A stretch of 64,000 nucleotides of DNA from Psychroserpens burtonensis DSM 12212 (GTDB lineage Bacteria; Bacteroidota; Bacteroidia; Flavobacteriales; Flavobacteriaceae), in the NCBI RefSeq assembly GCF_000425305.1, contig NZ_AUDE01000006.1:124001-188000 (forward strand), written 5' to 3'. The stretch's first letter is position 1. Each line of letters begins with the position of its first letter. The translations under genes and the position numbers were made by a program. Shown piece after piece: positions 1-64,000 of this stretch. The notes beneath the pieces were generated by a model. That model was given only the letters and a program-made list of their open reading frames with translations. It was not told the origin of the DNA and searched no databases.

Positions 1-92
1 GGTTGTAAATGTAGATTTTAAATTTTTCCAATTTATTTATTCCACATATTATTTATTATATTTGTAATTCCTTCTGATTAATATGGAAATAA

Positions 93-1316
93 ATGGAAAA
101 TCAAAATTTAGACGCTTTAAACTTAACTAACACTGTTTTTAATGTGTTAATCGAAAGTGTTGTAAATCATTTTAAGCTTAAACATAACATATTAATTAAG
201 TATAAAGATTCTCAATTATATGGTTTTGGAAACTATAATACTGAACAACCTAGCTTAAAAGGAGATTTTGAACTAATTATAAAAAGTTATGTCAACGGTA
301 AATATTTATATAATAAACAGCGAGAAGCTGCCTCTGGAAAACCAATTATCAAAATAAGTGGTGATTACAAAAATTTATTTTTTAAATATTTAGGTTTTCA
401 AAATATCACGGATTTTATTAAAAGTGACTTGTTTACTTCAAAACAGAGAATCAAACAACTAGAATTAATAACTAAAGGAGACAAAATTAACGAACACCAT
501 TATGTATGTTATTATTACGGAGAAGATAGTAAAATGAATAAGGGTCAAGTTATTATACATAATAATTGGAAAACCATAGAAATGATTTACGTGTATGTGA
601 ATGAAAAGGAGGAAAAAAATACGTACACATTTTATGGTAATATTACTCAGAGTGAAGACTTTGCACACATTAATACCAAATATTATGTAGGTAATAAAAA
701 GAGCGAAGGCGCAAAATTTATATTTTTTATTGGAAAATCATCACCAAATGAAAGACAGTATTTAATTGGGACGTATTGCGGATTTGACAAATACGATAGA
801 GCAATTTCTGGTAAAATGATTTTAAAAAAATATAACTCTAAAGCTGAAATTGAAGATGAAGCAAATGATAAATCTTTCGATCCAATACTTTGTCAAGAAT
901 TAAATAAAAATAGAACAGTAGTGGAGAGCAACATTAGGAAAAATCCTTTGCTATTTTCTAAAAAAAGTCCATTTGCTCAGGTTTTGACACGTACATCTGG
1001 AGATTATGTTTTTAAATTTGAAATAGAACAAACTAGGCACGAACTAAAATTAAAAATAGAAAAATACCACTTTAATATTATTAGTATAAATGATTCTATA
1101 ATAATTGAAGATGATAGAGTTACTGTATTAAACAAAGGGCAAATAATTAATTTTGATTTTTCAGTATCTGGGATGTTTCATTTACAAAAAATATCTATTT
1201 ATATCAATGCTATATATTTTGTAGAGAATGATAATAAAGTTACAGGCATTTTTAATGGTGTGGATATTAATAATAAAATTGTTTCTGGTAATTTATCTAT
1301 TGTAGCTATTAACTAA
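93..1316 (+). CDS. hypothetical protein with internal repeat
   Basis: No family recognised. The 407-residue product has no signal peptide or membrane helix, so it is probably cytoplasmic. The N-terminal ~125 residues look helical and include a GKPIIKISGDYKNLFFKYLG stretch (residues 82-101). The rest looks beta-rich and holds two copies of one motif: LIGTYCGFDKYDRAISGKMI (residues 224-243) and VTGIFNGVDINNKIVSGNL (383-401), which align as G-x3-G-x-D-x5-[IV]SG. This suggests two related beta domains. The coding sequence is very AT-rich compared with the core genes at the right of the window, which is compatible with recent acquisition. The ATG at 93 is the first in frame. The gene stands alone, with over 450 bases of gene-free DNA after it. 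That it is a real gene is likely; its function is unknown. Confidence 0.75.
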   Translation: MENQNLDALNLTNTVFNVLIESVVNHFKLKHNILIKYKDSQLYGFGNYNTEQPSLKGDFELIIKSYVNGKYLYNKQREAASGKPIIKISGDYKNLFFKYLGFQNITDFIKSDLFTSKQRIKQLELITKGDKINEHHYVCYYYGEDSKMNKGQVIIHNNWKTIEMIYVYVNEKEEKNTYTFYGNITQSEDFAHINTKYYVGNKKSEGAKFIFFIGKSSPNERQYLIGTYCGFDKYDRAISGKMILKKYNSKAEIEDEANDKSFDPILCQELNKNRTVVESNIRKNPLLFSKKSPFAQVLTRTSGDYVFKFEIEQTRHELKLKIEKYHFNIISINDSIIIEDDRVTVLNKGQIINFDFSVSGMFHLQKISIYINAIYFVENDNKVTGIFNGVDINNKIVSGNLSIVAIN

Positions 1317-1798
1317 GTTTCTCCACTTTTCTACTGCGTCCTTTCTTAATAGCATGTTTACTCGTATATCTACTATTTAATAAACAGGAGCTCGTTAACC
1401 TTGAATAATTTTGGCTAGCTCCTAATCTCATTCTTAAGTTTCATTAACATTTCAGAAGAAACTTTTAGAATAAATTTTTTCAAGAAACTGGAGAATAACT
1501 TTCGCTTTTCACCAAATTGAGGAACTATGATTCGTGAACTCAATAATATAAAATAGAAAGATTACTATCTGATTTAAATAAATCATTTAAAAGAATCATA
1601 TACATCATTCTAGGTTATTCTTCTGTTGTTAAAATTAGAGGAACCAATAAAGCATTTATAAAATTTCTTAAGTCTTTTGTACAACTTCAATGCTATGTTA
1701 AATGCTATCTAAATGTAGTCATTGAAAATACCATTCGTTAGTACTGATTAAAAAATCATCCCTTCCCTCCTGTTTTTAAATATATTAGTAATTTTACA
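1317..1798. other. gene-free stretch
   Basis: About 480 bases with frequent stops in all frames and no supported gene. A short inverted repeat (GGAGCT at about 1387 with AGCTCC at about 1423) could form a weak hairpin after the upstream gene, but it has no T-run. The sequence may be decayed coding DNA; nothing recognisable remains. Confidence 0.5.
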
Positions 1799-1831
1799 TT
1801 GTTTTATGGAACAAATTTTTACTTTTACGAC

Positions 1832-2950
1832 ATGAATTTTTTAAGTGTTTTTCCAGTATTAAGTGTGATTTTTGGACTGGTCCTAATGATTTTTATTCTA
1901 TTTAATAAATTTGGCCTTGGAAATAACAAAAGGATACGATATGTTTTATCCTTCTTACTATTTATTTATGTGATTACGGCATTAGACTACCATCTTTCAA
2001 TCACTAACCAAATACCTGTAACCTATTCGGGAGTCACCTACTTTTTCTATCATTTTACAGGGTTATTATTTTACTATTTCATAGCTCTTTACACCAAATC
2101 TGAAATAAATACAAAAAAATGGGTGCCTATAGTAGTTGGGTATACCCTACTCAGAATTTTAGTATTTCTTCCTTTTGATCAAAATCAAGATTTACAAGGT
2201 TTTGTAGCAGCTTTGGAGACTTCAAACTACGGCATATTGGTCTTAGTGGAATATATTTTGGTGAGTTCTATCAATATTGCACTTATGTTTCTTGCCTATA
2301 AGAAATTAAAAAAGGCGCCATTACTAATTGAATTAAATGAAAATCAAAAAAACCTTTACAAATGGATTAAGATTATCATAATCGCAATCGTATTCCTACA
2401 AATTATAGTTTTTGTGACCACAATTCTAGGCAGTTTAGATATTGGTAATTTTAATTTTTATCTAAAATTTGAAACACTCATCTATTCGATATTTTTCTTC
2501 ATATTCGCATTTTCTATAATGCATTTCCCCGTATTTGCTTATTCTGGAAATTTTGAAGATCTACCCACTTCTACTATTGAGAAATATGCAAAGTCATCAT
2601 TATCTGATTCTTCAGATCTTTTTGAAAAAATAAAAGCTATCGTAAATGAGGAAAAGATGTACTTAGACTTCGATTTAAAATTGAATACCATCGCTGAAAA
2701 ATTAGACCAATCCATTCATCACATATCACAGGCTATCAACCAGAATGCAAAAATGAGTTTTACTGATTTTATTAGCAGTTTTAGAATTGAAGAGGCCAAA
2801 AAGAAACTCATAGAGCCTAAACCAGATACAATATTTGCTATTTCTTTAGATGTAGGTTTTAATAGCAAAGCTGCTTTTTACACTGCTTTCAAAAAACACA
2901 CACAAATGACCCCTACCGAATTTAAAAAACTTTACAAGCCTATAGATTGA
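1832..2950 (+). CDS. AraC-family regulator with membrane domain
   Basis: Predicted membrane-anchored transcription factor. The N-terminal ~240 residues contain about seven hydrophobic helices; the C-terminal ~100 residues are an AraC-type double helix-turn-helix (first helix pair around LNTIAEKLDQSIHHISQAIN, then the conserved DVGFNSKAAFYTAFKKHTQ segment and the MTPTEFKK end). This architecture is common in flavobacteria, where the membrane part is thought to sense an envelope signal. The frame is open from a TTG at 1799, but the ATG at 1832 leads directly into the first membrane helix (MNFLSVFPVLSVIFGL) and is the better start. A strong terminator follows. Target genes are not evident; the next gene, a lipoprotein, has its own promoter. 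Confidence 0.88.
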   Translation: MNFLSVFPVLSVIFGLVLMIFILFNKFGLGNNKRIRYVLSFLLFIYVITALDYHLSITNQIPVTYSGVTYFFYHFTGLLFYYFIALYTKSEINTKKWVPIVVGYTLLRILVFLPFDQNQDLQGFVAALETSNYGILVLVEYILVSSINIALMFLAYKKLKKAPLLIELNENQKNLYKWIKIIIIAIVFLQIIVFVTTILGSLDIGNFNFYLKFETLIYSIFFFIFAFSIMHFPVFAYSGNFEDLPTSTIEKYAKSSLSDSSDLFEKIKAIVNEEKMYLDFDLKLNTIAEKLDQSIHHISQAINQNAKMSFTDFISSFRIEEAKKKLIEPKPDTIFAISLDVGFNSKAAFYTAFKKHTQMTPTEFKKLYKPID

Positions 2951-2985
2951 TATAACTTTGTAATTATATGATTTTTAACCACATT

Positions 2986-3020
2986 AAAAGTGTCTTCCCG
3001 ATAAATGAAGACACTTTTTT
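2986..3020 (+). terminator. rho-independent terminator
   Basis: Perfect 12-bp stem AAAAGTGTCTTC / GAAGACACTTTT with a 9-base loop followed by a T-run. It ends the AraC-type regulator transcript. It is the left part of a cassette repeated near 5641-5730. Confidence 0.85.
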
Positions 3021-3065
3021 TTGTTTGGGTTTATAGGGAGAAACACTATGGAGGTTATTTCAAAA

Positions 3066-3073
3066 TATATTTG
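3066..3073 (+). promoter_or_regulatory. Bacteroidota -7 promoter element
   Basis: TATATTTG matches the TAnnTTTG -7 consensus of the Bacteroidota primary sigma factor. It lies 32 bases before the ATG of the lipoprotein gene, a plausible short leader. No convincing -33 element. Confidence 0.6.
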
Positions 3074-3105
3074 CAACTTAATTTAAAAACTAAAAACATA
3101 CTTAA

Positions 3106-3639
3106 ATGAAAAATTTAAAATTGGTAGTGCTAATTGCTTTAGCACTTAATCTTGTCACTGTCTCTTGTAGTAGCGATGACGACAATAACGTTACACCTTC
3201 AGATAATGTAATGACTATAGAAGGAGAGCAAATTAGCATAGAAACTGCGGTTTTAGTGGGATATGGAGAAAATGATAATGGCAGTTTTGATTGGGACGTT
3301 AGCTTATTATCAGAAGGATTTGTAATCACTATATCAGAGCCAGAGAACACCACTGGAAATGGATCTAGTATATTTTTAGAGCTGAGCACAAATAGTGCAT
3401 CAGGTCTTGTGCCAGGGACCTATACATTTGCTAATGAAAGTTCAGCATTTAAATTGGTAAGTGCACAAGCAAGTACCAATTTAAATGCTGAAACCGGCGA
3501 TGGAAACTATTTTATTGCAACTAGCGGTACTGTAACCATAACTGGTACGGGTACTAATCAGGTTATAAAGGTAAATCTCGTAGGCGAGAATGGGAACAAC
3601 ATAACAGCCTCTTATAGCGGTTTATTGCAAACTGTCTAA
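3106..3639 (+). CDS. hypothetical lipoprotein
   Basis: A 177-residue predicted lipoprotein. The signal peptide MKNLKLVVLIALALNLVTVS ends in a lipobox-like VSC, with the lipidated cysteine followed by SSDDD, the acidic pattern that in Bacteroidetes can favour surface exposure. The mature part is Ser/Thr/Gly-rich with short predicted beta strands, and no catalytic motif is visible. It has its own promoter (3066-3073). The stop is followed by 69 bases before a broken barrel-protein gene. Function unknown. Confidence 0.8.
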   Translation: MKNLKLVVLIALALNLVTVSCSSDDDNNVTPSDNVMTIEGEQISIETAVLVGYGENDNGSFDWDVSLLSEGFVITISEPENTTGNGSSIFLELSTNSASGLVPGTYTFANESSAFKLVSAQASTNLNAETGDGNYFIATSGTVTITGTGTNQVIKVNLVGENGNNITASYSGLLQTV

Positions 3640-3708
3640 ATTATTTAAACATTACGTGTTATGCAACATTTAACTACAAATTAGACTTTAGAACAAAAAT
3701 TAAACTGA

Positions 3709-4221
3709 ATGAAAAGAGTTTTATTAACAATGGCTTTGTGTGGAATGGCTTTAATGGCTATATCTCAAACCGCTAGCGTAGAAAAATCGACTTACGGCAT
3801 TCAAACAAGATTTTTAGGGATTTGGGTTCACAATGAATCTAAACTCACAAACTCAATAGCATTAAGAACTGAAATCGGATTTGACAGCGGAATTTGGGGA
3901 GGAAGTTTCTACGATAGAACTAGATTTTTAATGACACCTGTTATTACACTCGAACCAAGACTATATTATAATTTGAATAAAAGAGTAAGGAAATCTCGTA
4001 GAATTGATGGGAATAGTGGAAATTTTATTTCTTTAAAAACCAGCTATCATCCAGATTGGTTTGTTATTTCTAATACGGAAAATGTTAGTGTAATTAGTGA
4101 TATTTCAATTATACCGACTTGAGGAATTAGAAGAAACGTCGGAAAACATTTTACTTATGAAACTGGAATTGGAATCGGTTATAGATATGTTTTCGCTAAA
4201 CTAGCACAGCTTTTGACTTAG
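3709..4221 (+). pseudogene. outer-membrane barrel protein gene interrupted by TGA
   Basis: The first 137 codons give a secreted protein (signal peptide MKRVLLTMALCGMALMAISQ, then strands such as SIALRTEIGFDSGIWGGSFY and EPRLYYNLNKRVRK). The frame meets TGA at 4120-4122, but the same frame continues for 32 further codons to TAG at 4219-4221, giving GIRRNVGKHFTYETGIGIGY followed by RYVF. The aromatic-glycine alternation and the RYVF end are typical of the last strands of Bacteroidetes outer-membrane barrels. The TGA sits before GIRRN, where a Trp (TGG) would suit, so a single G-to-A change explains the break. A 137-residue truncated product might still be made but would lack the closing strands. 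No shift of frame is needed. Confidence 0.75.
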
Positions 4222-4252
4222 CTCTTAAAAATAAATTAAAACTATAACAATT

Positions 4253-4810
4253 ATGAAAAAATTATTACTATTATCAACTATTGCAATTTTCGGAATATCA
4301 AATTTAATCAATGGTCAAAATATTGATTTCGGGTTTAAAACAGGTCTTAACATTTCAAACATAGCGGGAGGTGAAACAGATAGAAATAACTTATTTGTTT
4401 TTCACATTGGTGGGTTTGCTGAGTTTAAGATAAATGAAAAATTTTCACTTCAACCAGAGTTATTGTATTCTAGACAAGGTTCGGAAGTTGGAAATTCAGT
4501 AAAAATAAAATTAGATTATCTAGCAATACCTTTGATGGCAAAATATTATTTATCTAAAAAAATTAGTTTAGAAGCTGGGCCACAAATATCATTTTTAGTA
4601 AATGACAAATTTGATTTTAATGAGAGTTCAATCTCTGATGCTGATACAGACGCCTCAAGTTTTGATTTTGGACTTAATTTTGGTTTTGGATACAATATCA
4701 ATTCTAAGCTATCTACCCAAGTTCGATATAATTATGGCATTACAACGATTAGTGAAAATCCGGATATTAAAAATAGTGTGTTTCAAATTTCATTGGGGTA
4801 CAGATTATAA
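4253..4810 (+). CDS. porin family outer-membrane beta-barrel protein
   Basis: A 185-residue secreted barrel protein of the OMP_b-brl (PorT-like) type. The signal peptide MKKLLLLSTIAIFGISNLIN(GQ) is followed by the family opening FGFKTGLNISN, then alternating amphipathic strands (FAEFKINEKFSLQPELLYSR, IPLMAKYYLSKKISLEAGPQ) and a C-terminal strand ending in YRL, the usual aromatic-rich barrel end. It probably sits in the outer membrane as a small eight-stranded barrel; ligand unknown. It lies 31 bases after the broken barrel gene and is closed by a perfect hairpin terminator, so the two were probably co-transcribed. Confidence 0.85.
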   Translation: MKKLLLLSTIAIFGISNLINGQNIDFGFKTGLNISNIAGGETDRNNLFVFHIGGFAEFKINEKFSLQPELLYSRQGSEVGNSVKIKLDYLAIPLMAKYYLSKKISLEAGPQISFLVNDKFDFNESSISDADTDASSFDFGLNFGFGYNINSKLSTQVRYNYGITTISENPDIKNSVFQISLGYRL

Positions 4811-4829
4811 AGAATACCACCTCTAAAGT

Positions 4830-4863
4830 AAGAAGACACCTTAATTATAAGGTGTCTTCTTGT
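4830..4863 (+). terminator. rho-independent terminator
   Basis: Perfect stem AAGAAGACACCTT / AAGGTGTCTTCTT (13 bp) with a 6-base loop, 19 bases after the porin-like gene. The T-run after it is short. Confidence 0.75.
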
Positions 4864-5640
4864 TCCTAACTATGTTATCGTAAAATAAGTTGACTAATAA
4901 TCGATTCAAAAGCATGAAAAAAAGTAACGCCAGTAGGTAACAACGTTTCTCCTTTATTGCTAGTTCTAGTTCATTTGCGAAAACCTACAGGGATTTTCTA
5001 TTCAGTCTGTATCAACTGCATGAGGTATTCAAACGCGCTACACCTGAGCAAAGCGTGCTGCCGCAGCAGACCAAATAAAACAATGTTGCATTTAAGCTTG
5101 GTCATTTTCCATTCTAGTTTGTTATTGACAATTTCTGTTACTAAGACTATGCAAACAAATCACAACGTTATAGAATAAAAAAGCAACCTCGCTTTCAGCA
5201 CAACATTAAATAATTAAAATTGTATAAATTAAGAATGTTGAACAGCTAGAGAATCTACGACAACGAAACGTTTGATTTTCTAACTTTATGACGCTAACAA
5301 ACCTCATTATATTCCGAGAATGTATTGAGGTTTTTTTTTAGTGTGTTCATATTTATTATTTTTCAATGGTCTTATGCTTTTTTCTTTTAATGTTTCCCTT
5401 AGGTTATAAAATTTTGAATAGGCTCGTTATATCTATTAAAGTATAAATGGCTATAAATTTGAAATATTCTTGACTCTTCTTTTAACGTTATCCCCTTTCT
5501 TTTGACAATAAAAATAGTAATCGTGATGCTTTTGGGTAGTATACATAACAGATAGATGTATAATTAATTGTTTATGAGGCGTATTAAATACACTATCATT
5601 ATTTATTCAAACTATTGATTAAAAGCATTTTATGGTTTTA
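4864..5640. other. gene-free stretch with locally odd composition
   Basis: About 780 bases without a supported gene. An open frame at 4957-5178 gives a Cys-rich, low-plausibility peptide and is rejected. Bases 5025-5080 are distinctly richer in G+C than the surroundings (around CGCTACACCTGAGCAAAGCG), as if a piece of foreign DNA survives there. A small terminator-like hairpin lies at 5299-5339 with no gene before it, which suggests that a gene once ended here. Confidence 0.45.
5299..5339 (+). terminator. orphan terminator-like hairpin
   Basis: AACCTCA (about 5299-5306) pairs with TGAGGTT (5326-5332) and is followed by a T-run of about nine. No intact gene ends upstream, so it may be the relic end of a lost gene. 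Confidence 0.5.
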
Positions 5641-5732
5641 AAAATGTCTTCCCTATAAACGAAGACACTTTTTTTTGTTTGGTATTATAGGGAGAATCAT
5701 TAAAATGATCTTGTCTAAATATATTTGCACCA
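5641..5732 (+). repeat. terminator-promoter repeat, copy B
   Basis: Second copy of the cassette at 2986-3075: GTCTTCCC[T/G]ATAAA hairpin, T-run, GTTTGG, TATAGGGAGAA and AAATATATTTGCA. Here the hairpin stem has lost one G (TGTCTTC / GAAGACA), so it is weaker than copy A. Confidence 0.7.
5720..5727 (+). promoter_or_regulatory. Bacteroidota -7 promoter element
   Basis: TATATTTG matches TAnnTTTG. It lies inside the longest open frame that could be assigned to the next gene, so the true start of that gene must be downstream of it; this supports the GTG at 5762. Confidence 0.6.
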
Positions 5733-5761
5733 TCAATTATAAACGAACAAAAATAAATCCA

Positions 5762-6211
5762 GTGAAAAAAGATTCTAAAAAATTAAAAAGAGGTATCAGA
5801 GCGATTGTAATCATTAGTCTTTTAAACATTACAAGTCTGTTATTAATTTCTATGGGAAGTAATACTTCTCTTGAGAAAGACCAAACAAACCTGCTATTCA
5901 ACAAGTGGCATCTAGAGACCTATAAAATAGAAAGTAAGTTGTATCCACCCAACAAAAAGGAAAAAGACGATTACATTCTCTTTAAAAAAGACATGACTTT
6001 CACTTCAAAATCAGAAGGTAAAGAAGACGAAGGAACCTTTATCCTAAATACAAACGGTGCTTACGTTGTAATGAGCGATAAAAATGGTGAAAAGATAAAA
6101 GCCTATATCATTTCAATATCAAATAACTCTTTAATACTGAAGTATGATATTAATGAAATTAAGGATGTTGAAGTTCATTATAATAGCGCGAATCAAATTC
6201 AAAAATTATGA
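5762..6211 (+). CDS. lipocalin-like domain protein, membrane-anchored
   Basis: About 149 residues from a GTG start at 5762. The open frame extends upstream to 5675, but that part overlaps a terminator hairpin and a -7 promoter element, so it cannot be translated from this transcript. The protein has a basic N-terminus, one hydrophobic segment (AIVIISLLNITSLLLISMG) and then a domain beginning LLFNKWHLETYKIESKLYPP with DYILFKKDMTFTSKSEGKED and GTFILN strands, the usual pattern of the small lipocalin-like domains of Bacteroidetes. Ligand unknown. The stop overlaps the next start by four bases (ATGA), so the two genes are translationally coupled. Confidence 0.7.
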   Translation: MKKDSKKLKRGIRAIVIISLLNITSLLLISMGSNTSLEKDQTNLLFNKWHLETYKIESKLYPPNKKEKDDYILFKKDMTFTSKSEGKEDEGTFILNTNGAYVVMSDKNGEKIKAYIISISNNSLILKYDINEIKDVEVHYNSANQIQKL

Positions 6212-7281
6212 AAAAATTTATTAGTATTTTATTTGTGTTTTTTAGTTATAGTTCATCTTTTTCGCAGACGACTATAGATCTAAAAATAGTTCCATTCGAG
6301 ATTGCGAATCAAAATTTTTATATAGACAACGTTATAGATAATCGTCAAGAGCTCCACCTTGGAGTTATAGAAAATAAGTCTAATAAGAAAGTGACATTAC
6401 GTTTTGAGAATGGCACTGCTACAACAATCAAAAACTTTATGGATGCCGCTCTGCCTAAATCAGGTGACAGAGTTCCGATAACTTTAAGGGTTAATCATTT
6501 GAAAATTGAAGAAGCACAAACAAGTATCGATAAGAGAACGGCTAGAGTTTATATAGAGCTCCATTTCTATGCAGAAAACGGAGAAGAACTTTATAAAGTC
6601 GTTCATTACGAAGATCAGGTTTTTCCAGTATCTAATTTATCTGAAATTTACGAAACCCACGAACAAAGAATCCGAGCAGCATTAGAATATTGCTTATGGA
6701 GTTTCATTAATGCACAAAAAGTAAATACAACTCATAATCTGATAAAAGATGACGTACTGGATAACGCTAATTCAACTAAAAAAGCATCCACGTTTGAAGC
6801 CTATGTCCCTTTAGGTAAGTGGGTTAATATGTTAACATTCCAAAGAGTGACAGATAAATATAATGAGGGTTGGAATGTAGAATATACTGGGTTTTCAGAC
6901 AATGACAAGGACCTTATTATTCCTTTTGTAATAGGCTTTGGTCAATCTAAATCTAAATCAGATATAGTACGAGAGCGTGGGTATAGTTCTGTTGATTCAT
7001 ATGTCCTCGGTTTTGGATTCAATGGCTTTATCAAAATAACACCTGGTGTTTATGTCGATCTTGGTTTAAATGTACCTCTCGGACTGGAAGTGTTAAGAGA
7101 TCTGGAAGACAATAAATCAACCAACTTTTTAATAGGTCTCAGTGCTAATCAGGGAGTGAAAATAATTCCTTGGAAAGATTTTGGAATTGTCATTGGAGCA
7201 GGAATTTTTCAAAGGTGGCAGACCTCTAAAGTAATCAATAGAAATTTTGGGTTTGCATTGGAATTAGGAATTAATTTTTAA
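6208..7281 (+). CDS. secreted hypothetical protein
   Basis: A 357-residue exported protein with signal peptide MKKFISILFVFFSYSSSFSQ. The first ~180 residues form an alpha/beta domain (DLKIVPFEIANQNFYIDNVI, a helix-rich AALEYCLWSFINAQ near residue 165). The C-terminal ~160 residues have alternating strands (SYVLGFGFNGFIKITPGVYV, FGFALELGINF) resembling an outer-membrane barrel. It overlaps the lipocalin-like gene by four bases, so the pair probably act together in the envelope. No enzymatic motif is visible and no known family is claimed. Confidence 0.75.
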   Translation: MKKFISILFVFFSYSSSFSQTTIDLKIVPFEIANQNFYIDNVIDNRQELHLGVIENKSNKKVTLRFENGTATTIKNFMDAALPKSGDRVPITLRVNHLKIEEAQTSIDKRTARVYIELHFYAENGEELYKVVHYEDQVFPVSNLSEIYETHEQRIRAALEYCLWSFINAQKVNTTHNLIKDDVLDNANSTKKASTFEAYVPLGKWVNMLTFQRVTDKYNEGWNVEYTGFSDNDKDLIIPFVIGFGQSKSKSDIVRERGYSSVDSYVLGFGFNGFIKITPGVYVDLGLNVPLGLEVLRDLEDNKSTNFLIGLSANQGVKIIPWKDFGIVIGAGIFQRWQTSKVINRNFGFALELGINF

Positions 7282-7339
7282 TTTCATTATCGAGACGCAT
7301 AAGCCATAATTATACAACGAAAATTAAAACAGTCATAAA

Positions 7340-8224
7340 ATGAGTTTTACACGATTTCTATCCTTATTTGAAGAGTCTCAAATAATGACCTTCATTGGCT
7401 ATTTTTTTATTTTCAATATTAGCCTAATTTTCATTGAAACATTGATAGATTTAATTACCTCAAAAAAAAGAAGATGGAAAGATACAGGTGCTAATTTTTT
7501 AATTTTTATAACAAATCAGTTTCTAGAAAAAACAATAGTCGGTTCCATTGGGGTTATATGTTTAATGCCTTTTTATTGGCTGACTCCACTTTCTATACCC
7601 ATGAACCTACTGACTTGGGTTCTTGCATTTTTTGCCGCAGATTTGACCTATTATTGGATGCATAGAATAGAGCACGAACAAAGAATTTTATGGGCTTTGC
7701 ATAGTGTGCATCATTCTTCTAAAGATTATAATTTAAGCATTTCGTTCCGGTTGAGTATTATAGAAGGTTTTATAGAATGGATATTTTTAATTCCAATGAT
7801 ACTCATAGGTTTTAGCCCTTTTCAAGCTATAGTAGGTCTGATTCTAGTTGCTCAATTTCAAACATGGATACATACAGAACGTATTGGTAAACTAGGTTGG
7901 CTAGATAAGGTTTTTAATACACCCTCTGTACATCGTGTACATCACGGTTCAAATAAAAAATATTTGGACAAAAATTATGGTGGTTTTTTGATTATTTGGG
8001 ATCACATATTTGGAACCTATCAAAAGGAAGAAGAACAAGTTATTTATGGGTTAACAAAAGGTATAAACACCAACAACCCACTGTTAATTAATGTGATAGA
8101 ATTTAAGAGCATCATAAAAGATCTAAAAAAGTGTAAATCATGGAAAGATCGATTTAAGATAATCTTTGGGAATTTATCATGGAGACCAGTTTATTTCAAG
8201 GAAGAATCTAAAAAAATATATTAA
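7340..8224 (+). CDS. fatty acid hydroxylase / sterol desaturase superfamily
   Basis: Membrane-bound di-iron oxygenase of the fatty acid hydroxylase superfamily, 294 residues. The histidine clusters that hold the iron pair are present: HRIEH (108-112), HSVHH (121-125), an isolated H178 and HRVHH (198-202). Hydrophobic helices precede and separate them. Members hydroxylate or desaturate lipids, for example sterols, carotenoids or alkylglycerols; the substrate cannot be read from the sequence. It lies 58 bases after the secreted protein and 32 bases before a DUF418-type gene, all on the plus strand. Confidence 0.88.
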   Translation: MSFTRFLSLFEESQIMTFIGYFFIFNISLIFIETLIDLITSKKRRWKDTGANFLIFITNQFLEKTIVGSIGVICLMPFYWLTPLSIPMNLLTWVLAFFAADLTYYWMHRIEHEQRILWALHSVHHSSKDYNLSISFRLSIIEGFIEWIFLIPMILIGFSPFQAIVGLILVAQFQTWIHTERIGKLGWLDKVFNTPSVHRVHHGSNKKYLDKNYGGFLIIWDHIFGTYQKEEEQVIYGLTKGINTNNPLLINVIEFKSIIKDLKKCKSWKDRFKIIFGNLSWRPVYFKEESKKIY

Positions 8225-8256
8225 TAGATTAACATTTTGCAAACTAAAAATACGTA

Positions 8257-9333
8257 ATGAAACAAAGAATAATAGGAATAGATGTAGCGCGAGCATTGGC
8301 AGTTATCGGAATGATCGTCGTCAATTTCAAAGTAGTATTTGGAGAAAATGGCCAACTTTGGGTAAAATCTTTCGCTAGTATTTTTGACGGAAAAGCTGCA
8401 GCAACATTTGTAGTTTTAGCAGGTGTTGGACTTGCTTTAATGACCAATTCAGCAATTAACCATAGAGATAGAGCGAAAATAAAAGTTGCTCGAATTAGAA
8501 TAGCCAAAAGAGCTTTGTTTCTTTTTATTATTGGTATTTCATACATCACAATTTGGCCAGCAGATATTCTACATTTTTATGGGATTTATATGGCCATCAC
8601 ACTGGTGCTATTAACTTGTAAAGAAAAAACAATCCTAATTTCAGGTATTTGCATCATTCTAGTGTATCCAATTCTAATAACAGTTTTAAATTACGAGACA
8701 GGTTGGATTTTTGCCACTTTAGATTATCAAGATTTTTGGACGTTTAAAGGCTTTATTAGAAATCTATTTTTAAATGGTTTTCATCCAGTAATGCCTTGGA
8801 CTGCCTTTATGCTCTTTGGTTATTGGTTCGGAAAACAGGATTTACACAACGACAAATTCGTAAAAAAAACATTTTGGATGAGTACCATCATTTTTATTTC
8901 TATTCAAGTTGTGTCTTTTCTAACCATCTCGACTTTATCAGAAGGAAACAAAGAAGTTACTTTGGAACTGATTGAAATTTTTGGAACAAAACCAATGCCA
9001 CCACTACCCATTTATATGTTCAGCGGCACTGCCATTGCCTTTGCGATAATTTCAGCGTGTATACTAATTGCCAAGAAATTTAAAAACAGTTTTATCATTG
9101 ATGCCTTAAATAAAACAGGCCAATTAGCATTAACCTTATACGTGGCACACGTCATTGTTGGAATGGGAATTATTGAAGTAATAAACCCTTCTAAAATAGG
9201 GAATTATTCAATTGAATTTTCAGTGATTTATGCAATTGTATTTAGTTTACTGTGTATCTTATTTGCTGTTATTTGGAGAAGATATAACAAATCTGGACCC
9301 TTAGAATGGGTGATGCGAAAGCTAACGGATTAA
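8257..9333 (+). CDS. DUF1624/DUF418-type membrane protein
   Basis: A polytopic membrane protein of 358 residues. The opening RIIGIDVARALAVIGMIVVN is the signature of the heparan-alpha-glucosaminide N-acetyltransferase-like / DUF418 group, followed by about ten hydrophobic helices and the C-terminal LNKTGQLALTLYVAHVIVGM typical of DUF418. Related proteins are thought to be membrane acyltransferases, but the role is unproved. It starts 32 bases after the hydroxylase gene and may share its transcript. Confidence 0.85.
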   Translation: MKQRIIGIDVARALAVIGMIVVNFKVVFGENGQLWVKSFASIFDGKAAATFVVLAGVGLALMTNSAINHRDRAKIKVARIRIAKRALFLFIIGISYITIWPADILHFYGIYMAITLVLLTCKEKTILISGICIILVYPILITVLNYETGWIFATLDYQDFWTFKGFIRNLFLNGFHPVMPWTAFMLFGYWFGKQDLHNDKFVKKTFWMSTIIFISIQVVSFLTISTLSEGNKEVTLELIEIFGTKPMPPLPIYMFSGTAIAFAIISACILIAKKFKNSFIIDALNKTGQLALTLYVAHVIVGMGIIEVINPSKIGNYSIEFSVIYAIVFSLLCILFAVIWRRYNKSGPLEWVMRKLTD

Positions 9334-9501
9334 AAAACTAATTGTATAAATTAACACTTAACTTATAGTTCGTACTTTATTCGCGAATATTACTAGCACT
9401 CAAAAGAAATGAAAGGGATACTTTTTAATATATTTTCTGAAATTTTTTCTTAAATCTAACAAATTTTTAAATGATAATACAAGAATTTTAAATCAGATGT
9501 T

Positions 9502-10086
9502 ATGAATAAGAAGTCAATTTATATTATTTTAATTTCCATGATTTTTTTATGGGGTTCATTTGTTGTCGTTAGTTTTTTTTCTGACCCAATGGGATTTATT
9601 TCATATTTAGGATTTGCAAATAGTAATAGTGGGACTGCCTTAAGTTGGGCGTTGGCGTTATTAACAGTGATTTTATATTGCTTTAGTGCAGCAAAAATAT
9701 CAGAAGTAAAGTACCATATGTTCAAAATGGATAGACTAAAAGTAGTCGCAATTCTTGCAGCTGTTTTTGCAGGGATAATGGAAGAGGTGATTTATAGAAA
9801 GTGGATTATGGATTATCTCGACTCACATGATTTCTCTGTTATAGTGCAGGTCTCATTATCAGGTTTAGCTTTTGGAATCATCCATCTATTATGGGGAATA
9901 AAGAACAGAAAAGCTGGAGTAAATGCTTTTATTTCCACATCCTTATTAGGCTTTGCCTTAGCCATTGTTTACTTAGTCTCTGAGCGTAGTTTAGCACCGT
10001 GCATAGTTGCTCATTTTATGATAACAGCACTTATAGAACCCGGTTTATTGGTTGCTGCAAAAGAGGATAAAATAGGGTACTGGTGA
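9502..10086 (+). CDS. CPBP family intramembrane protease
   Basis: A 194-residue membrane protein of the CPBP (Rce1/Abi-like) family of intramembrane glutamate proteases. The family motifs are visible: EEVIYRK (E94, E95, R99), FGIIH (F124 to H128) and a later AHFM motif in PCIVAHFMITALIEP. About five or six hydrophobic helices are present. Bacterial members process peptides or contribute to bacteriocin immunity; the partner is not evident. An AT-rich gap of 168 bases separates it from the previous gene, so it may have its own promoter. Confidence 0.85.
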   Translation: MNKKSIYIILISMIFLWGSFVVVSFFSDPMGFISYLGFANSNSGTALSWALALLTVILYCFSAAKISEVKYHMFKMDRLKVVAILAAVFAGIMEEVIYRKWIMDYLDSHDFSVIVQVSLSGLAFGIIHLLWGIKNRKAGVNAFISTSLLGFALAIVYLVSERSLAPCIVAHFMITALIEPGLLVAAKEDKIGYW

Positions 10087-10113
10087 GAAAACCTAAAGAG
10101 GCCCTTAAACGAA

Positions 10114-10248
10114 ATGAAATTATATAATAAGCTATGGACAAAGGTCCTTTTTGTTGCAAGTAAAAAACATCGTTATAGAGATTATTTAGAACAAAAGTAT
10201 CCATATCCAACAATTAATCAAATTAAAGAAAACGCTCTCTTTTTGTAA
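10114..10248 (+). CDS. possible 44-residue small protein
   Basis: A short open frame from ATG at 10114 to TAA at 10246-10248, beginning 27 bases after the CPBP gene. The peptide is basic and aromatic (MKLYNKLWTKVLFVASKKHR, ending NQIKENALFL). Composition and the close spacing to the upstream gene are plausible for a real small gene, but there is no recognised homologue. Confidence 0.3.
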   Translation: MKLYNKLWTKVLFVASKKHRYRDYLEQKYPYPTINQIKENALFL

Positions 10249-10314
10249 CAAAAAGAACATTAATTCGTCATAGTATCAACCTAAAGAATAAATAAAATTT
10301 ATTTAAAATTTAAA

Positions 10315-10884
10315 ATGAAAACGGCAAAATTATTCTTAGTTATTTTAATAGCCATCGCCATCCAATCCTGCTCTTCTGATTCTGATATAGACCCAGAACC
10401 GACTATTGACAATAGAAATGGCATTCATTATAAAGGTGTTTTTTATCCTTTAAATACCGCAATAATTAGGAAAAAGGAGTTTAATGTTTGGAATAGGGGG
10501 CCAAGTGTCTATATCCGTTTATTCAATGCAGATCCATTATTCAATGCAGATGATCCCTTTATTACACATCCAAAATGGCTGGATATAAATAAATTTAGTT
10601 TTTTTTATGAAGCAACCGAAGTAACGACTCGCACTATAACTCCTGTACCCCATTATAACATGCGCATAAATACAGGTTATGATCCTTCTAATATTCATTT
10701 AGCGACTACGATTCTAAGAGATTATACAGTACGCCCAGAAAATATAGCAGTTGCTAGTATTGTGCATATAAATGCTATATCCGCAGATGAAATAGATTTA
10801 GATTTTGAATTTACGCGGCCAGATGGCGAAATTATAACAGGACGTTATAAGGGGTCTTATTCAGATGTAAGCACTGAAGATTAA
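10315..10884 (+). CDS. hypothetical lipoprotein
   Basis: A 189-residue predicted lipoprotein: signal MKTAKLFLVILIAIAIQ, lipobox IQSC, then SSDSDIDPEPT, the acidic run common in surface-exposed Bacteroidetes lipoproteins. The mature domain has segments such as GIHYKGVFYPLNTAIIRKKE and ends with a FTRPDGEIITGRYKGSYS strand pair. No catalytic residues are recognised. A gap of 34 bases separates it from the metallophosphoesterase gene, so the two may be co-transcribed. Confidence 0.78.
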   Translation: MKTAKLFLVILIAIAIQSCSSDSDIDPEPTIDNRNGIHYKGVFYPLNTAIIRKKEFNVWNRGPSVYIRLFNADPLFNADDPFITHPKWLDINKFSFFYEATEVTTRTITPVPHYNMRINTGYDPSNIHLATTILRDYTVRPENIAVASIVHINAISADEIDLDFEFTRPDGEIITGRYKGSYSDVSTED

Positions 10885-10918
10885 TAAATTTAGTTTTAGA
10901 GTTTAAAATAAAAACACA

Positions 10919-12127
10919 ATGTTAAAAAAAATAGTAAAATTATTTTGTGCTTTCTTACTTATTGTAATCGCATCTATTGCCTTACTTAGTAGAATTACAG
11001 GAATTGGAATAAAAGCACCCGATGGTCGCTATTTGGGGTACTCAAATGAATGGCTATTTCTCGACTATCAAAATATTCCTGTCCGTCAAGATGGCCCTTA
11101 TGTTCTAACCGAAAATGATACACGTTATGCCCTTTATATTAATGGAGACGGCAAAGCTCCTTCCGAGGTACTTCGACAAGACGTAACAAACGAAGTTGAA
11201 GTTATAGTAGACAATGCTGTAGGGACACAATTTACAGTTCCTTTGCGAAAAGCTTATCAACGTTCAGAATTGAGTATTCCGAGTCCTAAAAAGCTATTCG
11301 CTATTTCAGATCTGGAAGGTGAGTTTGACACTATGGTTCATCTATTACAGGTGAACGGTGTAATAGATCATGCTTTAAACTGGAGTTATGGCACCGGTCA
11401 TTTAGTCTTAATTGGTGACATGGTTGATCGCGGTAGGAATGTTGTTCCTTTGCTATGGTTAATTTACAAATTAGAGGGGGAAGCTAAGTTGGCTGGTGGA
11501 CATGTTCATTTTGTATTGGGCAATCATGAACGTTATTTATTAGATGGGAGAACCAAGTCCGTTGCCTCTAAATATTATGGTACTTTTCGCACTACAGATT
11601 TGTCTCAACGGGAATTATGGTCTGAAAAATCAGAATTAGGACACTGGTTAAGGAGTAAACCTGTGATGCTGAAAATTGGTAGTACTTTGTTTGTACATGC
11701 TGGCATCTCTCCTAAAGTATTAAGCATGGATCCTTCACTTCAATCCATTGACAAAGAAGCAGAAAATAATTTTGTGACTGATGATGTAGTAAGAAGGAAT
11801 ATTGACGGCAGTGTGATACATGATGCCAATGGCATACTATTTTATAGAGGTTTAGCGCTAGACAGGAGTGCAGATGATCTTGGTGAAAAAGCGAGCACAG
11901 CGCATGTGAATCAGGTGCTTGAAAAATTTAAAGTAGATAGAATAGCTATTGGACATACTTTGGCCACAAACATTAGCCATGACTATGATGAAAAAGTTAT
12001 ACGTGTTGATGTGCATCATTCAGGTGAGGTGAGTGAAGGCTTAGTCATAAAAGACAATACACTGTGGCGAGCCGATGACAAAGGGAAAATGTTTCCACTC
12101 AAACAAGTGGAAAACAGTACGGAATAA
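10919..12127 (+). CDS. calcineurin-like metallophosphoesterase
   Basis: A 402-residue phosphoesterase anchored by one N-terminal hydrophobic helix (residues ~8-24), so it probably faces the periplasm. The metallophosphoesterase motifs occur in order: ISDLEG (D131, with Glu where DxHG normally has His), GDMVDRG (166-172), GNHE (201-204), a HAGIS motif and GHT near residue 344. The order and the FVLGNHERYLL helix resemble Shewanella-type protein phosphatases (PPP-like). Residues 30-120 are an uncharacterised N-terminal region. Substrate could be a phosphoprotein or nucleotide. Confidence 0.85.
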   Translation: MLKKIVKLFCAFLLIVIASIALLSRITGIGIKAPDGRYLGYSNEWLFLDYQNIPVRQDGPYVLTENDTRYALYINGDGKAPSEVLRQDVTNEVEVIVDNAVGTQFTVPLRKAYQRSELSIPSPKKLFAISDLEGEFDTMVHLLQVNGVIDHALNWSYGTGHLVLIGDMVDRGRNVVPLLWLIYKLEGEAKLAGGHVHFVLGNHERYLLDGRTKSVASKYYGTFRTTDLSQRELWSEKSELGHWLRSKPVMLKIGSTLFVHAGISPKVLSMDPSLQSIDKEAENNFVTDDVVRRNIDGSVIHDANGILFYRGLALDRSADDLGEKASTAHVNQVLEKFKVDRIAIGHTLATNISHDYDEKVIRVDVHHSGEVSEGLVIKDNTLWRADDKGKMFPLKQVENSTE

Positions 12128-12187
12128 AAAAGGACTAGTGAACTAAGGTATATTAACATTTAGTTACAGTGCTATATTTAGAGTTGA

Positions 12188-12367
12188 ATGTGGTATTATA
12201 ACTATTTCGTTCAAAAAAATTTAGTGCTGAATGAAAATAGTTTAAAGGGTCTGGGTTATATTAATGATGTATATGTCAAGAGTACTGAGTCGGATAGTAT
12301 ATCTTTAGTAAGTAAACGTTGTAAAAAAGCAAGTTGCTATCTTTTTGATAAGTATCACATAGAATAA
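12188..12367 (+). CDS. possible 59-residue small protein
   Basis: An open frame from ATG at 12188 to TAA at 12365-12367. The peptide starts MWYYNYFVQKNLVLNENSLK and has balanced composition with two cysteines near the end (SKRCKKASCYLF). It could be a genuine small protein or the tail of a lost gene, since it sits just before a gene known to have been rearranged. No homologue recognised. Confidence 0.28.
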   Translation: MWYYNYFVQKNLVLNENSLKGLGYINDVYVKSTESDSISLVSKRCKKASCYLFDKYHIE

Positions 12368-12387
12368 TAGCAATTATTAAATTCAGT

Positions 12388-14871
12388 ATGAAAATAGTAA
12401 AACGAGTTCTTAAATTTATCGCCATACTTATTGGGATCTTACTAATCTCTTCAGTCATTGTTATACTCGTAGATCAACAAAGTACCAGTTATTTAAAAAC
12501 TAAAAACAATAAATTTGCTAATAACACCTATCTAATTACCAATGCAAATATTATCCCAATGAATCAAGACACTATTTTAGTTAACAAAATGGTATTCATA
12601 AAAGAGGGTTTAATTCAAAATATATCGGATAATATTGAAATGAAGGGTGTTGAAATTATTGATGCAAAAAACAAATACTTAACCCCTGGTCTTATAGATA
12701 TGCATGTTCATGTATGGGATAGATATGAACTTGGCTTATATCTATCCAATGGTATTACATCTGTTCGTAATTTATGGGGTATGCCCATGCATTTAAGACT
12801 TAAAGAAGATATAGAAAATGATAAAATTATCGCTCCCATGTTTTTTACAAGTGATCCTAAACTGACGGGTCCAGAATTTATTGGAGATGATAATTTACAC
12901 CTAACAAGCCCCCTTGAAGCCAAAGAAAAAGTGATTTCATATAAAAAAAGAGGCTACGATTTTATTAAAACCTATTATGCAGAACGCGCAAAAGGTGGCG
13001 TTGGTTTAATTATTTCTGGTGGTATTGCACCTAATGTACAAGGTTGGACAGGCCCTTTTTCCGCAAGAATGAGTACAAAAAAACACGCAAGAAACCATAA
13101 GGTAATTACAGATGCAGTGCATAAAGAAGGTGGTAAAATATGCATGCAAATTTTACACGCAGGACGATACGGATATCATCCGCTTGCGGTTGCACCTTCG
13201 GCCATAAAATCACCAATTAGCCCCTTTAAACCATTTAAACTAAAACAATCAGGTATCAAACGTACCATTCGTGATTTTGTAAATTCTGCTAAACTAGCAA
13301 AATTAGCGGGCTATGATGGTATAGAAATTATGGGTTCTGAAGGGTATTTGATTAATCAATTTATTTCAGAAAGAACAAATACGCGCACTGATAATTATGG
13401 CGGAAGCTATGAGAATCGAATGCGTTTACCTATTGCATTAGTAAAGCAAACTCGTGAAGCAGTTGGAACCGAGTTTATCATCATCTATCGTTTATCCATG
13501 TTAGATTTAGTAGAAAAAGGAAGTACTTGGCAAGAAGTAGTTGCCTTAGGTAAAGAAATTGAAAAATCTGGTGCCACTATCATAAACACAGGAATTGGTT
13601 GGCACGAAGCACGAATACCAACCATCGCAACGTCAGTACCAAGAGCTGCATTTACTTGGGTAACTAAAAAAATGAAAGAAGAACTTTCGATTCCGTTAGT
13701 AACTTCAAATAGAATAAATATGCCAGAAACAGCTAAAAAAGTATTGGCAGAAGGTCATGCAGACATGATTTCAATGGCACGTCCGTTTTTAGCAGATTCA
13801 GAATGGGTAAATAAAGCAGAAGCAAATAGATCGGACGAAATAAACACATGTATTGGCTGTAATCAAGCGTGTTTAGATCACGTCTTTGAACAGAAAGTAG
13901 CAAGTTGCTTAGTAAACCCAAGAGCATGTCATGAAACGGAACTAAATTATCTTCCAACAAAAATAAAGAAAAGAATTGCTGTTATAGGCGCAGGACCTGC
14001 AGGATTAGCTGCGGCAACCATCGCAGCACAACGAGGACATGACGTTACCCTTTTTGATTCCGAAAAGGAAACAGGAGGACAATTTAATATGGCGAAGCAA
14101 ATTCCGGGGAAAGAAGAATTTTATGAAACGATACGTTATTTTAATAAACAAATAGAATTACATCAAGTCACTGTAAAATTAAATACGCGAGTCACTAGTG
14201 AAGATTTAAAAAGTGGTAATTTTGATGAAGTTATATTAGCGACAGGAATCAAACCAAGAACCTTAAAAATTGAAGGTATTGATCACCCTAAAGTATTAGA
14301 CTATATTGATGTTTTAAAATTCAAAAAACCGGTTGGTAGACGTGTTGCAATTATTGGAGCAGGCGGAATAGGTTTCGATGTTTCAGAATATTTAGCACAT
14401 GAAGGTGAAAGTACCTCATTAAACATTGACGCTTGGTTAAAAGAATGGGGAATTGATAAAACAATGAGCGCTAGAAGTGGAATTGAATGTGTAACCGCAG
14501 AAGTTAATCCATCACCAAGAGAGATCTTCATGTTTAAACGCAGCGAAGGTAAATTTGGTGGTAACTTAGGTAAAACTACGGGTTGGATTCATCGTTCTAC
14601 ATTGAAAAAGAAAAAAGTCCAGTTTATCAACAGCGTTCAGTATACAAAAATTGATGATATTGGCTTGCATTATATTCAAAATAAAGAGCAAAAAGTGTTA
14701 GAGGTAGATAACATTATTATTTGCGCAGGTCAGTTGCCACTTAAAGAATTACTAGAGCCATTAGAAGCAGAGGGCATAAAAGTTCATGTCGTTGGTGGTG
14801 CAGATGTTGCTGCTGAATTAGATGCAAAACTAGCTATTAATCAAGCCTGTAGATTAGCTGCTACCATTTAA
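12388..14871 (+). CDS. chimera: truncated amidohydrolase fused to 2,4-dienoyl-CoA reductase
   Basis: An 827-residue frame made of two unrelated parts. Residues 1-~194 are the start of a membrane-anchored metal-dependent amidohydrolase: one hydrophobic helix (8-28), the LITNANIIPM beta strand, and the metal motif PGLIDMHVHVW (H106, H108); the remaining metal ligands are lost. From ~Y196 (YYAERAKGGVGLIISGGIAP) the sequence is FadH, NADPH-dependent 2,4-dienoyl-CoA reductase, used in oxidation of unsaturated fatty acids. It retains the likely catalytic Y320 and H406, the 4Fe-4S cysteines C488, C491, C495 and C507, and both dinucleotide folds (GAGPAG at 534 and IIGAGGIGFD later). FadH normally starts about 43 residues earlier, so the first TIM-barrel strand and part of the FMN site are missing. 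Probably inactive as either enzyme. Confidence 0.85.
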   Translation: MKIVKRVLKFIAILIGILLISSVIVILVDQQSTSYLKTKNNKFANNTYLITNANIIPMNQDTILVNKMVFIKEGLIQNISDNIEMKGVEIIDAKNKYLTPGLIDMHVHVWDRYELGLYLSNGITSVRNLWGMPMHLRLKEDIENDKIIAPMFFTSDPKLTGPEFIGDDNLHLTSPLEAKEKVISYKKRGYDFIKTYYAERAKGGVGLIISGGIAPNVQGWTGPFSARMSTKKHARNHKVITDAVHKEGGKICMQILHAGRYGYHPLAVAPSAIKSPISPFKPFKLKQSGIKRTIRDFVNSAKLAKLAGYDGIEIMGSEGYLINQFISERTNTRTDNYGGSYENRMRLPIALVKQTREAVGTEFIIIYRLSMLDLVEKGSTWQEVVALGKEIEKSGATIINTGIGWHEARIPTIATSVPRAAFTWVTKKMKEELSIPLVTSNRINMPETAKKVLAEGHADMISMARPFLADSEWVNKAEANRSDEINTCIGCNQACLDHVFEQKVASCLVNPRACHETELNYLPTKIKKRIAVIGAGPAGLAAATIAAQRGHDVTLFDSEKETGGQFNMAKQIPGKEEFYETIRYFNKQIELHQVTVKLNTRVTSEDLKSGNFDEVILATGIKPRTLKIEGIDHPKVLDYIDVLKFKKPVGRRVAIIGAGGIGFDVSEYLAHEGESTSLNIDAWLKEWGIDKTMSARSGIECVTAEVNPSPREIFMFKRSEGKFGGNLGKTTGWIHRSTLKKKKVQFINSVQYTKIDDIGLHYIQNKEQKVLEVDNIIICAGQLPLKELLEPLEAEGIKVHVVGGADVAAELDAKLAINQACRLAATI

Positions 14872-14897
14872 TATTTGGTAATTAAAACAAAGACTCC

Positions 14898-15485
14898 ATG
14901 ATTATTATAATAGCGCCCGTAGATGACCTCCCAAAAGAAATTGACCTACTCAAACAGCTATTTGAAGCAGGTTTAGAGCATTTTCATTTGAGAAAACCTC
15001 ATAAAAACTATAAAGCACATTGTGAGTATTTAAATCAAATAGATGAACAGTATCACAATAAAATAGTCGTTCATTATCATCATGAATTAATAAACGAATT
15101 CAAATTAAAAGGGATTCATTTTCAAGAACAAAATAGAATAGATCATATAGATAATCCTGGTCAATATTTTAAAGGTCTTGATATGTTCGGCAAAACAATA
15201 AGCTCTTCATTTCATAAACCTAAAGATTTGGAGGGTTGTTATTTTGAGTTTGATTATCATTTGCTAAGTCCTGTCTTTTCATCTATTTCAAAAAAAGGCG
15301 AAGAAGGTCGTGGTTTTGATGTATCTCATATTGATAAAACTATTGTAGGCATGGGTGGAGTTACAGCAGATAATTTAAAAGCCTTTGATACCTTGGGCTA
15401 TAAAGGCGTTGGTGTTTTAGGAGGTGTTTGGCATAGTGATACACCTGTAGAGGTTTTTAAATTAATGATTGCTCATTTTAAATAA
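14898..15485 (+). CDS. TenI-like thiamine phosphate synthase family protein
   Basis: A 195-residue TIM-barrel protein of the ThiE/TenI family. Opening IIIIAPVDDLPKEIDLLKQL with FHLRKPHK, the GIHFQEQNR strand and the C-terminal phosphate-binding loop MGGVTADN, then GVGVLGG. Compared with ThiE it lacks several pyrophosphate-binding residues of the synthase, so it is more likely TenI-like (thiazole tautomerase) or a divergent ThiE. It starts 26 bases after the chimera. A decayed thiE copy follows at 15632, which suggests that a thiamine gene pair once stood here; no other thiamine gene is near. Confidence 0.75.
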   Translation: MIIIIAPVDDLPKEIDLLKQLFEAGLEHFHLRKPHKNYKAHCEYLNQIDEQYHNKIVVHYHHELINEFKLKGIHFQEQNRIDHIDNPGQYFKGLDMFGKTISSSFHKPKDLEGCYFEFDYHLLSPVFSSISKKGEEGRGFDVSHIDKTIVGMGGVTADNLKAFDTLGYKGVGVLGGVWHSDTPVEVFKLMIAHFK

Positions 15486-15631
15486 AGAGATCATAGATAA
15501 ACAACAAACAGTCGCGCTGTACATGTTGCTACATTATATTAATAATACCCTTGAATACGTTCCAGAGGTTGACTTGATCTGACAATTCGCATCCTAAAGA
15601 TAACAACCACTATGTAGAGCAGTAATAAAAC

Positions 15632-15978
15632 ATGATTACATCTAAGCTGCATGACGTAACTTAAGGAAATTCTCCAAAAGAGCACTTGTAAAATATTCAA
15701 AAAACATGTTCATCTGGCCCTGAATTGGTACAATTACGGATGAAGAATATTTCAGAAGAAAAAGACATTAAAAATAGCTGCACAAGGTCGAGAAATCACA
15801 TCTCATTTTCAAACCCGATTAATCACTAATGGGCACTATAAATAAGCGTAAGAAGTTAAAGAAGATGGTGTCTATTTAGATAAAACTGACGTCTGCCCTA
15901 CTGTAGTTAGATACTAGTTATAAACTTGGCAAATGATTGGTGGTACAGCAACTACCATTCAGAATTATGAAAAATAGC
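15632..15978 (+). pseudogene. decayed thiE copy
   Basis: This stretch matches the first ~345 bases of the intact thiE at 25732 at roughly three positions in four. Shared blocks include AAGGAAATTCTCCAAAAG, CATGTTCATCTGG, GAAATCACATCTCATTTTCA and GACGTCTGCCCTACT. Stops and frame shifts are frequent; TAA is already codon 11. Similarity ends near 15978, so the 3-prime half (with the phosphate-binding GVGGIT loop) is gone. It lies directly after the TenI-like gene, the expected place for an ancestral thiE. Confidence 0.8.
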
Positions 15979-16148
15979 CAAACCATCCACACGATGTTTT
16001 CAATTGTGAACAGTGTGTTCAATATCCCATAAAGACAGGTCTTTTAAACACTATTGAGAACCTAGAGTTATTAAACGATTTGCGTCGCAACCTTGGATAG
16101 CTTTCTAAAGTTTTGATATCTCAATGAACACAAGAGTTTGCCCAAACA
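15979..16148. other. unassigned sequence after decayed thiE
   Basis: No similarity to the thiE 3-prime half and no usable frame. A fragment reading ...NTIENLELLNDLRRNLG (around 16040-16100) resembles coding sequence but has no start. Nothing else seen. Confidence 0.35.
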
Positions 16149-16183
16149 AAAACAGCATCTAAAACTACTTTAGATGCTGTTTT
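16149..16183. terminator. bidirectional hairpin terminator
   Basis: Perfect 15-bp stem AAAACAGCATCTAAA / TTTAGATGCTGTTTT with a 5-base loop. It has T-runs on both strands. It would end the minus-strand detoxification operon (stop at 16206) and any plus-strand transcript from the TenI side. Confidence 0.85.
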
Positions 16184-16205
16184 AAATAGTATCCGAAAGA
16201 CTATT

Positions 16206-17261
16206 TTATTTAAGCGATTTCATATCAATTACAAACCTGTATTTAACATCATTACTAGTAACACGCTCGTAAGCTGTATTTATATCTTGCATATCTATAA
16301 GCTCAATATCACTAGTAATATTATGTTCTCCACAAAAATCTAACATCTCCTGTGTTTCTTTAATACCACCAATTAGAGAACCAGCAATGCGCTTGCGTCC
16401 CATAATGACACTTCCTCCGTGAAATGGCTTCAAAGGCTCTACTGCGCCAACTAAAACCATTGTTGCATCAATCTTAAGCAATCCTAAATAGGGATCCATT
16501 TCATGACCTACAGGAATAGTGTTTAAGATAAAATCAAAACTACCTTGGTGTTTTTTCATATCGTCCTGATCCTTTGATACTAAAACTTCATGAGCACCTA
16601 ATCGTTTTGCATCTTTTCCTTTTTCTGGTGATGTTGTTATCATGACCACATGTGCCCCTAAAGCATTCGCAAATTTAACACCCATATGGCCTAAACCTCC
16701 TAAACCTATCACACCTACTTTATCTCCTTTTTTCACTTTCCAGTGACTTAGTGGAGACCAAGTCGTAACTCCTGCACATAATAAAGGTGCTGTTGCTGCT
16801 TCGTCTAAGTTTTCTGGGATGCTTAGTACAAATTTTTCATCTACAACTACTGCTGTTGAATAACCTCCATACGTTTGTGTGCCTTCCATATGTTTATTTG
16901 GACTGTTATACGTAAATGTGGCTCGTTTTTCACAAAATTGCTCCAAGTCTTGTTCGCAAGAAGAACAGGTTTGGCAAGAGTCTACCATACAACCTACGCC
17001 TACTAAATCTCCTACTTTATAAGTATTTACACCATTACCAACTTCAACAACACGACCAATAATTTCGTGTCCAGGTACTACTGGATACGTTGATCCTTTC
17101 CAGTCATTTCTTACGGTATGTATATCACTGTGACACACACCACAATAGGTAATATCTATTTTTACATCGTCCGCTCCTACGGCTCTTCTTTGTATATCTA
17201 AAGGTTTTAAAGCCTCTGTTGATGCTGTTGCACCATATGCTTTTATTGTTGTACTTGCCAT
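16206..17261 (-). CDS. zinc-dependent NAD(P) alcohol dehydrogenase
   Basis: A 351-residue medium-chain alcohol dehydrogenase of the cinnamyl alcohol dehydrogenase / YahK type, reducing aldehydes with NADPH in the cytoplasm. Visible motifs: catalytic zinc site CGVCHSDIHT and PGHE, structural zinc cysteines in CQTCSSCEQDLEQFC, coenzyme loop GLGGLGHMGVK. Length is normal for the family. It is the last gene of a minus-strand trio (ene-reductase, OsmC, ADH), starting only two bases after OsmC, so the genes are co-transcribed and probably form an electrophile and aldehyde detoxification operon. Confidence 0.92.
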   Translation of the reverse strand: MASTTIKAYGATASTEALKPLDIQRRAVGADDVKIDITYCGVCHSDIHTVRNDWKGSTYPVVPGHEIIGRVVEVGNGVNTYKVGDLVGVGCMVDSCQTCSSCEQDLEQFCEKRATFTYNSPNKHMEGTQTYGGYSTAVVVDEKFVLSIPENLDEAATAPLLCAGVTTWSPLSHWKVKKGDKVGVIGLGGLGHMGVKFANALGAHVVMITTSPEKGKDAKRLGAHEVLVSKDQDDMKKHQGSFDFILNTIPVGHEMDPYLGLLKIDATMVLVGAVEPLKPFHGGSVIMGRKRIAGSLIGGIKETQEMLDFCGEHNITSDIELIDMQDINTAYERVTSNDVKYRFVIDMKSLK

Positions 17262-17263
17262 TA

Positions 17264-17689
17264 TTATGCGTTTTTTAAAGTTACTATTAATTCAATTTCT
17301 GTTTGTAATAATTTAGATATAGGACATACTTCTTTAGCTTTCTGTGCTATTTGCTGAAATTGTTCTGCATCAATATTAGGTACATCTCCTTCTAAATTTA
17401 AGCTAATTTTGACAATAGCTCCATCTTCAAAAGTAACCGTAGCATCTACATCTAAAGTTGTTGCTGTGAAATCAGCTTCGTTTAATAAGAAGCTTAATTG
17501 CATGGCAAAACAACCGGCATGAGCTGCACCAATTAATTCCTCAGGATTGGTTCCTTTCTCTTCATCTTCAAACCTTGTGTGAAATGAATATTGTGTCTTG
17601 TTAAGAACCTTACTTCCAGTAGTTAAGTTTCCTTGTCCCTCTTTTCCACTGCCTTTCCATTCAGCGTTTGCTTTTCTTGTAAATTTCAT
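17264..17689 (-). CDS. OsmC family peroxiredoxin
   Basis: A 141-residue OsmC/Ohr family thiol peroxidase that reduces organic hydroperoxides. Both redox cysteines are present: C60 in GAAHAGCFAMQL and C122 in KEVCPIS. The N-terminal KFTRKANAEWKGSGKEGQG matches the OsmC rather than the Ohr subgroup. It lies 27 bases after the ene-reductase and 2 bases before the alcohol dehydrogenase. Confidence 0.92.
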   Translation of the reverse strand: MKFTRKANAEWKGSGKEGQGNLTTGSKVLNKTQYSFHTRFEDEEKGTNPEELIGAAHAGCFAMQLSFLLNEADFTATTLDVDATVTFEDGAIVKISLNLEGDVPNIDAEQFQQIAQKAKEVCPISKLLQTEIELIVTLKNA

Positions 17690-17716
17690 AAACTATTTAT
17701 TTTAATATTAAATTAT

Positions 17717-18811
17717 TTATTTAGAGGCTTTTGGATAATCTGTATACCCTTTTGCTCCTGTTGTGTAAAACGTATCTCCATCCCATTCTGATAAATCTAA
17801 GTTATTTTCCAAACGTTCTACTAAATCTGGATTAGAGATATACAGCTTACCGTAAGCTACTAAATCTGCATGACCTTCTTCAATTATTTTATTTCCTTTG
17901 TGTTGATTAAAAGCAGTGTTGATCATTAATGTTCCATTGTATAAAGGTCGGAAATGCTTGGCAACTTCTGTCACAGCATAAGGTATTTCTGAAACATCTG
18001 TAAAGGGTTCAGAAAGATGTACGTATGCTAAATTATAATCATTTAGTTTTTTAATGATGTATTCAAACGTTGGGATGGTATCTTTATCCATAGTCATACC
18101 AAATAAACCGTGTAATGAAGGATTAAAACGTGCGCCAATTTTTTCCTGCGGAATAACTTCTTTAATGGCGTCTAGAACTTCAAAAAAGAAACGGGCTTTG
18201 TTTTCAATACTTCCGCCATAATTATCTGTTCTTTTATTAGACGTTCCATTAAAGAACTGATGAAATAAATAGCCATTAGAGGAGTGTATTTCTACGCCAT
18301 CAAAACCTGCTTTTACTGAATTTGCAGCTGCATTTCTAAAATCTCTAACCGTAGTTTTGATATCTTCAATGGTCATTTCCCTAGGCGTAACAGTATCTTT
18401 AAACCCTTCTGGAGTATATGATTTATCGTTTGGATTGATAGCCGAAGCTGAAAGCGGTAATGCTCCATTATGAAAATCAGGATGAGACATCCGTCCTACA
18501 TGCCATAATTGAATAAAGATTTTTCCTCCTTTATCATGTACGCGCTTAGTTACGTTTTTCCAACCTTCTAATTGCTCATCTGAATAAATACCCGGAGTAT
18601 TAATGTAACCTACAGCATCAGTAGATACTTGCGAACCTTCTGTAATAATTAAACCCGCTGATGCACGTTGCTCGTAATACAAGCCTTGTAAACCATAAGT
18701 TGGCACATGACCTTCATTATTTGCTCTACTGCGCGTCATAGGCGCCATAACGACTCTGTTATTTAGGTTAATATTTTTGTTATATGTTGTTAATAAATAT
18801 TGCTTACTCAT
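17717..18811 (-). CDS. alkene reductase (old yellow enzyme family)
   Basis: A 364-residue FMN-dependent ene-reductase of the NemA/OYE family, which reduces activated C=C bonds or nitro groups with NADPH. Features: NNRVVMAPMTRSRA at the N-terminus (FMN binding), QLWHVGRMSHP, the substrate-binding H/N and catalytic Y in VEIHSSNGYLFHQF, RTDNYGGS, and the C-terminal phosphate-binding region ending DYPKA. First gene of the minus-strand operon with OsmC and ADH; a good -7 promoter lies 27 bases upstream of its ATG. It shares its fold with the FadH part of the nearby chimera but is clearly a different subfamily. Confidence 0.93.
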   Translation of the reverse strand: MSKQYLLTTYNKNINLNNRVVMAPMTRSRANNEGHVPTYGLQGLYYEQRASAGLIITEGSQVSTDAVGYINTPGIYSDEQLEGWKNVTKRVHDKGGKIFIQLWHVGRMSHPDFHNGALPLSASAINPNDKSYTPEGFKDTVTPREMTIEDIKTTVRDFRNAAANSVKAGFDGVEIHSSNGYLFHQFFNGTSNKRTDNYGGSIENKARFFFEVLDAIKEVIPQEKIGARFNPSLHGLFGMTMDKDTIPTFEYIIKKLNDYNLAYVHLSEPFTDVSEIPYAVTEVAKHFRPLYNGTLMINTAFNQHKGNKIIEEGHADLVAYGKLYISNPDLVERLENNLDLSEWDGDTFYTTGAKGYTDYPKASK

Positions 18812-18837
18812 GTTCTATTTTATAAAATATTAATAAA

Positions 18838-18845
18838 CAAATTTA
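18838..18845 (-). promoter_or_regulatory. promoter of the ene-reductase operon
   Basis: Read on the minus strand this is TAAATTTG, a match to TAnnTTTG, 27 bases before the ATG at 18811. A short inverted repeat GACCTA (18871) / TAGGTC (18906) further upstream could be a regulator site, but no regulator gene is adjacent. Confidence 0.55.
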
Positions 18846-19499
18846 CAGAACTGCCGCACCAATTATCGTTGACCTATATCAATTAATATATATTTAACGT
18901 ATGGCTAGGTCTATTTCTGTTTTCTAGACAGTTCTCTTTGTTTAATCGTGAAAGTTTAATGCCGTTACACTATATTTTTATGGTTGATTATTCATTTCTT
19001 ATTAAAAGATATTTACGAATCTCATGGCCTCGCTATCGCAGAAGAGATACTCGTGAGTTTAGAATCTAGTTTAGTAGTTATCCTAACTAACTTTTCAATT
19101 TTATTAACATCTTAAAAGGACTTTTGTTAAAAAAATAAAGAACGAAATCATAAGCTTTAGGTTTTTACCTAAATCAATTTCAAAATAGAATAAGATATGT
19201 TTTAAATAGTGCCTTTAATCATAAAAGTGATTGGCTATGAATCTAAATAAGATTTCGAATACCTTTATTTCTATACTTCTATAAAAACACAATAGACCTG
19301 TTTTATTTTATAGAAATCCAAATATTATCGCTGAAGCACTAATTAATGCGATAAAATACATGTATTTCATATAATTTAACATTTTATTAACACTTTTAAA
19401 GACAAAGTGTTCTCACCTTGCTCACATAACCTACCTAAAATTGAAACAACTTTCAATGAATAGGGAAACACGAATATCAATTATATTAAACACAATCTC
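18846..19499. other. gene-free stretch between divergent units
   Basis: About 650 bases between the minus-strand detoxification operon and the plus-strand ice-binding genes. Near 19008-19110 one plus-strand frame reads plausibly (KDIYESHGLAIAEEILVSLE) but has no start and may be a relic. The rest is AT-rich with no assignable feature. Confidence 0.4.
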
Positions 19500-22223
19500 A
19501 TGATGTCCCAAACAAAATTCTTATCACGTATTTCTTTAATTTTTCTATTCTTCTTAGGCGTTAATAGCGCTTTTTCACAAATAGATCTTGGATCTATTGA
19601 AAATTTCAGTATTTATACATCTATAGGCGCGGTATCAAACACAGCGACTACAAATATTACGGGCGACATTGGTTCAGATGATGGTGCCATAACTGGTTTT
19701 GGAGGACTTTCAATTGTAAATGGTAATATTCATAACACGAATAGTATTACTGCCCAAGCAGACTTGGATTTAAATGCTGCTGTTGTTCAAATAAATAATA
19801 CAACAACAACAGCTGTTCATATTCCCGTTTTTGGTAATGGAGAAACGCTATATCCGGGGGTTTATTCTCAAGCAGCTGCGGCATCTTTAGATGGGACTCT
19901 AACCTTAGATGCACAAGGAAATCCTAATGCACAATTTATCTTTAAAATAGGAGGCGCATTTTCAACCGCAGCAGGAGCGACAGTCGTTTTAATTAATTGC
20001 GCTTCACCGTCAAATATATTTTGGCTTTCTGGCGGCGCAATCTCTATGGCAGCTTCAACAACCATAAGTGGTAATTTAATTAGTAACCCTGGAGCAGTTG
20101 GTATAGGTTCAGGAGGTAATATAGATGGAAGAATGCTCTCTACCACTGGCGCCATTTCTATTTATGGCTCCATAATGAACAATGGCATTCCAAGAGTAGA
20201 CACAATTATGCAGCCAACATGCGCAGCAGCAGCGGGAAGTTTTCAAATTACGGACTACGACGCCAACAATACATACGTCTTCACTCCAAGCGTGTTAAGT
20301 ATTTCAGGAACAGGAATGGTCACTGCAGCTCCAAACACCTATACATTTACAGTCACAACAACTGCAGGTGGTTGTAGTTTTACTGCCACTTCAATAAACG
20401 TGGTCATTAACACAGGACCACTCACAAATTATTGGACAGGGGAAATTAGTTCAGATTGGAATAATGCAGGAAACTGGACCTGTGGCATCCCTACTAATTT
20501 AAATAATTATATAAATATTATTCCTTTAGTAACAACAATATATCCTGTAATTGGCACTCAGCCTGACAATAGTGGTATTGTTGCAAATCTTGAAATTCCA
20601 AGTGGTGCTTCATTAACCATAAATAACAACAACTTACGAATTACAACTATTTTAACCCTAAACGGTAAAATTCAGTTAAAAGGAGAATCCCAATTATTAC
20701 AAGATACTGGAAGTGTTTTTGATGCGGCGAGTACTGGCACTATAAAAATTGACCAACAAGGAACAGAAAATAGCTATAGGTACAATTATTGGAGTTCACC
20801 GGTCAACTCAAGAGAAACAGCATTTACCATTGGAGAAGTTTTAAGAGATGGTACAGACCCAAATAATAGTATGAATATTGATTTTGGAACTAATTATACT
20901 TATGCTGACGGGACAACAAGTTCACCAATTAAACTAAGCGCCTATTGGATGTATAAATTAGCAGATTCTGGCTTAGGCTATAGCGCATGGGCGAGTGTAG
21001 GAAATACCTCAGAAATAAAAATAGGACAAGGATACACTATGAAAGGTTCTAATACCAATGCCGTAGAACAAAATTACACCTTTGTTGGCAAACCAAATAA
21101 TGGAATTATTGAATTACCGGTAAGTGCTAATAATGATTATTTGCTTGGAAATCCATATCCATCGGCTATAGATGCTGATAAATTTATTGAAGACAATGGG
21201 GCATCTTCAGGTACCGCTTCAATGACTGGCACTCTTTATTTTTGGGAACATTACGGTGGTGACGCCCATACTTTGGCTGATTACCAGGCAGGTTACGGAA
21301 CCTATTCTAGAGGTGGTGGTGTTTCAGCTTCTTCTAACCCACCTGTTGCAGGCGTTAGCTCTTTAGGACTATCTGTAAAGGGAGCTCCAAAACAATATAT
21401 TCCTGTAGGTCAAGCATTTTTTGTGGTAGGTGATGCAGATGGCGGACAAATTCAATTTAACAATAGTCAGCGTGTTTTCGCAAGGGAATCTTCTGGGAAT
21501 TCTGTTTTCATGAGAACCAATACATCAGAAGCCACAACTAACAATGACCTTAGACCAAAATTCAGAATTGGTTTTGATGCACCTAACATAAGTCACCGGC
21601 AAGTTTTACTTACTCTTGATGGCAACACATCTGATGCTGTAGACTGGGGTTATGATGCAGAAATGTACGAAGTTTTTGATGATGACATGTATTGGATTCT
21701 TAACGATAAAAAATATGTAATTCAAGCAACTAATAACTTTGGTATTGATAAAGAAATCCCATTAGGAATTAGAACATTAGAAGGCGGACTCATAAGTATT
21801 AAAGTTGATGAGTTGGAAAATGCTGAAGACTACACTAACCTCTATATTAAAGACAATTTAACAGGTGAAACACATGATATTACAAACCAAGAATTTTCAA
21901 TTAATCTAGAGGCTGGTGAGTATCAAGATCGTTTTTTACTTGTATTTCAACCAAGTCTAAATATTATAGAAGAAGAGACTTCATTAGACAGAATTCAAAT
22001 TTATATGAATAATTCAATTTCTAAATTACAATTAAATGGAATTGTAGATACAGAAATACTGAATGTTAATTTGTTCAACTATTTAGGACAACAAGTAAAA
22101 ACTTGGAGTATAAATCCAGATAAGCACTCCGTTTCGTTACCAATTGAATTAGCTTCAGGAGTTTATATTGTGATCGTTGAGACTACAACAGGAAAAGAAA
22201 ATAAGAAAATAATCATAAACTAA
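19500..22223 (+). CDS. ice-binding-like protein with T9SS sorting domain, copy 1
   Basis: A 907-residue secreted protein. The signal peptide MMSQTKFLSRISLIFLFFLG... ends near SAFSQ. Residues ~30-245 are a DUF3494 ice-binding-like domain (IDLGSIENFSIYTSIGAVSN, TNITGDIGSDDGAITGFGG, QFIFKIGGAFSTAAGATVVL, SGNLISNPGAVGIGSGGNID, GRMLSTTGAIS), which folds as a discontinuous beta solenoid. Then come an NYWTGEISSDWNNAGNWTCG module, a long beta-rich region, and a C-terminal ~75-residue type A T9SS sorting domain (LNVNLFNYLGQQVKTWS ... GVYIVIVETTTGKENKKIII). DUF3494 proteins bind ice or inhibit its recrystallisation. A close paralogue follows in tandem. Ice activity here is inferred from the family only. 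Confidence 0.9.
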   Translation: MMSQTKFLSRISLIFLFFLGVNSAFSQIDLGSIENFSIYTSIGAVSNTATTNITGDIGSDDGAITGFGGLSIVNGNIHNTNSITAQADLDLNAAVVQINNTTTTAVHIPVFGNGETLYPGVYSQAAAASLDGTLTLDAQGNPNAQFIFKIGGAFSTAAGATVVLINCASPSNIFWLSGGAISMAASTTISGNLISNPGAVGIGSGGNIDGRMLSTTGAISIYGSIMNNGIPRVDTIMQPTCAAAAGSFQITDYDANNTYVFTPSVLSISGTGMVTAAPNTYTFTVTTTAGGCSFTATSINVVINTGPLTNYWTGEISSDWNNAGNWTCGIPTNLNNYINIIPLVTTIYPVIGTQPDNSGIVANLEIPSGASLTINNNNLRITTILTLNGKIQLKGESQLLQDTGSVFDAASTGTIKIDQQGTENSYRYNYWSSPVNSRETAFTIGEVLRDGTDPNNSMNIDFGTNYTYADGTTSSPIKLSAYWMYKLADSGLGYSAWASVGNTSEIKIGQGYTMKGSNTNAVEQNYTFVGKPNNGIIELPVSANNDYLLGNPYPSAIDADKFIEDNGASSGTASMTGTLYFWEHYGGDAHTLADYQAGYGTYSRGGGVSASSNPPVAGVSSLGLSVKGAPKQYIPVGQAFFVVGDADGGQIQFNNSQRVFARESSGNSVFMRTNTSEATTNNDLRPKFRIGFDAPNISHRQVLLTLDGNTSDAVDWGYDAEMYEVFDDDMYWILNDKKYVIQATNNFGIDKEIPLGIRTLEGGLISIKVDELENAEDYTNLYIKDNLTGETHDITNQEFSINLEAGEYQDRFLLVFQPSLNIIEEETSLDRIQIYMNNSISKLQLNGIVDTEILNVNLFNYLGQQVKTWSINPDKHSVSLPIELASGVYIVIVETTTGKENKKIIIN

Positions 22224-22261
22224 ATAATAACGCATCATAAATAACTAATACACATTTTTAT

Positions 22262-22297
22262 AAAAAAGAGGCTTCTAAATTGAAGCCTCTTTTTTTA
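22262..22297 (+). terminator. rho-independent terminator
   Basis: Perfect stem AAAAAAGAGGCTTC / GAAGCCTCTTTTTT with a 6-base loop, after ice-binding copy 1. The same terminator with one mismatch follows copy 2. Confidence 0.88.
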
Positions 22298-22532
22298 ATT
22301 CGACATTCTATGTACCGAGAGCTTTCAAATAATCCTGCTATTCATTAAAGGTTTTATTAAATTATTCTAATCGCACATACAGTGTGCTTTCCTAATTCGC
22401 CAGCGCATAATAAAAACACACTCGCTCTCACTCCTTTAATATCGACATTAGATGAGAGATTGATGAATTGTCTGCTTAAATAATAATTTCAATAAACACA
22501 AGTATATATACGAATCCTAACACCCAAAAACC

Positions 22533-25253
22533 ATGATAATCAAAACAAAATTCTTATGTCCTATTTTTTTAATCGCTCTGTTCTACTTCTTCTTCGGAAC
22601 TAATACTGCTATTTCTCAAATTAATCTTAGATCCATTGAAAATTTTAGTATTTACACATCCAATGGAGCTATATCTAATGAAAATACCTCAAACATTACA
22701 CGTGATATTGGTACAGATGCAGGTGCCGTAACTGGTTTTGGATCTCCTTCGGTAATAAATGGAAGTATTCAAATTGCTAATAGTATGACTATTCAAGCAA
22801 ACTTAGACTTAGTTGATACTTGTGTTCAAATAAATAATACCACAACTACAGAGAGTCATATTCCAGTTTTTGGTAATGGAGAGACACTCACTCCAGGAGT
22901 TTATTCTCAAGGAGGTGCAGCCTCTATTGTAGGGACTCTCATTTTAGATGCACAAGGTATTTCTAATGCCCAATTTATCTTTAAAATAGGAGGCGCATTT
23001 TCAACCGCAGCAGGTGCTACAGTAGTTTTGATTAATTGCGCCTCACCAGCAAGTATATTTTGGCTGTCTGGTGGCGCAATTTCCATGGCTACTTCAACGA
23101 CTATGAGTGGAAACCTCATAAGTAATCCTGGAGCAGTTAGTATGGCTGAAGGTGGCACATTAGTAGGTAGAATGCTTTCTACCACTGGCGCTATTTCTAT
23201 TGATCAAAACGAAACCATAAATACTATTCCAATAATAGGCACCATTACCCAACCAACATGCACAACTACGACGGGAAGTTTCCAAATTATAAACTATGAT
23301 GCCAACAATACCTATAGTTTCACACCAAGTGTCGTCAGTATTTCAGGAACCGGGTTGGTAACCGCATATCCAAATACATATACCTTTACATCTTCAAATT
23401 CAAGTAGTTGTGTTACTTCAGTAGTCATTACATCAAGAATCATAAATTATTGGACAGGAGAAAGTAGTTCTGATTGGAATAATGCAGGAAACTGGACCTG
23501 CGGTATTCCTAGTCATTCAAATGATTACATTAATATTATTCCTTTAGTAACAACGACATACCCTATAATTGGAGCTCAGCCTGACAATAGCGGTATAGTT
23601 ACAAATCTTGAAATTCCAAGTGGCGCCTCATTAACCATAAACGATAATAGTTTACGTGTTACAACTAATTTAAAACTAAACGGTAAAATCGACTTGGAAG
23701 GAAATTCCCAATTATTACAAGATACTGGAAGTGTTTTTAATGTGGCAAGTAGTGGGGCTATAGAAATAGATCAGCAGGGCTCGGGAAATAGCTTTAGGTA
23801 CAACTACTGGAGCTCGCCGGTTAATTCAAGGGGTACTGCATTTACCATTGGAGAAGTTTTAAGAGGTGGTACAGATACAAATAATATGATAGAAATCGAT
23901 TTTGGCTCTAATTATACTTATGCTGACGGAACAACAAGTTTACCAATTAAACTAAGCACCTATTGGATGTATAAATTAGAAGATTCCGGTTTGGGGTATA
24001 GCGCCTGGGCAAATGTAGGTAATACCTCAGAAGTAAAAGCAGGCCAAGGATATACCATGAAAGGTTCTAACACCAGTTCTGTAGAACAAAACTATACATT
24101 TATTGGCAAACCAAATAATGGCATTATTGAATTAACGGTAGACTCCAATAATGATTATTTGCTTGGAAATCCATATCCGTCTGCTATAGATGCTAATAAA
24201 TTTATTGAAGATAATGGAACATTTCCAGGAACATCTTCAATAACTGGTACTCTTTATTTTTGGGAACATTATGGTGGTGACAGCCATAATTTAGCAGAAT
24301 ATCAAGCAGGTTATGGAACCTATTCTAGAGGTGAAGGCGTTTCAGCTTCCTCGAGTCCACCTGTTGCAGGTGTAAGCACCGCAGGATCATCAGTAAAAGG
24401 ACCGCCAAAACAATATATCCCTGTAGGTCAGGCCTTTTTTGTCGTGGGTGATACAAATGGTGGGCAAATTCAATTCAACAATAGTCAGCGTGTTTTTGCA
24501 AAGGAATTTTCTGGAAATTCTGTTTTCATGAGAACCGATAATTCAGAGGCAACAACTAACAATAACCTAAACAATGATCTTAGACCAAAATTCAGAATTG
24601 GCTTTGATGCGCCTAAAATAAGTCATCGTGAAGTTTTGCTTACCCTTGATGATAACACAACCGATGCCGTAGACTGGGGATATGATGCAGAAATGTACGA
24701 AGTTTTTGATGATGACATGTATTGGGTTCTTGACGATAAAAAATATGTGATTCAAGCAACTAATAACTTTGGTATTGATAAAGAAATTCCATTAGGTATT
24801 CAAACATTAGAAGGTGGACTTGTAAGTATTAAGGTTGACGGATTAGAAAACGCAGAAGACTACACTAGTCTCTATATTAAAGACAATGTAACAGGTGAAA
24901 CACATGATATTACAAACCAAAATTTTTCAATTAATCTAGACGCAGGTGTCTATCAAAATAGATTTTTTCTAGTGTTTCAGCCAAATCTAAATATTATAGA
25001 AGAGGAAACTTTATTAGATGGCATTCAGATTTATATGAATAATTCAATTTCCGAATTACAATTGAATAGAATTGTAGGTACAAAAATACTGAATGTTAGT
25101 TTGTTCAACTATCTAGGACAAGAAGTAAAAGCATGGAGTATCGATACGGATGAGCAGTCCATGTCGATTCCAATTCAATTATCTTCAGGGAGTTATATCG
25201 TGATCGTTGAAACTACCACTGGAAAAGTAAACAAGAAAATAATTATTAATTAA
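22533..25253 (+). CDS. ice-binding-like protein with T9SS sorting domain, copy 2
   Basis: A 906-residue tandem paralogue of the gene at 19500, colinear over its whole length and about three-quarters identical by eye. Domain order is the same: signal peptide, DUF3494 (INLRSIENFSIYTSNGAISN to LSTTGAIS), NYWTGESSSDWNNAGNWTCG module, beta-rich region and T9SS type A domain ending NKKIIIN. Divergence is highest in the DUF3494 half and in the linker after it; the C-terminal half, around DAVDWGYDAEMYEVFDDDMY, is nearly invariant. The tandem arrangement and shared terminator show a recent gene duplication, with the ice-binding face possibly diversifying. Confidence 0.9.
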   Translation: MIIKTKFLCPIFLIALFYFFFGTNTAISQINLRSIENFSIYTSNGAISNENTSNITRDIGTDAGAVTGFGSPSVINGSIQIANSMTIQANLDLVDTCVQINNTTTTESHIPVFGNGETLTPGVYSQGGAASIVGTLILDAQGISNAQFIFKIGGAFSTAAGATVVLINCASPASIFWLSGGAISMATSTTMSGNLISNPGAVSMAEGGTLVGRMLSTTGAISIDQNETINTIPIIGTITQPTCTTTTGSFQIINYDANNTYSFTPSVVSISGTGLVTAYPNTYTFTSSNSSSCVTSVVITSRIINYWTGESSSDWNNAGNWTCGIPSHSNDYINIIPLVTTTYPIIGAQPDNSGIVTNLEIPSGASLTINDNSLRVTTNLKLNGKIDLEGNSQLLQDTGSVFNVASSGAIEIDQQGSGNSFRYNYWSSPVNSRGTAFTIGEVLRGGTDTNNMIEIDFGSNYTYADGTTSLPIKLSTYWMYKLEDSGLGYSAWANVGNTSEVKAGQGYTMKGSNTSSVEQNYTFIGKPNNGIIELTVDSNNDYLLGNPYPSAIDANKFIEDNGTFPGTSSITGTLYFWEHYGGDSHNLAEYQAGYGTYSRGEGVSASSSPPVAGVSTAGSSVKGPPKQYIPVGQAFFVVGDTNGGQIQFNNSQRVFAKEFSGNSVFMRTDNSEATTNNNLNNDLRPKFRIGFDAPKISHREVLLTLDDNTTDAVDWGYDAEMYEVFDDDMYWVLDDKKYVIQATNNFGIDKEIPLGIQTLEGGLVSIKVDGLENAEDYTSLYIKDNVTGETHDITNQNFSINLDAGVYQNRFFLVFQPNLNIIEEETLLDGIQIYMNNSISELQLNRIVGTKILNVSLFNYLGQEVKAWSIDTDEQSMSIPIQLSSGSYIVIVETTTGKVNKKIIIN

Positions 25254-25297
25254 ATGATATTTGGCTAATTCTATAAGTATCAAATACACATTTTTAT

Positions 25298-25332
25298 AAA
25301 AAAGAGGCCTCAAAATTGAAGCCTCTTTTTTA
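25298..25332 (+). terminator. rho-independent terminator
   Basis: AAAAAAGAGGC...GCCTCTTTTTT hairpin, a copy of the one at 22262, here with an imperfect top (CCTC opposite GAAG). It ends ice-binding copy 2 and was duplicated with it. Confidence 0.85.
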
Positions 25333-25731
25333 AATTCGGTCTGCTATATAACCAAAAGTTTAAACTAATACAATTATGAAGCAGAGGTTTTATCACTAAA
25401 GCTAACAATTCCAATACAGTTGACAGCAAGCCAATACGCATAATAGCGCTTCCAATGATATATAAACCCTTATAAATTATTGGACAAAATTGTCATACTA
25501 ATTAATAGAACGATGACTAATCCTACTAAAAATATAATCCAGCGTAAAGGTTTTATGCTAAAGTATTAAAGGTATAATTACCTGACTTATAAAACACACC
25601 ATTTTGGTATTATAATTAATGAGTATGCAAATGCTTAGTGCTTTTTAATTAAAGTATTTATATCTTGCCGTTCATATATTTATTTAAAGTTTCGAAAGAC
25701 AAAGTCCCCTTTTAGATTAGAATAAAAAGAC
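25333..25731. other. gene-free stretch before thiE
   Basis: About 400 bases without an intact gene. On the minus strand, 25470-25556 keeps an open frame reading KPLRWIIFLVGLVIVLLIS before TAA, a membrane-helix-like segment without a start codon, perhaps the end of a lost small membrane protein. No riboswitch for thiamine pyrophosphate could be recognised upstream of thiE. Confidence 0.4.
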
Positions 25732-26376
25732 ATGATTATACCTAAGCTACATTATATATCCCAAGGAAATTCTCCAAAAGAACACCTAGAAAACATCCAG
25801 AAAGCATGTTCATCTGGTGCAGAGTTGGTGCAATTACGGTTAAAAATTAGTTCAGAAAAAAAAATATTAAAGTTCGCCAAAGAAGCTAGAGAAATCACAT
25901 CTCATTTTCAAACCCGGTTAATTATTAACGATCATTATAAAATAGCTAAAGAAGTCAAAGCAGATGGTGTGCATTTAGGACCATCAGACGTCTGCCCTAC
26001 TATTGCTAGAAAGTATTTATATACTTGGCAAATGATTGGTGGAACAGCAAATACATTAGAGAATTGTGAAAAGTTATTAGATAAAGAAATTGACTATATT
26101 AGTTTAGGGCCTTTTCGAGAAACAACTACGAACGACAATTTAAGTCCGGTTTTAGGTTTAAAAGGTTATACTGCAATTACAGATGTCTTAAAAACTCCAA
26201 TACCAATTATTGGTGTTGGCGGTATTACCACAGCAGATGTTGAAGCCATATTAGATACTGGCATTTCAGGGATTGCTGTATCTGGAGAAATTACACGTGA
26301 TTTTAATATTGTCAGAACATTTAACCAATTACTTAACGCATCTTTAATAGAAGAAAAACGTCATACATTTGAATAG
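25732..26376 (+). CDS. thiE: thiamine phosphate synthase
   Basis: A 214-residue ThiE, joining hydroxymethylpyrimidine pyrophosphate and thiazole phosphate to give thiamine phosphate. Motifs: LVQLRLK near the N-terminus, LIINDHYKIAKEVKADGVHL with GPSD, IGGTANTLENCEKL, DYISLGPFRETTTN, and the phosphate loop IPIIGVGGIT then GISGIAVSGEI. Length and motifs are normal, so it should be functional. It is the intact copy of the relic at 15632-15978. It stands alone; the rest of the thiamine pathway is not in the window. Confidence 0.93.
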   Translation: MIIPKLHYISQGNSPKEHLENIQKACSSGAELVQLRLKISSEKKILKFAKEAREITSHFQTRLIINDHYKIAKEVKADGVHLGPSDVCPTIARKYLYTWQMIGGTANTLENCEKLLDKEIDYISLGPFRETTTNDNLSPVLGLKGYTAITDVLKTPIPIIGVGGITTADVEAILDTGISGIAVSGEITRDFNIVRTFNQLLNASLIEEKRHTFE

Positions 26377-26983
26377 ACTATCCAGTATTAAGAAAGTTTA
26401 CAGTAAACATTTCCAATTAAATACTATTTGGAAAACACAATTGCGATCAAAGAAAACTTTCACAATTGTTTTACATCATACCACCCCTATTTAGGGGTAA
26501 ATTGATATAATTCAGGACCTCTTAAAGTTTCGCTTTTATGTCATTAATTAGATATTTATAAATATCATTCTTCGATGTTTCACTGGTATGTTAACTGTAT
26601 ACTATCCTTTATAATAATTATAATTATAGGTTCATATAAAGCTGAAATTTTGTTTCAGTAGCATCAAAAATTATTCTACCGTTTATTACTAAGATTTCAT
26701 TGTTTTACATGAATTCGCTTTATCTCATAATTATAATAATACCCTGACATAAAGCACATCATAGTTTTTATTAAGAATCTCTAGTAGTTCTCATCGTACC
26801 AATTACCTCATTCGCTAAAAAGATCTACCAGACTATTTTTTTCACGTTCAATGCTGCTTTTAATTAAATTAACTAATGAGGTTTCTCAAAGCTAGCTAGT
26901 TATGATACTCCTAATTTACTAGTGTAAATCCATTTGAAAATAATTTCATGATATTAATCATCTATTTCATATATAAAATATTG
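26377..26983. other. gene-free stretch before the TetR operon
   Basis: About 600 AT-rich bases with no supported gene, structural RNA or repeat that I can identify. Confidence 0.45.
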
Positions 26984-26991
26984 TATATTTG
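26984..26991 (+). promoter_or_regulatory. promoter of the TetR-exporter operon
   Basis: TATATTTG matches TAnnTTTG, 31 bases before the tetR ATG. Transcription would start within or next to the palindrome at 26993-27006. Confidence 0.65.
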
Positions 26992-26992
26992 C

Positions 26993-27006
26993 TAACCATA
27001 TGGTTA
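26993..27006. promoter_or_regulatory. probable TetR operator
   Basis: Perfect 14-bp palindrome TAACCATATGGTTA directly downstream of the -7 element and 16 bases before tetR. A second dyad TTAAAC (27004-27009) / GTTTAA (27016-27021) overlaps it. The position fits autorepression by the first gene of the operon. Confidence 0.65.
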
Positions 27007-27022
27007 AACCATCTAGTTTAAT

Positions 27023-27637
27023 ATGAAAACAAATAAAGACGAAAATACAGAAGAACAAATACTTAACGCCGCAAAAAACGTGTTTCAAGTCAAGGGAATG
27101 GATGGCGCTAGAATGCAAGAAATAGCTGATAAAGCAGGTATTAACAAAGCCATGTTGCACTATTATTACAGAAGTAAACAATTACTCTTTGAGGCCGTTT
27201 TTAAAACTGCTTTTTCCCTATTAGCACCTCAATTAAATACTATTTTAAATGATGACTCTTCTATTGAAGACAAAATAAGAAATTTTACCTCAAACTATAT
27301 AACGTTCATTAGCAAGCATCCATATTTACCAAATTTCATCATTCAAGAACTAAATAGAAATCCAGACTTCATTTTAAAGATGAAAAACAATTTAGGGTTT
27401 CCTAATTTAGAAAAATTCAAGAAACAAGTCAAAACTGAAGTTGAAAAAGGCATACTAAAACCAATTAGTGCAGAACAATTATTCATCAATATTCTAGCAC
27501 TTAATATTTTTCCTTTTGTGGCCAGACCATTAATAATGGCATTTACAAATACAAATGATAAAGCTTATAAGCAACTAATTGAAAATCGTAAAACGGAAGT
27601 TGCTGACTTTATTATTAATTCTATAAAGAATACATAA
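27023..27637 (+). CDS. TetR/AcrR family transcriptional regulator
   Basis: A 204-residue TetR-type repressor. The N-terminal helix-turn-helix is clear (EEQILNAAKNVFQVKGMDGA, MQEIADKAGINKAMLHYYYR, SKQLLFEAVF); the C-terminal ligand-binding half is helical. It heads the exporter operon and ends one base before the TolC-like gene. A perfect palindrome overlapping its promoter is the likely operator, so the exporter is probably induced when a substrate releases the repressor. Confidence 0.93.
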   Translation: MKTNKDENTEEQILNAAKNVFQVKGMDGARMQEIADKAGINKAMLHYYYRSKQLLFEAVFKTAFSLLAPQLNTILNDDSSIEDKIRNFTSNYITFISKHPYLPNFIIQELNRNPDFILKMKNNLGFPNLEKFKKQVKTEVEKGILKPISAEQLFINILALNIFPFVARPLIMAFTNTNDKAYKQLIENRKTEVADFIINSIKNT

Positions 27638-27638
27638 A

Positions 27639-28889
27639 ATGAAACAATTAATAATCGTTCTAATCCTCTTAAGTGTTCTGCCCAGTGTTGCTCAACAAAC
27701 CATTACGCTCGAGGAATGTTATACTTTAGTGACTCAAAATTATCCTTTAGTAAAACAATCAAAACTATTCGATATGCAAAATGAATTGGAATCAGATGTC
27801 ATTTCCACTTCAAGATTACCGCAATTCAATTTAGACGCACAAGCAATCTATCAATCTGATGTGGTAGAAGTGCCAATTCCAGATTCGAGTATAGAATCAT
27901 TAAATAATGATCAATATCGGGCAACAATTTCTGTAAATCAGTTAATTTATAATGGTGGAGTAACAGATGCTTCTTTAAATTTAAAATCTGCTCAACTTAA
28001 AACAAAACAGAAACAAATTGAAGTCAGTTTATATCAATTAAAACAACAAATAAACCAACTCTATTTCTCTGTTTTATTAGCTCAAGAATCTAAGTTATTA
28101 TTAAACGCTAAAAACACTCAACTACAAGCAAAACTTAAAGAAGTGCAATCTGGTGTCAAATATGGTATTATTTTACCGTCTTCAGATAAAATTTTAGAAG
28201 CTGAATTATTAAAAATAAGTCAACAGTTCCAAGAATTAGAAAGTAATAAAACAATGCTTATTGAAACACTTTCAAGTTTAATAAGTCTGCCATTATATAC
28301 ATCAACGCTATTTCAAAGTCCTCTTCTAGAAACCCAAATCAAAAATGAATTAAACAGACCAGAATTAGAGTTGTTTCAACTTAAAAAAGAAGAAATCGAA
28401 AATTCAGAAAGTGTATTATCTAAACAAAACACACCTAAATTACTTGGGTTTGCAACTGGTGGTTATGGTAATCCAGGACTGAATATGCTAGACAACTCGT
28501 TTCAAACATTTTATACTGTAGGTTTCAAGTTGAATTGGAATATTTTTGATTGGAAATCAAATAAAAAACAACGCGAATCATTACTAATCAATAAAGATAT
28601 TATAGATAACGAAACCGAAATTTTTAAACTGAACACTAACATTGAATTGAATCAGCAACAAAAAGAAATCACTAAAATTGAAGCTTTTATCATTTCCGAT
28701 TTATCGATAATAAATCTTAGAAAAGAGGTACTTAAATCAGCAGACTCACAACTTAAAAATGGAGTTATTACCTCTTCGGCATACATCACGGAACTCACCA
28801 ATTTATACGAAGATGAAAATACATTGGTAAAACATAAAATTCAATTACAACTCGCAAAAGCAAATTACAATGTCATTAAAGGACTATAA
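27639..28889 (+). CDS. TolC family outer-membrane channel
   Basis: A 416-residue outer-membrane factor. Signal peptide MKQLIIVLILLSVLPSVAQ, then the TolC-type opening TITLEECYTLVTQNYPLVKQ and two helical-coil halves with strands such as QYRATISVNQLIYNGGVTDA and FYTVGFKLNWNIFDWKSNKK. It forms the exit duct for the exporter encoded downstream. Starts two bases after the tetR stop; its end overlaps the start region of the HlyD gene. Confidence 0.9.
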   Translation: MKQLIIVLILLSVLPSVAQQTITLEECYTLVTQNYPLVKQSKLFDMQNELESDVISTSRLPQFNLDAQAIYQSDVVEVPIPDSSIESLNNDQYRATISVNQLIYNGGVTDASLNLKSAQLKTKQKQIEVSLYQLKQQINQLYFSVLLAQESKLLLNAKNTQLQAKLKEVQSGVKYGIILPSSDKILEAELLKISQQFQELESNKTMLIETLSSLISLPLYTSTLFQSPLLETQIKNELNRPELELFQLKKEEIENSESVLSKQNTPKLLGFATGGYGNPGLNMLDNSFQTFYTVGFKLNWNIFDWKSNKKQRESLLINKDIIDNETEIFKLNTNIELNQQQKEITKIEAFIISDLSIINLRKEVLKSADSQLKNGVITSSAYITELTNLYEDENTLVKHKIQLQLAKANYNVIKGL

Positions 28890-28899
28890 AAATAGACAT

Positions 28900-29805
28900 A
28901 TGAAAAACTACAAATATATTTTAGGACTAAGCATTGTTACTTTAAGCTTATTTTCTTGTAATAATTCTAACAGTAAAGCTGATGGTTATGGAAATTTTGA
29001 AGCCACAGAAATTACTATTTCCGCCGAAAACAATGGGAAACTAATGCAGTTTGATGTTAACGAAGGAAATGTGCTTCAAAAAGACCAATTCATAGGTTAT
29101 ATTGATACTATTCAGCTGGCTTTAAAGCGTGATCAATTACAAGTATCTAAAGCTGTAATTAGCTCAAAATCTAAAGGTGTTTTATCGCAAATTAATGTAT
29201 TGAATGCAAAATTAAATACAGCAAACACTAACAAAAATCGAGCTCAAAATCTCATTAAAGATAATGCAGGCACACAAAAACAACTGGATGATGTTCTAGG
29301 AGAAATAGACGTTATTAAGAACCAAATTAGAAGTGTTGAAATCCAAAATGAACCTGTGGTAAATGAACTAAAAAGTATTGATGTGCAATCGCAACAAATT
29401 AAAGATTTAATTCAAAAAAGCAAAATTATAAATCCACTAAACGGAACGGTTTTGACCAAATATACTGAACCAAACGAGATTACATCCTTTGGAAAACCTC
29501 TTTATAAAATTGCCGATTTGAGTACGATGCAACTACGTGTTTATATAAGCGAAACACAATTGGCAACTATTAAAATAGGGCAAGAAGTTACTATAAAAAT
29601 TGATGATGTGGATACTATGAAATCTTATAAAGGAATAATTAGTTGGATTGCTTCGGAAGCTGAATTCACGCCAAAAATAATTCAAACTAAAGAAGAACGA
29701 GTTGCCTTAGTTTATGCAGTTAAAATAGATGTTACCAATGACGGAAGTCTAAAAATAGGAATGCCTGCAGAATTATGGATAAACAAATCAGATGCTAATA
29801 ATTAA
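28900..29805 (+). CDS. HlyD-family periplasmic adaptor lipoprotein
   Basis: About 301 residues from the ATG at 28900. The frame is open from 28870, but the internal ATG begins a clear lipoprotein signal (MKNYKYILGLSIVTLSLFSC). The mature part has the biotinyl-lipoyl-like strand EITISAENNGKLMQFDVNEG, a coiled coil (KLNTANTNKNRAQNLIKDN onwards), KIINPLNGTVLTKYTEPNEI, and the beta barrel SETQLATIKIGQEVTIKID. It bridges the ABC permeases and the TolC-like channel (YbhG/YhiI type). Confidence 0.9.
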   Translation: MKNYKYILGLSIVTLSLFSCNNSNSKADGYGNFEATEITISAENNGKLMQFDVNEGNVLQKDQFIGYIDTIQLALKRDQLQVSKAVISSKSKGVLSQINVLNAKLNTANTNKNRAQNLIKDNAGTQKQLDDVLGEIDVIKNQIRSVEIQNEPVVNELKSIDVQSQQIKDLIQKSKIINPLNGTVLTKYTEPNEITSFGKPLYKIADLSTMQLRVYISETQLATIKIGQEVTIKIDDVDTMKSYKGIISWIASEAEFTPKIIQTKEERVALVYAVKIDVTNDGSLKIGMPAELWINKSDANN

Positions 29806-29818
29806 TAATAAATAAACC

Positions 29819-30307
29819 ATGAAACAAGTAATTTTCGCAATAAGCCTTTTGGCTTTAGTAAACTGCAAAGACACTAAACAACAAGAAGCTAAAATAGAAA
29901 CTGTTGAGCAACCCGTTGAACTTATAAACGAAGGTCACAACGAGTATACCTCAAACGTATATGCTAATGTTTGGATCAAGGATATTGAGTTGGATAATAG
30001 TCGTAAATGGCCAGCCAATACAGAAACCAAGGAAGGTGTACAAAACATGCAAAATATAATCAAAACACAAACAGCTAAGACATTGGATGACTACTATAAA
30101 TTAGCTGAACGACTGAATAATGACAAAAACTATGTCATAAAAAATTGCACTATGAAAGGTGCTTCACACGATAATTTACATATTTGGCTCTTGCCATTAA
30201 TGGATAAAATTGAAGCGCTTTCTCAAGCTAAAACCCTGAAAGAAGCGTTAAAATTAAAATATAGTATAGAGGGAAACCTTAATGCATACAATGATTATTT
30301 TGAATAA
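29819..30307 (+). CDS. small hypothetical lipoprotein of the exporter operon
   Basis: A 162-residue predicted lipoprotein (MKQVIFAISLLALVNC, lipobox LVNC). The mature part is helical and charged, with NEYTSNVYANVWIKDIELDN and a C-terminal half rich in leucine helices (WLLPLMDKIEALSQAKTLKE). No family is named with confidence. Its place between the adaptor and first ATPase, 13 bases after one and directly abutting the other, suggests an accessory role in the exporter. Confidence 0.75.
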   Translation: MKQVIFAISLLALVNCKDTKQQEAKIETVEQPVELINEGHNEYTSNVYANVWIKDIELDNSRKWPANTETKEGVQNMQNIIKTQTAKTLDDYYKLAERLNNDKNYVIKNCTMKGASHDNLHIWLLPLMDKIEALSQAKTLKEALKLKYSIEGNLNAYNDYFE

Positions 30308-31213
30308 ATGGGCATTACTATTTCAAACATATCAAAATCCTATAAAAAAGTAAAGGCTTTACAGCATATTTCTTTTGACGTAAAGCCAGGTGAACTCTTC
30401 GGATTAATCGGTCCAGATGGTGCTGGTAAAACGACTTTATTTAGGATATTAACTACACTTCTAATTGCAAATGAAGGTTTAGCAACTGTGGCCGGTTTTG
30501 ATGTGGTTGCAGATTATAAAAGTATAAGAAAGAATGTTGGGTATATGCCAGGGAAATTCTCACTCTATCAAGACTTAACGGTTAAAGAAAACTTGACTTT
30601 TTTCGCAACTATTTTTGGAACCACTATTGAGGAAAACTACGATTTAATAAAAGAAATTTACGTTCAGATTGAACCCTTTAAAAATCGTAGAGCGGGAAAA
30701 TTATCTGGCGGAATGAAGCAGAAGTTAGCATTGTGTTGTGCTTTAATACACAAACCAGAAGTATTATTTTTAGATGAACCTACGACCGGAGTGGATCCTG
30801 TTTCTAGAAAAGAATTTTGGGAAATGTTAAAGCGTCTGCAGCAAAAAGGCATTACTATTTTGGTGTCTACACCTTATATGGATGAAGCCGCTTTATGTGA
30901 TAGAATCGCACTCATACAAGATGGGAAGATTTTAGAAATTGACACACCTCAAGCTATTGTAAAACATTACTCAAAACCTATTTATAATGTTCGTGCACAT
31001 AATATGTATCAACTAATCAATAGCTTAAAAGAGTATCAATACAATCATAGTGTTTATCCATTTGGTGAGTATGTGCATTATACCGATAAGAGAACGAGTT
31101 TTAATCCAGAAGAATTAAAGATGTATTTAGAATCGGAAAATTTAACCAACATAGAAATTAAAATAACAGTAGCTACTATTGAAGATACCTTTATGGAATT
31201 AGCAAAATCATGA
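30308..31213 (+). CDS. ABC transporter ATPase 1 of exporter
   Basis: A 301-residue ATPase. Walker A GPDGAGKTT (Asp in place of the usual Asn, as in the first half of YhiH/YbhF-type proteins), signature LSGGMKQKL, Walker B VLFLDEPTTGVDP and a switch region. In E. coli relatives the two ATPases are fused in one protein; here they are separate. It starts directly after the preceding stop and overlaps the next gene by four bases. Confidence 0.93.
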   Translation: MGITISNISKSYKKVKALQHISFDVKPGELFGLIGPDGAGKTTLFRILTTLLIANEGLATVAGFDVVADYKSIRKNVGYMPGKFSLYQDLTVKENLTFFATIFGTTIEENYDLIKEIYVQIEPFKNRRAGKLSGGMKQKLALCCALIHKPEVLFLDEPTTGVDPVSRKEFWEMLKRLQQKGITILVSTPYMDEAALCDRIALIQDGKILEIDTPQAIVKHYSKPIYNVRAHNMYQLINSLKEYQYNHSVYPFGEYVHYTDKRTSFNPEELKMYLESENLTNIEIKITVATIEDTFMELAKS

Positions 31214-31938
31214 ATAATAATAAAGTCATACAAGTAAAAAGCTTAACTAAAATGTTTGGAGATTTTACAGCTGTAGACGCCATTACTTTCGACATTGAAA
31301 AAGGAGAAATATTTGGATTCCTAGGAGCTAATGGTGCAGGAAAAACAACAGCTATGAAAATGCTTATAGGCATCTCTAAACCTACTTCTGGCGAAGCAAA
31401 GGTAGCAGGTTTTGATGTTTATAAACAAACGGAGGACATTAAGAAAAACATTGGTTATATGAGTCAAAAGTTTGCTTTGTATGACGATTTAACGGTTAAA
31501 GAAAATATTACATTTTTTGGTGGTATTTATGGTTTATCAAGAAAGAAAATCAAAGAAAAGTCGGAGGCCTTGATTGAAGAATTAGGACTAGAGAAAGTGG
31601 CCAACCAATTAGTGGGGGCCTTACCATTAGGATGGAAACAAAAATTATCCTTTTCGGTGTCTTTAATACACGATCCCAAAATTGTGTTTTTAGATGAGCC
31701 AACAGGAGGCGTTGACCCGATTACGAGGCGTCAGTTTTGGGAAATGATTTACAAAGCCGCCCATCAAGGCACTACCGTTTTTGTAACGACACACTATATG
31801 GACGAGGCCGAATATTGTGATCGCGTTTCTATTATGGTTAATGGAAAAATAGAAGCTTTAGATACACCTAAGAAGCTTAAAGAGCAGTTCAAGGCAGCAA
31901 ATATGAACGATGTGTTTTTAAAACTAGCAAGAGGATGA
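31210..31938 (+). CDS. ABC transporter ATPase 2 of exporter
   Basis: A 242-residue ATPase with Walker A GANGAGKTT and Walker B VFLDEPTGGVDP. Its signature is degenerate, LPLGWKQKL in place of LSGGQ, as in the second half of YbhF/RbbA-type fused ATPases, so the two ATPases probably form an asymmetric heterodimer with one consensus and one degenerate site. Overlaps both neighbours by four bases (ATGA junctions). Confidence 0.93.
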   Translation: MNNNKVIQVKSLTKMFGDFTAVDAITFDIEKGEIFGFLGANGAGKTTAMKMLIGISKPTSGEAKVAGFDVYKQTEDIKKNIGYMSQKFALYDDLTVKENITFFGGIYGLSRKKIKEKSEALIEELGLEKVANQLVGALPLGWKQKLSFSVSLIHDPKIVFLDEPTGGVDPITRRQFWEMIYKAAHQGTTVFVTTHYMDEAEYCDRVSIMVNGKIEALDTPKKLKEQFKAANMNDVFLKLARG

Positions 31939-33041
31939 AACGTTTTATAGGCTTCATAAAAAAAGAATTCTACCATATCTTTAGAGATAAGCGTTCGTTG
32001 TTTATTCTCTTCGGAATGCCAATTGCTCAAATTTTGTTGTTTGGTTTCGCTATTACCAATGAAATTAATAATGTGGATATCGCCATCTTGGATCATTCAA
32101 AAGATGCAACCACAAAAGAAATCATAAATAAAATAGCTGCTTCAAAATATTTTAGCATCAAACAAATGATAACTCGTGAAGCAGGCATTGCTTCGGTGTT
32201 TCAAAAAGGACAGGTAAAAGCCGTTTTGAATTTTGAAAAAGATTTCAGTAAAAACCTAATTAAAGACCATAAAGCAACCGTTCAAATAATTACAGACGCC
32301 ACAGATCCAAATACTGCAAATACAATAACTAACTATGTAAATGCTATCCTTCAGCAGTATCAAAAAGAATTGAACAAAGACATCACTATTGCTTATCAAA
32401 TAGTTCCTGAAACACGCATGGTTTACAATCCAGAATTAAAGAGCGTATATATGTTTGTTCCTGGTGTTATGACCATTATTTTGATGTTGGTTTCTGCAAT
32501 GATGACGTCCATTTCCATTACCAGAGAAAAGGAATTGGGGACTATGGAAATCCTCTTGGTGTCGCCATTAAAACCGTTTCAGGTGATTATAGGAAAAGTG
32601 CTACCATATATTTTTCTTTCAATAATCAACGCTTTAGTCATCGTTATGTTGAGCATTTTTATATTTAATATGCCAGTTCAAGGCAGCTTATTTTTATTAG
32701 GATTGGAAAGTGTGCTATTTATTATTTCGGCTTTGGCTTTAGGCATATTAATCTCAACCATTTCGTCAACACAACAAACTGCTATGATGATTTCTTTAAT
32801 GGGATTGATGCTTCCCGTAATTTTATTATCTGGCTTTATTTTTCCTATTTCAAGTATGCCTTTACCTCTTCAAATAATTAGTAACATCATTCCGGCAAAA
32901 TGGTTTATCATCATTCTAAAAGGCATTATGCTGAAAGGTGTAGGATTACAGTATATATGGAAAGAAACCTTAATTCTATTAGGAATGACGGTGTTTTTTA
33001 TTGCATTAAGTGTGAAGAAATATAAAATTAGACTGGAATAA
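31935..33041 (+). CDS. ABC-2 type permease 1
   Basis: A 368-residue permease of the ABC-2 / YhhJ-YbhS type: one N-terminal helix (after KKEFYHIFRDKRSLFILFGM), a ~150-residue periplasmic domain (DIAILDHSKDATTKEIINKI...) and five C-terminal helices including REKELGTMEILLVSPLKPFQ and GLMLPVILLSGFIFPISSMP. Overlaps both neighbouring genes. Works with the second permease to carry substrate, probably a drug, dye or lipid-like compound. Confidence 0.92.
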   Translation: MKRFIGFIKKEFYHIFRDKRSLFILFGMPIAQILLFGFAITNEINNVDIAILDHSKDATTKEIINKIAASKYFSIKQMITREAGIASVFQKGQVKAVLNFEKDFSKNLIKDHKATVQIITDATDPNTANTITNYVNAILQQYQKELNKDITIAYQIVPETRMVYNPELKSVYMFVPGVMTIILMLVSAMMTSISITREKELGTMEILLVSPLKPFQVIIGKVLPYIFLSIINALVIVMLSIFIFNMPVQGSLFLLGLESVLFIISALALGILISTISSTQQTAMMISLMGLMLPVILLSGFIFPISSMPLPLQIISNIIPAKWFIIILKGIMLKGVGLQYIWKETLILLGMTVFFIALSVKKYKIRLE

Positions 33042-34162
33042 TGAAAACAATCTTATACATCATACAAAAAGAATTCAAGCAAATTTTTAGAAATAAAGGG
33101 ATGCTTCCTATAATTTTTGTTTTGCCATTATTGCAGCTCGTTATTTTATCTAACGCAGCCACTTTTGAGGTAAAGAACATCAAGTTTGGATATATCGATA
33201 ACGACCATACATCAACATCTAGAGCTTTAGTAGAAAAATTCAATGCCTCTACTTATTTTGATATGTTAACTGATTTTCAATCTAAAGCATTAGCAAGTTC
33301 AGCAATGCTGCAAGGCGAAGTAGATGTCGTTTTAGAAATACCACTATATTTTGAGCGTGATTTACAAAAAGAAAAATACAACGATTTAGGTGTTACCATT
33401 AATGCTATTGATGGTGCAGCAGCTGGTGTTGAAAATGTATATGTAACGCAGATTATTCAACATTTTAATCAACATTTAAAAGTTGATTTATTACAAGTTT
33501 CAGACAAACAAATACAGCCAATAAACATCGATACCATTCCACTGTTTTGGTATAACGAAACCTTAAATTATAAAACATTTATGGTACCTGGTATTTTGGT
33601 GTTATTAGTGACAATGATTACGCTATTTCTTTCAGGAATGAACATCGTGCGCGAAAAAGAAATTGGCACCTTGGAGCAAATCAATGTCACACCAATAAAG
33701 AAAAGTCAATTTATTATTGGAAAACTCTTTCCGTTTTGGGTCGTTGGAATGGCATTACTTACGATTGGATTGATATTGGCAAAACTTATTTTTGATGTTC
33801 CAATGCTTGGAAATTTATTGCTACTATATGCATACACCTCTATCTATATACTAGTAATACTTGGTATGGGTTTATTTATTTCGAATTTTACCGATACGCA
33901 ACAGCAAGCTATGTTTATTGCATGGTTTTTTGTGGTAATTTTTATACTAATGAGTGGTTTATTCACCCCAATCGAGAGTATGCCAAAATGGGCGCAGATG
34001 CTTACCGAATTTAACCCTATTAAATATTTTGTTGAGATTATACGCATGGTGATGCTTAAAGGTTCAGGATTTAAAGATATTTTACCACTTGCCCTAAAAA
34101 CATTAGCCTATGCTATTGTAATGAATGGTTTGGCCGTTTGGAGTTATAAAAAGACATCTTAA
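33041..34162 (+). CDS. ABC-2 type permease 2
   Basis: A 373-residue ABC-2 permease, paralogous to the one before it: N-terminal helix after IIQKEFKQIFRNKGMLPIIF, periplasmic domain, then REKEIGTLEQINVTPIKKSQ, FFVVIFILMSGLFTPIESMP and the end AVWSYKKTS. The ATG shares one base with the preceding stop. Its last ~50 codons recur as a damaged fragment at 37505-37663, after the nuclease-like gene. Confidence 0.92.
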   Translation: MKTILYIIQKEFKQIFRNKGMLPIIFVLPLLQLVILSNAATFEVKNIKFGYIDNDHTSTSRALVEKFNASTYFDMLTDFQSKALASSAMLQGEVDVVLEIPLYFERDLQKEKYNDLGVTINAIDGAAAGVENVYVTQIIQHFNQHLKVDLLQVSDKQIQPINIDTIPLFWYNETLNYKTFMVPGILVLLVTMITLFLSGMNIVREKEIGTLEQINVTPIKKSQFIIGKLFPFWVVGMALLTIGLILAKLIFDVPMLGNLLLLYAYTSIYILVILGMGLFISNFTDTQQQAMFIAWFFVVIFILMSGLFTPIESMPKWAQMLTEFNPIKYFVEIIRMVMLKGSGFKDILPLALKTLAYAIVMNGLAVWSYKKTS

Positions 34163-34175
34163 ATAAAAATGACAC

Positions 34176-34922
34176 ATGAAGACTGATAAAAAAATAAAGC
34201 TATCTATAGATCAATCTTTGTTTGTTTGTGGTCCTCTATCGCGTTTTAAAGAATTATCCTTTGCATTTAAGGTGTTTTTAAATTTTATAAAAGCCTTTAG
34301 AAAAATGCATTTTGTTGGGCCTTGTGTCACTGTTTTTGGTTCTGCTCGATTTACAAAAGACACTGAGCACTATAAAAATGCCGAAAAAATTGGTGGTGCA
34401 TTAGTAAAAACAGGCTTTACAGTAATGACAGGTGGTGGTCCGGGTATTATGGAGGCTGCTAATAAAGGTGCTTTTGAGGCTGGTGGAAATTCAGTTGGGT
34501 GCAATATTATTCTACCTTTTGAGCAAAAGCCAAATCCGTATCTTCATAAATGGATTAACATTCCATACTTTTTTTTACGCAAAGTAATTCTCGTAAAATA
34601 TTCATACGCTTTTGTAGTGATGCCAGGAGGAATTGGCACTTTAGATGAACTGTTTGAAGCTCTAACTTTAATACAAACTAGAGTTATCCAAGATTTTCCA
34701 GTTGTTATTTTTGATTCAGAATATCATAAGGAATTGTGTCATCACATTCAAATAATGGCAGAAAATGAAAGCATCAGCCCAGAAGATATGAAACTGCTAT
34801 TTGTAACCGATTCTGTTGAAGATTTAATTACACATATCAAAACAAATTCCATCACAAAATTCGGACTAGTTAAAAAGCAAGTCAAACCAAAATGGTGGCT
34901 TGGTGAATCAACTAATAAATAA
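34176..34922 (+). CDS. LOG family protein (nucleotide phosphoribohydrolase)
   Basis: A 248-residue member of the TIGR00730 / LOG Rossmann-fold family. Diagnostic motifs: VFGSARFTK, MTGGGPGIMEAANKGAFEAGG and PGGIGTLDELFEALTL (the PGGxGTxxE substrate motif). Related enzymes cleave nucleoside 5-prime-monophosphates to base and ribose phosphate (LonelyGuy, PpnN). Lies 13 bases after permease 2, on the same strand, so probably co-transcribed, though it is not an exporter component. Confidence 0.9.
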   Translation: MKTDKKIKLSIDQSLFVCGPLSRFKELSFAFKVFLNFIKAFRKMHFVGPCVTVFGSARFTKDTEHYKNAEKIGGALVKTGFTVMTGGGPGIMEAANKGAFEAGGNSVGCNIILPFEQKPNPYLHKWINIPYFFLRKVILVKYSYAFVVMPGGIGTLDELFEALTLIQTRVIQDFPVVIFDSEYHKELCHHIQIMAENESISPEDMKLLFVTDSVEDLITHIKTNSITKFGLVKKQVKPKWWLGESTNK

Positions 34923-34929
34923 ATATCAA

Positions 34930-35340
34930 ATGAAAAATAGAAATATTATCAACACTGTAAGTGCTATTATTTTAGCACTGTTTGCATTGCTCACTTTATT
35001 TTTAAGTAGCTCTGTAATTTTTGATTGGTTTGGAATAAGAGCCGAAGAAGGAAACTATGTATTGTTTATAGTTTGGGCAAATTTTATTTCCAGCAGTTTA
35101 TATTTAATTGCAGTTTATGGCTTTATAAAAAGAACAAAGTGGACTTTTTGGGTGTTAATTACAGCTTTGGTAATCTTAATCGTTGCCTTTATTGCATTAC
35201 AGTTTCACATTAACAATGGTGGAATTTATGAAGCTAAAACTATAAAAGCCATGATTTTTAGAATGTCAATGACATTAACTTTTTCACTTGTAGCCTTAGT
35301 GAAATTTAATAAATCATTATGGAGAAAATACTCATATTAA
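34930..35340 (+). CDS. four-helix membrane protein
   Basis: About 136 residues from the ATG at 34930, just after the LOG gene; an in-frame ATG at 34900 lies inside the LOG coding region and is a less likely start. Four hydrophobic helices (TVSAIILALFALLTLFLSSS, NYVLFIVWANFISSSLYLIA, TFWVLITALVILIVAFIALQ and a last one) and a basic C-terminus. No family recognised. Its 3-prime end overlaps the DUF2141 gene by 22 bases. Confidence 0.75.
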   Translation: MKNRNIINTVSAIILALFALLTLFLSSSVIFDWFGIRAEEGNYVLFIVWANFISSSLYLIAVYGFIKRTKWTFWVLITALVILIVAFIALQFHINNGGIYEAKTIKAMIFRMSMTLTFSLVALVKFNKSLWRKYSY

Positions 35341-35762
35341 GTTTGCTGTTGTTTAGCACATTAGTTGGCAATATTAAATCAGATTCTTATTCATTAACTA
35401 TTAAAACTAATGGTTTAGAAAACTCTGAAGGCACAATAATATTTGCTTTATACAATAAAGATGGTTCTATATCAGACCAAAAATTTAAAAAATATTACAG
35501 AAAAGAAAACGTAAGTATTATTGATAAAAAAGCAGAAGTCACTTTTAACAATTTACCTCAAAGTTTATATGCTGTAACAATTTTGCACGATGAAAATGAG
35601 AATGAAAAAATGAATAAAAAATTCATGTTACCATTACCTGCTGAAGGTGTAGGTTTTTCAAATTATGATGATTTTGGATTAAGCAACCGACCAAATTTCA
35701 AAAAAGCCAGTTTTAACATAAATAGAGACACAAACATCGTAGTAAAAGCAAATTATAAATAG
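35319..35762 (+). CDS. DUF2141 secreted protein
   Basis: A 147-residue exported protein with signal peptide MEKILILSLLLFSTLVGNIK and a DUF2141 domain: YSLTIKTNGLENSEGTIIFA, VTFNNLPQSLYAVTILHDEN and the family-specific LPLPAEGVGFSNYDDFGLSN. DUF2141 proteins are periplasmic or surface beta proteins of unknown role. Overlaps the preceding gene by 22 bases and ends two bases before the OMPLA-like gene. Confidence 0.88.
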   Translation: MEKILILSLLLFSTLVGNIKSDSYSLTIKTNGLENSEGTIIFALYNKDGSISDQKFKKYYRKENVSIIDKKAEVTFNNLPQSLYAVTILHDENENEKMNKKFMLPLPAEGVGFSNYDDFGLSNRPNFKKASFNINRDTNIVVKANYK

Positions 35763-35764
35763 AG

Positions 35765-36658
35765 ATGAAGTCTAGATTCATCATTTTGTTTCTTCTTTTA
35801 TATCCTAGCTTCCAATTAAGGGCTCAGGAGGCAGATTCTCTATTACCAAAATTATCATTAGATCAAATAGCTTTAATCAATCAAAGTGATAGTTATATCT
35901 CATTCCCAACAGATATTGGTAATATTGAACCTTTACTATTTGAAGCAAATGTAAATCCCTCATTCATTATTAGAGAGCGAAAAGACTCTAAACTAATGGC
36001 GGTGTTAACAGCTCAAATAACAATCCGGATGTATAATGAAGAATCGTTTCCTGTAAGAACGCCAAGTTATATTCCACAGGTTTCGGTTTACTATCTAGTC
36101 AATAAAAAAGAAACTCTTGATAACTTGGTTTTCTTCGGAAAAATAGCACATCATTCCAATGGACAAGATGGTGATTTTTATAATGACGACAACTCAATCA
36201 ACTTAAAATCAGGAAATTTCGCTACTAATTTCGTTGAATTCGGCATTCTTAAAACGGCGTATAGTAAAAGATTGAAAGCCATTAAAACCATTAAAAGTTC
36301 TATTGAAATTCATCCGAAAAGTTGGATGACTCAAGAGTTACAAGGTAAGTATAGTGGTTTAAGATGGCATAACTCATTTACATCGTTTAAGTTTTCTTTA
36401 AAAAATAATAAAAACGAAAGAGCTGATTTTTCATTAAAAGCTGAAGCAACTTTAATGCTTGATAATTTTGATGACTTGAACGTTTTTGATTTAGATAGAA
36501 TCAATGCCAGTCTTACCTTTTATTATCATCCAAAGTTTTTTGAAGATATAGGCTTGTTTATGCAATTTTATCATGGCATGGATTATTACAATATTTATTT
36601 TGATCACCAAATATCTTTTATTCGATTTGGTATTATGACAGAAATTCTAAGATTTTAA
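35765..36658 (+). CDS. outer-membrane phospholipase A-like protein
   Basis: A 297-residue exported protein (signal MKSRFIILFLLLYPSFQLRA). The segment FFGKIAHHSNGQDGDFYN contains H129-x-S131-N-G-Q, which resembles the catalytic His-x-Ser-Asn-Gly-Arg box of outer-membrane phospholipase A, with Asn residues (143, 151, 155) at about the right distance for the third residue of the triad. Alternating strands follow (FKFSLKNNKNERADFSLKAE, LTFYYHPKFFEDIGLFMQFY), ending in an aromatic residue (ILRF), as expected of a barrel. Such enzymes hydrolyse misplaced phospholipids. The assignment rests on the motif and topology. Confidence 0.6.
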   Translation: MKSRFIILFLLLYPSFQLRAQEADSLLPKLSLDQIALINQSDSYISFPTDIGNIEPLLFEANVNPSFIIRERKDSKLMAVLTAQITIRMYNEESFPVRTPSYIPQVSVYYLVNKKETLDNLVFFGKIAHHSNGQDGDFYNDDNSINLKSGNFATNFVEFGILKTAYSKRLKAIKTIKSSIEIHPKSWMTQELQGKYSGLRWHNSFTSFKFSLKNNKNERADFSLKAEATLMLDNFDDLNVFDLDRINASLTFYYHPKFFEDIGLFMQFYHGMDYYNIYFDHQISFIRFGIMTEILRF

Positions 36659-36672
36659 AACTATAAAACAAT

Positions 36673-37524
36673 ATGGAAAAGCAAGTTTATATTAAAAAGA
36701 ATAACGATAAGATGGAACTTTTTTCGTTTGAAAAATTAAAACATTCTCTGGTATCAACTGGCGCATGCAAAGAAGCAGTTGAAACTATAGTAAATAGCAT
36801 TCAACCTGATATTTATGATGGTATTTCTTCAAACGAAATCTATAAAAAAGCTTTTGCCTTATTAAAAAAATATAATAAAATCTCTGCTTCTCGTTACAGT
36901 TTAAAACGTGCTCTGTTCGATTTAGGACCAACTGGTTATGCATTCGAAAGGCTAGTTGGTGCACTATTAAAAGAAAAAGGATATAAAACCAGAGTTAGTG
37001 TTATTTTAAATGGCAAATGTGTGACTCACGAAATTGATGTATTAGCAGAAAAAGGTAAAAATTCGTATGCTATAGAGTGTAAGTTTCATGCTAAAGCCAA
37101 AACCACAAGCAACGTAAAAGTACCATTATACATTAATTCTAGATTTTTAGATATTCAAGAACAATGGAATACAAATTCAAACCATCAAACACATTTAAAA
37201 CAAGGTTGGTTAGTAACAAATACCAGATTTACAAAAGATGCCATAAATTATGCAAAATGTGTTGGTCTAACTTTATTAAGTTGGGATTATCCAAAAAATA
37301 ATGGGCTAAAAGCAAATATTGACACATTAGCATTATATCCTGTGACCACTTTAACAACATTAAAGAAAAAGGAAAAGCATCAGCTCATAGAAAATGATGT
37401 CATTTTGGTCAAGGAATTGATTAATGCTTCTGAGAAGATGAAAAATATCGGATTATCAGATTTAAGGATTCACCGTGTTTTAGATGAAGTAAAAAAATTA
37501 TGTTACAATAATCCTACCCCATAA
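36673..37524 (+). CDS. ATP-cone / PD-(D/E)XK nuclease-like fusion protein
   Basis: A 283-residue cytoplasmic protein of two domains. Residues ~3-88 are an ATP-cone, the nucleotide-sensing module of ribonucleotide reductase and NrdR (VYIKKNNDKMELFSFEKLKH, ISASRYSLKRALFDLGPTGY). Residues ~90-215 are an Mrr-like PD-(D/E)XK fold: FERLVGALLKEKGYKTRVSV, then D122 in HEIDVLAEKGKN and E135-x-K137 in YAIECKFH. The catalytic D...ExK set is intact, so it may cut nucleic acid under control of ATP/dATP. Fifteen bases after the OMPLA-like gene. The last few codons (NNPTP) and the stop lie in sequence that aligns with the start of a permease fragment, so the native C-terminus may have been altered. Confidence 0.82.
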   Translation: MEKQVYIKKNNDKMELFSFEKLKHSLVSTGACKEAVETIVNSIQPDIYDGISSNEIYKKAFALLKKYNKISASRYSLKRALFDLGPTGYAFERLVGALLKEKGYKTRVSVILNGKCVTHEIDVLAEKGKNSYAIECKFHAKAKTTSNVKVPLYINSRFLDIQEQWNTNSNHQTHLKQGWLVTNTRFTKDAINYAKCVGLTLLSWDYPKNNGLKANIDTLALYPVTTLTTLKKKEKHQLIENDVILVKELINASEKMKNIGLSDLRIHRVLDEVKKLCYNNPTP

Positions 37525-37663
37525 AATACTTTGTAGAAGTCATACGTATGGTGATGCTAAAAGGTTATGGGTTTATGGATATTCTTCCACAATTATTAAA
37601 AACACTATATATGCCTTTGTAATGAATGGTTTGGCTGTTTGGAGTTATAAAAAAACATCTTAA
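37505..37663 (+). pseudogene. fragment of ABC-2 permease C-terminus
   Basis: This matches the last ~155 bases of permease 2 (34008-34162). Translated with one frame correction it reads IKYFVEVIRMVMLKGYGFMD, ILPQLLKTL and, after a shift, FVMNGLAVWSYKKTS and TAA at the same place as the intact gene. About 80 percent of bases agree, so this is an old relic of a paralogous permease, not a fresh copy. It abuts the end of the ATP-cone gene. Confidence 0.85.
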
Positions 37664-37854
37664 ATTTCTAAATCTCGAGTTGTTTTTTATTCCTATATCT
37701 CGCCTTCGCTCACGACAATGAAAAGCTTAACGCATAAAATATATTCTATTCCTTATTTATTAATGTTGAGTTTTTAAGGCTGTAAACAGCAAATGGTTAC
37801 ATAAATTTGTTTAAACAAATTATATTTATGTTGAGTACTTATAAAATTTAGAGT

Positions 37855-37886
37855 ATAAAAAAGCCTATCACTTAGTGACAGGCTTT
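37855..37886 (-). terminator. terminator of cold shock gene
   Basis: Read on the minus strand: AAAGCCTGTCAC-TAA-GTGATAGGCTTTTTT with one mismatch in an 11-bp stem and a T-run. It lies just after the stop of the cold shock gene. Confidence 0.8.
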
Positions 37887-37909
37887 AAGTTTTTTTGGTT
37901 AAGCGAATA

Positions 37910-38101
37910 TTAGATAACCTTTACGTTAACTGCGTTTAATCCTTTTTTTCCTTCTTCAAGATCAAATTCAACTGCATCACCTTCACGAATTTCGTCGATT
38001 AATCCAGAAATGTGTACGAAGTGATCTTTGTCTGAACCTTCTTCATTTATAAAACCAAAACCTTTGGCATCATTGAAGAATTTTACTGTTCCTTTACTCA
38101 T
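37910..38101 (-). CDS. cspA: cold shock protein
   Basis: A 63-residue CspA-type RNA chaperone with a single cold shock domain. Both RNA-binding motifs are visible: KGFGFI (RNP1) and HFVHIS (RNP2), with the opening GTVKFFND. Such proteins melt mRNA structure. It is separated from lpxD by 63 bases and has its own promoter (38142-38149) and terminator, so it is a monocistronic unit with a short AT-rich leader, not the long structured leader of E. coli cspA. Confidence 0.95.
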   Translation of the reverse strand: MSKGTVKFFNDAKGFGFINEEGSDKDHFVHISGLIDEIREGDAVEFDLEEGKKGLNAVNVKVI

Positions 38102-38141
38102 TAGATTATAATTTAATGTTTAATAATTATTTATTAATGTT

Positions 38142-38149
38142 CAAAGATA
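38142..38149 (-). promoter_or_regulatory. promoter of cold shock gene
   Basis: On the minus strand TATCTTTG, matching TAnnTTTG, 41 bases before the ATG at 38101. It shows that the cold shock gene is transcribed independently of lpxD. Confidence 0.65.
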
Positions 38150-38164
38150 ATAACAAAAATTGTA

Positions 38165-39154
38165 TTATCTAGTTAATTTTCGAAGTGCAACCCATTGTTT
38201 TAACATTTCTCTTGAATCTGTTGCTGGATAACCTAATACCGTTTTTCCTGCAGCCACATCATTCATAACACCAGATCCAGCGCCTACAGTGGCTCCAGAA
38301 TGTATTGTGGTATGATCTTTAATAGATGCGCTTCCTCCTATCATAACACCATCACCTAGGGTTACTGAGCCTGCTAATCCGCTACTTCCTGCCATAATAC
38401 AAGAACGACCTAATATACAATTATGTGCAATTTGAACTAGATTATCAATCTTACATCCATCGCCTAATATTGTAGAACTAAATTTTCCGCGGTCAACACA
38501 AGAATTCGCACCAATTTCTACCTGATTTCCTATAACTACGTTTCCTATATGTGGAATTTTAATCAACCCTCTACCATCATCACTTGGACGATAACCAAAG
38601 CCATCTGCTCCAATACTTACATTAATATGAAATATACAATGGCTCCCAATCACAGAACGTTCTCGAATCACTGTACCAGACCATACTGTAGTGTGATCAC
38701 CTATAGTAGTTTCATCAAAAATGGTCACATTTGGATACAGTATCACACCTTTACCTATAACAACATCTTTACCAACATAACAGCCTGCTCCAACTCTACT
38801 CCCTTCTCCAATTGCTGCCGAAGCATCAATGCTTGCTGTAGGATGAATATCTGTTTCAAAATAAGGTGCTGGTGGTGCAAACACCTCTAACAATTTAGCC
38901 ATAGCCAAATCGGCATTTTTAACCTTTATTATGACACGGTTATTACCAGGCTCTAAATCTATTGTGTCATTTACGATAGCTAAAGATGCCTTAGAATCTG
39001 CCCACATGGCAGCATATTTCCTATTTCCTATAAATGTTGCTTGGTTACTATTTGCTTTTTTAATTTGTTCTAAACCTGTAATAGTGTGAACTGTTTCTCC
39101 TAAAACTGCTCCATTTATAATAGTATTAATTTCTTGTATGGTCAATGACTTCAT
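38165..39154 (-). CDS. lpxD: UDP-3-O-acylglucosamine N-acyltransferase
   Basis: A 329-residue LpxD, which adds the second 3-hydroxyacyl chain in lipid A synthesis. N-terminal domain ([27 protein letters not shown]), then a left-handed beta helix of hexapeptide repeats ([40 protein letters not shown]). The catalytic His is in [30 protein letters not shown] is the LpxD signature. Length is normal. It stands alone here, not in the usual lpxD-lpxC-fabZ-lpxA cluster, and many flavobacteria carry such a second, separate lpxD. Confidence 0.92.
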
Positions 39155-39910
39155 TAAAGTATGTGTTAGTTATTAATCGACAAGATACTAAAATAGTAAG
39201 TAATTATTGTGCTTCAGGATTTCAAAATCAAGTAAATCTAAGAGGATATATGACTAGTTGACTGTTTGATTTTAAATACATCTAAATATTATGAATTATG
39301 GAAACTCTAAATCACTGTAGGTTATTATACGCATCAGAATCTGCATATCTCATTGAAACTAATTATCCGGCTGGAATGTATCCACTAATTTTAGTTAATC
39401 CAAAATTCATACTGGTAATACCTTTACCCATAATTCCTGAAAACACGATTAGAATACATAAATCTATAGGGTAAATTAGTAATCCTTAGGTCATCGCAGT
39501 ATGTCCATTAAAAAAAACCGTCTATTAAGATTGAGGCTTGTTTTGTAGGAGAAACTATAGAAGGTATTATTTTTCTTTTCGTGGTATATTATCACCTTTT
39601 CCTTTGACTACGCAATCTATTCTGTATTCAGAACCTCTTGTAAATTTTGCAGACATTTCATGGGAGTTCACTAAAGGCAACGAAGGAAGGTTTTGAACAA
39701 ATTGCAGAAGCCCTTCATGTAAGCTGTGATTTTCGCTATATGTTAAGAATTTGGCAAGGAATCGTTTGTCAATTGTAATAATGAACCAATCAATTATATT
39801 TTTAAAATCAGTGGTAACAATTTGTTCTTACTGATTTTTTTTCCTTCCTAATCATTGAACAAGATATTATTACTAAATAGGTGAAATCCGTAATCCCGGA
39901 CCTAAAGACT
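39155..39910. other. gene-free stretch with possible coding relics
   Basis: About 750 bases. A 58-codon frame at 39298-39474 (METLNHCRLLYASESAYLIE...) starts with ATG but has no recognisable family. Between 39580 and 39775 two different frames read like damaged protein (FRGILSPFPLTTQSILYSEP, then after a shift SSLKATKEGFEQIAEALHVS up to TAA near 39778), consistent with a decayed gene. Identity unknown. Confidence 0.4.
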
Positions 39911-39918
39911 TATCTTTG
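39911..39918 (+). promoter_or_regulatory. promoter of DoxX-like gene
   Basis: TATCTTTG matches TAnnTTTG and lies 14 bases before the ATG at 39933, giving a very short leader. Confidence 0.6.
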
Positions 39919-39932
39919 CACAAACCTATGTT

Positions 39933-40289
39933 ATGATCAATGCAATTACTATTGTAACTTTATTTTCGGCCTTATCATTTCTATTCTATGGATTAAGCTG
40001 TTTAACCTCAAAGCGAATGACCTTAGAGTTTAAGCGTTTTGGATTGTCAAAACAACAACAAATGCTTACTGGTATTTTACAACTAGTTGGCGGTATTGGT
40101 CTTGCCATTGGTTATTACCAATCGCAAATATTAGCTGCAATAAGTGCCGCTGGACTAGCCCTTTTAATGTTATTAGGGTTTTTGGTACGCTTAAAGATAA
40201 AAGACTCTTTAGTACTCTCTGCTCCTGCCTTTATGTATGCACTTCTCAACATATATTTAGCACTTCGGTTTTTTAATGTTTTGAATTAG
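39933..40289 (+). CDS. DoxX-like membrane protein
   Basis: A 118-residue protein with four hydrophobic helices in the DoxX arrangement: ITIVTLFSALSFLFYGLSCL, KQQQMLTGILQLVGGIGLAI, ISAAGLALLMLLGFLVRLKI, then SLVLSAPAFMYALLNIYLAL. The GxLQxxGGIGLAIG segment is typical. Function unknown; relatives are linked to quinone or redox processes. It ends tail to tail with another DoxX-like gene, overlapping it by four bases. Confidence 0.82.
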   Translation: MINAITIVTLFSALSFLFYGLSCLTSKRMTLEFKRFGLSKQQQMLTGILQLVGGIGLAIGYYQSQILAAISAAGLALLMLLGFLVRLKIKDSLVLSAPAFMYALLNIYLALRFFNVLN

Positions 40290-40663
40290 AGAACAATAAA
40301 ACCAGAGAAAGCAACCGCAAGGCACATTAATAAAAATAGAAATGCTGGAAAGGATTTATACAAAGGGTCTTGAATTTTAAAATGCATCAATATAGAACCC
40401 GTTAATAGCGCTGCCAAAATTAAAGCAGACGGTCTTTCTAACGAAAACACCCAGATGGAAACAATTAAACCTATTGCTCCAGCCACTTTTAGAGTACCTA
40501 CCAAATAACACAGCCATACTGGCAATCCATACACTTTAAACTCTTCTTTAATATTTTGAGCATTACCACCTCGCCATTTTGTGGGTTTATCTTTTTGAAT
40601 AAGCCAAACATTCAATAAACTAATAGCTACGATAAGTTTTAAAGCGATGATAATATAAGACAT
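40286..40663 (-). CDS. DoxX family membrane protein
   Basis: A 125-residue four-helix protein of the DoxX family: IIALKLIVAISLLNVWLIQK, VWLCYLVGTLKVAGAIGLIV, PSALILAALLTGSILMHFKI, FPAFLFLLMCLAVAFSGFIV. The KVAGAIGLI motif corresponds to QLVGGIGLA in the convergent neighbour, so the two are distant paralogues facing each other. Role unknown. Confidence 0.82.
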   Translation of the reverse strand: MSYIIIALKLIVAISLLNVWLIQKDKPTKWRGGNAQNIKEEFKVYGLPVWLCYLVGTLKVAGAIGLIVSIWVFSLERPSALILAALLTGSILMHFKIQDPLYKSFPAFLFLLMCLAVAFSGFIVL

Positions 40664-41009
40664 GTCAGTGAGTTTATAATTATTAAATGGAATATAATAA
40701 AAATCTTGGCTTTCGCATATGAGAATTCTTATTTTTTTGTAAAGTTAGTGAATCAAATACATTAGTTTATTTGTTCTTCTCTATTTTTATATCCTAATAT
40801 TAATTTAGGTCAGGTTAAATCCCATTGAAATGCATCTATAATATGTACGTAAAGAGTAACGTACAGGAGTTTTAAAGATGCTATTTTATTATTAAAATCT
40901 TTGTTGTTACATAAGTACTGTGGCTAGTCGTTTTTAAAATTAAACCTTCACATATTTTATATATTAATGTAGAGGTCATTTTAGTTGAATCTTAAAATAT
41001 AGTTCATAA
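40664..41009. other. gene-free stretch
   Basis: About 345 bases between the DoxX-like gene start and the terminator of the metalloprotease. The DoxX promoter must lie here, but only a weak TAACTTTA-like element (minus strand, around 40740-40750) is visible. Nothing else seen. Confidence 0.4.
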
Positions 41010-41044
41010 AAAACACCTTCTTAAGATTAATAAGAAGGTGTTTT
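41010..41044 (-). terminator. terminator of metalloprotease gene
   Basis: Perfect 14-bp stem AAAACACCTTCTTA / TAAGAAGGTGTTTT with a 7-base loop; on the minus strand it is followed by a T-run. It lies 27 bases after the metalloprotease stop. Confidence 0.85.
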
Positions 41045-41070
41045 AATTTATTTTCTTCGGAAACTTTAGA

Positions 41071-43551
41071 TCATTTAGGATCTAAAATATCGTCAATACG
41101 CTTAACTAAATCTCTATAATGATACTTAGTTACTGTATTTACTTGTCTGTTTCCTGCAGGAGCCAATTGACGTTTTAAGGTATTTAGCTCACCCCGAACT
41201 AAAGCTCTAATATCTGACTGTGAGACATTATAGTAATCACCATTTCGTTGAGATTCTAAATCTTCGGTCATCAAAAAGGCCATACGATCTACATAAGCAC
41301 GTTGTAAATTTCTACGATACACATCTACATTTTGAGCGATATTAGCTTCAGAAAAGACACCTTTTCTTAAATCTTGCATCATTGTTAATGCACTGTAATT
41401 TGTAGCGTCAATACTTTCGTGATCTATTAAACGCCCCAATTTATCAAAACTTAATAAGCCATTAAGGTATCTGCTCTGTAAACGTCTTAAACGCTCAGTA
41501 TATCCATTATAATCAATATTTTGAAGCATGGCTTTATCTACTAACCAATTTGGCGTTTCGAACGCATTTTTATGCAACCACTCCATAGATTGTTGTTGTA
41601 GCAATTTTGGAACAGCTTGATAGGCAATTCCACCCTGGCTTGGCGTAATCAGGTTTTCTTTTACTCCTGCAACATTTCCTGCAACGTGACCAATATATCT
41701 ATTATAACATCCTAATAACTCACCATATAATTCTTCTAAATCATCATAATTGTTAGTCTGACTGCTTGTCCACGTTGGGAGATTTTGAACGACATACTTC
41801 AAATTTTTAAGCGCATAATTAGACGCTTTAATGGCATCGTTTCCTATATCTTCTGTTTGCGACGTAGGATCAAATCTAGAACTCTGCTTTCCGAAGACAT
41901 ATTTAACATCGCCCGCTTTTTGCATAATCCAACTGTCAAGCGTTGTACGTTCTGCCTCTGCAGAATATGCCCCAGGAATAGAGCGATAACCCCAATTTAT
42001 GGCATAATGATCATAAGGACCTATCTGACGAATAAACCTTATATTTTGGTCCCCTGGTTGTGCTATATAATTGTAACGTGCATAATCCATAATTGTGGAT
42101 GCAATCCCAAACTCTTGAGTAAATGCTCCATTTCTATAGTTTTCAACATCGTAAGCTTTACTTGCACTCATATTGTGTGGCAATCCAAGAGCATGACCAA
42201 CCTCATGAGCAATCACCATTTTCATCATTTCGCCAATATCTTCTGCAGGTGTATCTAAAGTTCTCGCACTGGGATTCGCTGCTCCAGTTTCTAATAAATA
42301 ACGATTTCTATAGGAGCGTAAATGGTTATGATACCAAATAATATCACTCTCAATAATTTCTCCACTGCGAGGATCTGACACACTTGGACCTATCGCATTT
42401 CTAGTCTCACTAGCAACGTAACGTACCACAGAATAGCGAACATCTTCTGGGCTAAAATCTGGATCTTCTTCTTTAGTAGGTGGATATTTAGCAATTATCG
42501 CATTTTTAAAACCTGCACTTTCAAAAGGACCTTGCCAAAGCTCAATACCTTCTTTTATGTATTTGCGTAAACTTTCTGGTGTTGCAGGATCTAAATAATA
42601 AATAATTGGTTTTACTGGCTCTACCAATTCACCTCTCGCATAAGCTTCTGGATCTTTGGGTTCTAATCGCCATCTACGAATATAGGTTTTACGATCTGCT
42701 TTTAGTTGTTTACTTCCGTAGTCCACTTGACTGTAAGTAAACCAACCGACACGGTCATCTGCAAAACGGGATTGCATTGGTTCTTCTGGTAATAAAATCA
42801 TAGATTGATTCATTTGCAAACTAATAGTCTCTGCAGACTCAGCAGATGGTGGCTCTGATGCGTTATAGGTCATGTCTTGCACGACTTCTATGTTCTGCGG
42901 AAAACTTTTCATCCCATTAATAAAACTTCTAGAAGGGTCGAGGTTACGAACTTTATATGAGGTTCGTAACCGACCTGATAAGCCGCTAATAGACTTTACA
43001 TCTGTATTATAAAACTTAGTCACATCAATAACAACCGCTGTAGAATCTTTGCTGAATGCTGCGATATCAAATGCAAATAATGTAGGTTCATAATTATTTG
43101 ATTTCACTGATATACTAATTGGTAATTCTTCGTCTGCTACGGAATTATATGAGCGTTCTTTTATTAATATTTTTTTATCAAAACGTTCCCAAGCGACAAG
43201 TCGCTCTCCCGTTTTTGTTCCTGCATTAATATATCCACCTCCTAAATTAGCTGGGAGTTTTGCAATCCTACTCACTAAAAGCATATCTTTTCCTAAATAC
43301 GCATTAGGGATTTCAAAATAGTACGTCTCTCCTACTTTATGTACTTTAAATAAACCTTCATCTGTAACTGCATCCTTAGTAATGACCTTATCGTAATCTT
43401 TAATTTTCTCTAAATCCTTTTTAGGAGTTATTTGTTGAACAGCTTCAGTTTTACTCTTTTTTTTGCGCTTGTTTTTTGTGGATTGACCTTGATGGGTTAT
43501 TGGCAGTATAGAAAATAATAGTACCAAGGCGTAAAGAAACGTTTTTTTCAT
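41071..43551 (-). CDS. zinc-dependent metalloprotease (DUF5117 family)
   Basis: An 826-residue exported protease of the Bacteroidetes DUF5118-DUF5117-DUF4953 family. Signal peptide MKKTFLYALVLLFSILPITH, a basic stretch, then DUF5117 (~residues 80-290) with ETYYFEIPNAYLGKDMLLVS, and a metzincin-like catalytic domain: HEVGHALGLPH (449-459, three zinc His and the catalytic Glu), followed by a Met-turn-like STIMDYARYNY. DUF4953 covers the C-terminal half. Family members are periplasmic or outer-membrane peptidases. It is a single-gene unit with its own terminator. Confidence 0.92.
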   Translation of the reverse strand: MKKTFLYALVLLFSILPITHQGQSTKNKRKKKSKTEAVQQITPKKDLEKIKDYDKVITKDAVTDEGLFKVHKVGETYYFEIPNAYLGKDMLLVSRIAKLPANLGGGYINAGTKTGERLVAWERFDKKILIKERSYNSVADEELPISISVKSNNYEPTLFAFDIAAFSKDSTAVVIDVTKFYNTDVKSISGLSGRLRTSYKVRNLDPSRSFINGMKSFPQNIEVVQDMTYNASEPPSAESAETISLQMNQSMILLPEEPMQSRFADDRVGWFTYSQVDYGSKQLKADRKTYIRRWRLEPKDPEAYARGELVEPVKPIIYYLDPATPESLRKYIKEGIELWQGPFESAGFKNAIIAKYPPTKEEDPDFSPEDVRYSVVRYVASETRNAIGPSVSDPRSGEIIESDIIWYHNHLRSYRNRYLLETGAANPSARTLDTPAEDIGEMMKMVIAHEVGHALGLPHNMSASKAYDVENYRNGAFTQEFGIASTIMDYARYNYIAQPGDQNIRFIRQIGPYDHYAINWGYRSIPGAYSAEAERTTLDSWIMQKAGDVKYVFGKQSSRFDPTSQTEDIGNDAIKASNYALKNLKYVVQNLPTWTSSQTNNYDDLEELYGELLGCYNRYIGHVAGNVAGVKENLITPSQGGIAYQAVPKLLQQQSMEWLHKNAFETPNWLVDKAMLQNIDYNGYTERLRRLQSRYLNGLLSFDKLGRLIDHESIDATNYSALTMMQDLRKGVFSEANIAQNVDVYRRNLQRAYVDRMAFLMTEDLESQRNGDYYNVSQSDIRALVRGELNTLKRQLAPAGNRQVNTVTKYHYRDLVKRIDDILDPK

Positions 43552-43732
43552 ATTTGGTTGGTTTTATTGTAATATCCTATAAAACTAAGAAAAACAGACT
43601 AAGGTATTTATGACTTTCACAAAACTTTAATGTCTGTTCGTCCTATTTTAGCAAATGAGACAAGAATGCTAGGGATACTGTTATCATGGTTTCACCAGAG
43701 GCCGTATGTTGAAAAAAACTAATAATAACGAT

Positions 43733-44035
43733 ATGAAAATTAATTATGAATATGATGATGTTTCTGGAAGCGAAAGTTTAGAAGCATTTACCGAAGAAAA
43801 ATTACAAGCAGTATTTAACCGTTTTGATTTTGTTATAAGAGCAGATGTCTTTTTCAAAACAGAGAATACCTCCAGCGATCAAACAGGAATGATCTGTGGC
43901 ATACGATTGAGTGTTCCAGGTCCTCGATTATTTGCGGAGTCTTCTCACGATAATTTTCGTGATGCCGTCTCAGAAACAGTTAATGAGATAACAAAACAGT
44001 TAAAAAAACGTAAAGAAAAAATGAAAACTTTTTAA
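43733..44035 (+). CDS. ribosome hibernation promoting factor family
   Basis: About 100 residues from the ATG at 43733 (MKINYEYDDVSGSESLEAFT). An in-frame ATG at 43706 would add nine atypical residues (MLKKTNNND) and is less likely. The sequence has the RaiA/HPF beta-alpha-beta-beta-beta-alpha pattern: TEEKLQAVFNRFDFVIRADV, RLSVPGPRLFAESSHDNFRD, AVSETVNEITKQLKKRKEKM. Short HPF/YfiA proteins bind the 30S subunit and silence ribosomes in stationary phase. It has no long-form dimerisation domain. Confidence 0.88.
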   Translation: MKINYEYDDVSGSESLEAFTEEKLQAVFNRFDFVIRADVFFKTENTSSDQTGMICGIRLSVPGPRLFAESSHDNFRDAVSETVNEITKQLKKRKEKMKTF

Positions 44036-44172
44036 AGATATAGTGTTTTGTAAATGTGATATTTAAGCATGATTATTGACATGATTTAGGTCATAAAATA
44101 ATCACAAATTAAGAAAGTGATGGTCCGTATGACTTTTACTCTCGTACATATAAAGTAAACTAATTAAACAAT

Positions 44173-45000
44173 ATGAAACGAATTTCAGTAATAGTATTAT
44201 CAGCTTTGTTTTTCACAGCTTGTGTTTCCAAAAAGAAGTATTTGGCATTAGAACAGGACCATGGAGAATTGAAGAGTGAACTGACTAAAACTAAAGTCGA
44301 AAAAGAAGAATTAGAATCTAAGTTTTCTAAAATACAGCAACGAGTAGACAGCTATAATTCTAAAATTAATGAACTAACTGAAGATAATAATACGAAATTA
44401 GTATCTGTAGATGGTTTGGTAATTTCAGAAAACCAAAAAATAGCAATGCGTGAATCTTTAAAAAATGTTCCGCCTGCTTACATGAATACTGCAAGGACAT
44501 TGAAAGATTCAATGAATTTGGCTTTGCAATTCAACTTAAAATCATCGTTAGAAAATATTGATGAAGATGAAGATATCGCAATCAATATTGAAGAAACGGT
44601 TGTCATGATCTCTATTTCAGATAAAATGTTATTTAATTCTGGAAGCTACAAGATTAGTGATAAGGCCAATGATATCTTACAGAAGATCGCGAATGTGATC
44701 AACTCTGAAGAAAGTCTCGATGTAATGGTAGAAGGACATACAGATAACAAACTCATGAAGAATAGTGCTACTGTTAAGGATAATTGGGATTTAAGTGTGT
44801 TACGTGCTACCGCAGTTGTAAAAAAATTACAGAACGATTATCAGGTTGCACCAAAACAATTAATTGCTGCAGGACGAAGTTTTTACCAGCCTTTAGTTGA
44901 AAATGATACTAAAAATAATAGAGCTATAAATCGTCGAACACGAATAGTGATTTTACCAAATATCGATAAATTCTTTGCCATGATGGCTGCAAACAAATAA
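44173..45000 (+). CDS. OmpA family lipoprotein
   Basis: A 275-residue lipoprotein (MKRISVIVLSALFFTAC, cysteine followed by VSKKKY), then a predicted coiled coil (residues ~28-75), a linker domain and a C-terminal OmpA peptidoglycan-binding domain: LFNSGSYKISDKANDILQKI, VEGHTDNKLM, RATAVVKKLQNDY, ELRNRRT-equivalent NNRAINRRTRIVI. It links the outer membrane to peptidoglycan. A terminator follows. Confidence 0.92.
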   Translation: MKRISVIVLSALFFTACVSKKKYLALEQDHGELKSELTKTKVEKEELESKFSKIQQRVDSYNSKINELTEDNNTKLVSVDGLVISENQKIAMRESLKNVPPAYMNTARTLKDSMNLALQFNLKSSLENIDEDEDIAINIEETVVMISISDKMLFNSGSYKISDKANDILQKIANVINSEESLDVMVEGHTDNKLMKNSATVKDNWDLSVLRATAVVKKLQNDYQVAPKQLIAAGRSFYQPLVENDTKNNRAINRRTRIVILPNIDKFFAMMAANK

Positions 45001-45038
45001 TTACTTAACCTATAAGTAGTATTGTGGTGAATTAATCC

Positions 45039-45073
45039 AAGAAAAGACTGTTGTTTCCAACGGTCTTTTCTGC
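45039..45073 (+). terminator. rho-independent terminator
   Basis: AGAAAAGACTGTTG / CAACGGTCTTTTCT stem (one G-T pair) with a four-base loop, 40 bases after the OmpA lipoprotein stop. Confidence 0.8.
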
Positions 45074-45117
45074 GTTTATTAAGTTTAAATCAACTAATTT
45101 TGTATAAAATTTAATTT

Positions 45118-45408
45118 ATGCTTTCATTACTTAATAGCTTCAGAATTGTAGCGCTTTTAGAAGGTGTTTCCTATTTATTATTGCTTTTTATAGCATCTCC
45201 CTATAAATTTTTCACCCAAGACGAAACTTACGTCAAATTACTAGGTATGCCTCATGGATTTTTATTCTTAGTTTACATCGTTTTAGCTATTATGGTAGGA
45301 AAAGAATTAAAATGGAAAACCAAAACACTTTTAATTGTGCTAGTGGCTTCTATAATTCCATTCGGCACATTTTATATTGAAAAAAAATATTTAAAACCCA
45401 TTAAATAA
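45118..45408 (+). CDS. DUF3817 membrane protein
   Basis: A 96-residue protein with three hydrophobic helices and the DUF3817 pattern RIVALLEGVSYLLLLFIA, KLLGMPHGFLFLVYIVLAIM, LVASIIPFGTFYIEKKYL. Small integral membrane protein of unknown role (YdzA-like). Its stop shares a base with the ATG of the channel gene, so the two are co-transcribed. Confidence 0.88.
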   Translation: MLSLLNSFRIVALLEGVSYLLLLFIASPYKFFTQDETYVKLLGMPHGFLFLVYIVLAIMVGKELKWKTKTLLIVLVASIIPFGTFYIEKKYLKPIK

Positions 45409-46646
45409 TGGATAAGTTACACTGCTATTTTTACGATTATTTTGTGTCTATTGGAGTCACTGAGCTATCTGCGACATATTTCAATATGTTATGCTTATTG
45501 TTTATTTTACTGATCATTACCTACATTGCAGATAAACTTACAAGAGTTTTGCTTATTAATTTCTTTGGAAAATTCTCTGAGCGCACTAAAACAAATTTTG
45601 ATGATCTTCTAATAAATCATCGTGCACCGCGAAATATTGCGCACTTGCTCCCTTTATTTTTAACGATAAAGCTATTTCCATTTGTATTCCATGACTTTCC
45701 ACAGTTTGAAACCTATATCATTCTATTTTTAAAGGTGGTTACCATCATACTTACGATTTGGATTATACGCAGTATATTGAAAACTTTTGAATCGTATTTC
45801 AAAACACTACCGAGCCTTAGGGATAAGCCAATTGATAGTTACATACAAGTAGCAATGATGTTTGTTTGGATTGTTGGTATCGCTTCTATTTTAGCCATAT
45901 TAATTGACCTTTCATTCTTAAAATTCTTTACAACTCTTGGTGCTGCATCTGCGATCTTATTATTAATTTTTAAGGATACCATTCTAGGGTTTGTTGCCAG
46001 TATTCAAGTCGCTATTAATGATAGTGTTCGTATTGGAGATTGGATTACTATGGAGAAATATGGAGCAGATGGTGATGTCATTGAAATTAACCTGTCTACT
46101 GTACAAGTGCAGAATTTTGATATGACGATTACAAATATTCCTACATATGCACTTATTTCAGATTCGTTTAAAAATTGGCGTGGGATGACTTCTTCTGGCG
46201 GAAGACGTATAAAACGATCAATCTTACTAAAGGCAAGAAGTGTTAAATATCTAAATGATGAACATATTGAAAAACTCAAAAAAATTCAATTGATAACAAA
46301 CTATCTTATTCGGCAACAAGCAGATATAAGTAAATTTAACGAGAAAAAAAACATAGATAAGTCGGTTATGATTAATGGTCTAAACTTGACAAACCTAGGC
46401 GTATTTAGAAAGTATTTACAGACTTATATTGAGCAAAATTCCGCAGTAAATAAAGAGATGTTTATTATGGTTAGGCAATTAGCTCCAACTTCTCAAGGTT
46501 TACCTCTAGAGATCTATTGCTTTAGTAGTGATAAGCGTTGGGAAAATTATGAATATATCATGAGTGATATATTTGATCATGCACTGGCCGCTGTCACTTA
46601 TTTTGATTTGGAAATCTATGAATTAAATGCTGGGATTGTAGAGTAA
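45408..46646 (+). CDS. MscS-type mechanosensitive channel (YbdG-like)
   Basis: A 412-residue channel protein. About five hydrophobic helices lead to the MscS pore helix and beta domain: LKFFTTLGAASAILLLIFKD, VASIQVAINDSVRIGDWITM, YGADGDVIEINLSTVQVQNF and ITNIPTYALISDSFKNWRGM. The longer cytoplasmic part and the sequence around RRIKRSI match the YbdG branch, which responds to mild osmotic downshock. It follows the DUF3817 gene with no gap. Confidence 0.9.
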   Translation: MDKLHCYFYDYFVSIGVTELSATYFNMLCLLFILLIITYIADKLTRVLLINFFGKFSERTKTNFDDLLINHRAPRNIAHLLPLFLTIKLFPFVFHDFPQFETYIILFLKVVTIILTIWIIRSILKTFESYFKTLPSLRDKPIDSYIQVAMMFVWIVGIASILAILIDLSFLKFFTTLGAASAILLLIFKDTILGFVASIQVAINDSVRIGDWITMEKYGADGDVIEINLSTVQVQNFDMTITNIPTYALISDSFKNWRGMTSSGGRRIKRSILLKARSVKYLNDEHIEKLKKIQLITNYLIRQQADISKFNEKKNIDKSVMINGLNLTNLGVFRKYLQTYIEQNSAVNKEMFIMVRQLAPTSQGLPLEIYCFSSDKRWENYEYIMSDIFDHALAAVTYFDLEIYELNAGIVE

Positions 46647-46655
46647 TTGTTAATC

Positions 46656-47039
46656 CTATAACCTGTCTTTCACAAATTCAATTTCGGTTTTTCCATGAGG
46701 TACAGGTTTACCATCGTCACCGAGGTTAACCATAATAATATGGTCTACCGTAAGTATCGTTTCACGAGTCATTTTGTTACGTACTTCACATTTCAGCGTT
46801 AATGAAGATCTTCCAAATTTGAGTACCTCAATACCTATTTCAATAATATCCCCTTGTGTTGCTGAGGCCATAAAATTAATTTCAGATATATACTTCGTTA
46901 CTACCTTAGAATTCTCTAACTGAATAACAGTATACAAAGCAGCTTCTTCATCAATCCATGCCAAGAGTTGCCCTCCAAATAGTGTTTGGTTGGGATTTAA
47001 ATCTTCGGGCTTTACCCATTTTCGTGTATGAAATCTCAT
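46656..47039 (-). CDS. acyl-CoA thioesterase (hotdog fold)
   Basis: A 127-residue thioesterase of the YciA/BFIT type. The hotdog signature is clear: NPNQTLFGGQLLAWIDEEAA with the catalytic Asp in WIDE, KYISEINFMASATQGDIIEI and GRSSLTLKCEVRN. It hydrolyses acyl-CoA to free acid and CoA. Convergent with the channel gene, only nine bases apart. Confidence 0.9.
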   Translation of the reverse strand: MRFHTRKWVKPEDLNPNQTLFGGQLLAWIDEEAALYTVIQLENSKVVTKYISEINFMASATQGDIIEIGIEVLKFGRSSLTLKCEVRNKMTRETILTVDHIIMVNLGDDGKPVPHGKTEIEFVKDRL

Positions 47040-47348
47040 CGTTATTAATAGTTTTTAAGGTGTCTAACTGTGCGTACTCATATTCTTAGAATAAAAAATA
47101 AAACATATTGATTAACATGCTATAAATTAATTCATTTGCGATTTATTTTAAATTGAATGATCATTACAAAACATTAATTTAGATATAAAATCCTACTTAA
47201 AAATACTGCTTTCTCTTTTCAAATTAACGCGAAACCAATTGGTAAATCCTATTAAGATATATCATTTGTTAATAAGACCGTTGACAAGATATAAATGACA
47301 AAATAAATCATTATAACTTTATGATTATTTTTAATAAAAATTAAGGCT
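47040..47348. other. gene-free intergenic region
   Basis: About 310 AT-rich bases between divergently placed genes; it must hold promoters for both, but no clear TAnnTTTG match was found (TAACTTTA at about 47318 is closest on the plus strand). Nothing else seen. Confidence 0.4.
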
Positions 47349-47762
47349 ATGAATGATCGATCTACAAATTTAAAATCTATTCGACCTGTAATTGAAACAG
47401 CTCAGGTTAATGATAATATGAGTACTGATGAATGCTTTCAAAATGGAACATTACGACCAATCATCAAACTGCAAAATCACTTACTAATTGTAGTGTTTCA
47501 AAACTATATTTCTAAGCGTAAAAATGTATTTTATGATCTCTCTATTCCTAAGCAATTAGCATACATAAATAATACAATACAAAAAGACATAAAGTTTAGA
47601 AATTCTATAAAAGGTATGATTATAGGTCAATTTACAATTGAAGAATATGCCATTTATATCGAAAATTCTTCAGCACTAAATAAACGCATGATGAATATCG
47701 TAAAAGAACGCTTAGTAAACAACATACAATTATTTCAACAACCGCTTTCTACAGCTATATGA
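47349..47762 (+). CDS. conserved flavobacterial hypothetical protein
   Basis: A 137-residue cytoplasmic protein with no signal or membrane segment. The stretch MSTDECFQNGTLRPIIKLQN followed by LIVVFQNYI resembles a small family widespread in flavobacteria that databases often mislabel as glyoxalase; no glyoxalase metal motif is visible. It overlaps the GreA-like gene by four bases, so the two proteins are probably made together. Confidence 0.72.
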   Translation: MNDRSTNLKSIRPVIETAQVNDNMSTDECFQNGTLRPIIKLQNHLLIVVFQNYISKRKNVFYDLSIPKQLAYINNTIQKDIKFRNSIKGMIIGQFTIEEYAIYIENSSALNKRMMNIVKERLVNNIQLFQQPLSTAI

Positions 47763-48205
47763 GTTCAATAAAATCGCAACTTCTAGAAGTTTGTTTTACA
47801 CATGTAAATAAACGCATTGCTAATTACAAGAACGAATTAGAAACCATAAAAGATTCTATTGAGAATAATGATAAAGGTGATGAGGAAAATGATTCTGGGA
47901 ATGGAAAACTTTTTAATGACTTAGAGAAAAACATAGAATATCTGGGTGATGCGTCTAAAATGTTGGATACACTTAAAACAATTAACTCTAAAGCTATTCA
48001 TCAAAATGCTATTTTAGGTAGTTTAATAACTACAGATATTTCAAAATTTTATTTAGCCGTAAGCATCGGTAAAATTGAAATCGATAACGAGAATTATTTT
48101 ATAATATCTAAGTCATCTCCTATTGGTGAATTACTATTAAATAAAACAGTTGGTGAAAGCATTACCTTTAATAACACAACTTATAATATAAAAGAAATTA
48201 GATAA
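47759..48205 (+). CDS. GreA/GreB-like C-terminal domain protein
   Basis: A 148-residue protein. The N-terminal half is a helical, charged hairpin (VNKRIANYKNELETIKDSIE ... EKNIEYLGDASKM); the C-terminal part has the GreA/GreB FKBP-like fold motif SPIGELLLNKTVGESITFNN. It is shorter and more divergent than housekeeping GreA and lacks an obvious acidic finger tip in the usual context (a DKGDEENDSG run is nearby). It may bind the RNA polymerase secondary channel. Overlaps its upstream partner and is convergent with the DUF2461 gene (8-base overlap). Confidence 0.78.
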   Translation: MSSIKSQLLEVCFTHVNKRIANYKNELETIKDSIENNDKGDEENDSGNGKLFNDLEKNIEYLGDASKMLDTLKTINSKAIHQNAILGSLITTDISKFYLAVSIGKIEIDNENYFIISKSSPIGELLLNKTVGESITFNNTTYNIKEIR

Positions 48206-48878
48206 TGGACTCACCATTTAAATTTGTGTTCAATACATCACTCATATAATTAAAAAATGGCCTTATGGCATCGAATGATGCATTGACGTCCTCAATAAAG
48301 CCGTCACTTATAACTTCTTTATCTGTATAGTACTTTGTGAAAATGAATTGCTTCTTTTTAATTAAATCAATTGCAGGATGTTCTTTGTCAAAATCACGAG
48401 GTGCGGTCTTTAATTCGTCACCAACAAAATTTCCCCAAACAGATTTGAATTTATTGTCTTTAATGATAGTTCTAATCTCTTCATCATCTTGTTCAAACTC
48501 ACGACGAATTCTGAGTAAATCTTCCTTGTTAGGTTGCCAAAAACCTGTAGCTATAAATGATTTATTATTTGGCTGAATATGAACGTAATACCCTCCTCTA
48601 AGGTCTGGTTTTTTTCTATTGAAAGATCCACCAAAATGGGTTTTATAAGGCAATTTATTTTTTGAAAACCTTACATCTCTATATATTCTAAATAGTTTAA
48701 AACCATCTACAACGTCATGTTTATTTAGGTTCTCATAGATAGTCTTGTAGGCTTTTTTTGCTTCTGTTTCTAATACTTTAAACTCTGGCTTATTTTCATT
48801 AAACCAATCTCTGTCATTATTTTTTTCTAATTTTTCAAAAAAGTCAAGAATATCTTTAGAAAATTTTGGTAATGTCAT
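48198..48878 (-). CDS. DUF2461 family protein
   Basis: A 226-residue cytoplasmic protein of the DUF2461 (TIGR02453) family: FLEKLEKNNDRDWFNENKPE-like opening, FRIYRDVRFSKNKLPYKTHF, GGYYVHIQPNNKSFIATGFW, PNKEDLLRIRREFEQDDEEI. Role unknown. Convergent with the GreA-like gene, overlapping by eight bases. A good -7 promoter lies upstream. Confidence 0.92.
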   Translation of the reverse strand: MTLPKFSKDILDFFEKLEKNNDRDWFNENKPEFKVLETEAKKAYKTIYENLNKHDVVDGFKLFRIYRDVRFSKNKLPYKTHFGGSFNRKKPDLRGGYYVHIQPNNKSFIATGFWQPNKEDLLRIRREFEQDDEEIRTIIKDNKFKSVWGNFVGDELKTAPRDFDKEHPAIDLIKKKQFIFTKYYTDKEVISDGFIEDVNASFDAIRPFFNYMSDVLNTNLNGESII

Positions 48879-48904
48879 GTCTGTTTTTTTACAAATTAAA
48901 AGTA

Positions 48905-48912
48905 CAAAAATA
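48905..48912 (-). promoter_or_regulatory. promoter of the DUF2461 gene
   Basis: On the minus strand TATTTTTG, a TAnnTTTG match, 26 bases before the ATG at 48878. A TTG at minus-strand position 48931-48929 lies at roughly -33 spacing. Confidence 0.55.
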
Positions 48913-49106
48913 AGCCCTGAATTCGTGTCAAGGCTTTATCAAATTACCTGCATTTATATTTATTATCATCTGTTTCTCGTCAAGAGCTTTATGTAATCTT
49001 ATAAATCTTTTTGACTTCTATAGTTACTGCCTCAGCCCTATCGGCTAGTTCTTTATATCTCTGTACCTTATGAATGTTATTAGCGCCTTAAATAGAAATA
49101 GATATT

Positions 49107-49991
49107 TTAACTTACCTCCTCTTTATTAATGGATAATTTGTTGTCAAATTGCAAGGTTCTAATTGGGAAAGGTATATTTACGCCTGCCTCGTCATAAGCT
49201 TTCTTAATTTCAATAATTGCCTGTGTCTTAGCTCTTAATTTCTCAAGCAGACTTTCTGCATCTATCCAAAATCTACAAAGGTAGTTTATAGAACTTCCTC
49301 CAAACTCAGTATAATAAAATTCAACATCTTTTGGAGATTCTACTTGGTCAAAAGTTTTAGCGATTGTTTCTTTAGTTAATTGTTCTACCATTTCTAAATT
49401 TGACTCATAGCCTACACCGCATTCTAGAGACACCCTCATTCTCGTAGTTAAAGAATAATTTTTGATTGGATTTTCTAGAATTAATTTATTAGGGAAAATT
49501 ACGATATTATTGTCGGCTTCTTTCAAAATAAAGGTATTAAGATTAATATCCATTACTTCACCTGAAAAACCATTTGTTTCCACCCAATGACCAATTCTTA
49601 TGCGCTTTCTAAAAGATAATACGATACCCGAAACCGTGTTAGATAATGTACCTTGAAGTGAGAGACCTACTGCTAAACCTACAACACCTGCACCAGCGAG
49701 AAGTGAAGTTAAAGCTTGACTTAAATTTAAGATACCCAAAGCTATAAATAAACCAACGGAAACTGTAATCACAGATGCAATTCTCGATACCACCAAACTA
49801 ATAGATTTTTGTTCTACGCGTTTGCTAACTAATTTACCCACTAACTTACTTACATATCTCGCCACAAAAAAAGCAGCGACAAACACTAAAATTGCTAATA
49901 CCAAATTGGGGAGATTTGCTATTATAGCATTAAACCATCCAAAAAGTTTGTCTTTTAAATTTCCAAATGCAATACTAAATTGATCATTCAT
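49107..49991 (-). CDS. small mechanosensitive channel MscS
   Basis: A 294-residue MscS-type channel with three N-terminal helices, the glycine/alanine-rich pore helix (SLLAGAGVVGLAVGLSLQGT), SNTVSGIVLSFRKRIRIGHW, the beta domain VMDINLNTFILKEADNNIVI and FPNKLILENPIKNYS, and a C-terminal alpha/beta domain. It opens under membrane tension to release solutes on osmotic downshock. Length is typical. Second MscS-family gene in the window. Confidence 0.93.
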   Translation of the reverse strand: MNDQFSIAFGNLKDKLFGWFNAIIANLPNLVLAILVFVAAFFVARYVSKLVGKLVSKRVEQKSISLVVSRIASVITVSVGLFIALGILNLSQALTSLLAGAGVVGLAVGLSLQGTLSNTVSGIVLSFRKRIRIGHWVETNGFSGEVMDINLNTFILKEADNNIVIFPNKLILENPIKNYSLTTRMRVSLECGVGYESNLEMVEQLTKETIAKTFDQVESPKDVEFYYTEFGGSSINYLCRFWIDAESLLEKLRAKTQAIIEIKKAYDEAGVNIPFPIRTLQFDNKLSINKEEVS

Positions 49992-50021
49992 ATACTTAAA
50001 CTAATATTTTAAAATTAATGT

Positions 50022-50049
50022 TACCGTAGTTATTAAAATAACCACGGTA
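50022..50049. terminator. hairpin between dps and mscS
   Basis: Dyad TACCGT-A-GTTATT-AA-AATAAC-C-ACGGTA, 13-bp arms with one mismatch. It lies after the broken dps gene and before the mscS gene on the minus strand and is probably a terminator or attenuator, although no long T-run follows. Confidence 0.5.
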
Positions 50050-50138
50050 CGCCACAAATATCTTGATATTTATAGTATACCGTTTGCTCATACCATGAAT
50101 CTTTTGATTCGTTTGGTTTTAATTATTATAAATGTGCT

Positions 50139-50642
50139 TTATGAAACAATCATGTCTTTGTTTAGTTTTTCTGACGTTTGTTTAGTCCAAGCATCGAGCA
50201 TCCAACTTGATTTTTCGAGTTCTCTTATGTATGCTCCTGTTAAACCTATAGTTCCTTCATCTTTGGCTTCAGTCGCCTTTTCAATCACAACACTTAATTG
50301 TTTTAATAAAATACTGTGATCATTAAGAACTTATAGTACCATGTCTCTATCAGATTGTAATGGAGAAACTTCCTTTATTTCAGAAATTTCTAAATAATCA
50401 GATAGTTTACTCATTGGATGATATCGTAACGTTAAAATACGTTCTGCAGTTTCATCAATTTTAGTTCGTACATCAGTGTATAACTCTTCAAACTTATTAT
50501 GAAGATCAAAGAAATTTTCTCCCAAAACATTCCAATGAAAATTTCGTAGTTTTTGGTAATAGATATGGTAGTTTGCTAATAGTGTATTTAATTCTACTAC
50601 AACTGGCATTAACTTTTCGTCTTTCATATTCAAATAATTCAT
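50139..50642 (-). pseudogene. dps: dps gene with premature in-frame stop
   Basis: Ferritin-like DNA-protecting protein. The frame from ATG 50642 gives 103 residues (MPVVVELNTLLANYHIYYQK, NFHWNVLGENFFDLHNKFEE, ending SDRDMVL) to TAA at 50331-50333. The same frame then continues for 63 codons with perfect Dps sequence: VLNDHSILLKQLSVVIEKAT, EAKDEGTIGLTGAYIRELEK, SSWMLDAWTKQTSEKL, ending at TAA 50139-50141. Full length of about 167 codons is normal for Dps. In homologues a Glu is common at this site (MV-E-VLNDH), so one GAA-to-TAA change explains the break. The iron-site residues (FHW, DLHxxFEE) are all in the first part, but the last helix bundle is cut off. Confidence 0.88.
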
Positions 50643-50656
50643 TTGTTAGTTTTTTA

Positions 50657-50674
50657 AGTGTAATTAATTACACT
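50657..50674. promoter_or_regulatory. 18-bp palindrome in dps leader
   Basis: AGTGTAATTAATTACACT is a perfect 18-bp palindrome 15 bases upstream of the dps start. Its size and place suit an operator for a Fur/PerR-type or similar dimeric regulator of dps; the regulator is not identified. Confidence 0.55.
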
Positions 50675-50756
50675 AAATAAACTATGTATTATTTGAGATT
50701 TCACAAGTGATTTAACAGCCTTTAACTTTTTTAAGATTCGATTAGCTTAAATTATG

Positions 50757-51827
50757 TTAAAGCCAACGCTTTTTTCTAAAATAAATTAACATAAAAATAA
50801 AGAGAATAAACATCCCTGTCAATAAGATAAAGTATCCATCATCTGAATTAAGCTCTGGCATATTCTTGAAATTCATTCCGTAGATACCTGCAATAAAAGT
50901 CAACGGTATAAAAATAGTGGCTATAATAGTTAGCACCTTCATAATTTCATTCATCTTATTACTTATGATGGTCATATACATATCCATTAAACTCCAAATC
51001 ATTTCCCGATATAAATCTACAGATTCACTCACTTGAATGATATGGTCGTATAAATCACGTAAATAACTATGTGTTTTTTCTTCAATAAAGGCAAAGTCTG
51101 TCTTTTCCATACGACTAATGACTTCTCGCAATGGATAAATTGAACGTCGCATTTTTAAAACTTCTTGTTTTAATTTCTGAATTTGGCCTGGTGTACGATC
51201 ATCTGCATCTTTAGACTGAAATAGGAAACCTTCTAATTCTTCAACTTTATCACCTAAAACTTCAATGACGGTAAAATAATTATCAACAACTGCATCTAAA
51301 ATAGCATACATTAAATAGTCTGATCCCTGAGAACGAATGCGCCCTTTTGCAGAATTCAAACGTTCACGTAAGTCATCAAACACATCTCCATCTGCTTCTT
51401 GAAACGTTAGCACATAGTTTTCTCCAACAATCAAACTCAAATGTTCATAATGAATCTCGTCATCATTCTTAATAAACAGCATTTTAAAAACTACAAGCAT
51501 GTAGTATTCAAACTCCTCTAATTTTGGTCTCTGACCAGTATTAACAATATCTTCCAAGGTTAAAGGATGTAGTTTATAGTGCAAACCTAGAGTTTCTATA
51601 TCTTTTACATTGTTAAGTCCGTTAATATTAACCCAGGTTACATGATCATTTCCTTCAAAATTAAAAGCATCTTCAACAGAACTAGAATTTAAACTTGTAA
51701 ACTCTTCTTTAGAATAATTTACAATCTCAATATTTGTTATTGTCGATTGTTTTTCACCCCTATATGCTATTGTTCCTGGCGGAAGATTAGATGTTTTGTA
51801 AGACTTTTTTTTCTTTTTTACTTTCAT
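50757..51827 (-). CDS. corA: magnesium/cobalt transporter CorA
   Basis: A 356-residue CorA: large cytoplasmic funnel domain (ITNIEIVNYSKEEFTSLNSS, LHPLTLEDIVNTGQRPKLEE), a long pore helix, and two C-terminal membrane helices with the diagnostic YGMNF motif in the loop between them (FIAGIYGMNFKNMPEL), then a KKRWL end. Pentameric Mg2+ channel. Monocistronic on the minus strand. Confidence 0.95.
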   Translation of the reverse strand: MKVKKKKKSYKTSNLPPGTIAYRGEKQSTITNIEIVNYSKEEFTSLNSSSVEDAFNFEGNDHVTWVNINGLNNVKDIETLGLHYKLHPLTLEDIVNTGQRPKLEEFEYYMLVVFKMLFIKNDDEIHYEHLSLIVGENYVLTFQEADGDVFDDLRERLNSAKGRIRSQGSDYLMYAILDAVVDNYFTVIEVLGDKVEELEGFLFQSKDADDRTPGQIQKLKQEVLKMRRSIYPLREVISRMEKTDFAFIEEKTHSYLRDLYDHIIQVSESVDLYREMIWSLMDMYMTIISNKMNEIMKVLTIIATIFIPLTFIAGIYGMNFKNMPELNSDDGYFILLTGMFILFIFMLIYFRKKRWL

Positions 51828-51966
51828 AAATGCGACACATTGTGATACATATAAATGTATTAAAACTTTTTGGTATAGCAGACACCTATTTGCTAATTAG
51901 TATAGACTATTGAAATCCGATATTTTACACCTCTATTAAAATTACTTTTGAAATATTAATCATTCA

Positions 51967-52001
51967 CTTGCATATTTATTTTTTTTTTACTAATATGCAA
52001 G
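51967..52001. repeat. inverted repeat with T-rich loop
   Basis: CTTGCATATT (51967-51976) and AATATGCAAG (51992-52001) are perfect 10-bp inverted arms around a 15-base loop that is almost all T. The right arm ends 23 bases before the ATG of the 74-residue gene, so the RNA hairpin or the DNA dyad may regulate that gene. Confidence 0.6.
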
Positions 52002-52024
52002 CTTAAGAAAAGAAATACAAATAC

Positions 52025-52249
52025 ATGGGAAGACCTCCAACAAGACCTATAAAATTTAGAGATGGATTTTATTTAGAAATTAGAAATAAAGGTAAAAATA
52101 CTGGAATCAAGCTGCACAGAGACACTAAGGATCAAATGATGCGAACTATTAAAGAATATGAGCATAGTAAAGATGTTCTTATTCTTGGTGAATCTAAAAA
52201 CGGAAAATGGGTTAACAAAACGCCTACTTTACACGTTGTGGAGGATTAA
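52025..52249 (+). CDS. small conserved hypothetical protein
   Basis: A 74-residue basic protein: MGRPPTRPIKFRDGFYLEIR, KNTGIKLHRDTKDQMMRTIK and a C-terminal strand ending PTLHVVED. The MGRPPxRP opening looks like an AT-hook-type DNA contact (RPP/GRP), so a nucleic-acid-associated role is possible but unproved. It has a distinctive inverted repeat upstream and a terminator-like hairpin downstream, so it is a stand-alone unit. Confidence 0.78.
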   Translation: MGRPPTRPIKFRDGFYLEIRNKGKNTGIKLHRDTKDQMMRTIKEYEHSKDVLILGESKNGKWVNKTPTLHVVED

Positions 52250-52271
52250 AATTTTACAAATTTAAGTGTTG

Positions 52272-52324
52272 AAACTCAACTTAGTTTTATATGTTATGTA
52301 TAGGATTTTGTTGAGTTTTTTCAT
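52272..52324 (+). terminator. terminator-like hairpin
   Basis: AAACTCAAC (52272-52280) pairs with GTTGAGTTT (52310-52318) across a 29-base loop, followed by Ts. It lies 23 bases after the small hypothetical gene. Confidence 0.6.
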
Positions 52325-52669
52325 GTTAACTCCTTTTATTTAAACAAAGTATAAAATTCATTTTTTTTTGTTTATTAACAAATACCATAAGCCCTAAGTA
52401 GATAAAGCATGAGTCCAATAAACACAAAATTGAAGTTTCAATTTTAGAGAATAAAGCACGCTATTTGAAAGGATTTCTAATTTGAAAGCAACTAGACAAG
52501 TCTCAATAATTTATTAAGAAATTGAACAACTACCTTAACCTTCTAATACATACCATCTGCAAGATATTCATAACATAATAACAGCTATAGAATTATGTTG
52601 TTATTCATTACCCTATAACTTCACAATAAAATACGTTAAAAAAACCGTTTTTTATTAGTTAGTTTTTTA
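52325..52669. other. gene-free stretch
   Basis: About 345 bases before the 3-prime end of the sugar kinase gene. AT-rich, no gene or clear terminator for the kinase operon apart from a run of Ts and As near 52635-52660. Confidence 0.4.
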
Positions 52670-53530
52670 CTATAAATTCTTAGTATGATACGCGACTAAC
52701 CCTTCAATTGGTCGTCTTTCAAAATTACCAACTATAAACCCGAGTTCTTCTCCAACTTCTTTGATTTCTGTCTCTGAAAAGAATGCAATTGAACCAGCAA
52801 AATGCACAGGAACAGTTTTTATCTCCTCTTTATACTGAAATATCATGTTTTTAACAAATTGTCTAATTCCGTTTTTGATAAGCTTTTTGATGTATTTAGA
52901 ATCCTTATTCAAAAACATGAACTCTGCAAAAGTTGCTAAATATGCGTTAGGATTTGGTTGTTTATAAAGATTATACTTGATATAATCGGCTTCTAAATTG
53001 TATCTATCTTCAAAAGCCACTTTAATATCTTCTGGCATTGAATTATAATAATAGTCTTTGATCAGCTTTTTTCCGTAGTAATTACCAGAAGCATCATCCA
53101 TTAATGTATAACCTAGAGAAATAACACGTTGATGTAATCGTTTACCATCATAATAGCTACAATTAGAACCGGTCCCCATAATGCAAACAACTGCAGCTTC
53201 ATCATCAGTATTAATAGTAGCGCGCACTGCTGCCATAGTATCTTCTTGAACTTCTATGATTGCGTTTAAGAATATAAGCTGTAGTACATTAGCCAACATC
53301 GCTTTTGGTTGTTCTGTACCGCAACCAGCACCATAGAAAAATACATGAGTGACTTGGTTTTTAAGATCCATGAGCTCATCGCTCTTTCTAATAATTTTTT
53401 TAAGCTTTTTCTCCTTTAAAATTGCGGGATTAAGCCCTTTAGTACGTATTTTTTCTTGAAGTTGTACTCCTTTATGATCTACTACAATCCAATCGCATTT
53501 TGTAGAACCACTATCAACTATTAAAATCAT
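52670..53530 (-). CDS. BadF/BadG-family sugar kinase (N-acetylglucosamine kinase-like)
   Basis: A 286-residue ASKHA-fold kinase. Phosphate-1 motif DSGSTKCDWIVV at the N-terminus, MGTGSNCSYYDGKRLHQRVI (phosphate 2 and sugar contact), DDASGNYYGKKLIKDYYY, and HFAGSIAFFSETEIKEV (adenosine motif). Bacteroidetes members are annotated as N-acetylglucosamine or N-acetylmuramic acid kinases. It is the last gene of a minus-strand operon with pfkA and gap (64 bases after gap), so it probably feeds phosphorylated amino sugars to glycolysis. Confidence 0.85.
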   Translation of the reverse strand: MILIVDSGSTKCDWIVVDHKGVQLQEKIRTKGLNPAILKEKKLKKIIRKSDELMDLKNQVTHVFFYGAGCGTEQPKAMLANVLQLIFLNAIIEVQEDTMAAVRATINTDDEAAVVCIMGTGSNCSYYDGKRLHQRVISLGYTLMDDASGNYYGKKLIKDYYYNSMPEDIKVAFEDRYNLEADYIKYNLYKQPNPNAYLATFAEFMFLNKDSKYIKKLIKNGIRQFVKNMIFQYKEEIKTVPVHFAGSIAFFSETEIKEVGEELGFIVGNFERRPIEGLVAYHTKNL

Positions 53531-53593
53531 AAGCTAATTTAAAAACATAAATCCGTAGAATAAAAAACTACACTACGAATTTATAAATGAATC

Positions 53594-54604
<1,011 letters not shown>

Positions 54605-54643
54605 TTATTTATTTCTATTAGTATTTAATTATGTGTACAACTG

Positions 54644-55630
54644 TTACGTTGACATGATATCTGAAACTCTTAAAAGCTCCATATTAATTTCTGATTTTCC
54701 TTTTACTGCTTGGTCCAAAGGCGTCACTGCAATTTTATCACTTAATAAACCTACCATTAAATTAGTTTTACCATCTAATAAAGACTCTACAGCTTTAACT
54801 CCCATTCTACTTGCAAGTACACGGTCAAAACAAGATGGAGAACCACCACGTTGCATGTGACCTAAAACAGAAACACGCACATCATATTCTATCATATTTT
54901 CTTCAACATAATCTTTAAGTTCAAACACATTTTTCCCTATTTTATCTCCTTCAGCAACGATAACAATACTTGACGATTTACCAGATTGCTTACTGCGACG
55001 TAACGATTCTAATAAACGCTCTAAGCCTAAATCTTCTTCAGGAATTAGAATTTCTTCTGCTCCTGCTCCTATTCCTACGTTTAATGCTATATGACCAGCA
55101 TCACGACCCATAACTTCTATAAAGAATAATCTGTTATGTGAACTCGCAGTATCTCTAATTTTATCTATAGCTTCAACTACCGTATTTAATGCCGTATCAT
55201 AACCTAAAGTATGCGACGTTCCGAAGATATCATTATCTATAGTACCAGGAATTCCCATTACAGGAAAATCAAACTCTTCATTAAAAATCATTGCTCCTGT
55301 AAATGTACCGTCACCACCAATAGCAACCAATCCATCAATATTAGCATCTAGGAGATGTTGATGTGCTTTTTTTCTACCTTCAGGAGTCATAAATTCTAAG
55401 GAACGTGCAGATTTTAAAACGGTCCCTCCTTTATTGATGATTCCTTTCACACTTCGAGCATCCATAGGTTTGAAATCACCTTCAATCATACCTTCATAAC
55501 CTCTATAGATCCCAACGCATTCAATATTATGAAATGCACAGGTTCTCACTACAGATCTTATCGCAGCATTCATTCCGGGAGAATCTCCTCCAGAAGTAAA
55601 AACACCAATTTTTTTTATCTTTTTTGACAT
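54644..55630 (-). CDS. pfkA: ATP-dependent 6-phosphofructokinase
   Basis: A 328-residue phosphofructokinase. GGDSPGMNAAIRSVVR, the ATP site GGDGTFTGA, and the catalytic loop PGTIDNDIFGT with the active-site Asp; VLGHMQRGGSPSCFDRVLAS completes the fructose-6-phosphate site. The GGDGT glycine indicates ATP, not pyrophosphate, as donor. First gene of the glycolytic operon pfkA-gap-kinase. Confidence 0.96.
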   Translation of the reverse strand: MSKKIKKIGVFTSGGDSPGMNAAIRSVVRTCAFHNIECVGIYRGYEGMIEGDFKPMDARSVKGIINKGGTVLKSARSLEFMTPEGRKKAHQHLLDANIDGLVAIGGDGTFTGAMIFNEEFDFPVMGIPGTIDNDIFGTSHTLGYDTALNTVVEAIDKIRDTASSHNRLFFIEVMGRDAGHIALNVGIGAGAEEILIPEEDLGLERLLESLRRSKQSGKSSSIVIVAEGDKIGKNVFELKDYVEENMIEYDVRVSVLGHMQRGGSPSCFDRVLASRMGVKAVESLLDGKTNLMVGLLSDKIAVTPLDQAVKGKSEINMELLRVSDIMST

Positions 55631-55766
55631 ATATTTTATGTTGAAAAAGTAAATCTAGTAAACATTAATAAGAATAAAAATGGATTTGATCTTTATTTAA
55701 CAGGACTACAAAAACTCAAACGTTTTCGTTAATAAATAATATTAAAATTGTTAAAAATGGAGAGGA

Positions 55767-58700
55767 TTAATTGCTTTTTGAGTCTTTTGCTGACGTAATA
55801 TTTATAAAATCTGGAGTGAACTTCTCCTCGTTTTCTTTCTTTTTCTCTTCTTCTGGCTTATCTTTCGTTTTGTTTTTTCCTGTAAAGATGATTTTCAACA
55901 ATTCTTTGAAGGTATCAAATTCTACATTGTAAGCTAAACCTGCTCCTTGTGTGTATCCAATCTCTTCTCCAAAGTTTCTAATACTATTTTCTCTATTAAA
56001 AAACGTTGCCTTTAGTGTTCCATCATCATTTAATAGTATATCAATTTGAACGTCACCAGCAATTACCGTCTGGTTAACTCCACCAATGGGAACTCCTACT
56101 TTACCATTTATAAGAATTCTATCACTAATTTTTGTACTTAACGTAAGTCCAATCTCGTCATTGGTTTGAAAATCGGTAGTTTGTTGTCCTGCAGTGTAAT
56201 TTAAATCAACTTGTATTTTATCGTCTTTACTTCCGCCAAGAATACTATTAAAGAGAGAATTGACACGATCTGATATGGTTCCATATGCATTTTGACCAAG
56301 ATTAAACTCACTGGCGAAAGACCCAAATGACAATACATTAAGTGCCTGAAACTCTCGAGATTCTTTAGTTTCCAATCGATAATCTAGCTCAGACCTAATG
56401 TTAGAATCTACTTCAGGGAAATTGAAACTAAAGTCTGGATCTGGTTGTTCTAGCTGACCAGATAAATTAATTTTCACTTCAACGTCTATATTTCTATTTA
56501 TAGGATTATCTAATAATACTGATGGATTAGCTTGTGCTTTATAAACTGCTGTTAAACCTACTTGAGCTTTTAATGGATCACCTTCCCAGCGAATATAACC
56601 ATTGGGCTCTACCGTTAGTTTCTTTTGTACTAAGCCTCCGTAGGCAAAGTTATAAGTCCCTTCTACAATTTGAAAATCTCCAAACATTTGAAACTTTCCG
56701 TTGGTATTAATATCAAAAAGTAGGTTTCCATTACCTTTACCTTGAATGGTACTGCCTGAATTTTTATCAATTACAATTTCTATATCTGCATAAGGGTTTA
56801 CAAAAAGGTTAAATTCCAGCTCTACCCCTTTTACTTCTGTATTATTGATAGTTTCTCCCCTTAAACGTGCTTCTTTCTCCTGTGGACTTAAAAAGTGCAT
56901 ATAAGAGTTGTCTCCATAACTCTCTAAATCACTTAAAGGGATTTTGAAGACTGTACCCTGGGCTGTGCTCCCATTAAATTCTATTTTTAGATTATCTGTA
57001 GGTCCAGATATATCTGCTTGTCCATTTACAAATGCTGTCCCATAATACAACTCTTCTTCATCATAATCTGTATTTAATACTAATAAACGATTTGTATCAA
57101 TTTCTAAACCTAATTTCCAATCTGAGAAATTTTGATGTGCGATAAAACCGTTAAGAGTCGCTTTTGAAAAGAACTCAGAATCTGTGATTTCGACCTCTTG
57201 GAATATAAAACGCTGTGATTCTAATTTTACTTGAGAATCAAAATCGAAGCTATAATCTACATTTAGGTATGGGATCGTTATTCCTGCATTGTCTAACAGT
57301 AAATCACCGTTAAATTGAGGGTCGTTTAATTGTCCTGTAATCTTAGCTCTTCCTGACACTAAACCTCTAATATTGGTGATTACACCTGCTCCAAACGGAT
57401 CGAGTGGGTCTAATAAAAACTCTTCAAATGTCACATCTAAATCGATACGATTTCCATCTACATCTATTAACCCTTTTGCATCTAACGATTTTAAGTTATC
57501 ATTCTTTAGCGTAACATCAACCGTATAACTCGTTAAGGATTGATTCCCTTTTACACGAGCGTTAAGCTCTCCTAACTCGTAATCATTAGCTTTCAAATCA
57601 CTAATAACTACTGTAGAGTTCGGTAAATACACACCCTCTTTTTGAAGGATGTCTAATTTCCCATTGACGCGACCTTCAAGAGATAAACGATCAATTCTAG
57701 GTGTGATTTTAGTTAAATCAACATCTGTAAAATCTAACTTTAAATCTTTATAGCTATCACCTAAAATTTGTCCAGATAATTCAATACGTTCTTCAAAATG
57801 ATTCATGACCATTTCACTAATATCAAAATTCTTAAAATCACGTGTGAATGCAATTTTATTGAGTTTGTTTTTATCTTCGTTAATAACCCATCTATTATCT
57901 TTAAATACAACTTCAGATTTTCTAAAACCTACAACAGACTTATTATTTTCATCAATGGTATAAAACATATTAAGATTGAAATCATCAACACTTTGTTGAC
58001 CTCCTTTAAATTCAGATTTAATAAATAATGTATCGCGTTGGGTTACATTAATTAAACTAAACTTTGAAACGTCATAAAACTTCGTACTTAAGGTATCTAT
58101 CTCAATATACGTGTTAAATAAAGGATTACTATTATCAATTAAAATTGAGATATCATTCGCAAAATAATCTAGAAGTTTAATTTGTGGTGAATTAAACGTA
58201 ACATTGAATTGTTTCTCATCTGTTTCAATTCGACCTTTTACAGTTGTATTAGGGCCAAGTTCTAAATCATGGTAAAATACTTCAACAATTTTATTATAAA
58301 TTTTAAAATTAAATTCTAAATATTGATCTGTTTCAATTTCATTTGGAACATAATTAGTATAAATACTACCAACCGAATTTTCAACTAATTTGCCTATATC
58401 TGCAAATCTAAAGTCTCCGCTCATAGTTCCTTCAATGATATCTGGAGAATTAATTGTTACGATATGTTTCTTATCAAGAAATTTAGACTCTATTTTAAAA
58501 TCTTTAAAAAAGTATTCGTCATGTTCATTAATATAGGTTGTGTTTTCAAACTCTAATGTACCAAATGCATCATCAATTGTAGAGCCTCTCATTGAAGTCC
58601 TTACTTTTCCTCTAAATACTGAAATACTATCTTTAGTAATAAAATTTAGCGCTCTTAGGTTAGCGTATTCTACATTGGCATTAAAATCGAATGCTTTGAT

Positions 58701-60170
58701 ATCATTAGATAAATCTGCAAGACCATCGAATTTAAACTTGAAATTTATATCCTTAGATTCTAAAAGTCCGTTAAAAATTTGATTCCCTAGTTTTCCAGAA
58801 ACATCAACACCTTTATAATTATAATTATTGTATTCTATTTGAAATACTTCACCTGCAACTTGAGTACTCAAATTATCTAGAGTAAATCCTCTACCATCAA
58901 CATCTAAATCAAAAGACGTTGTTTTTACATTTGGATCATTAAGTAATACCCCTAAATCAAACTCATCAAAAACAATGTTTCCGATATAGCTAGCATTATC
59001 AATATCATCAATACGAGTCATTTTCATATCAGACACAATCAAACCTAAATCTGTATAAATATTAATATCTGCATCTATAGTTGTATCTGTGATGTATGAT
59101 GTTCCTGTTATTCTGAAATCTCCAAGTTTTGAAAATACTGATGGTATCGATTCACCTAATATATTAGGTAACAAAGCTCGTAAATCATAGTAATTTGAAG
59201 ATAGATTATCAAATCTAGCATTCATTGAAAAGTCGCCCTCTTCTTTACTTAATAAATTTTTAAAATTAATATCCCCATATATTTTACTTCTCCCACTGGC
59301 ATTTAGCCTTAAGTTTTCTGCAGTTAAATCATTTAAAGTACCAGATAAATTGACATCTATAATTGCTTTTTGATTGCTTCCAAATTCATTGTAAAATGTA
59401 TTGAGATCATTGAGATAAACTTCCGCATCCTTAAAGTTAGCCGTGACTTTAACCTTATCTTCAAAATCCTTAAAATCTTCGCGATTATAATCAAAACGCA
59501 AATTTCCGACGAGATTAGATTTTTCAGTTCTAATACTTAAATTATCAAAAATCATATGGTTTAAGGTGTACTCAAAATCGGTCACCATATTTTTGACATA
59601 AGCACCTCTACTATCCTTGAAGTTTAAGGTGTTTATTCTTGCATTCACATTGCTTCCTGAAATGATAAAGTTTGTTGAATTAATATTAAGATCGTAAAAC
59701 TCTAATACGTTCTGTGTTTCTCTATTTTCGTCAATTAACCTGAATGTACCCTCATAAATAGAAACATCACTAGAGGATAATAAAAAAGTACTTTTATCTT
59801 TTCTTGGATTATTCTCGTCAAATTTATCTACAAAGACATCAAGATTTGTATTCTCTTCACCTTTATATGTTTTAACATTGAATGTCAAGTTTATAATATC
59901 AATATCTCCAAAATTAAGCGTACCATCAATAATATTTCTATAGTTTAGAATTGATGTATTAATCTCCTCTACAGCAATCAAAGTGTCTTTTCTGTAATCT
60001 TCAATGTAGATTTCCTTGAGTTCTACGTCGCCATTAAATTGCAATCCAATTTTACCTATATTTATATGAGTACCAAAGTCTTCATTGATAGTACTTGTTA
60101 CATATTTCCCTAAACTGGTCTGTACTGCAGGAATAGAAAGTATTAGCACCAAAATGATGAACAATAGCAA
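55767..60170 (-). CDS. tamB: translocation and assembly module protein TamB
   Basis: A 1467-residue TamB/DUF490 protein: an N-terminal membrane anchor (LLFIILVLILSIPAVQT), then a very long repetitive beta structure thought to form a lipid-conducting groove across the periplasm, ending in the conserved DUF490 domain (KVGVPIGGVNQTVIAGDVQI, FNRENSIRNFGEEIGYTQGA) and a charged tail. It helps move lipids or barrel proteins to the outer membrane. The only canonical start codon in frame is TTG at 60170; the frame is open up to 60228, and codons reading RHIKKFFKIVSKILAI, typical for the family start, lie before it without an ATG. The true start may therefore be upstream with an unusual codon, or altered. 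Divergent from tsaD. Confidence 0.9.
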   Translation of the reverse strand: MLLFIILVLILSIPAVQTSLGKYVTSTINEDFGTHINIGKIGLQFNGDVELKEIYIEDYRKDTLIAVEEINTSILNYRNIIDGTLNFGDIDIINLTFNVKTYKGEENTNLDVFVDKFDENNPRKDKSTFLLSSSDVSIYEGTFRLIDENRETQNVLEFYDLNINSTNFIISGSNVNARINTLNFKDSRGAYVKNMVTDFEYTLNHMIFDNLSIRTEKSNLVGNLRFDYNREDFKDFEDKVKVTANFKDAEVYLNDLNTFYNEFGSNQKAIIDVNLSGTLNDLTAENLRLNASGRSKIYGDINFKNLLSKEEGDFSMNARFDNLSSNYYDLRALLPNILGESIPSVFSKLGDFRITGTSYITDTTIDADINIYTDLGLIVSDMKMTRIDDIDNASYIGNIVFDEFDLGVLLNDPNVKTTSFDLDVDGRGFTLDNLSTQVAGEVFQIEYNNYNYKGVDVSGKLGNQIFNGLLESKDINFKFKFDGLADLSNDIKAFDFNANVEYANLRALNFITKDSISVFRGKVRTSMRGSTIDDAFGTLEFENTTYINEHDEYFFKDFKIESKFLDKKHIVTINSPDIIEGTMSGDFRFADIGKLVENSVGSIYTNYVPNEIETDQYLEFNFKIYNKIVEVFYHDLELGPNTTVKGRIETDEKQFNVTFNSPQIKLLDYFANDISILIDNSNPLFNTYIEIDTLSTKFYDVSKFSLINVTQRDTLFIKSEFKGGQQSVDDFNLNMFYTIDENNKSVVGFRKSEVVFKDNRWVINEDKNKLNKIAFTRDFKNFDISEMVMNHFEERIELSGQILGDSYKDLKLDFTDVDLTKITPRIDRLSLEGRVNGKLDILQKEGVYLPNSTVVISDLKANDYELGELNARVKGNQSLTSYTVDVTLKNDNLKSLDAKGLIDVDGNRIDLDVTFEEFLLDPLDPFGAGVITNIRGLVSGRAKITGQLNDPQFNGDLLLDNAGITIPYLNVDYSFDFDSQVKLESQRFIFQEVEITDSEFFSKATLNGFIAHQNFSDWKLGLEIDTNRLLVLNTDYDEEELYYGTAFVNGQADISGPTDNLKIEFNGSTAQGTVFKIPLSDLESYGDNSYMHFLSPQEKEARLRGETINNTEVKGVELEFNLFVNPYADIEIVIDKNSGSTIQGKGNGNLLFDINTNGKFQMFGDFQIVEGTYNFAYGGLVQKKLTVEPNGYIRWEGDPLKAQVGLTAVYKAQANPSVLLDNPINRNIDVEVKINLSGQLEQPDPDFSFNFPEVDSNIRSELDYRLETKESREFQALNVLSFGSFASEFNLGQNAYGTISDRVNSLFNSILGGSKDDKIQVDLNYTAGQQTTDFQTNDEIGLTLSTKISDRILINGKVGVPIGGVNQTVIAGDVQIDILLNDDGTLKATFFNRENSIRNFGEEIGYTQGAGLAYNVEFDTFKELLKIIFTGKNKTKDKPEEEKKKENEEKFTPDFINITSAKDSKSN

Positions 60171-60276
60171 AATAATTGCTAAAATCTTTGATACTATTTT
60201 AAAGAATTTTTTGATATGCCTTGAAAGTTATAACTTTGTCCTCAAAATTAACAATTATTGTGCCTAATTTATATTA

Positions 60277-61299
60277 ATGAGCCTACAAAATATATATATT
60301 CTCGCTATTGAGTCGTCCTGTGATGATACTGCTGCTGCTGTTATGCATAACGGTAAAGTTTTAAGTAACATTGTGTCTAGTCAAAAAATCCATGAAGAGT
60401 ATGGTGGTGTTGTACCAGAATTAGCGTCTAGAGCACATCAACAAAATATTGTTCCCGTCGTGGATCAAGCACTAAAAAAAGCAGGAGTCAACAAATCACA
60501 GCTTAGCGCTATTGCATTTACTAGAGGTCCTGGTTTGATGGGCTCTCTGTTAGTAGGCACCTCATTTGCAAAGTCATTGGCTTATGGTTTAGGGATCCCG
60601 TTAATAGATGTCAACCACATGCAGGCTCACATTTTAGCGCACTTTATTGAAGAAGATGATTTTGAAAAACCGCCATTTCCGTTTTTAGCAATGACGATTT
60701 CTGGAGGTCATACGCAGATTGTAAAAGTAAATTCATATTCCGAAATGGATGTTATTGGAGAAACCATCGATGATGCTGTTGGAGAGGCTTTTGATAAAAG
60801 TGGAAAACTATTGGGTTTAGGTTATCCTGCTGGACCAGCAATTGATAAACTCGCTAAATTAGGAAATCCCAAAACGTTTAAATTCACAAAGCCTAAAGTG
60901 AGCGGATTGAATTTTAGTTTTTCCGGATTAAAAACTGCCATACTATATTTTATACAGAAACAAGTCAAAGCAAACCCTAATTTTGTTGAAGAGAACTTAA
61001 ACGATATTTGTGCGTCTATTCAATATACGATTATCGGTATTTTAATTGATAAACTAAAGTTAGCTTCAAAAGAAACAGGTCTCAAACATATTGCTATTGG
61101 TGGTGGCGTTTCAGCAAATACGGGAATTCGTCAAGCCTTAAGAGATGGAGAACACAAATTTGGATGGATAACATACATCCCAAAATTTGAATACACAACA
61201 GATAACGCTGCGATGATTGCTATTGTTGGGCATTTAAAGTATTTAGATGGTGCTTATGCTGAGCAAAATGTGATGGCTTCTTCTAGATTGAAGATTTAA
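60277..61299 (+). CDS. tsaD: tRNA N6-threonylcarbamoyladenosine transferase TsaD
   Basis: A 340-residue Kae1/TsaD protein that adds the threonylcarbamoyl group to A37 of ANN-decoding tRNAs. Motifs: ILAIESSCDDTAAAVMHNGK, the metal-binding His pair in NHMQAHILAHF, the phosphate loop AMTISGGHTQIVKV, and GGGVSANTGIRQALRDG and DNAAMIA near the end. Full length. Divergent from tamB, a common flavobacterial arrangement, with only ~100 bases shared for both promoters. Confidence 0.96.
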   Translation: MSLQNIYILAIESSCDDTAAAVMHNGKVLSNIVSSQKIHEEYGGVVPELASRAHQQNIVPVVDQALKKAGVNKSQLSAIAFTRGPGLMGSLLVGTSFAKSLAYGLGIPLIDVNHMQAHILAHFIEEDDFEKPPFPFLAMTISGGHTQIVKVNSYSEMDVIGETIDDAVGEAFDKSGKLLGLGYPAGPAIDKLAKLGNPKTFKFTKPKVSGLNFSFSGLKTAILYFIQKQVKANPNFVEENLNDICASIQYTIIGILIDKLKLASKETGLKHIAIGGGVSANTGIRQALRDGEHKFGWITYIPKFEYTTDNAAMIAIVGHLKYLDGAYAEQNVMASSRLKI

Positions 61300-61436
61300 G
61301 TTAGTGGGCAGTATTTAGTGAACAATATGCGGTGTTTACTCAGATGAATAATTCTTCTGATGCCAAAAACATTCCTAAAAAAAATACTGCGCTTAATTAA
61401 ACCGTTATGTTACTTTTATCTTTTAACTAATACTCA

Positions 61437-62033
61437 ATGGCTAGCTATTTTTACGACATCCTAGAAACAATTACCCTTTTTTAGATGGCTTTTTTATTGG
61501 GTTTTCAATAGTGGTTATAGCTTCACTAATTATTTACATGTTTTCTAAAAATAAGCTAGTCCTTAGTTTTATAAACAAATCCATAAAAACGATAAGAGCT
61601 CTCTCTGTAATTTGTTTTATAATACACCTACTATTCATAGTTAGTTATTATTGGTCAAACCAAGTTGGTTTTTTTTTAGCACGAGAGCAACTGGTCCTTA
61701 TGCTTGGGCTTATTGGTTCATGCAACTACGACCGCTAATTTTTGCTTGTTATTGCAATTATTTTGGTTCAATAAAATAACTTCATGATTGAAATGTGTAG
61801 GGTTATTAACAATCTTGATTTCTTTTATTACAATTCCTTCCGGAGTGTTTTTTGAAAGACTAGTTATACTAATCACCTCATTTCATAGAGATTATTTACC
61901 GAGTAATCAAACCATGGGAATATTTATTATACTGAGCGTGATTTGGTGTTTTCTAGAAAAATGTATTATGTTTTGCGCTTTGGTATTTATTAGTTTTTTC
62001 ATCGGCAAAAAGCAGAAAACACCTAAAGAGTAG
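61437..62033 (+). pseudogene. decayed NrfD/ActC-like membrane protein gene
   Basis: Fragments of one hydrophobic protein in several frames. ATG at 61437 opens MASYFYDILET, then a frame shift near 61470 leads to PFLDGFFIGFSIVVIASLII and a helix pair to LVLMLG; another shift near 61710 leads to LLQLFWFNKITS, an in-frame TGA (where Trp would suit), and LKCVGLLTILISFITIPSGV and FFERLVILITSFHRDYLPS. The last parts match the NrfD/ActC signature (QLFWFKK ... ERFVIIVTSLHRDYLPS) of quinol-oxidising membrane subunits. The remnant is shorter than ActC, so internal parts are also lost. It follows tsaD and no other respiratory genes are near. Confidence 0.55.
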
Positions 62034-62096
62034 TCACATAAGACTTTGTAAATTTTTGAAAAAATTCTATTCCTAATAAGTCTTTGTAAAAAAAAA

Positions 62097-62879
62097 TCAC
62101 TCAAACTCCACCGAGTTTAATATTAAACCAGAAGCGGGAGCTACATAATCCATGACCTCAATACTTTCTGCTTTTAATGAGTTTTCGATATAAGCCAAGT
62201 CTACGTCTCCTCTACCTAATTTAATAAGTGTCCCCATCATCAAACGAATTTGGTTTCTCCCAAAACCTTTTCCTCTTACAATAAGGGTGTAGGTCTTCTT
62301 AGGGAAGAAATTAGCTGTAAATAAACTATTTTCTATAAGCTCACAACTTTCTATTGTTCTTGTATATAAGCCTTTGTCTGTTGCTCTAAAACAGTAGGGT
62401 TTAAAATTGTGGGTACCTTCAAATAGTTGCGCTCCTTGTGCCATCAACTCAATATCTAACTCATCGAGAATGGTGGTCATTAATGGTGCACAAAAGGGAT
62501 GACACTTTTGTCCGTAAGTAAATAAATATACATATTCCTTAATTTTTGAATGCTGGATGATATTAAACGTTGCATCAACTTCTTCAATAGCCAATGCTCT
62601 CAAATCTTGTGGAAGATTATGATTAAACAACGCTAAAAAAGCAGCTTCATCTTCAATTTTTTCATAAATAAATAATTCAAAAGCTGTTTCATTCGCAGAT
62701 ACCATGGCATCTGTACGACCAGATCCTAATGTTTTAAATGCCACACCATCAAGAATAAAATTAAACGTTCTATCAATCATTAAATGAATCGTTTTTAACT
62801 TAGGTTGTTTCTGCCAACCATGAAAACGATAACCCAAAAACTGAATCTTAATTAAATAGTAATAACGTTTATTAATCAT
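62097..62879 (-). CDS. TruA-family tRNA pseudouridine synthase, divergent
   Basis: A 260-residue protein of the TruA family. IKIQFLGYRFHGWQKQPKLK at the N-terminus and the catalytic Asp in GSGRTDAMVSANETAFEL (the usual motif is GAGRTDxGVHA), then KIKEYVYLFTYG and GKGFGRNQIRLMMGTLIKLG. The canonical GVHA is changed to MVSA, so this is a divergent paralogue and its tRNA target may differ from positions 38-40. The Asp is kept, so activity is likely. Divergent from the LytTR gene. Confidence 0.82.
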   Translation of the reverse strand: MINKRYYYLIKIQFLGYRFHGWQKQPKLKTIHLMIDRTFNFILDGVAFKTLGSGRTDAMVSANETAFELFIYEKIEDEAAFLALFNHNLPQDLRALAIEEVDATFNIIQHSKIKEYVYLFTYGQKCHPFCAPLMTTILDELDIELMAQGAQLFEGTHNFKPYCFRATDKGLYTRTIESCELIENSLFTANFFPKKTYTLIVRGKGFGRNQIRLMMGTLIKLGRGDVDLAYIENSLKAESIEVMDYVAPASGLILNSVEFE

Positions 62880-62980
62880 AAAGGCAAGAACGCTATTTTA
62901 TGAGTTTTTACAAAATTTTTGCTGGCTTTGTTATTGGTAATTATCGAATGAAGTTCTATTTTTAAGCATAAAAATTTCTA

Positions 62981-63769
62981 GTGCATAAAAAATATCCTTT
63001 TGACCCCTCGATAAAACACCATATCCTAATAGCTTTAGGTCTTGCGTTATGGGTTTTTCTGTTTTTATATTTTACAGAGCCCATAGATGTTGATCAATTC
63101 AACACTAGTGAAAAATTGATGTATCTCCCAATCTACGGTCTTATAGTGGCTGTGAGTTATCTTTGTTTTATACCTTTTCAGAATTGGCTTTATAAAAAAA
63201 GTCAGTACCAATGGAAACTGAGCCACGAGATTGTATTTCTGATCATTTTTCTTTTGGTATCTATGGCAGTTGCACGACTATTCTATTTATTTGTGATTGT
63301 TCCAAATGAACCCTATCCTTACACATTGTGGTATCATACCAAAAGTATTTTCCTACCTGCTTTAACTGTAATTCTTCCCATTTTGATTATTGGTCGTTTT
63401 GCCTTCGGAAAATATAAAAACAAGAAACTCGAGGAACAAAAAATTGAAATTCAAGGCGAAGGTCATTACGAAAGCTTACGATTACTTCTGAATGATTTGA
63501 TCTGCATTCAATCTTCAGATAATTATGTGGAAGTTTTTTATATCGACGGAACAATGCTTAAAAAAAGTCTTATTAGAAATACACTGTCAAAAGTATCTAA
63601 TTCATTTCCCGAGTTATTAAGAACGCATCGTAGCTTTGTTATTAATCCATTCCATTTCAAATCTTGGAAAACCGAAAAAGGAAAACACTTTTTATTACTT
63701 GCTCAAGACATTGAAGTACCTATTTCAAAAACATACCTAGATAACGTAAAAGAAAATTTGAGCGTTTAA
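62981..63769 (+). CDS. LytTR domain transcriptional regulator with membrane helices
   Basis: A 262-residue regulator with a GTG start at 62981 (no ATG is available). About four hydrophobic helices (residues ~12-145: ILIALGLALWVFLFLYFTEP, LPIYGLIVAVSYLCFIPFQN and others), then a LytTR DNA-binding domain: LLLNDLICIQSSDNYVEVFY, KKSLIRNTLSKVSNSFPELL, RTHRSFVINPFHF. This membrane-LytTR architecture without a receiver domain is typical of Bacteroidetes. Target genes unknown; the next gene on the same strand begins 205 bases on. Confidence 0.9.
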   Translation: MHKKYPFDPSIKHHILIALGLALWVFLFLYFTEPIDVDQFNTSEKLMYLPIYGLIVAVSYLCFIPFQNWLYKKSQYQWKLSHEIVFLIIFLLVSMAVARLFYLFVIVPNEPYPYTLWYHTKSIFLPALTVILPILIIGRFAFGKYKNKKLEEQKIEIQGEGHYESLRLLLNDLICIQSSDNYVEVFYIDGTMLKKSLIRNTLSKVSNSFPELLRTHRSFVINPFHFKSWKTEKGKHFLLLAQDIEVPISKTYLDNVKENLSV

Positions 63770-63931
63770 TGATGAGTTCACATTCTAAAAAAAAGGATAC
63801 ATTCAACTCATTTATTAATCGTTTATTTTAAGAATAAATGATTGATAAAAGTTTCATTGTAATTCTACCACAGGACAGAATCATTTCGCCCCAAACGCTT
63901 ATTATTATTGAATACTATGTAATTTATAAAA

Positions 63932-63939
63932 TACATTTG
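63932..63939 (+). promoter_or_regulatory. promoter of the gene at the right edge
   Basis: TACATTTG matches TAnnTTTG, with TTG at 63908-63910 about 21 bases before it as a possible -33 element. It lies 35 bases before the ATG at 63975. Confidence 0.65.
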
Positions 63940-63974
63940 TCCCAGAAAGTTTAATCACATAAAAATCACTTATC

Positions 63975-64000
63975 ATGAAAAATCTAGTTCTATTTAGTAT
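63975..64000 (+). CDS. partial gene start at window edge
   Basis: ATG at 63975 preceded by a good promoter. Only the first eight complete codons are present (MKNLVLFS), which look like the beginning of a signal peptide. Nothing more can be said. Confidence 0.55.

What the first reader, a model, noticed from the sequence alone, without database searches (positions are those of the whole stretch)
12388..14871. In-frame chimera of an amidohydrolase N-terminus and a 2,4-dienoyl-CoA reductase
The first ~194 residues are a membrane-anchored amidohydrolase with the HxH metal motif but no later ligands; from about base 12970 the frame becomes FadH missing its first ~43 residues while keeping catalytic Tyr/His and the 4Fe-4S cysteines. 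The two parts meet at similar short sequence (amidohydrolase GYDFIK-x-Y, FadH FYAERA), which points to a deletion between two tandem genes. Either it is a recent gene-destroying event, or an evolved membrane-tethered reductase, or an assembly join.
Basis: partly seen in the sequence, partly recalled or inferred. Interest (0 to 1): 0.75.

Follow-up and report, generated by a model that had tools for sequence, protein, structure and literature searches.

The report
Two broken genes joined in frame
In one bacterium the front of a membrane-anchored hydrolase gene has been joined in frame to the back of a fatty-acid-degrading enzyme gene at a ten-base stretch that the two genes probably shared, most likely by a chance deletion that ruined both enzymes, so it is an ordinary if neat mutation.

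Summary
Window 12388-14871 is one clean 827-codon frame: residues 1-194 are the front of a membrane-anchored amidohydrolase, residues 195-827 a 2,4-dienoyl-CoA reductase (FadH) lacking its first 42 residues. With the nearest intact relatives as stand-ins for the parents, both genes share ACCTATTATG at the joint, the only in-frame shared run of 10 bases; 8 of 2,000,000 random breakpoint pairs do as well. The missing halves were found nowhere else in the genome. No other genome in five overlapping scans showed the fusion. This points to a real, lineage-specific short-homology joint, not a conserved fusion protein and probably not an assembly error. Both enzymes are predicted dead: the amidohydrolase lost three likely metal ligands, the reductase the start of its flavin barrel with the invariant flavin-side His. 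The frame is not decaying, so the event is young or the product is kept. The assumed tandem parents were not seen: nine genomes carry both genes, on different contigs or at least 299 kb apart. Gene order is mixed and also allows insertion of fadH into an amidohydrolase locus. Ordinary mutation; interest low.

The parts
12388..12969 (+). N-terminal 194 codons of a membrane-anchored amidohydrolase: hydrophobic anchor at residues about 7-30, H106/H108 (HxH) and K194
   Evidence: 88% identical to the intact 476-aa L040 protein over 193 aligned residues; these three positions are conserved in 87 of 87 relatives
12970..12979 (+). joint: 10 bases (ACCTATTATG) shared by the intact amidohydrolase of L040 and the intact fadH of L182
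12970..14871 (+). fadH lacking its first 42 codons: rest of FMN barrel, 4Fe-4S cysteine region (488-514), FAD/NADPH domains, stop
   Evidence: at most 89% identical to intact orthologs
10919..12127 (+). calcineurin-like phosphoesterase upstream of the chimera (context)
8257..9333 (+). DUF418/acyltransferase-like membrane protein; an ortholog (76%) lies directly upstream of the intact amidohydrolase in L050 (1 locus), which suggests amidohydrolase context
14898..15485 (+). TenI/thiamine-phosphate-synthase-like gene 26 bp after the chimera; within 1.2 kb of the thiE ortholog in 10 of 10 fetched relatives
17264..18811 (-). OsmC-like and OYE-like genes; an OYE ortholog (80-81%) lies 4-5 kb downstream of the intact amidohydrolase in L059, L085 and L088 (OsmC too in the last two), in the other relative orientation
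25732..26376 (+). thiE; its ortholog lies directly behind fadH in L182 and L183, which suggests fadH context

Best explanation
A short-homology (10 bp) recombination in this lineage joined codon 194 of a membrane amidohydrolase gene to codon 43 of fadH and removed about 280 amidohydrolase codons, 42 fadH codons and whatever lay between the genes. Most likely it was one deletion between two copies of ACCTATTATG on the same strand (replication slippage or RecA-independent annealing), because the reciprocal halves are not found in the genome. The product is most likely not a working enzyme: the amidohydrolase lacks half its barrel and three likely metal ligands; the reductase lacks the start of its barrel with the flavin-site His, and its remainder may be threaded behind the anchor, away from NADPH and cofactor loading. 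Shown: architecture, joint, missing halves not found, fusion not found in the genomes searched, conserved residues lost. Inferred: deletion as mechanism, tandem parents, loss of function, topology, recency.
For: Frame and halves. Joint: L040 reads AAA|ACC TAT TAT G|GT, L182 fadH GCC|ACC TAT TAT G|CA, the window AAA|ACC TAT TAT G|CA; one of two 10-base shared runs and the only one in frame; 8 of 2,000,000 random breakpoint pairs share 10 or more. Own genome: the amidohydrolase query matches this locus only over residues 1-198, other matches are at 36% identity or less; the FadH query finds no other long FadH. No fusion seen in 96, 22, 396, 296 and 336 genomes other than G000, overlapping sets. 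Full-length relatives: FadH frames of 675-739 codons in 34 of 34 distinct orthologs (kept only if at least 50% identical over 90% of the query), amidohydrolase frames of 424-530 codons in 87 of 87 (at least 45% over 85%; own locus L200 removed). Flanks: DUF418 beside the amidohydrolase in L050; thiE beside fadH in L182 and L183; tenI-thiE within 1.2 kb in 10 of 10. Lost residues: L182 H28 aligns with 1ps9 position 26, and PMC6502838 (sections 6 and 7) puts H26 of the E. coli enzyme close to the hydride-donating N5 of FMN; equivalents of L040 H221, H241, D358, conserved in 87, 87 and 86 of 87 relatives, are lost. Anchor: net charge +4 in residues 1-10, best 19-residue hydropathy 3.26.
Against: No genome searched has the two genes side by side, so the parent arrangement is assumed. 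Gene order is mixed: in L059, L085 and L088 an OYE ortholog lies 4-5 kb downstream of the intact amidohydrolase, as OYE/OsmC lie downstream of the chimera (other orientation), so amidohydrolase context may lie on both sides of fadH-tenI, which would suit an insertion. The parental bases are known only from relatives: of 15 fadH loci only L182 shares all ten bases; the others share 4 to 9. The fadH part is not decaying: no stop in 633 codons, 3 departures at 252 columns invariant in 34 orthologs, pairwise dN/dS 0.04-0.08, which fits recency but also continued selection. Charge +3 after the anchor against +4 before leaves topology unsettled.
Confidence: 0.72

Rival explanations
1. Insertion of a DNA block that carried a 5'-truncated fadH plus tenI into a resident amidohydrolase gene (homology-assisted illegitimate recombination), with loss of the amidohydrolase 3' half.
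For: Both genes are patchy in the genus: of 22 congeners 1 has this FadH and none the amidohydrolase at E<=1e-50, and none has a close tenI ortholog. OYE orthologs downstream of the amidohydrolase in L059, L085 and L088 suggest that genes on both sides of fadH-tenI in the window could be amidohydrolase neighbours.
Against: No amidohydrolase 3' remnant was found, so a further loss is needed; OYE/OsmC have the opposite relative orientation; fadH-thiE adjacency in L182/L183 looks like an ordinary fadH neighbourhood.
Confidence: 0.15
2. Assembly or library artefact that joined two distant loci at a short overlap.
For: The genome is a draft of 68 contigs; the two genes were not adjacent on one contig in any of the nine genomes found with both; reads could not be examined.
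Against: The missing halves were not found elsewhere in an assembly rated 99.92% complete, though a misjoin of two real loci should leave them; 10 bases is shorter than assembler word lengths (general knowledge); contig C3 runs at least 51 kb beyond the joint (window is C3:124001-188000).
Confidence: 0.1
3. Functional new fusion (not exclusive of the deletion origin): the anchor and amidohydrolase half tether a still useful flavoprotein, for example the FAD/4Fe-4S/NADPH part working as a diaphorase.
For: Joint exactly in frame; 827 codons clean; the fadH part is about as conserved as intact orthologs (3 departures at 252 invariant columns; intact orthologs 0-3 apart from the two most divergent, 16 and 46).
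Against: Seen in one genome only; a flavin-site segment invariant in 14 of 14 aligned orthologs is gone; half an amidohydrolase barrel has no known reason to fold; the anchor may export the reductase. A recent event explains the clean frame equally well.
Confidence: 0.08

Closest known systems
E. coli FadH, NADPH-dependent 2,4-dienoyl-CoA reductase (1ps9)
   Same: Residues 189-825 align with 35-669, including the Fe-S cysteine region and the NADPH/FAD domains
   Different: First 42 residues (start of the barrel and the MGSMHT flavin-site motif with H26) are replaced by a foreign half protein with a membrane anchor
Membrane-anchored amidohydrolases of Bacteroidota (L040 and 86 other loci); best solved-structure match bottromycin amidohydrolase 6i5s
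   Same: Anchor, HxH and K194 as in intact relatives
   Different: About 280 C-terminal residues with the equivalents of H221, H241 and D358 are missing
Chimeric genes made by short-homology deletions (general kind; recalled, no specific paper read)
   Same: Short direct repeat at the joint, intervening DNA not found
   Different: In frame, so one long clean frame results; parent arrangement not observed

Membership tests
2,4-dienoyl-CoA reductase (FadH) | Complete N-terminal FMN barrel incl. its first part and the MGSMHT flavin-site segment | tested here: not met
   profile starts at 36 of 342; 42 residues missing
2,4-dienoyl-CoA reductase (FadH) | 4Fe-4S cysteines and active-site Tyr/His region | tested here: met
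   CIGCNQACL at 488 and ASCLVNPR at 505, GSEGYL and IGWHEAR aligned with 1ps9; the roles of these residues are recalled
2,4-dienoyl-CoA reductase (FadH) | FAD/NADPH domain | tested here: met
   Pyr_redox_2 at residues 529-805, above cut-off
2,4-dienoyl-CoA reductase (FadH) | Catalytic activity | not testable with these tools
   Needs a bench assay
Amidohydrolase superfamily (Amidohydro_1/3) | HxH on strand 1 | tested here: met
   H106, H108; conserved in 87 of 87 relatives
Amidohydrolase superfamily (Amidohydro_1/3) | Later metal ligands (His, His, Asp) and complete barrel | tested here: not met
   L040 H221, H241, D358 lie in the part that is missing; that they are ligands is recalled
Conserved fusion protein | Same architecture in other genomes | tested here: not met
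   0 of 96, 22, 396, 296 and 336 other genomes, overlapping sets; only the best 2-3 candidate places per genome were scored
Short-homology deletion | Direct repeat of both parents at the joint | tested here: met
   10 bp with L040 and L182 as stand-ins; 4-9 bp with the other 14 fadH loci
Short-homology deletion | Parents in tandem on one strand in a close relative | tested here: not met
   Nine genomes found with both genes, none adjacent on one contig; no genome known to be of the same species was examined

The most novel reading that the evidence does not exclude
The chimera is kept by selection as a membrane-tethered flavo-iron-sulfur protein in which amidohydrolase strands stand in for the lost first strand of the reductase barrel: a naturally recombined chimeric barrel with a new activity, seen near its birth.
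Probability: 0.06. Interest if true: 0.65.

Novelty: new member of a known kind. Interest (0 to 1): 0.2.

Why it matters
As it stands it is a clear natural example of how a short shared sequence can turn two genes into one clean frame that automatic annotation may call a bifunctional protein. It is a warning for domain-fusion inference: functional linkage between amidohydrolases and FadH should not be read from it. Only if the protein proved active would it bear on how new enzyme folds arise.

Tried and rejected
Conserved fusion: rejected, no second case; only the best 2-3 candidate places per genome were scored and the match list was cut, so the count of genomes with both genes is a lower bound. 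Split pieces elsewhere in the genome (translocation or reciprocal exchange): not found. Plasmid-borne fusion: tblastn against plasmids matched 399 records; the 20 listed start at query residue 137 or later, so they cover the FadH side and at most a piece before it; the other 379 were not inspected. Structure prediction: the chimera (mean pLDDT 54.5) and the intact FadH control (59.3) are both low-confidence, so neither was used and no fold search was run; a first alignment (A1) placed rows wrongly and was replaced by A3, which gives the N-terminal half no relatives. Relaxed selection: three-way counts gave p<0.05 in 5 of 18 FadH triplets (none of the 3 with the nearest ortholog L140) and 2 of 11 amidohydrolase triplets (none of the 4 with L040), uncorrected and not independent; pairwise dN/dS of the window is 0.044-0.081 for FadH (intact pairs 0.031-0.047) and 0.136-0.201 for the amidohydrolase part (intact pairs 0.109-0.131), so slightly higher: a hint at most. 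One search counted the own-genome locus L200 among the amidohydrolases; one search repeats the count without it. Dropped from the FadH set: partial or broken copies (G475 at a contig end; G570, fetched after the count). Literature: six searches (two returned nothing), listings seen only; one paper opened, PMC6502838 (passages, sections 6 and 7). No paper on this fusion appeared in those searches, which is not proof that none exists. On re-checking, the OYE context of L059, L085 and L088 was added and the confidence in the plain deletion lowered from 0.80 to 0.72, the insertion rival raised from 0.12 to 0.15.

Full report
What is there. Window 12388-14871 (+) is one open frame of 827 codons. 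Its last 633 codons are FadH: Oxidored_FMN from profile position 36 and Pyr_redox_2, and a match of residues 189-825 to 35-669 of E. coli FadH, 1ps9. Its first 194 codons are the N-terminal part of an amidohydrolase with a membrane anchor. The best relative is L040, an uncultured Flavobacteriaceae, 88% over 193 aligned residues, whose intact gene is 476 aa. The window genome is put in one family with genomes whose contig lengths equal those of Hyunsoonleella aestuarii (388,162) and Mangrovimonas spongiae (364,338); that this family is Flavobacteriaceae is recalled.

The joint. With intact genes of relatives standing in for the parents, the window follows the amidohydrolase (L040) up to AAA ACC TAT TAT G and fadH (L182) from ACC TAT TAT GCA onward. 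Ten bases, ACCTATTATG, are common to both. Between the two whole genes there are 18 maximal shared runs of 9 bases or more, two of 10, and this is the only one of 10 in frame; 8 of 2,000,000 random breakpoint pairs share 10 or more. The length depends on the stand-in: of the 15 fadH loci only L182 shares all ten; the other 14 share 4 to 9. L182 holds the ortholog nearest by synonymous sites among the six compared with the window (L140, the same gene; pS 0.475 against 0.64-0.66 for the five others).

Is it real and is it shared? In the own genome the intact amidohydrolase query finds this locus only over its residues 1-198, and otherwise matches at 23-36% identity. The intact FadH query finds this locus from residue 34 on, and otherwise matches at 28-35% identity. 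So neither missing half was found, as a misjoin of two loci or a reciprocal exchange would leave it. No genome other than G000 showed the fusion: 96 relatives, 22 congeners, 396 of the family, 296 around G345, 336 around G432; the sets overlap, and only the best 2-3 candidate places per genome were scored. In one search, 15 other genomes have this FadH and 28 the amidohydrolase half-match, in frames of gene length. Genomes found with both: G054, G456, G458, G461, G569, G579, G580, G582, G583, a lower bound. In three of the nine both are on one contig, 299, 358 and 607 kb apart; in six they are on different contigs.

The flanks give a mixed picture. Upstream, the DUF418 gene at 8257-9333 has its ortholog (76%) directly upstream of the intact amidohydrolase in L050, and a gene at 6208-7281 has one (70%) about 5 kb upstream in L045 (where 11 amidohydrolase loci were compared with the ORFs of the whole window). 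Downstream, the tenI-like gene (14898-15485) and thiE (25732-26376) lie within 1.2 kb of each other in 10 of 10 relatives fetched out of 93 with a match (nine high-scoring ones and G345). thiE stands 28 bp behind fadH in L182 and close behind it in L183, 2 of 15 FadH loci compared; in G345 the tenI-thiE pair lies about 11 kb before fadH. On this evidence the chimera is a seam between an amidohydrolase side and a fadH side. Against a simple seam: in L059, L085 and L088 an OYE ortholog (80-81%), with OsmC in two of them, lies 4-5 kb downstream of the intact amidohydrolase, as OYE/OsmC lie downstream of the chimera, though in the other orientation. So amidohydrolase neighbours may lie on both sides, which an insertion of fadH-tenI would explain. 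I cannot decide between a deletion and an insertion with loss from this; I favour the deletion because it needs one step.

What was lost. The missing reductase segment holds residues invariant in 14 of 14 aligned orthologs (N20 R21 .. M24 G25 S26 M27 H28 T29 G30 L31 E32 E33). H28 of L182 aligns with position 26 of 1ps9, and PMC6502838 (section 7 and its figure legend) states that H26 of the E. coli enzyme lies close to the hydride-donating N5 of FMN. Section 6 puts the barrel of the related NCR at residues 19-359, while the window part begins at chain position 55 of that protein (numbering may differ slightly). The amidohydrolase keeps H106, H108 and K194 and lacks the equivalents of L040 H221, H241 and D358, conserved in 87, 87 and 86 of 87 relatives; that these are metal ligands is recalled. 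The N terminus has a 19-residue stretch of mean hydropathy 3.26, net charge +4 in residues 1-10 and +3 in residues 30-44; 87 of 87 relatives have a hydrophobic stretch there. An N-in/C-out anchor is my reading and is not settled by charge.

Age or selection? The FadH part departs at 3 of 252 columns that are invariant in 34 orthologs; intact orthologs show 0-3 apart from the two most divergent (16 and 46). With those two left out it is 4 of 329, against 0-5 in the rest. An unconstrained period could account for at most about 0.013 substitutions per site (95% bound), against dS of 0.75 to L140. So either the joint is recent or the frame has been under selection; the data cannot separate these. 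Three-way counts and pairwise dN/dS show at most a weak, inconsistent excess of nonsynonymous change in the window copy (numbers in Tried and rejected). FadH seems dispensable in this group: 1 of 22 congeners has it at E<=1e-50, and in G570, in the genus of G432, it matches in two pieces in different frames, one with a TAG.

Verdict. An in-frame, so far lineage-specific chimera made at a short shared sequence, most likely a deletion that destroyed both genes. The main gaps: the adjacent parent arrangement has not been seen, gene order also allows an insertion, and reads were not available. AlphaFold models of chimera and control were too poor to use.

Noticed in passing
window 15486-25731: The tenI-like and thiE genes, within 1.2 kb of each other in 10 of 10 fetched relatives, are split in the window by about 10 kb that holds minus-strand ADH, OsmC-like and OYE-like genes and two tandem ice-binding-domain proteins.
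   Followed up: partly
window 19500-22223 and 22533-25253: Two tandem, evidently paralogous 907/906-aa proteins with an Ice_binding domain and a secretion C-tail-like end.
   Followed up: no
L261 / G570:C66:192861-194788: fadH in another genus of the family matches in two pieces in different frames, one with a TAG: an independently broken copy.
   Followed up: no
L046:3770-5992: A second, more distant amidohydrolase N-terminal match (51%, query residues 1-84) just upstream of the main copy, possibly tandem paralogs.
   Followed up: no
window 14898-15485: The tenI-like gene matches in 93 of 396 other family genomes at E<=1e-25 but in 22 congeners only two distant matches at 22% identity appear: a patchy distribution.
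   Followed up: partly
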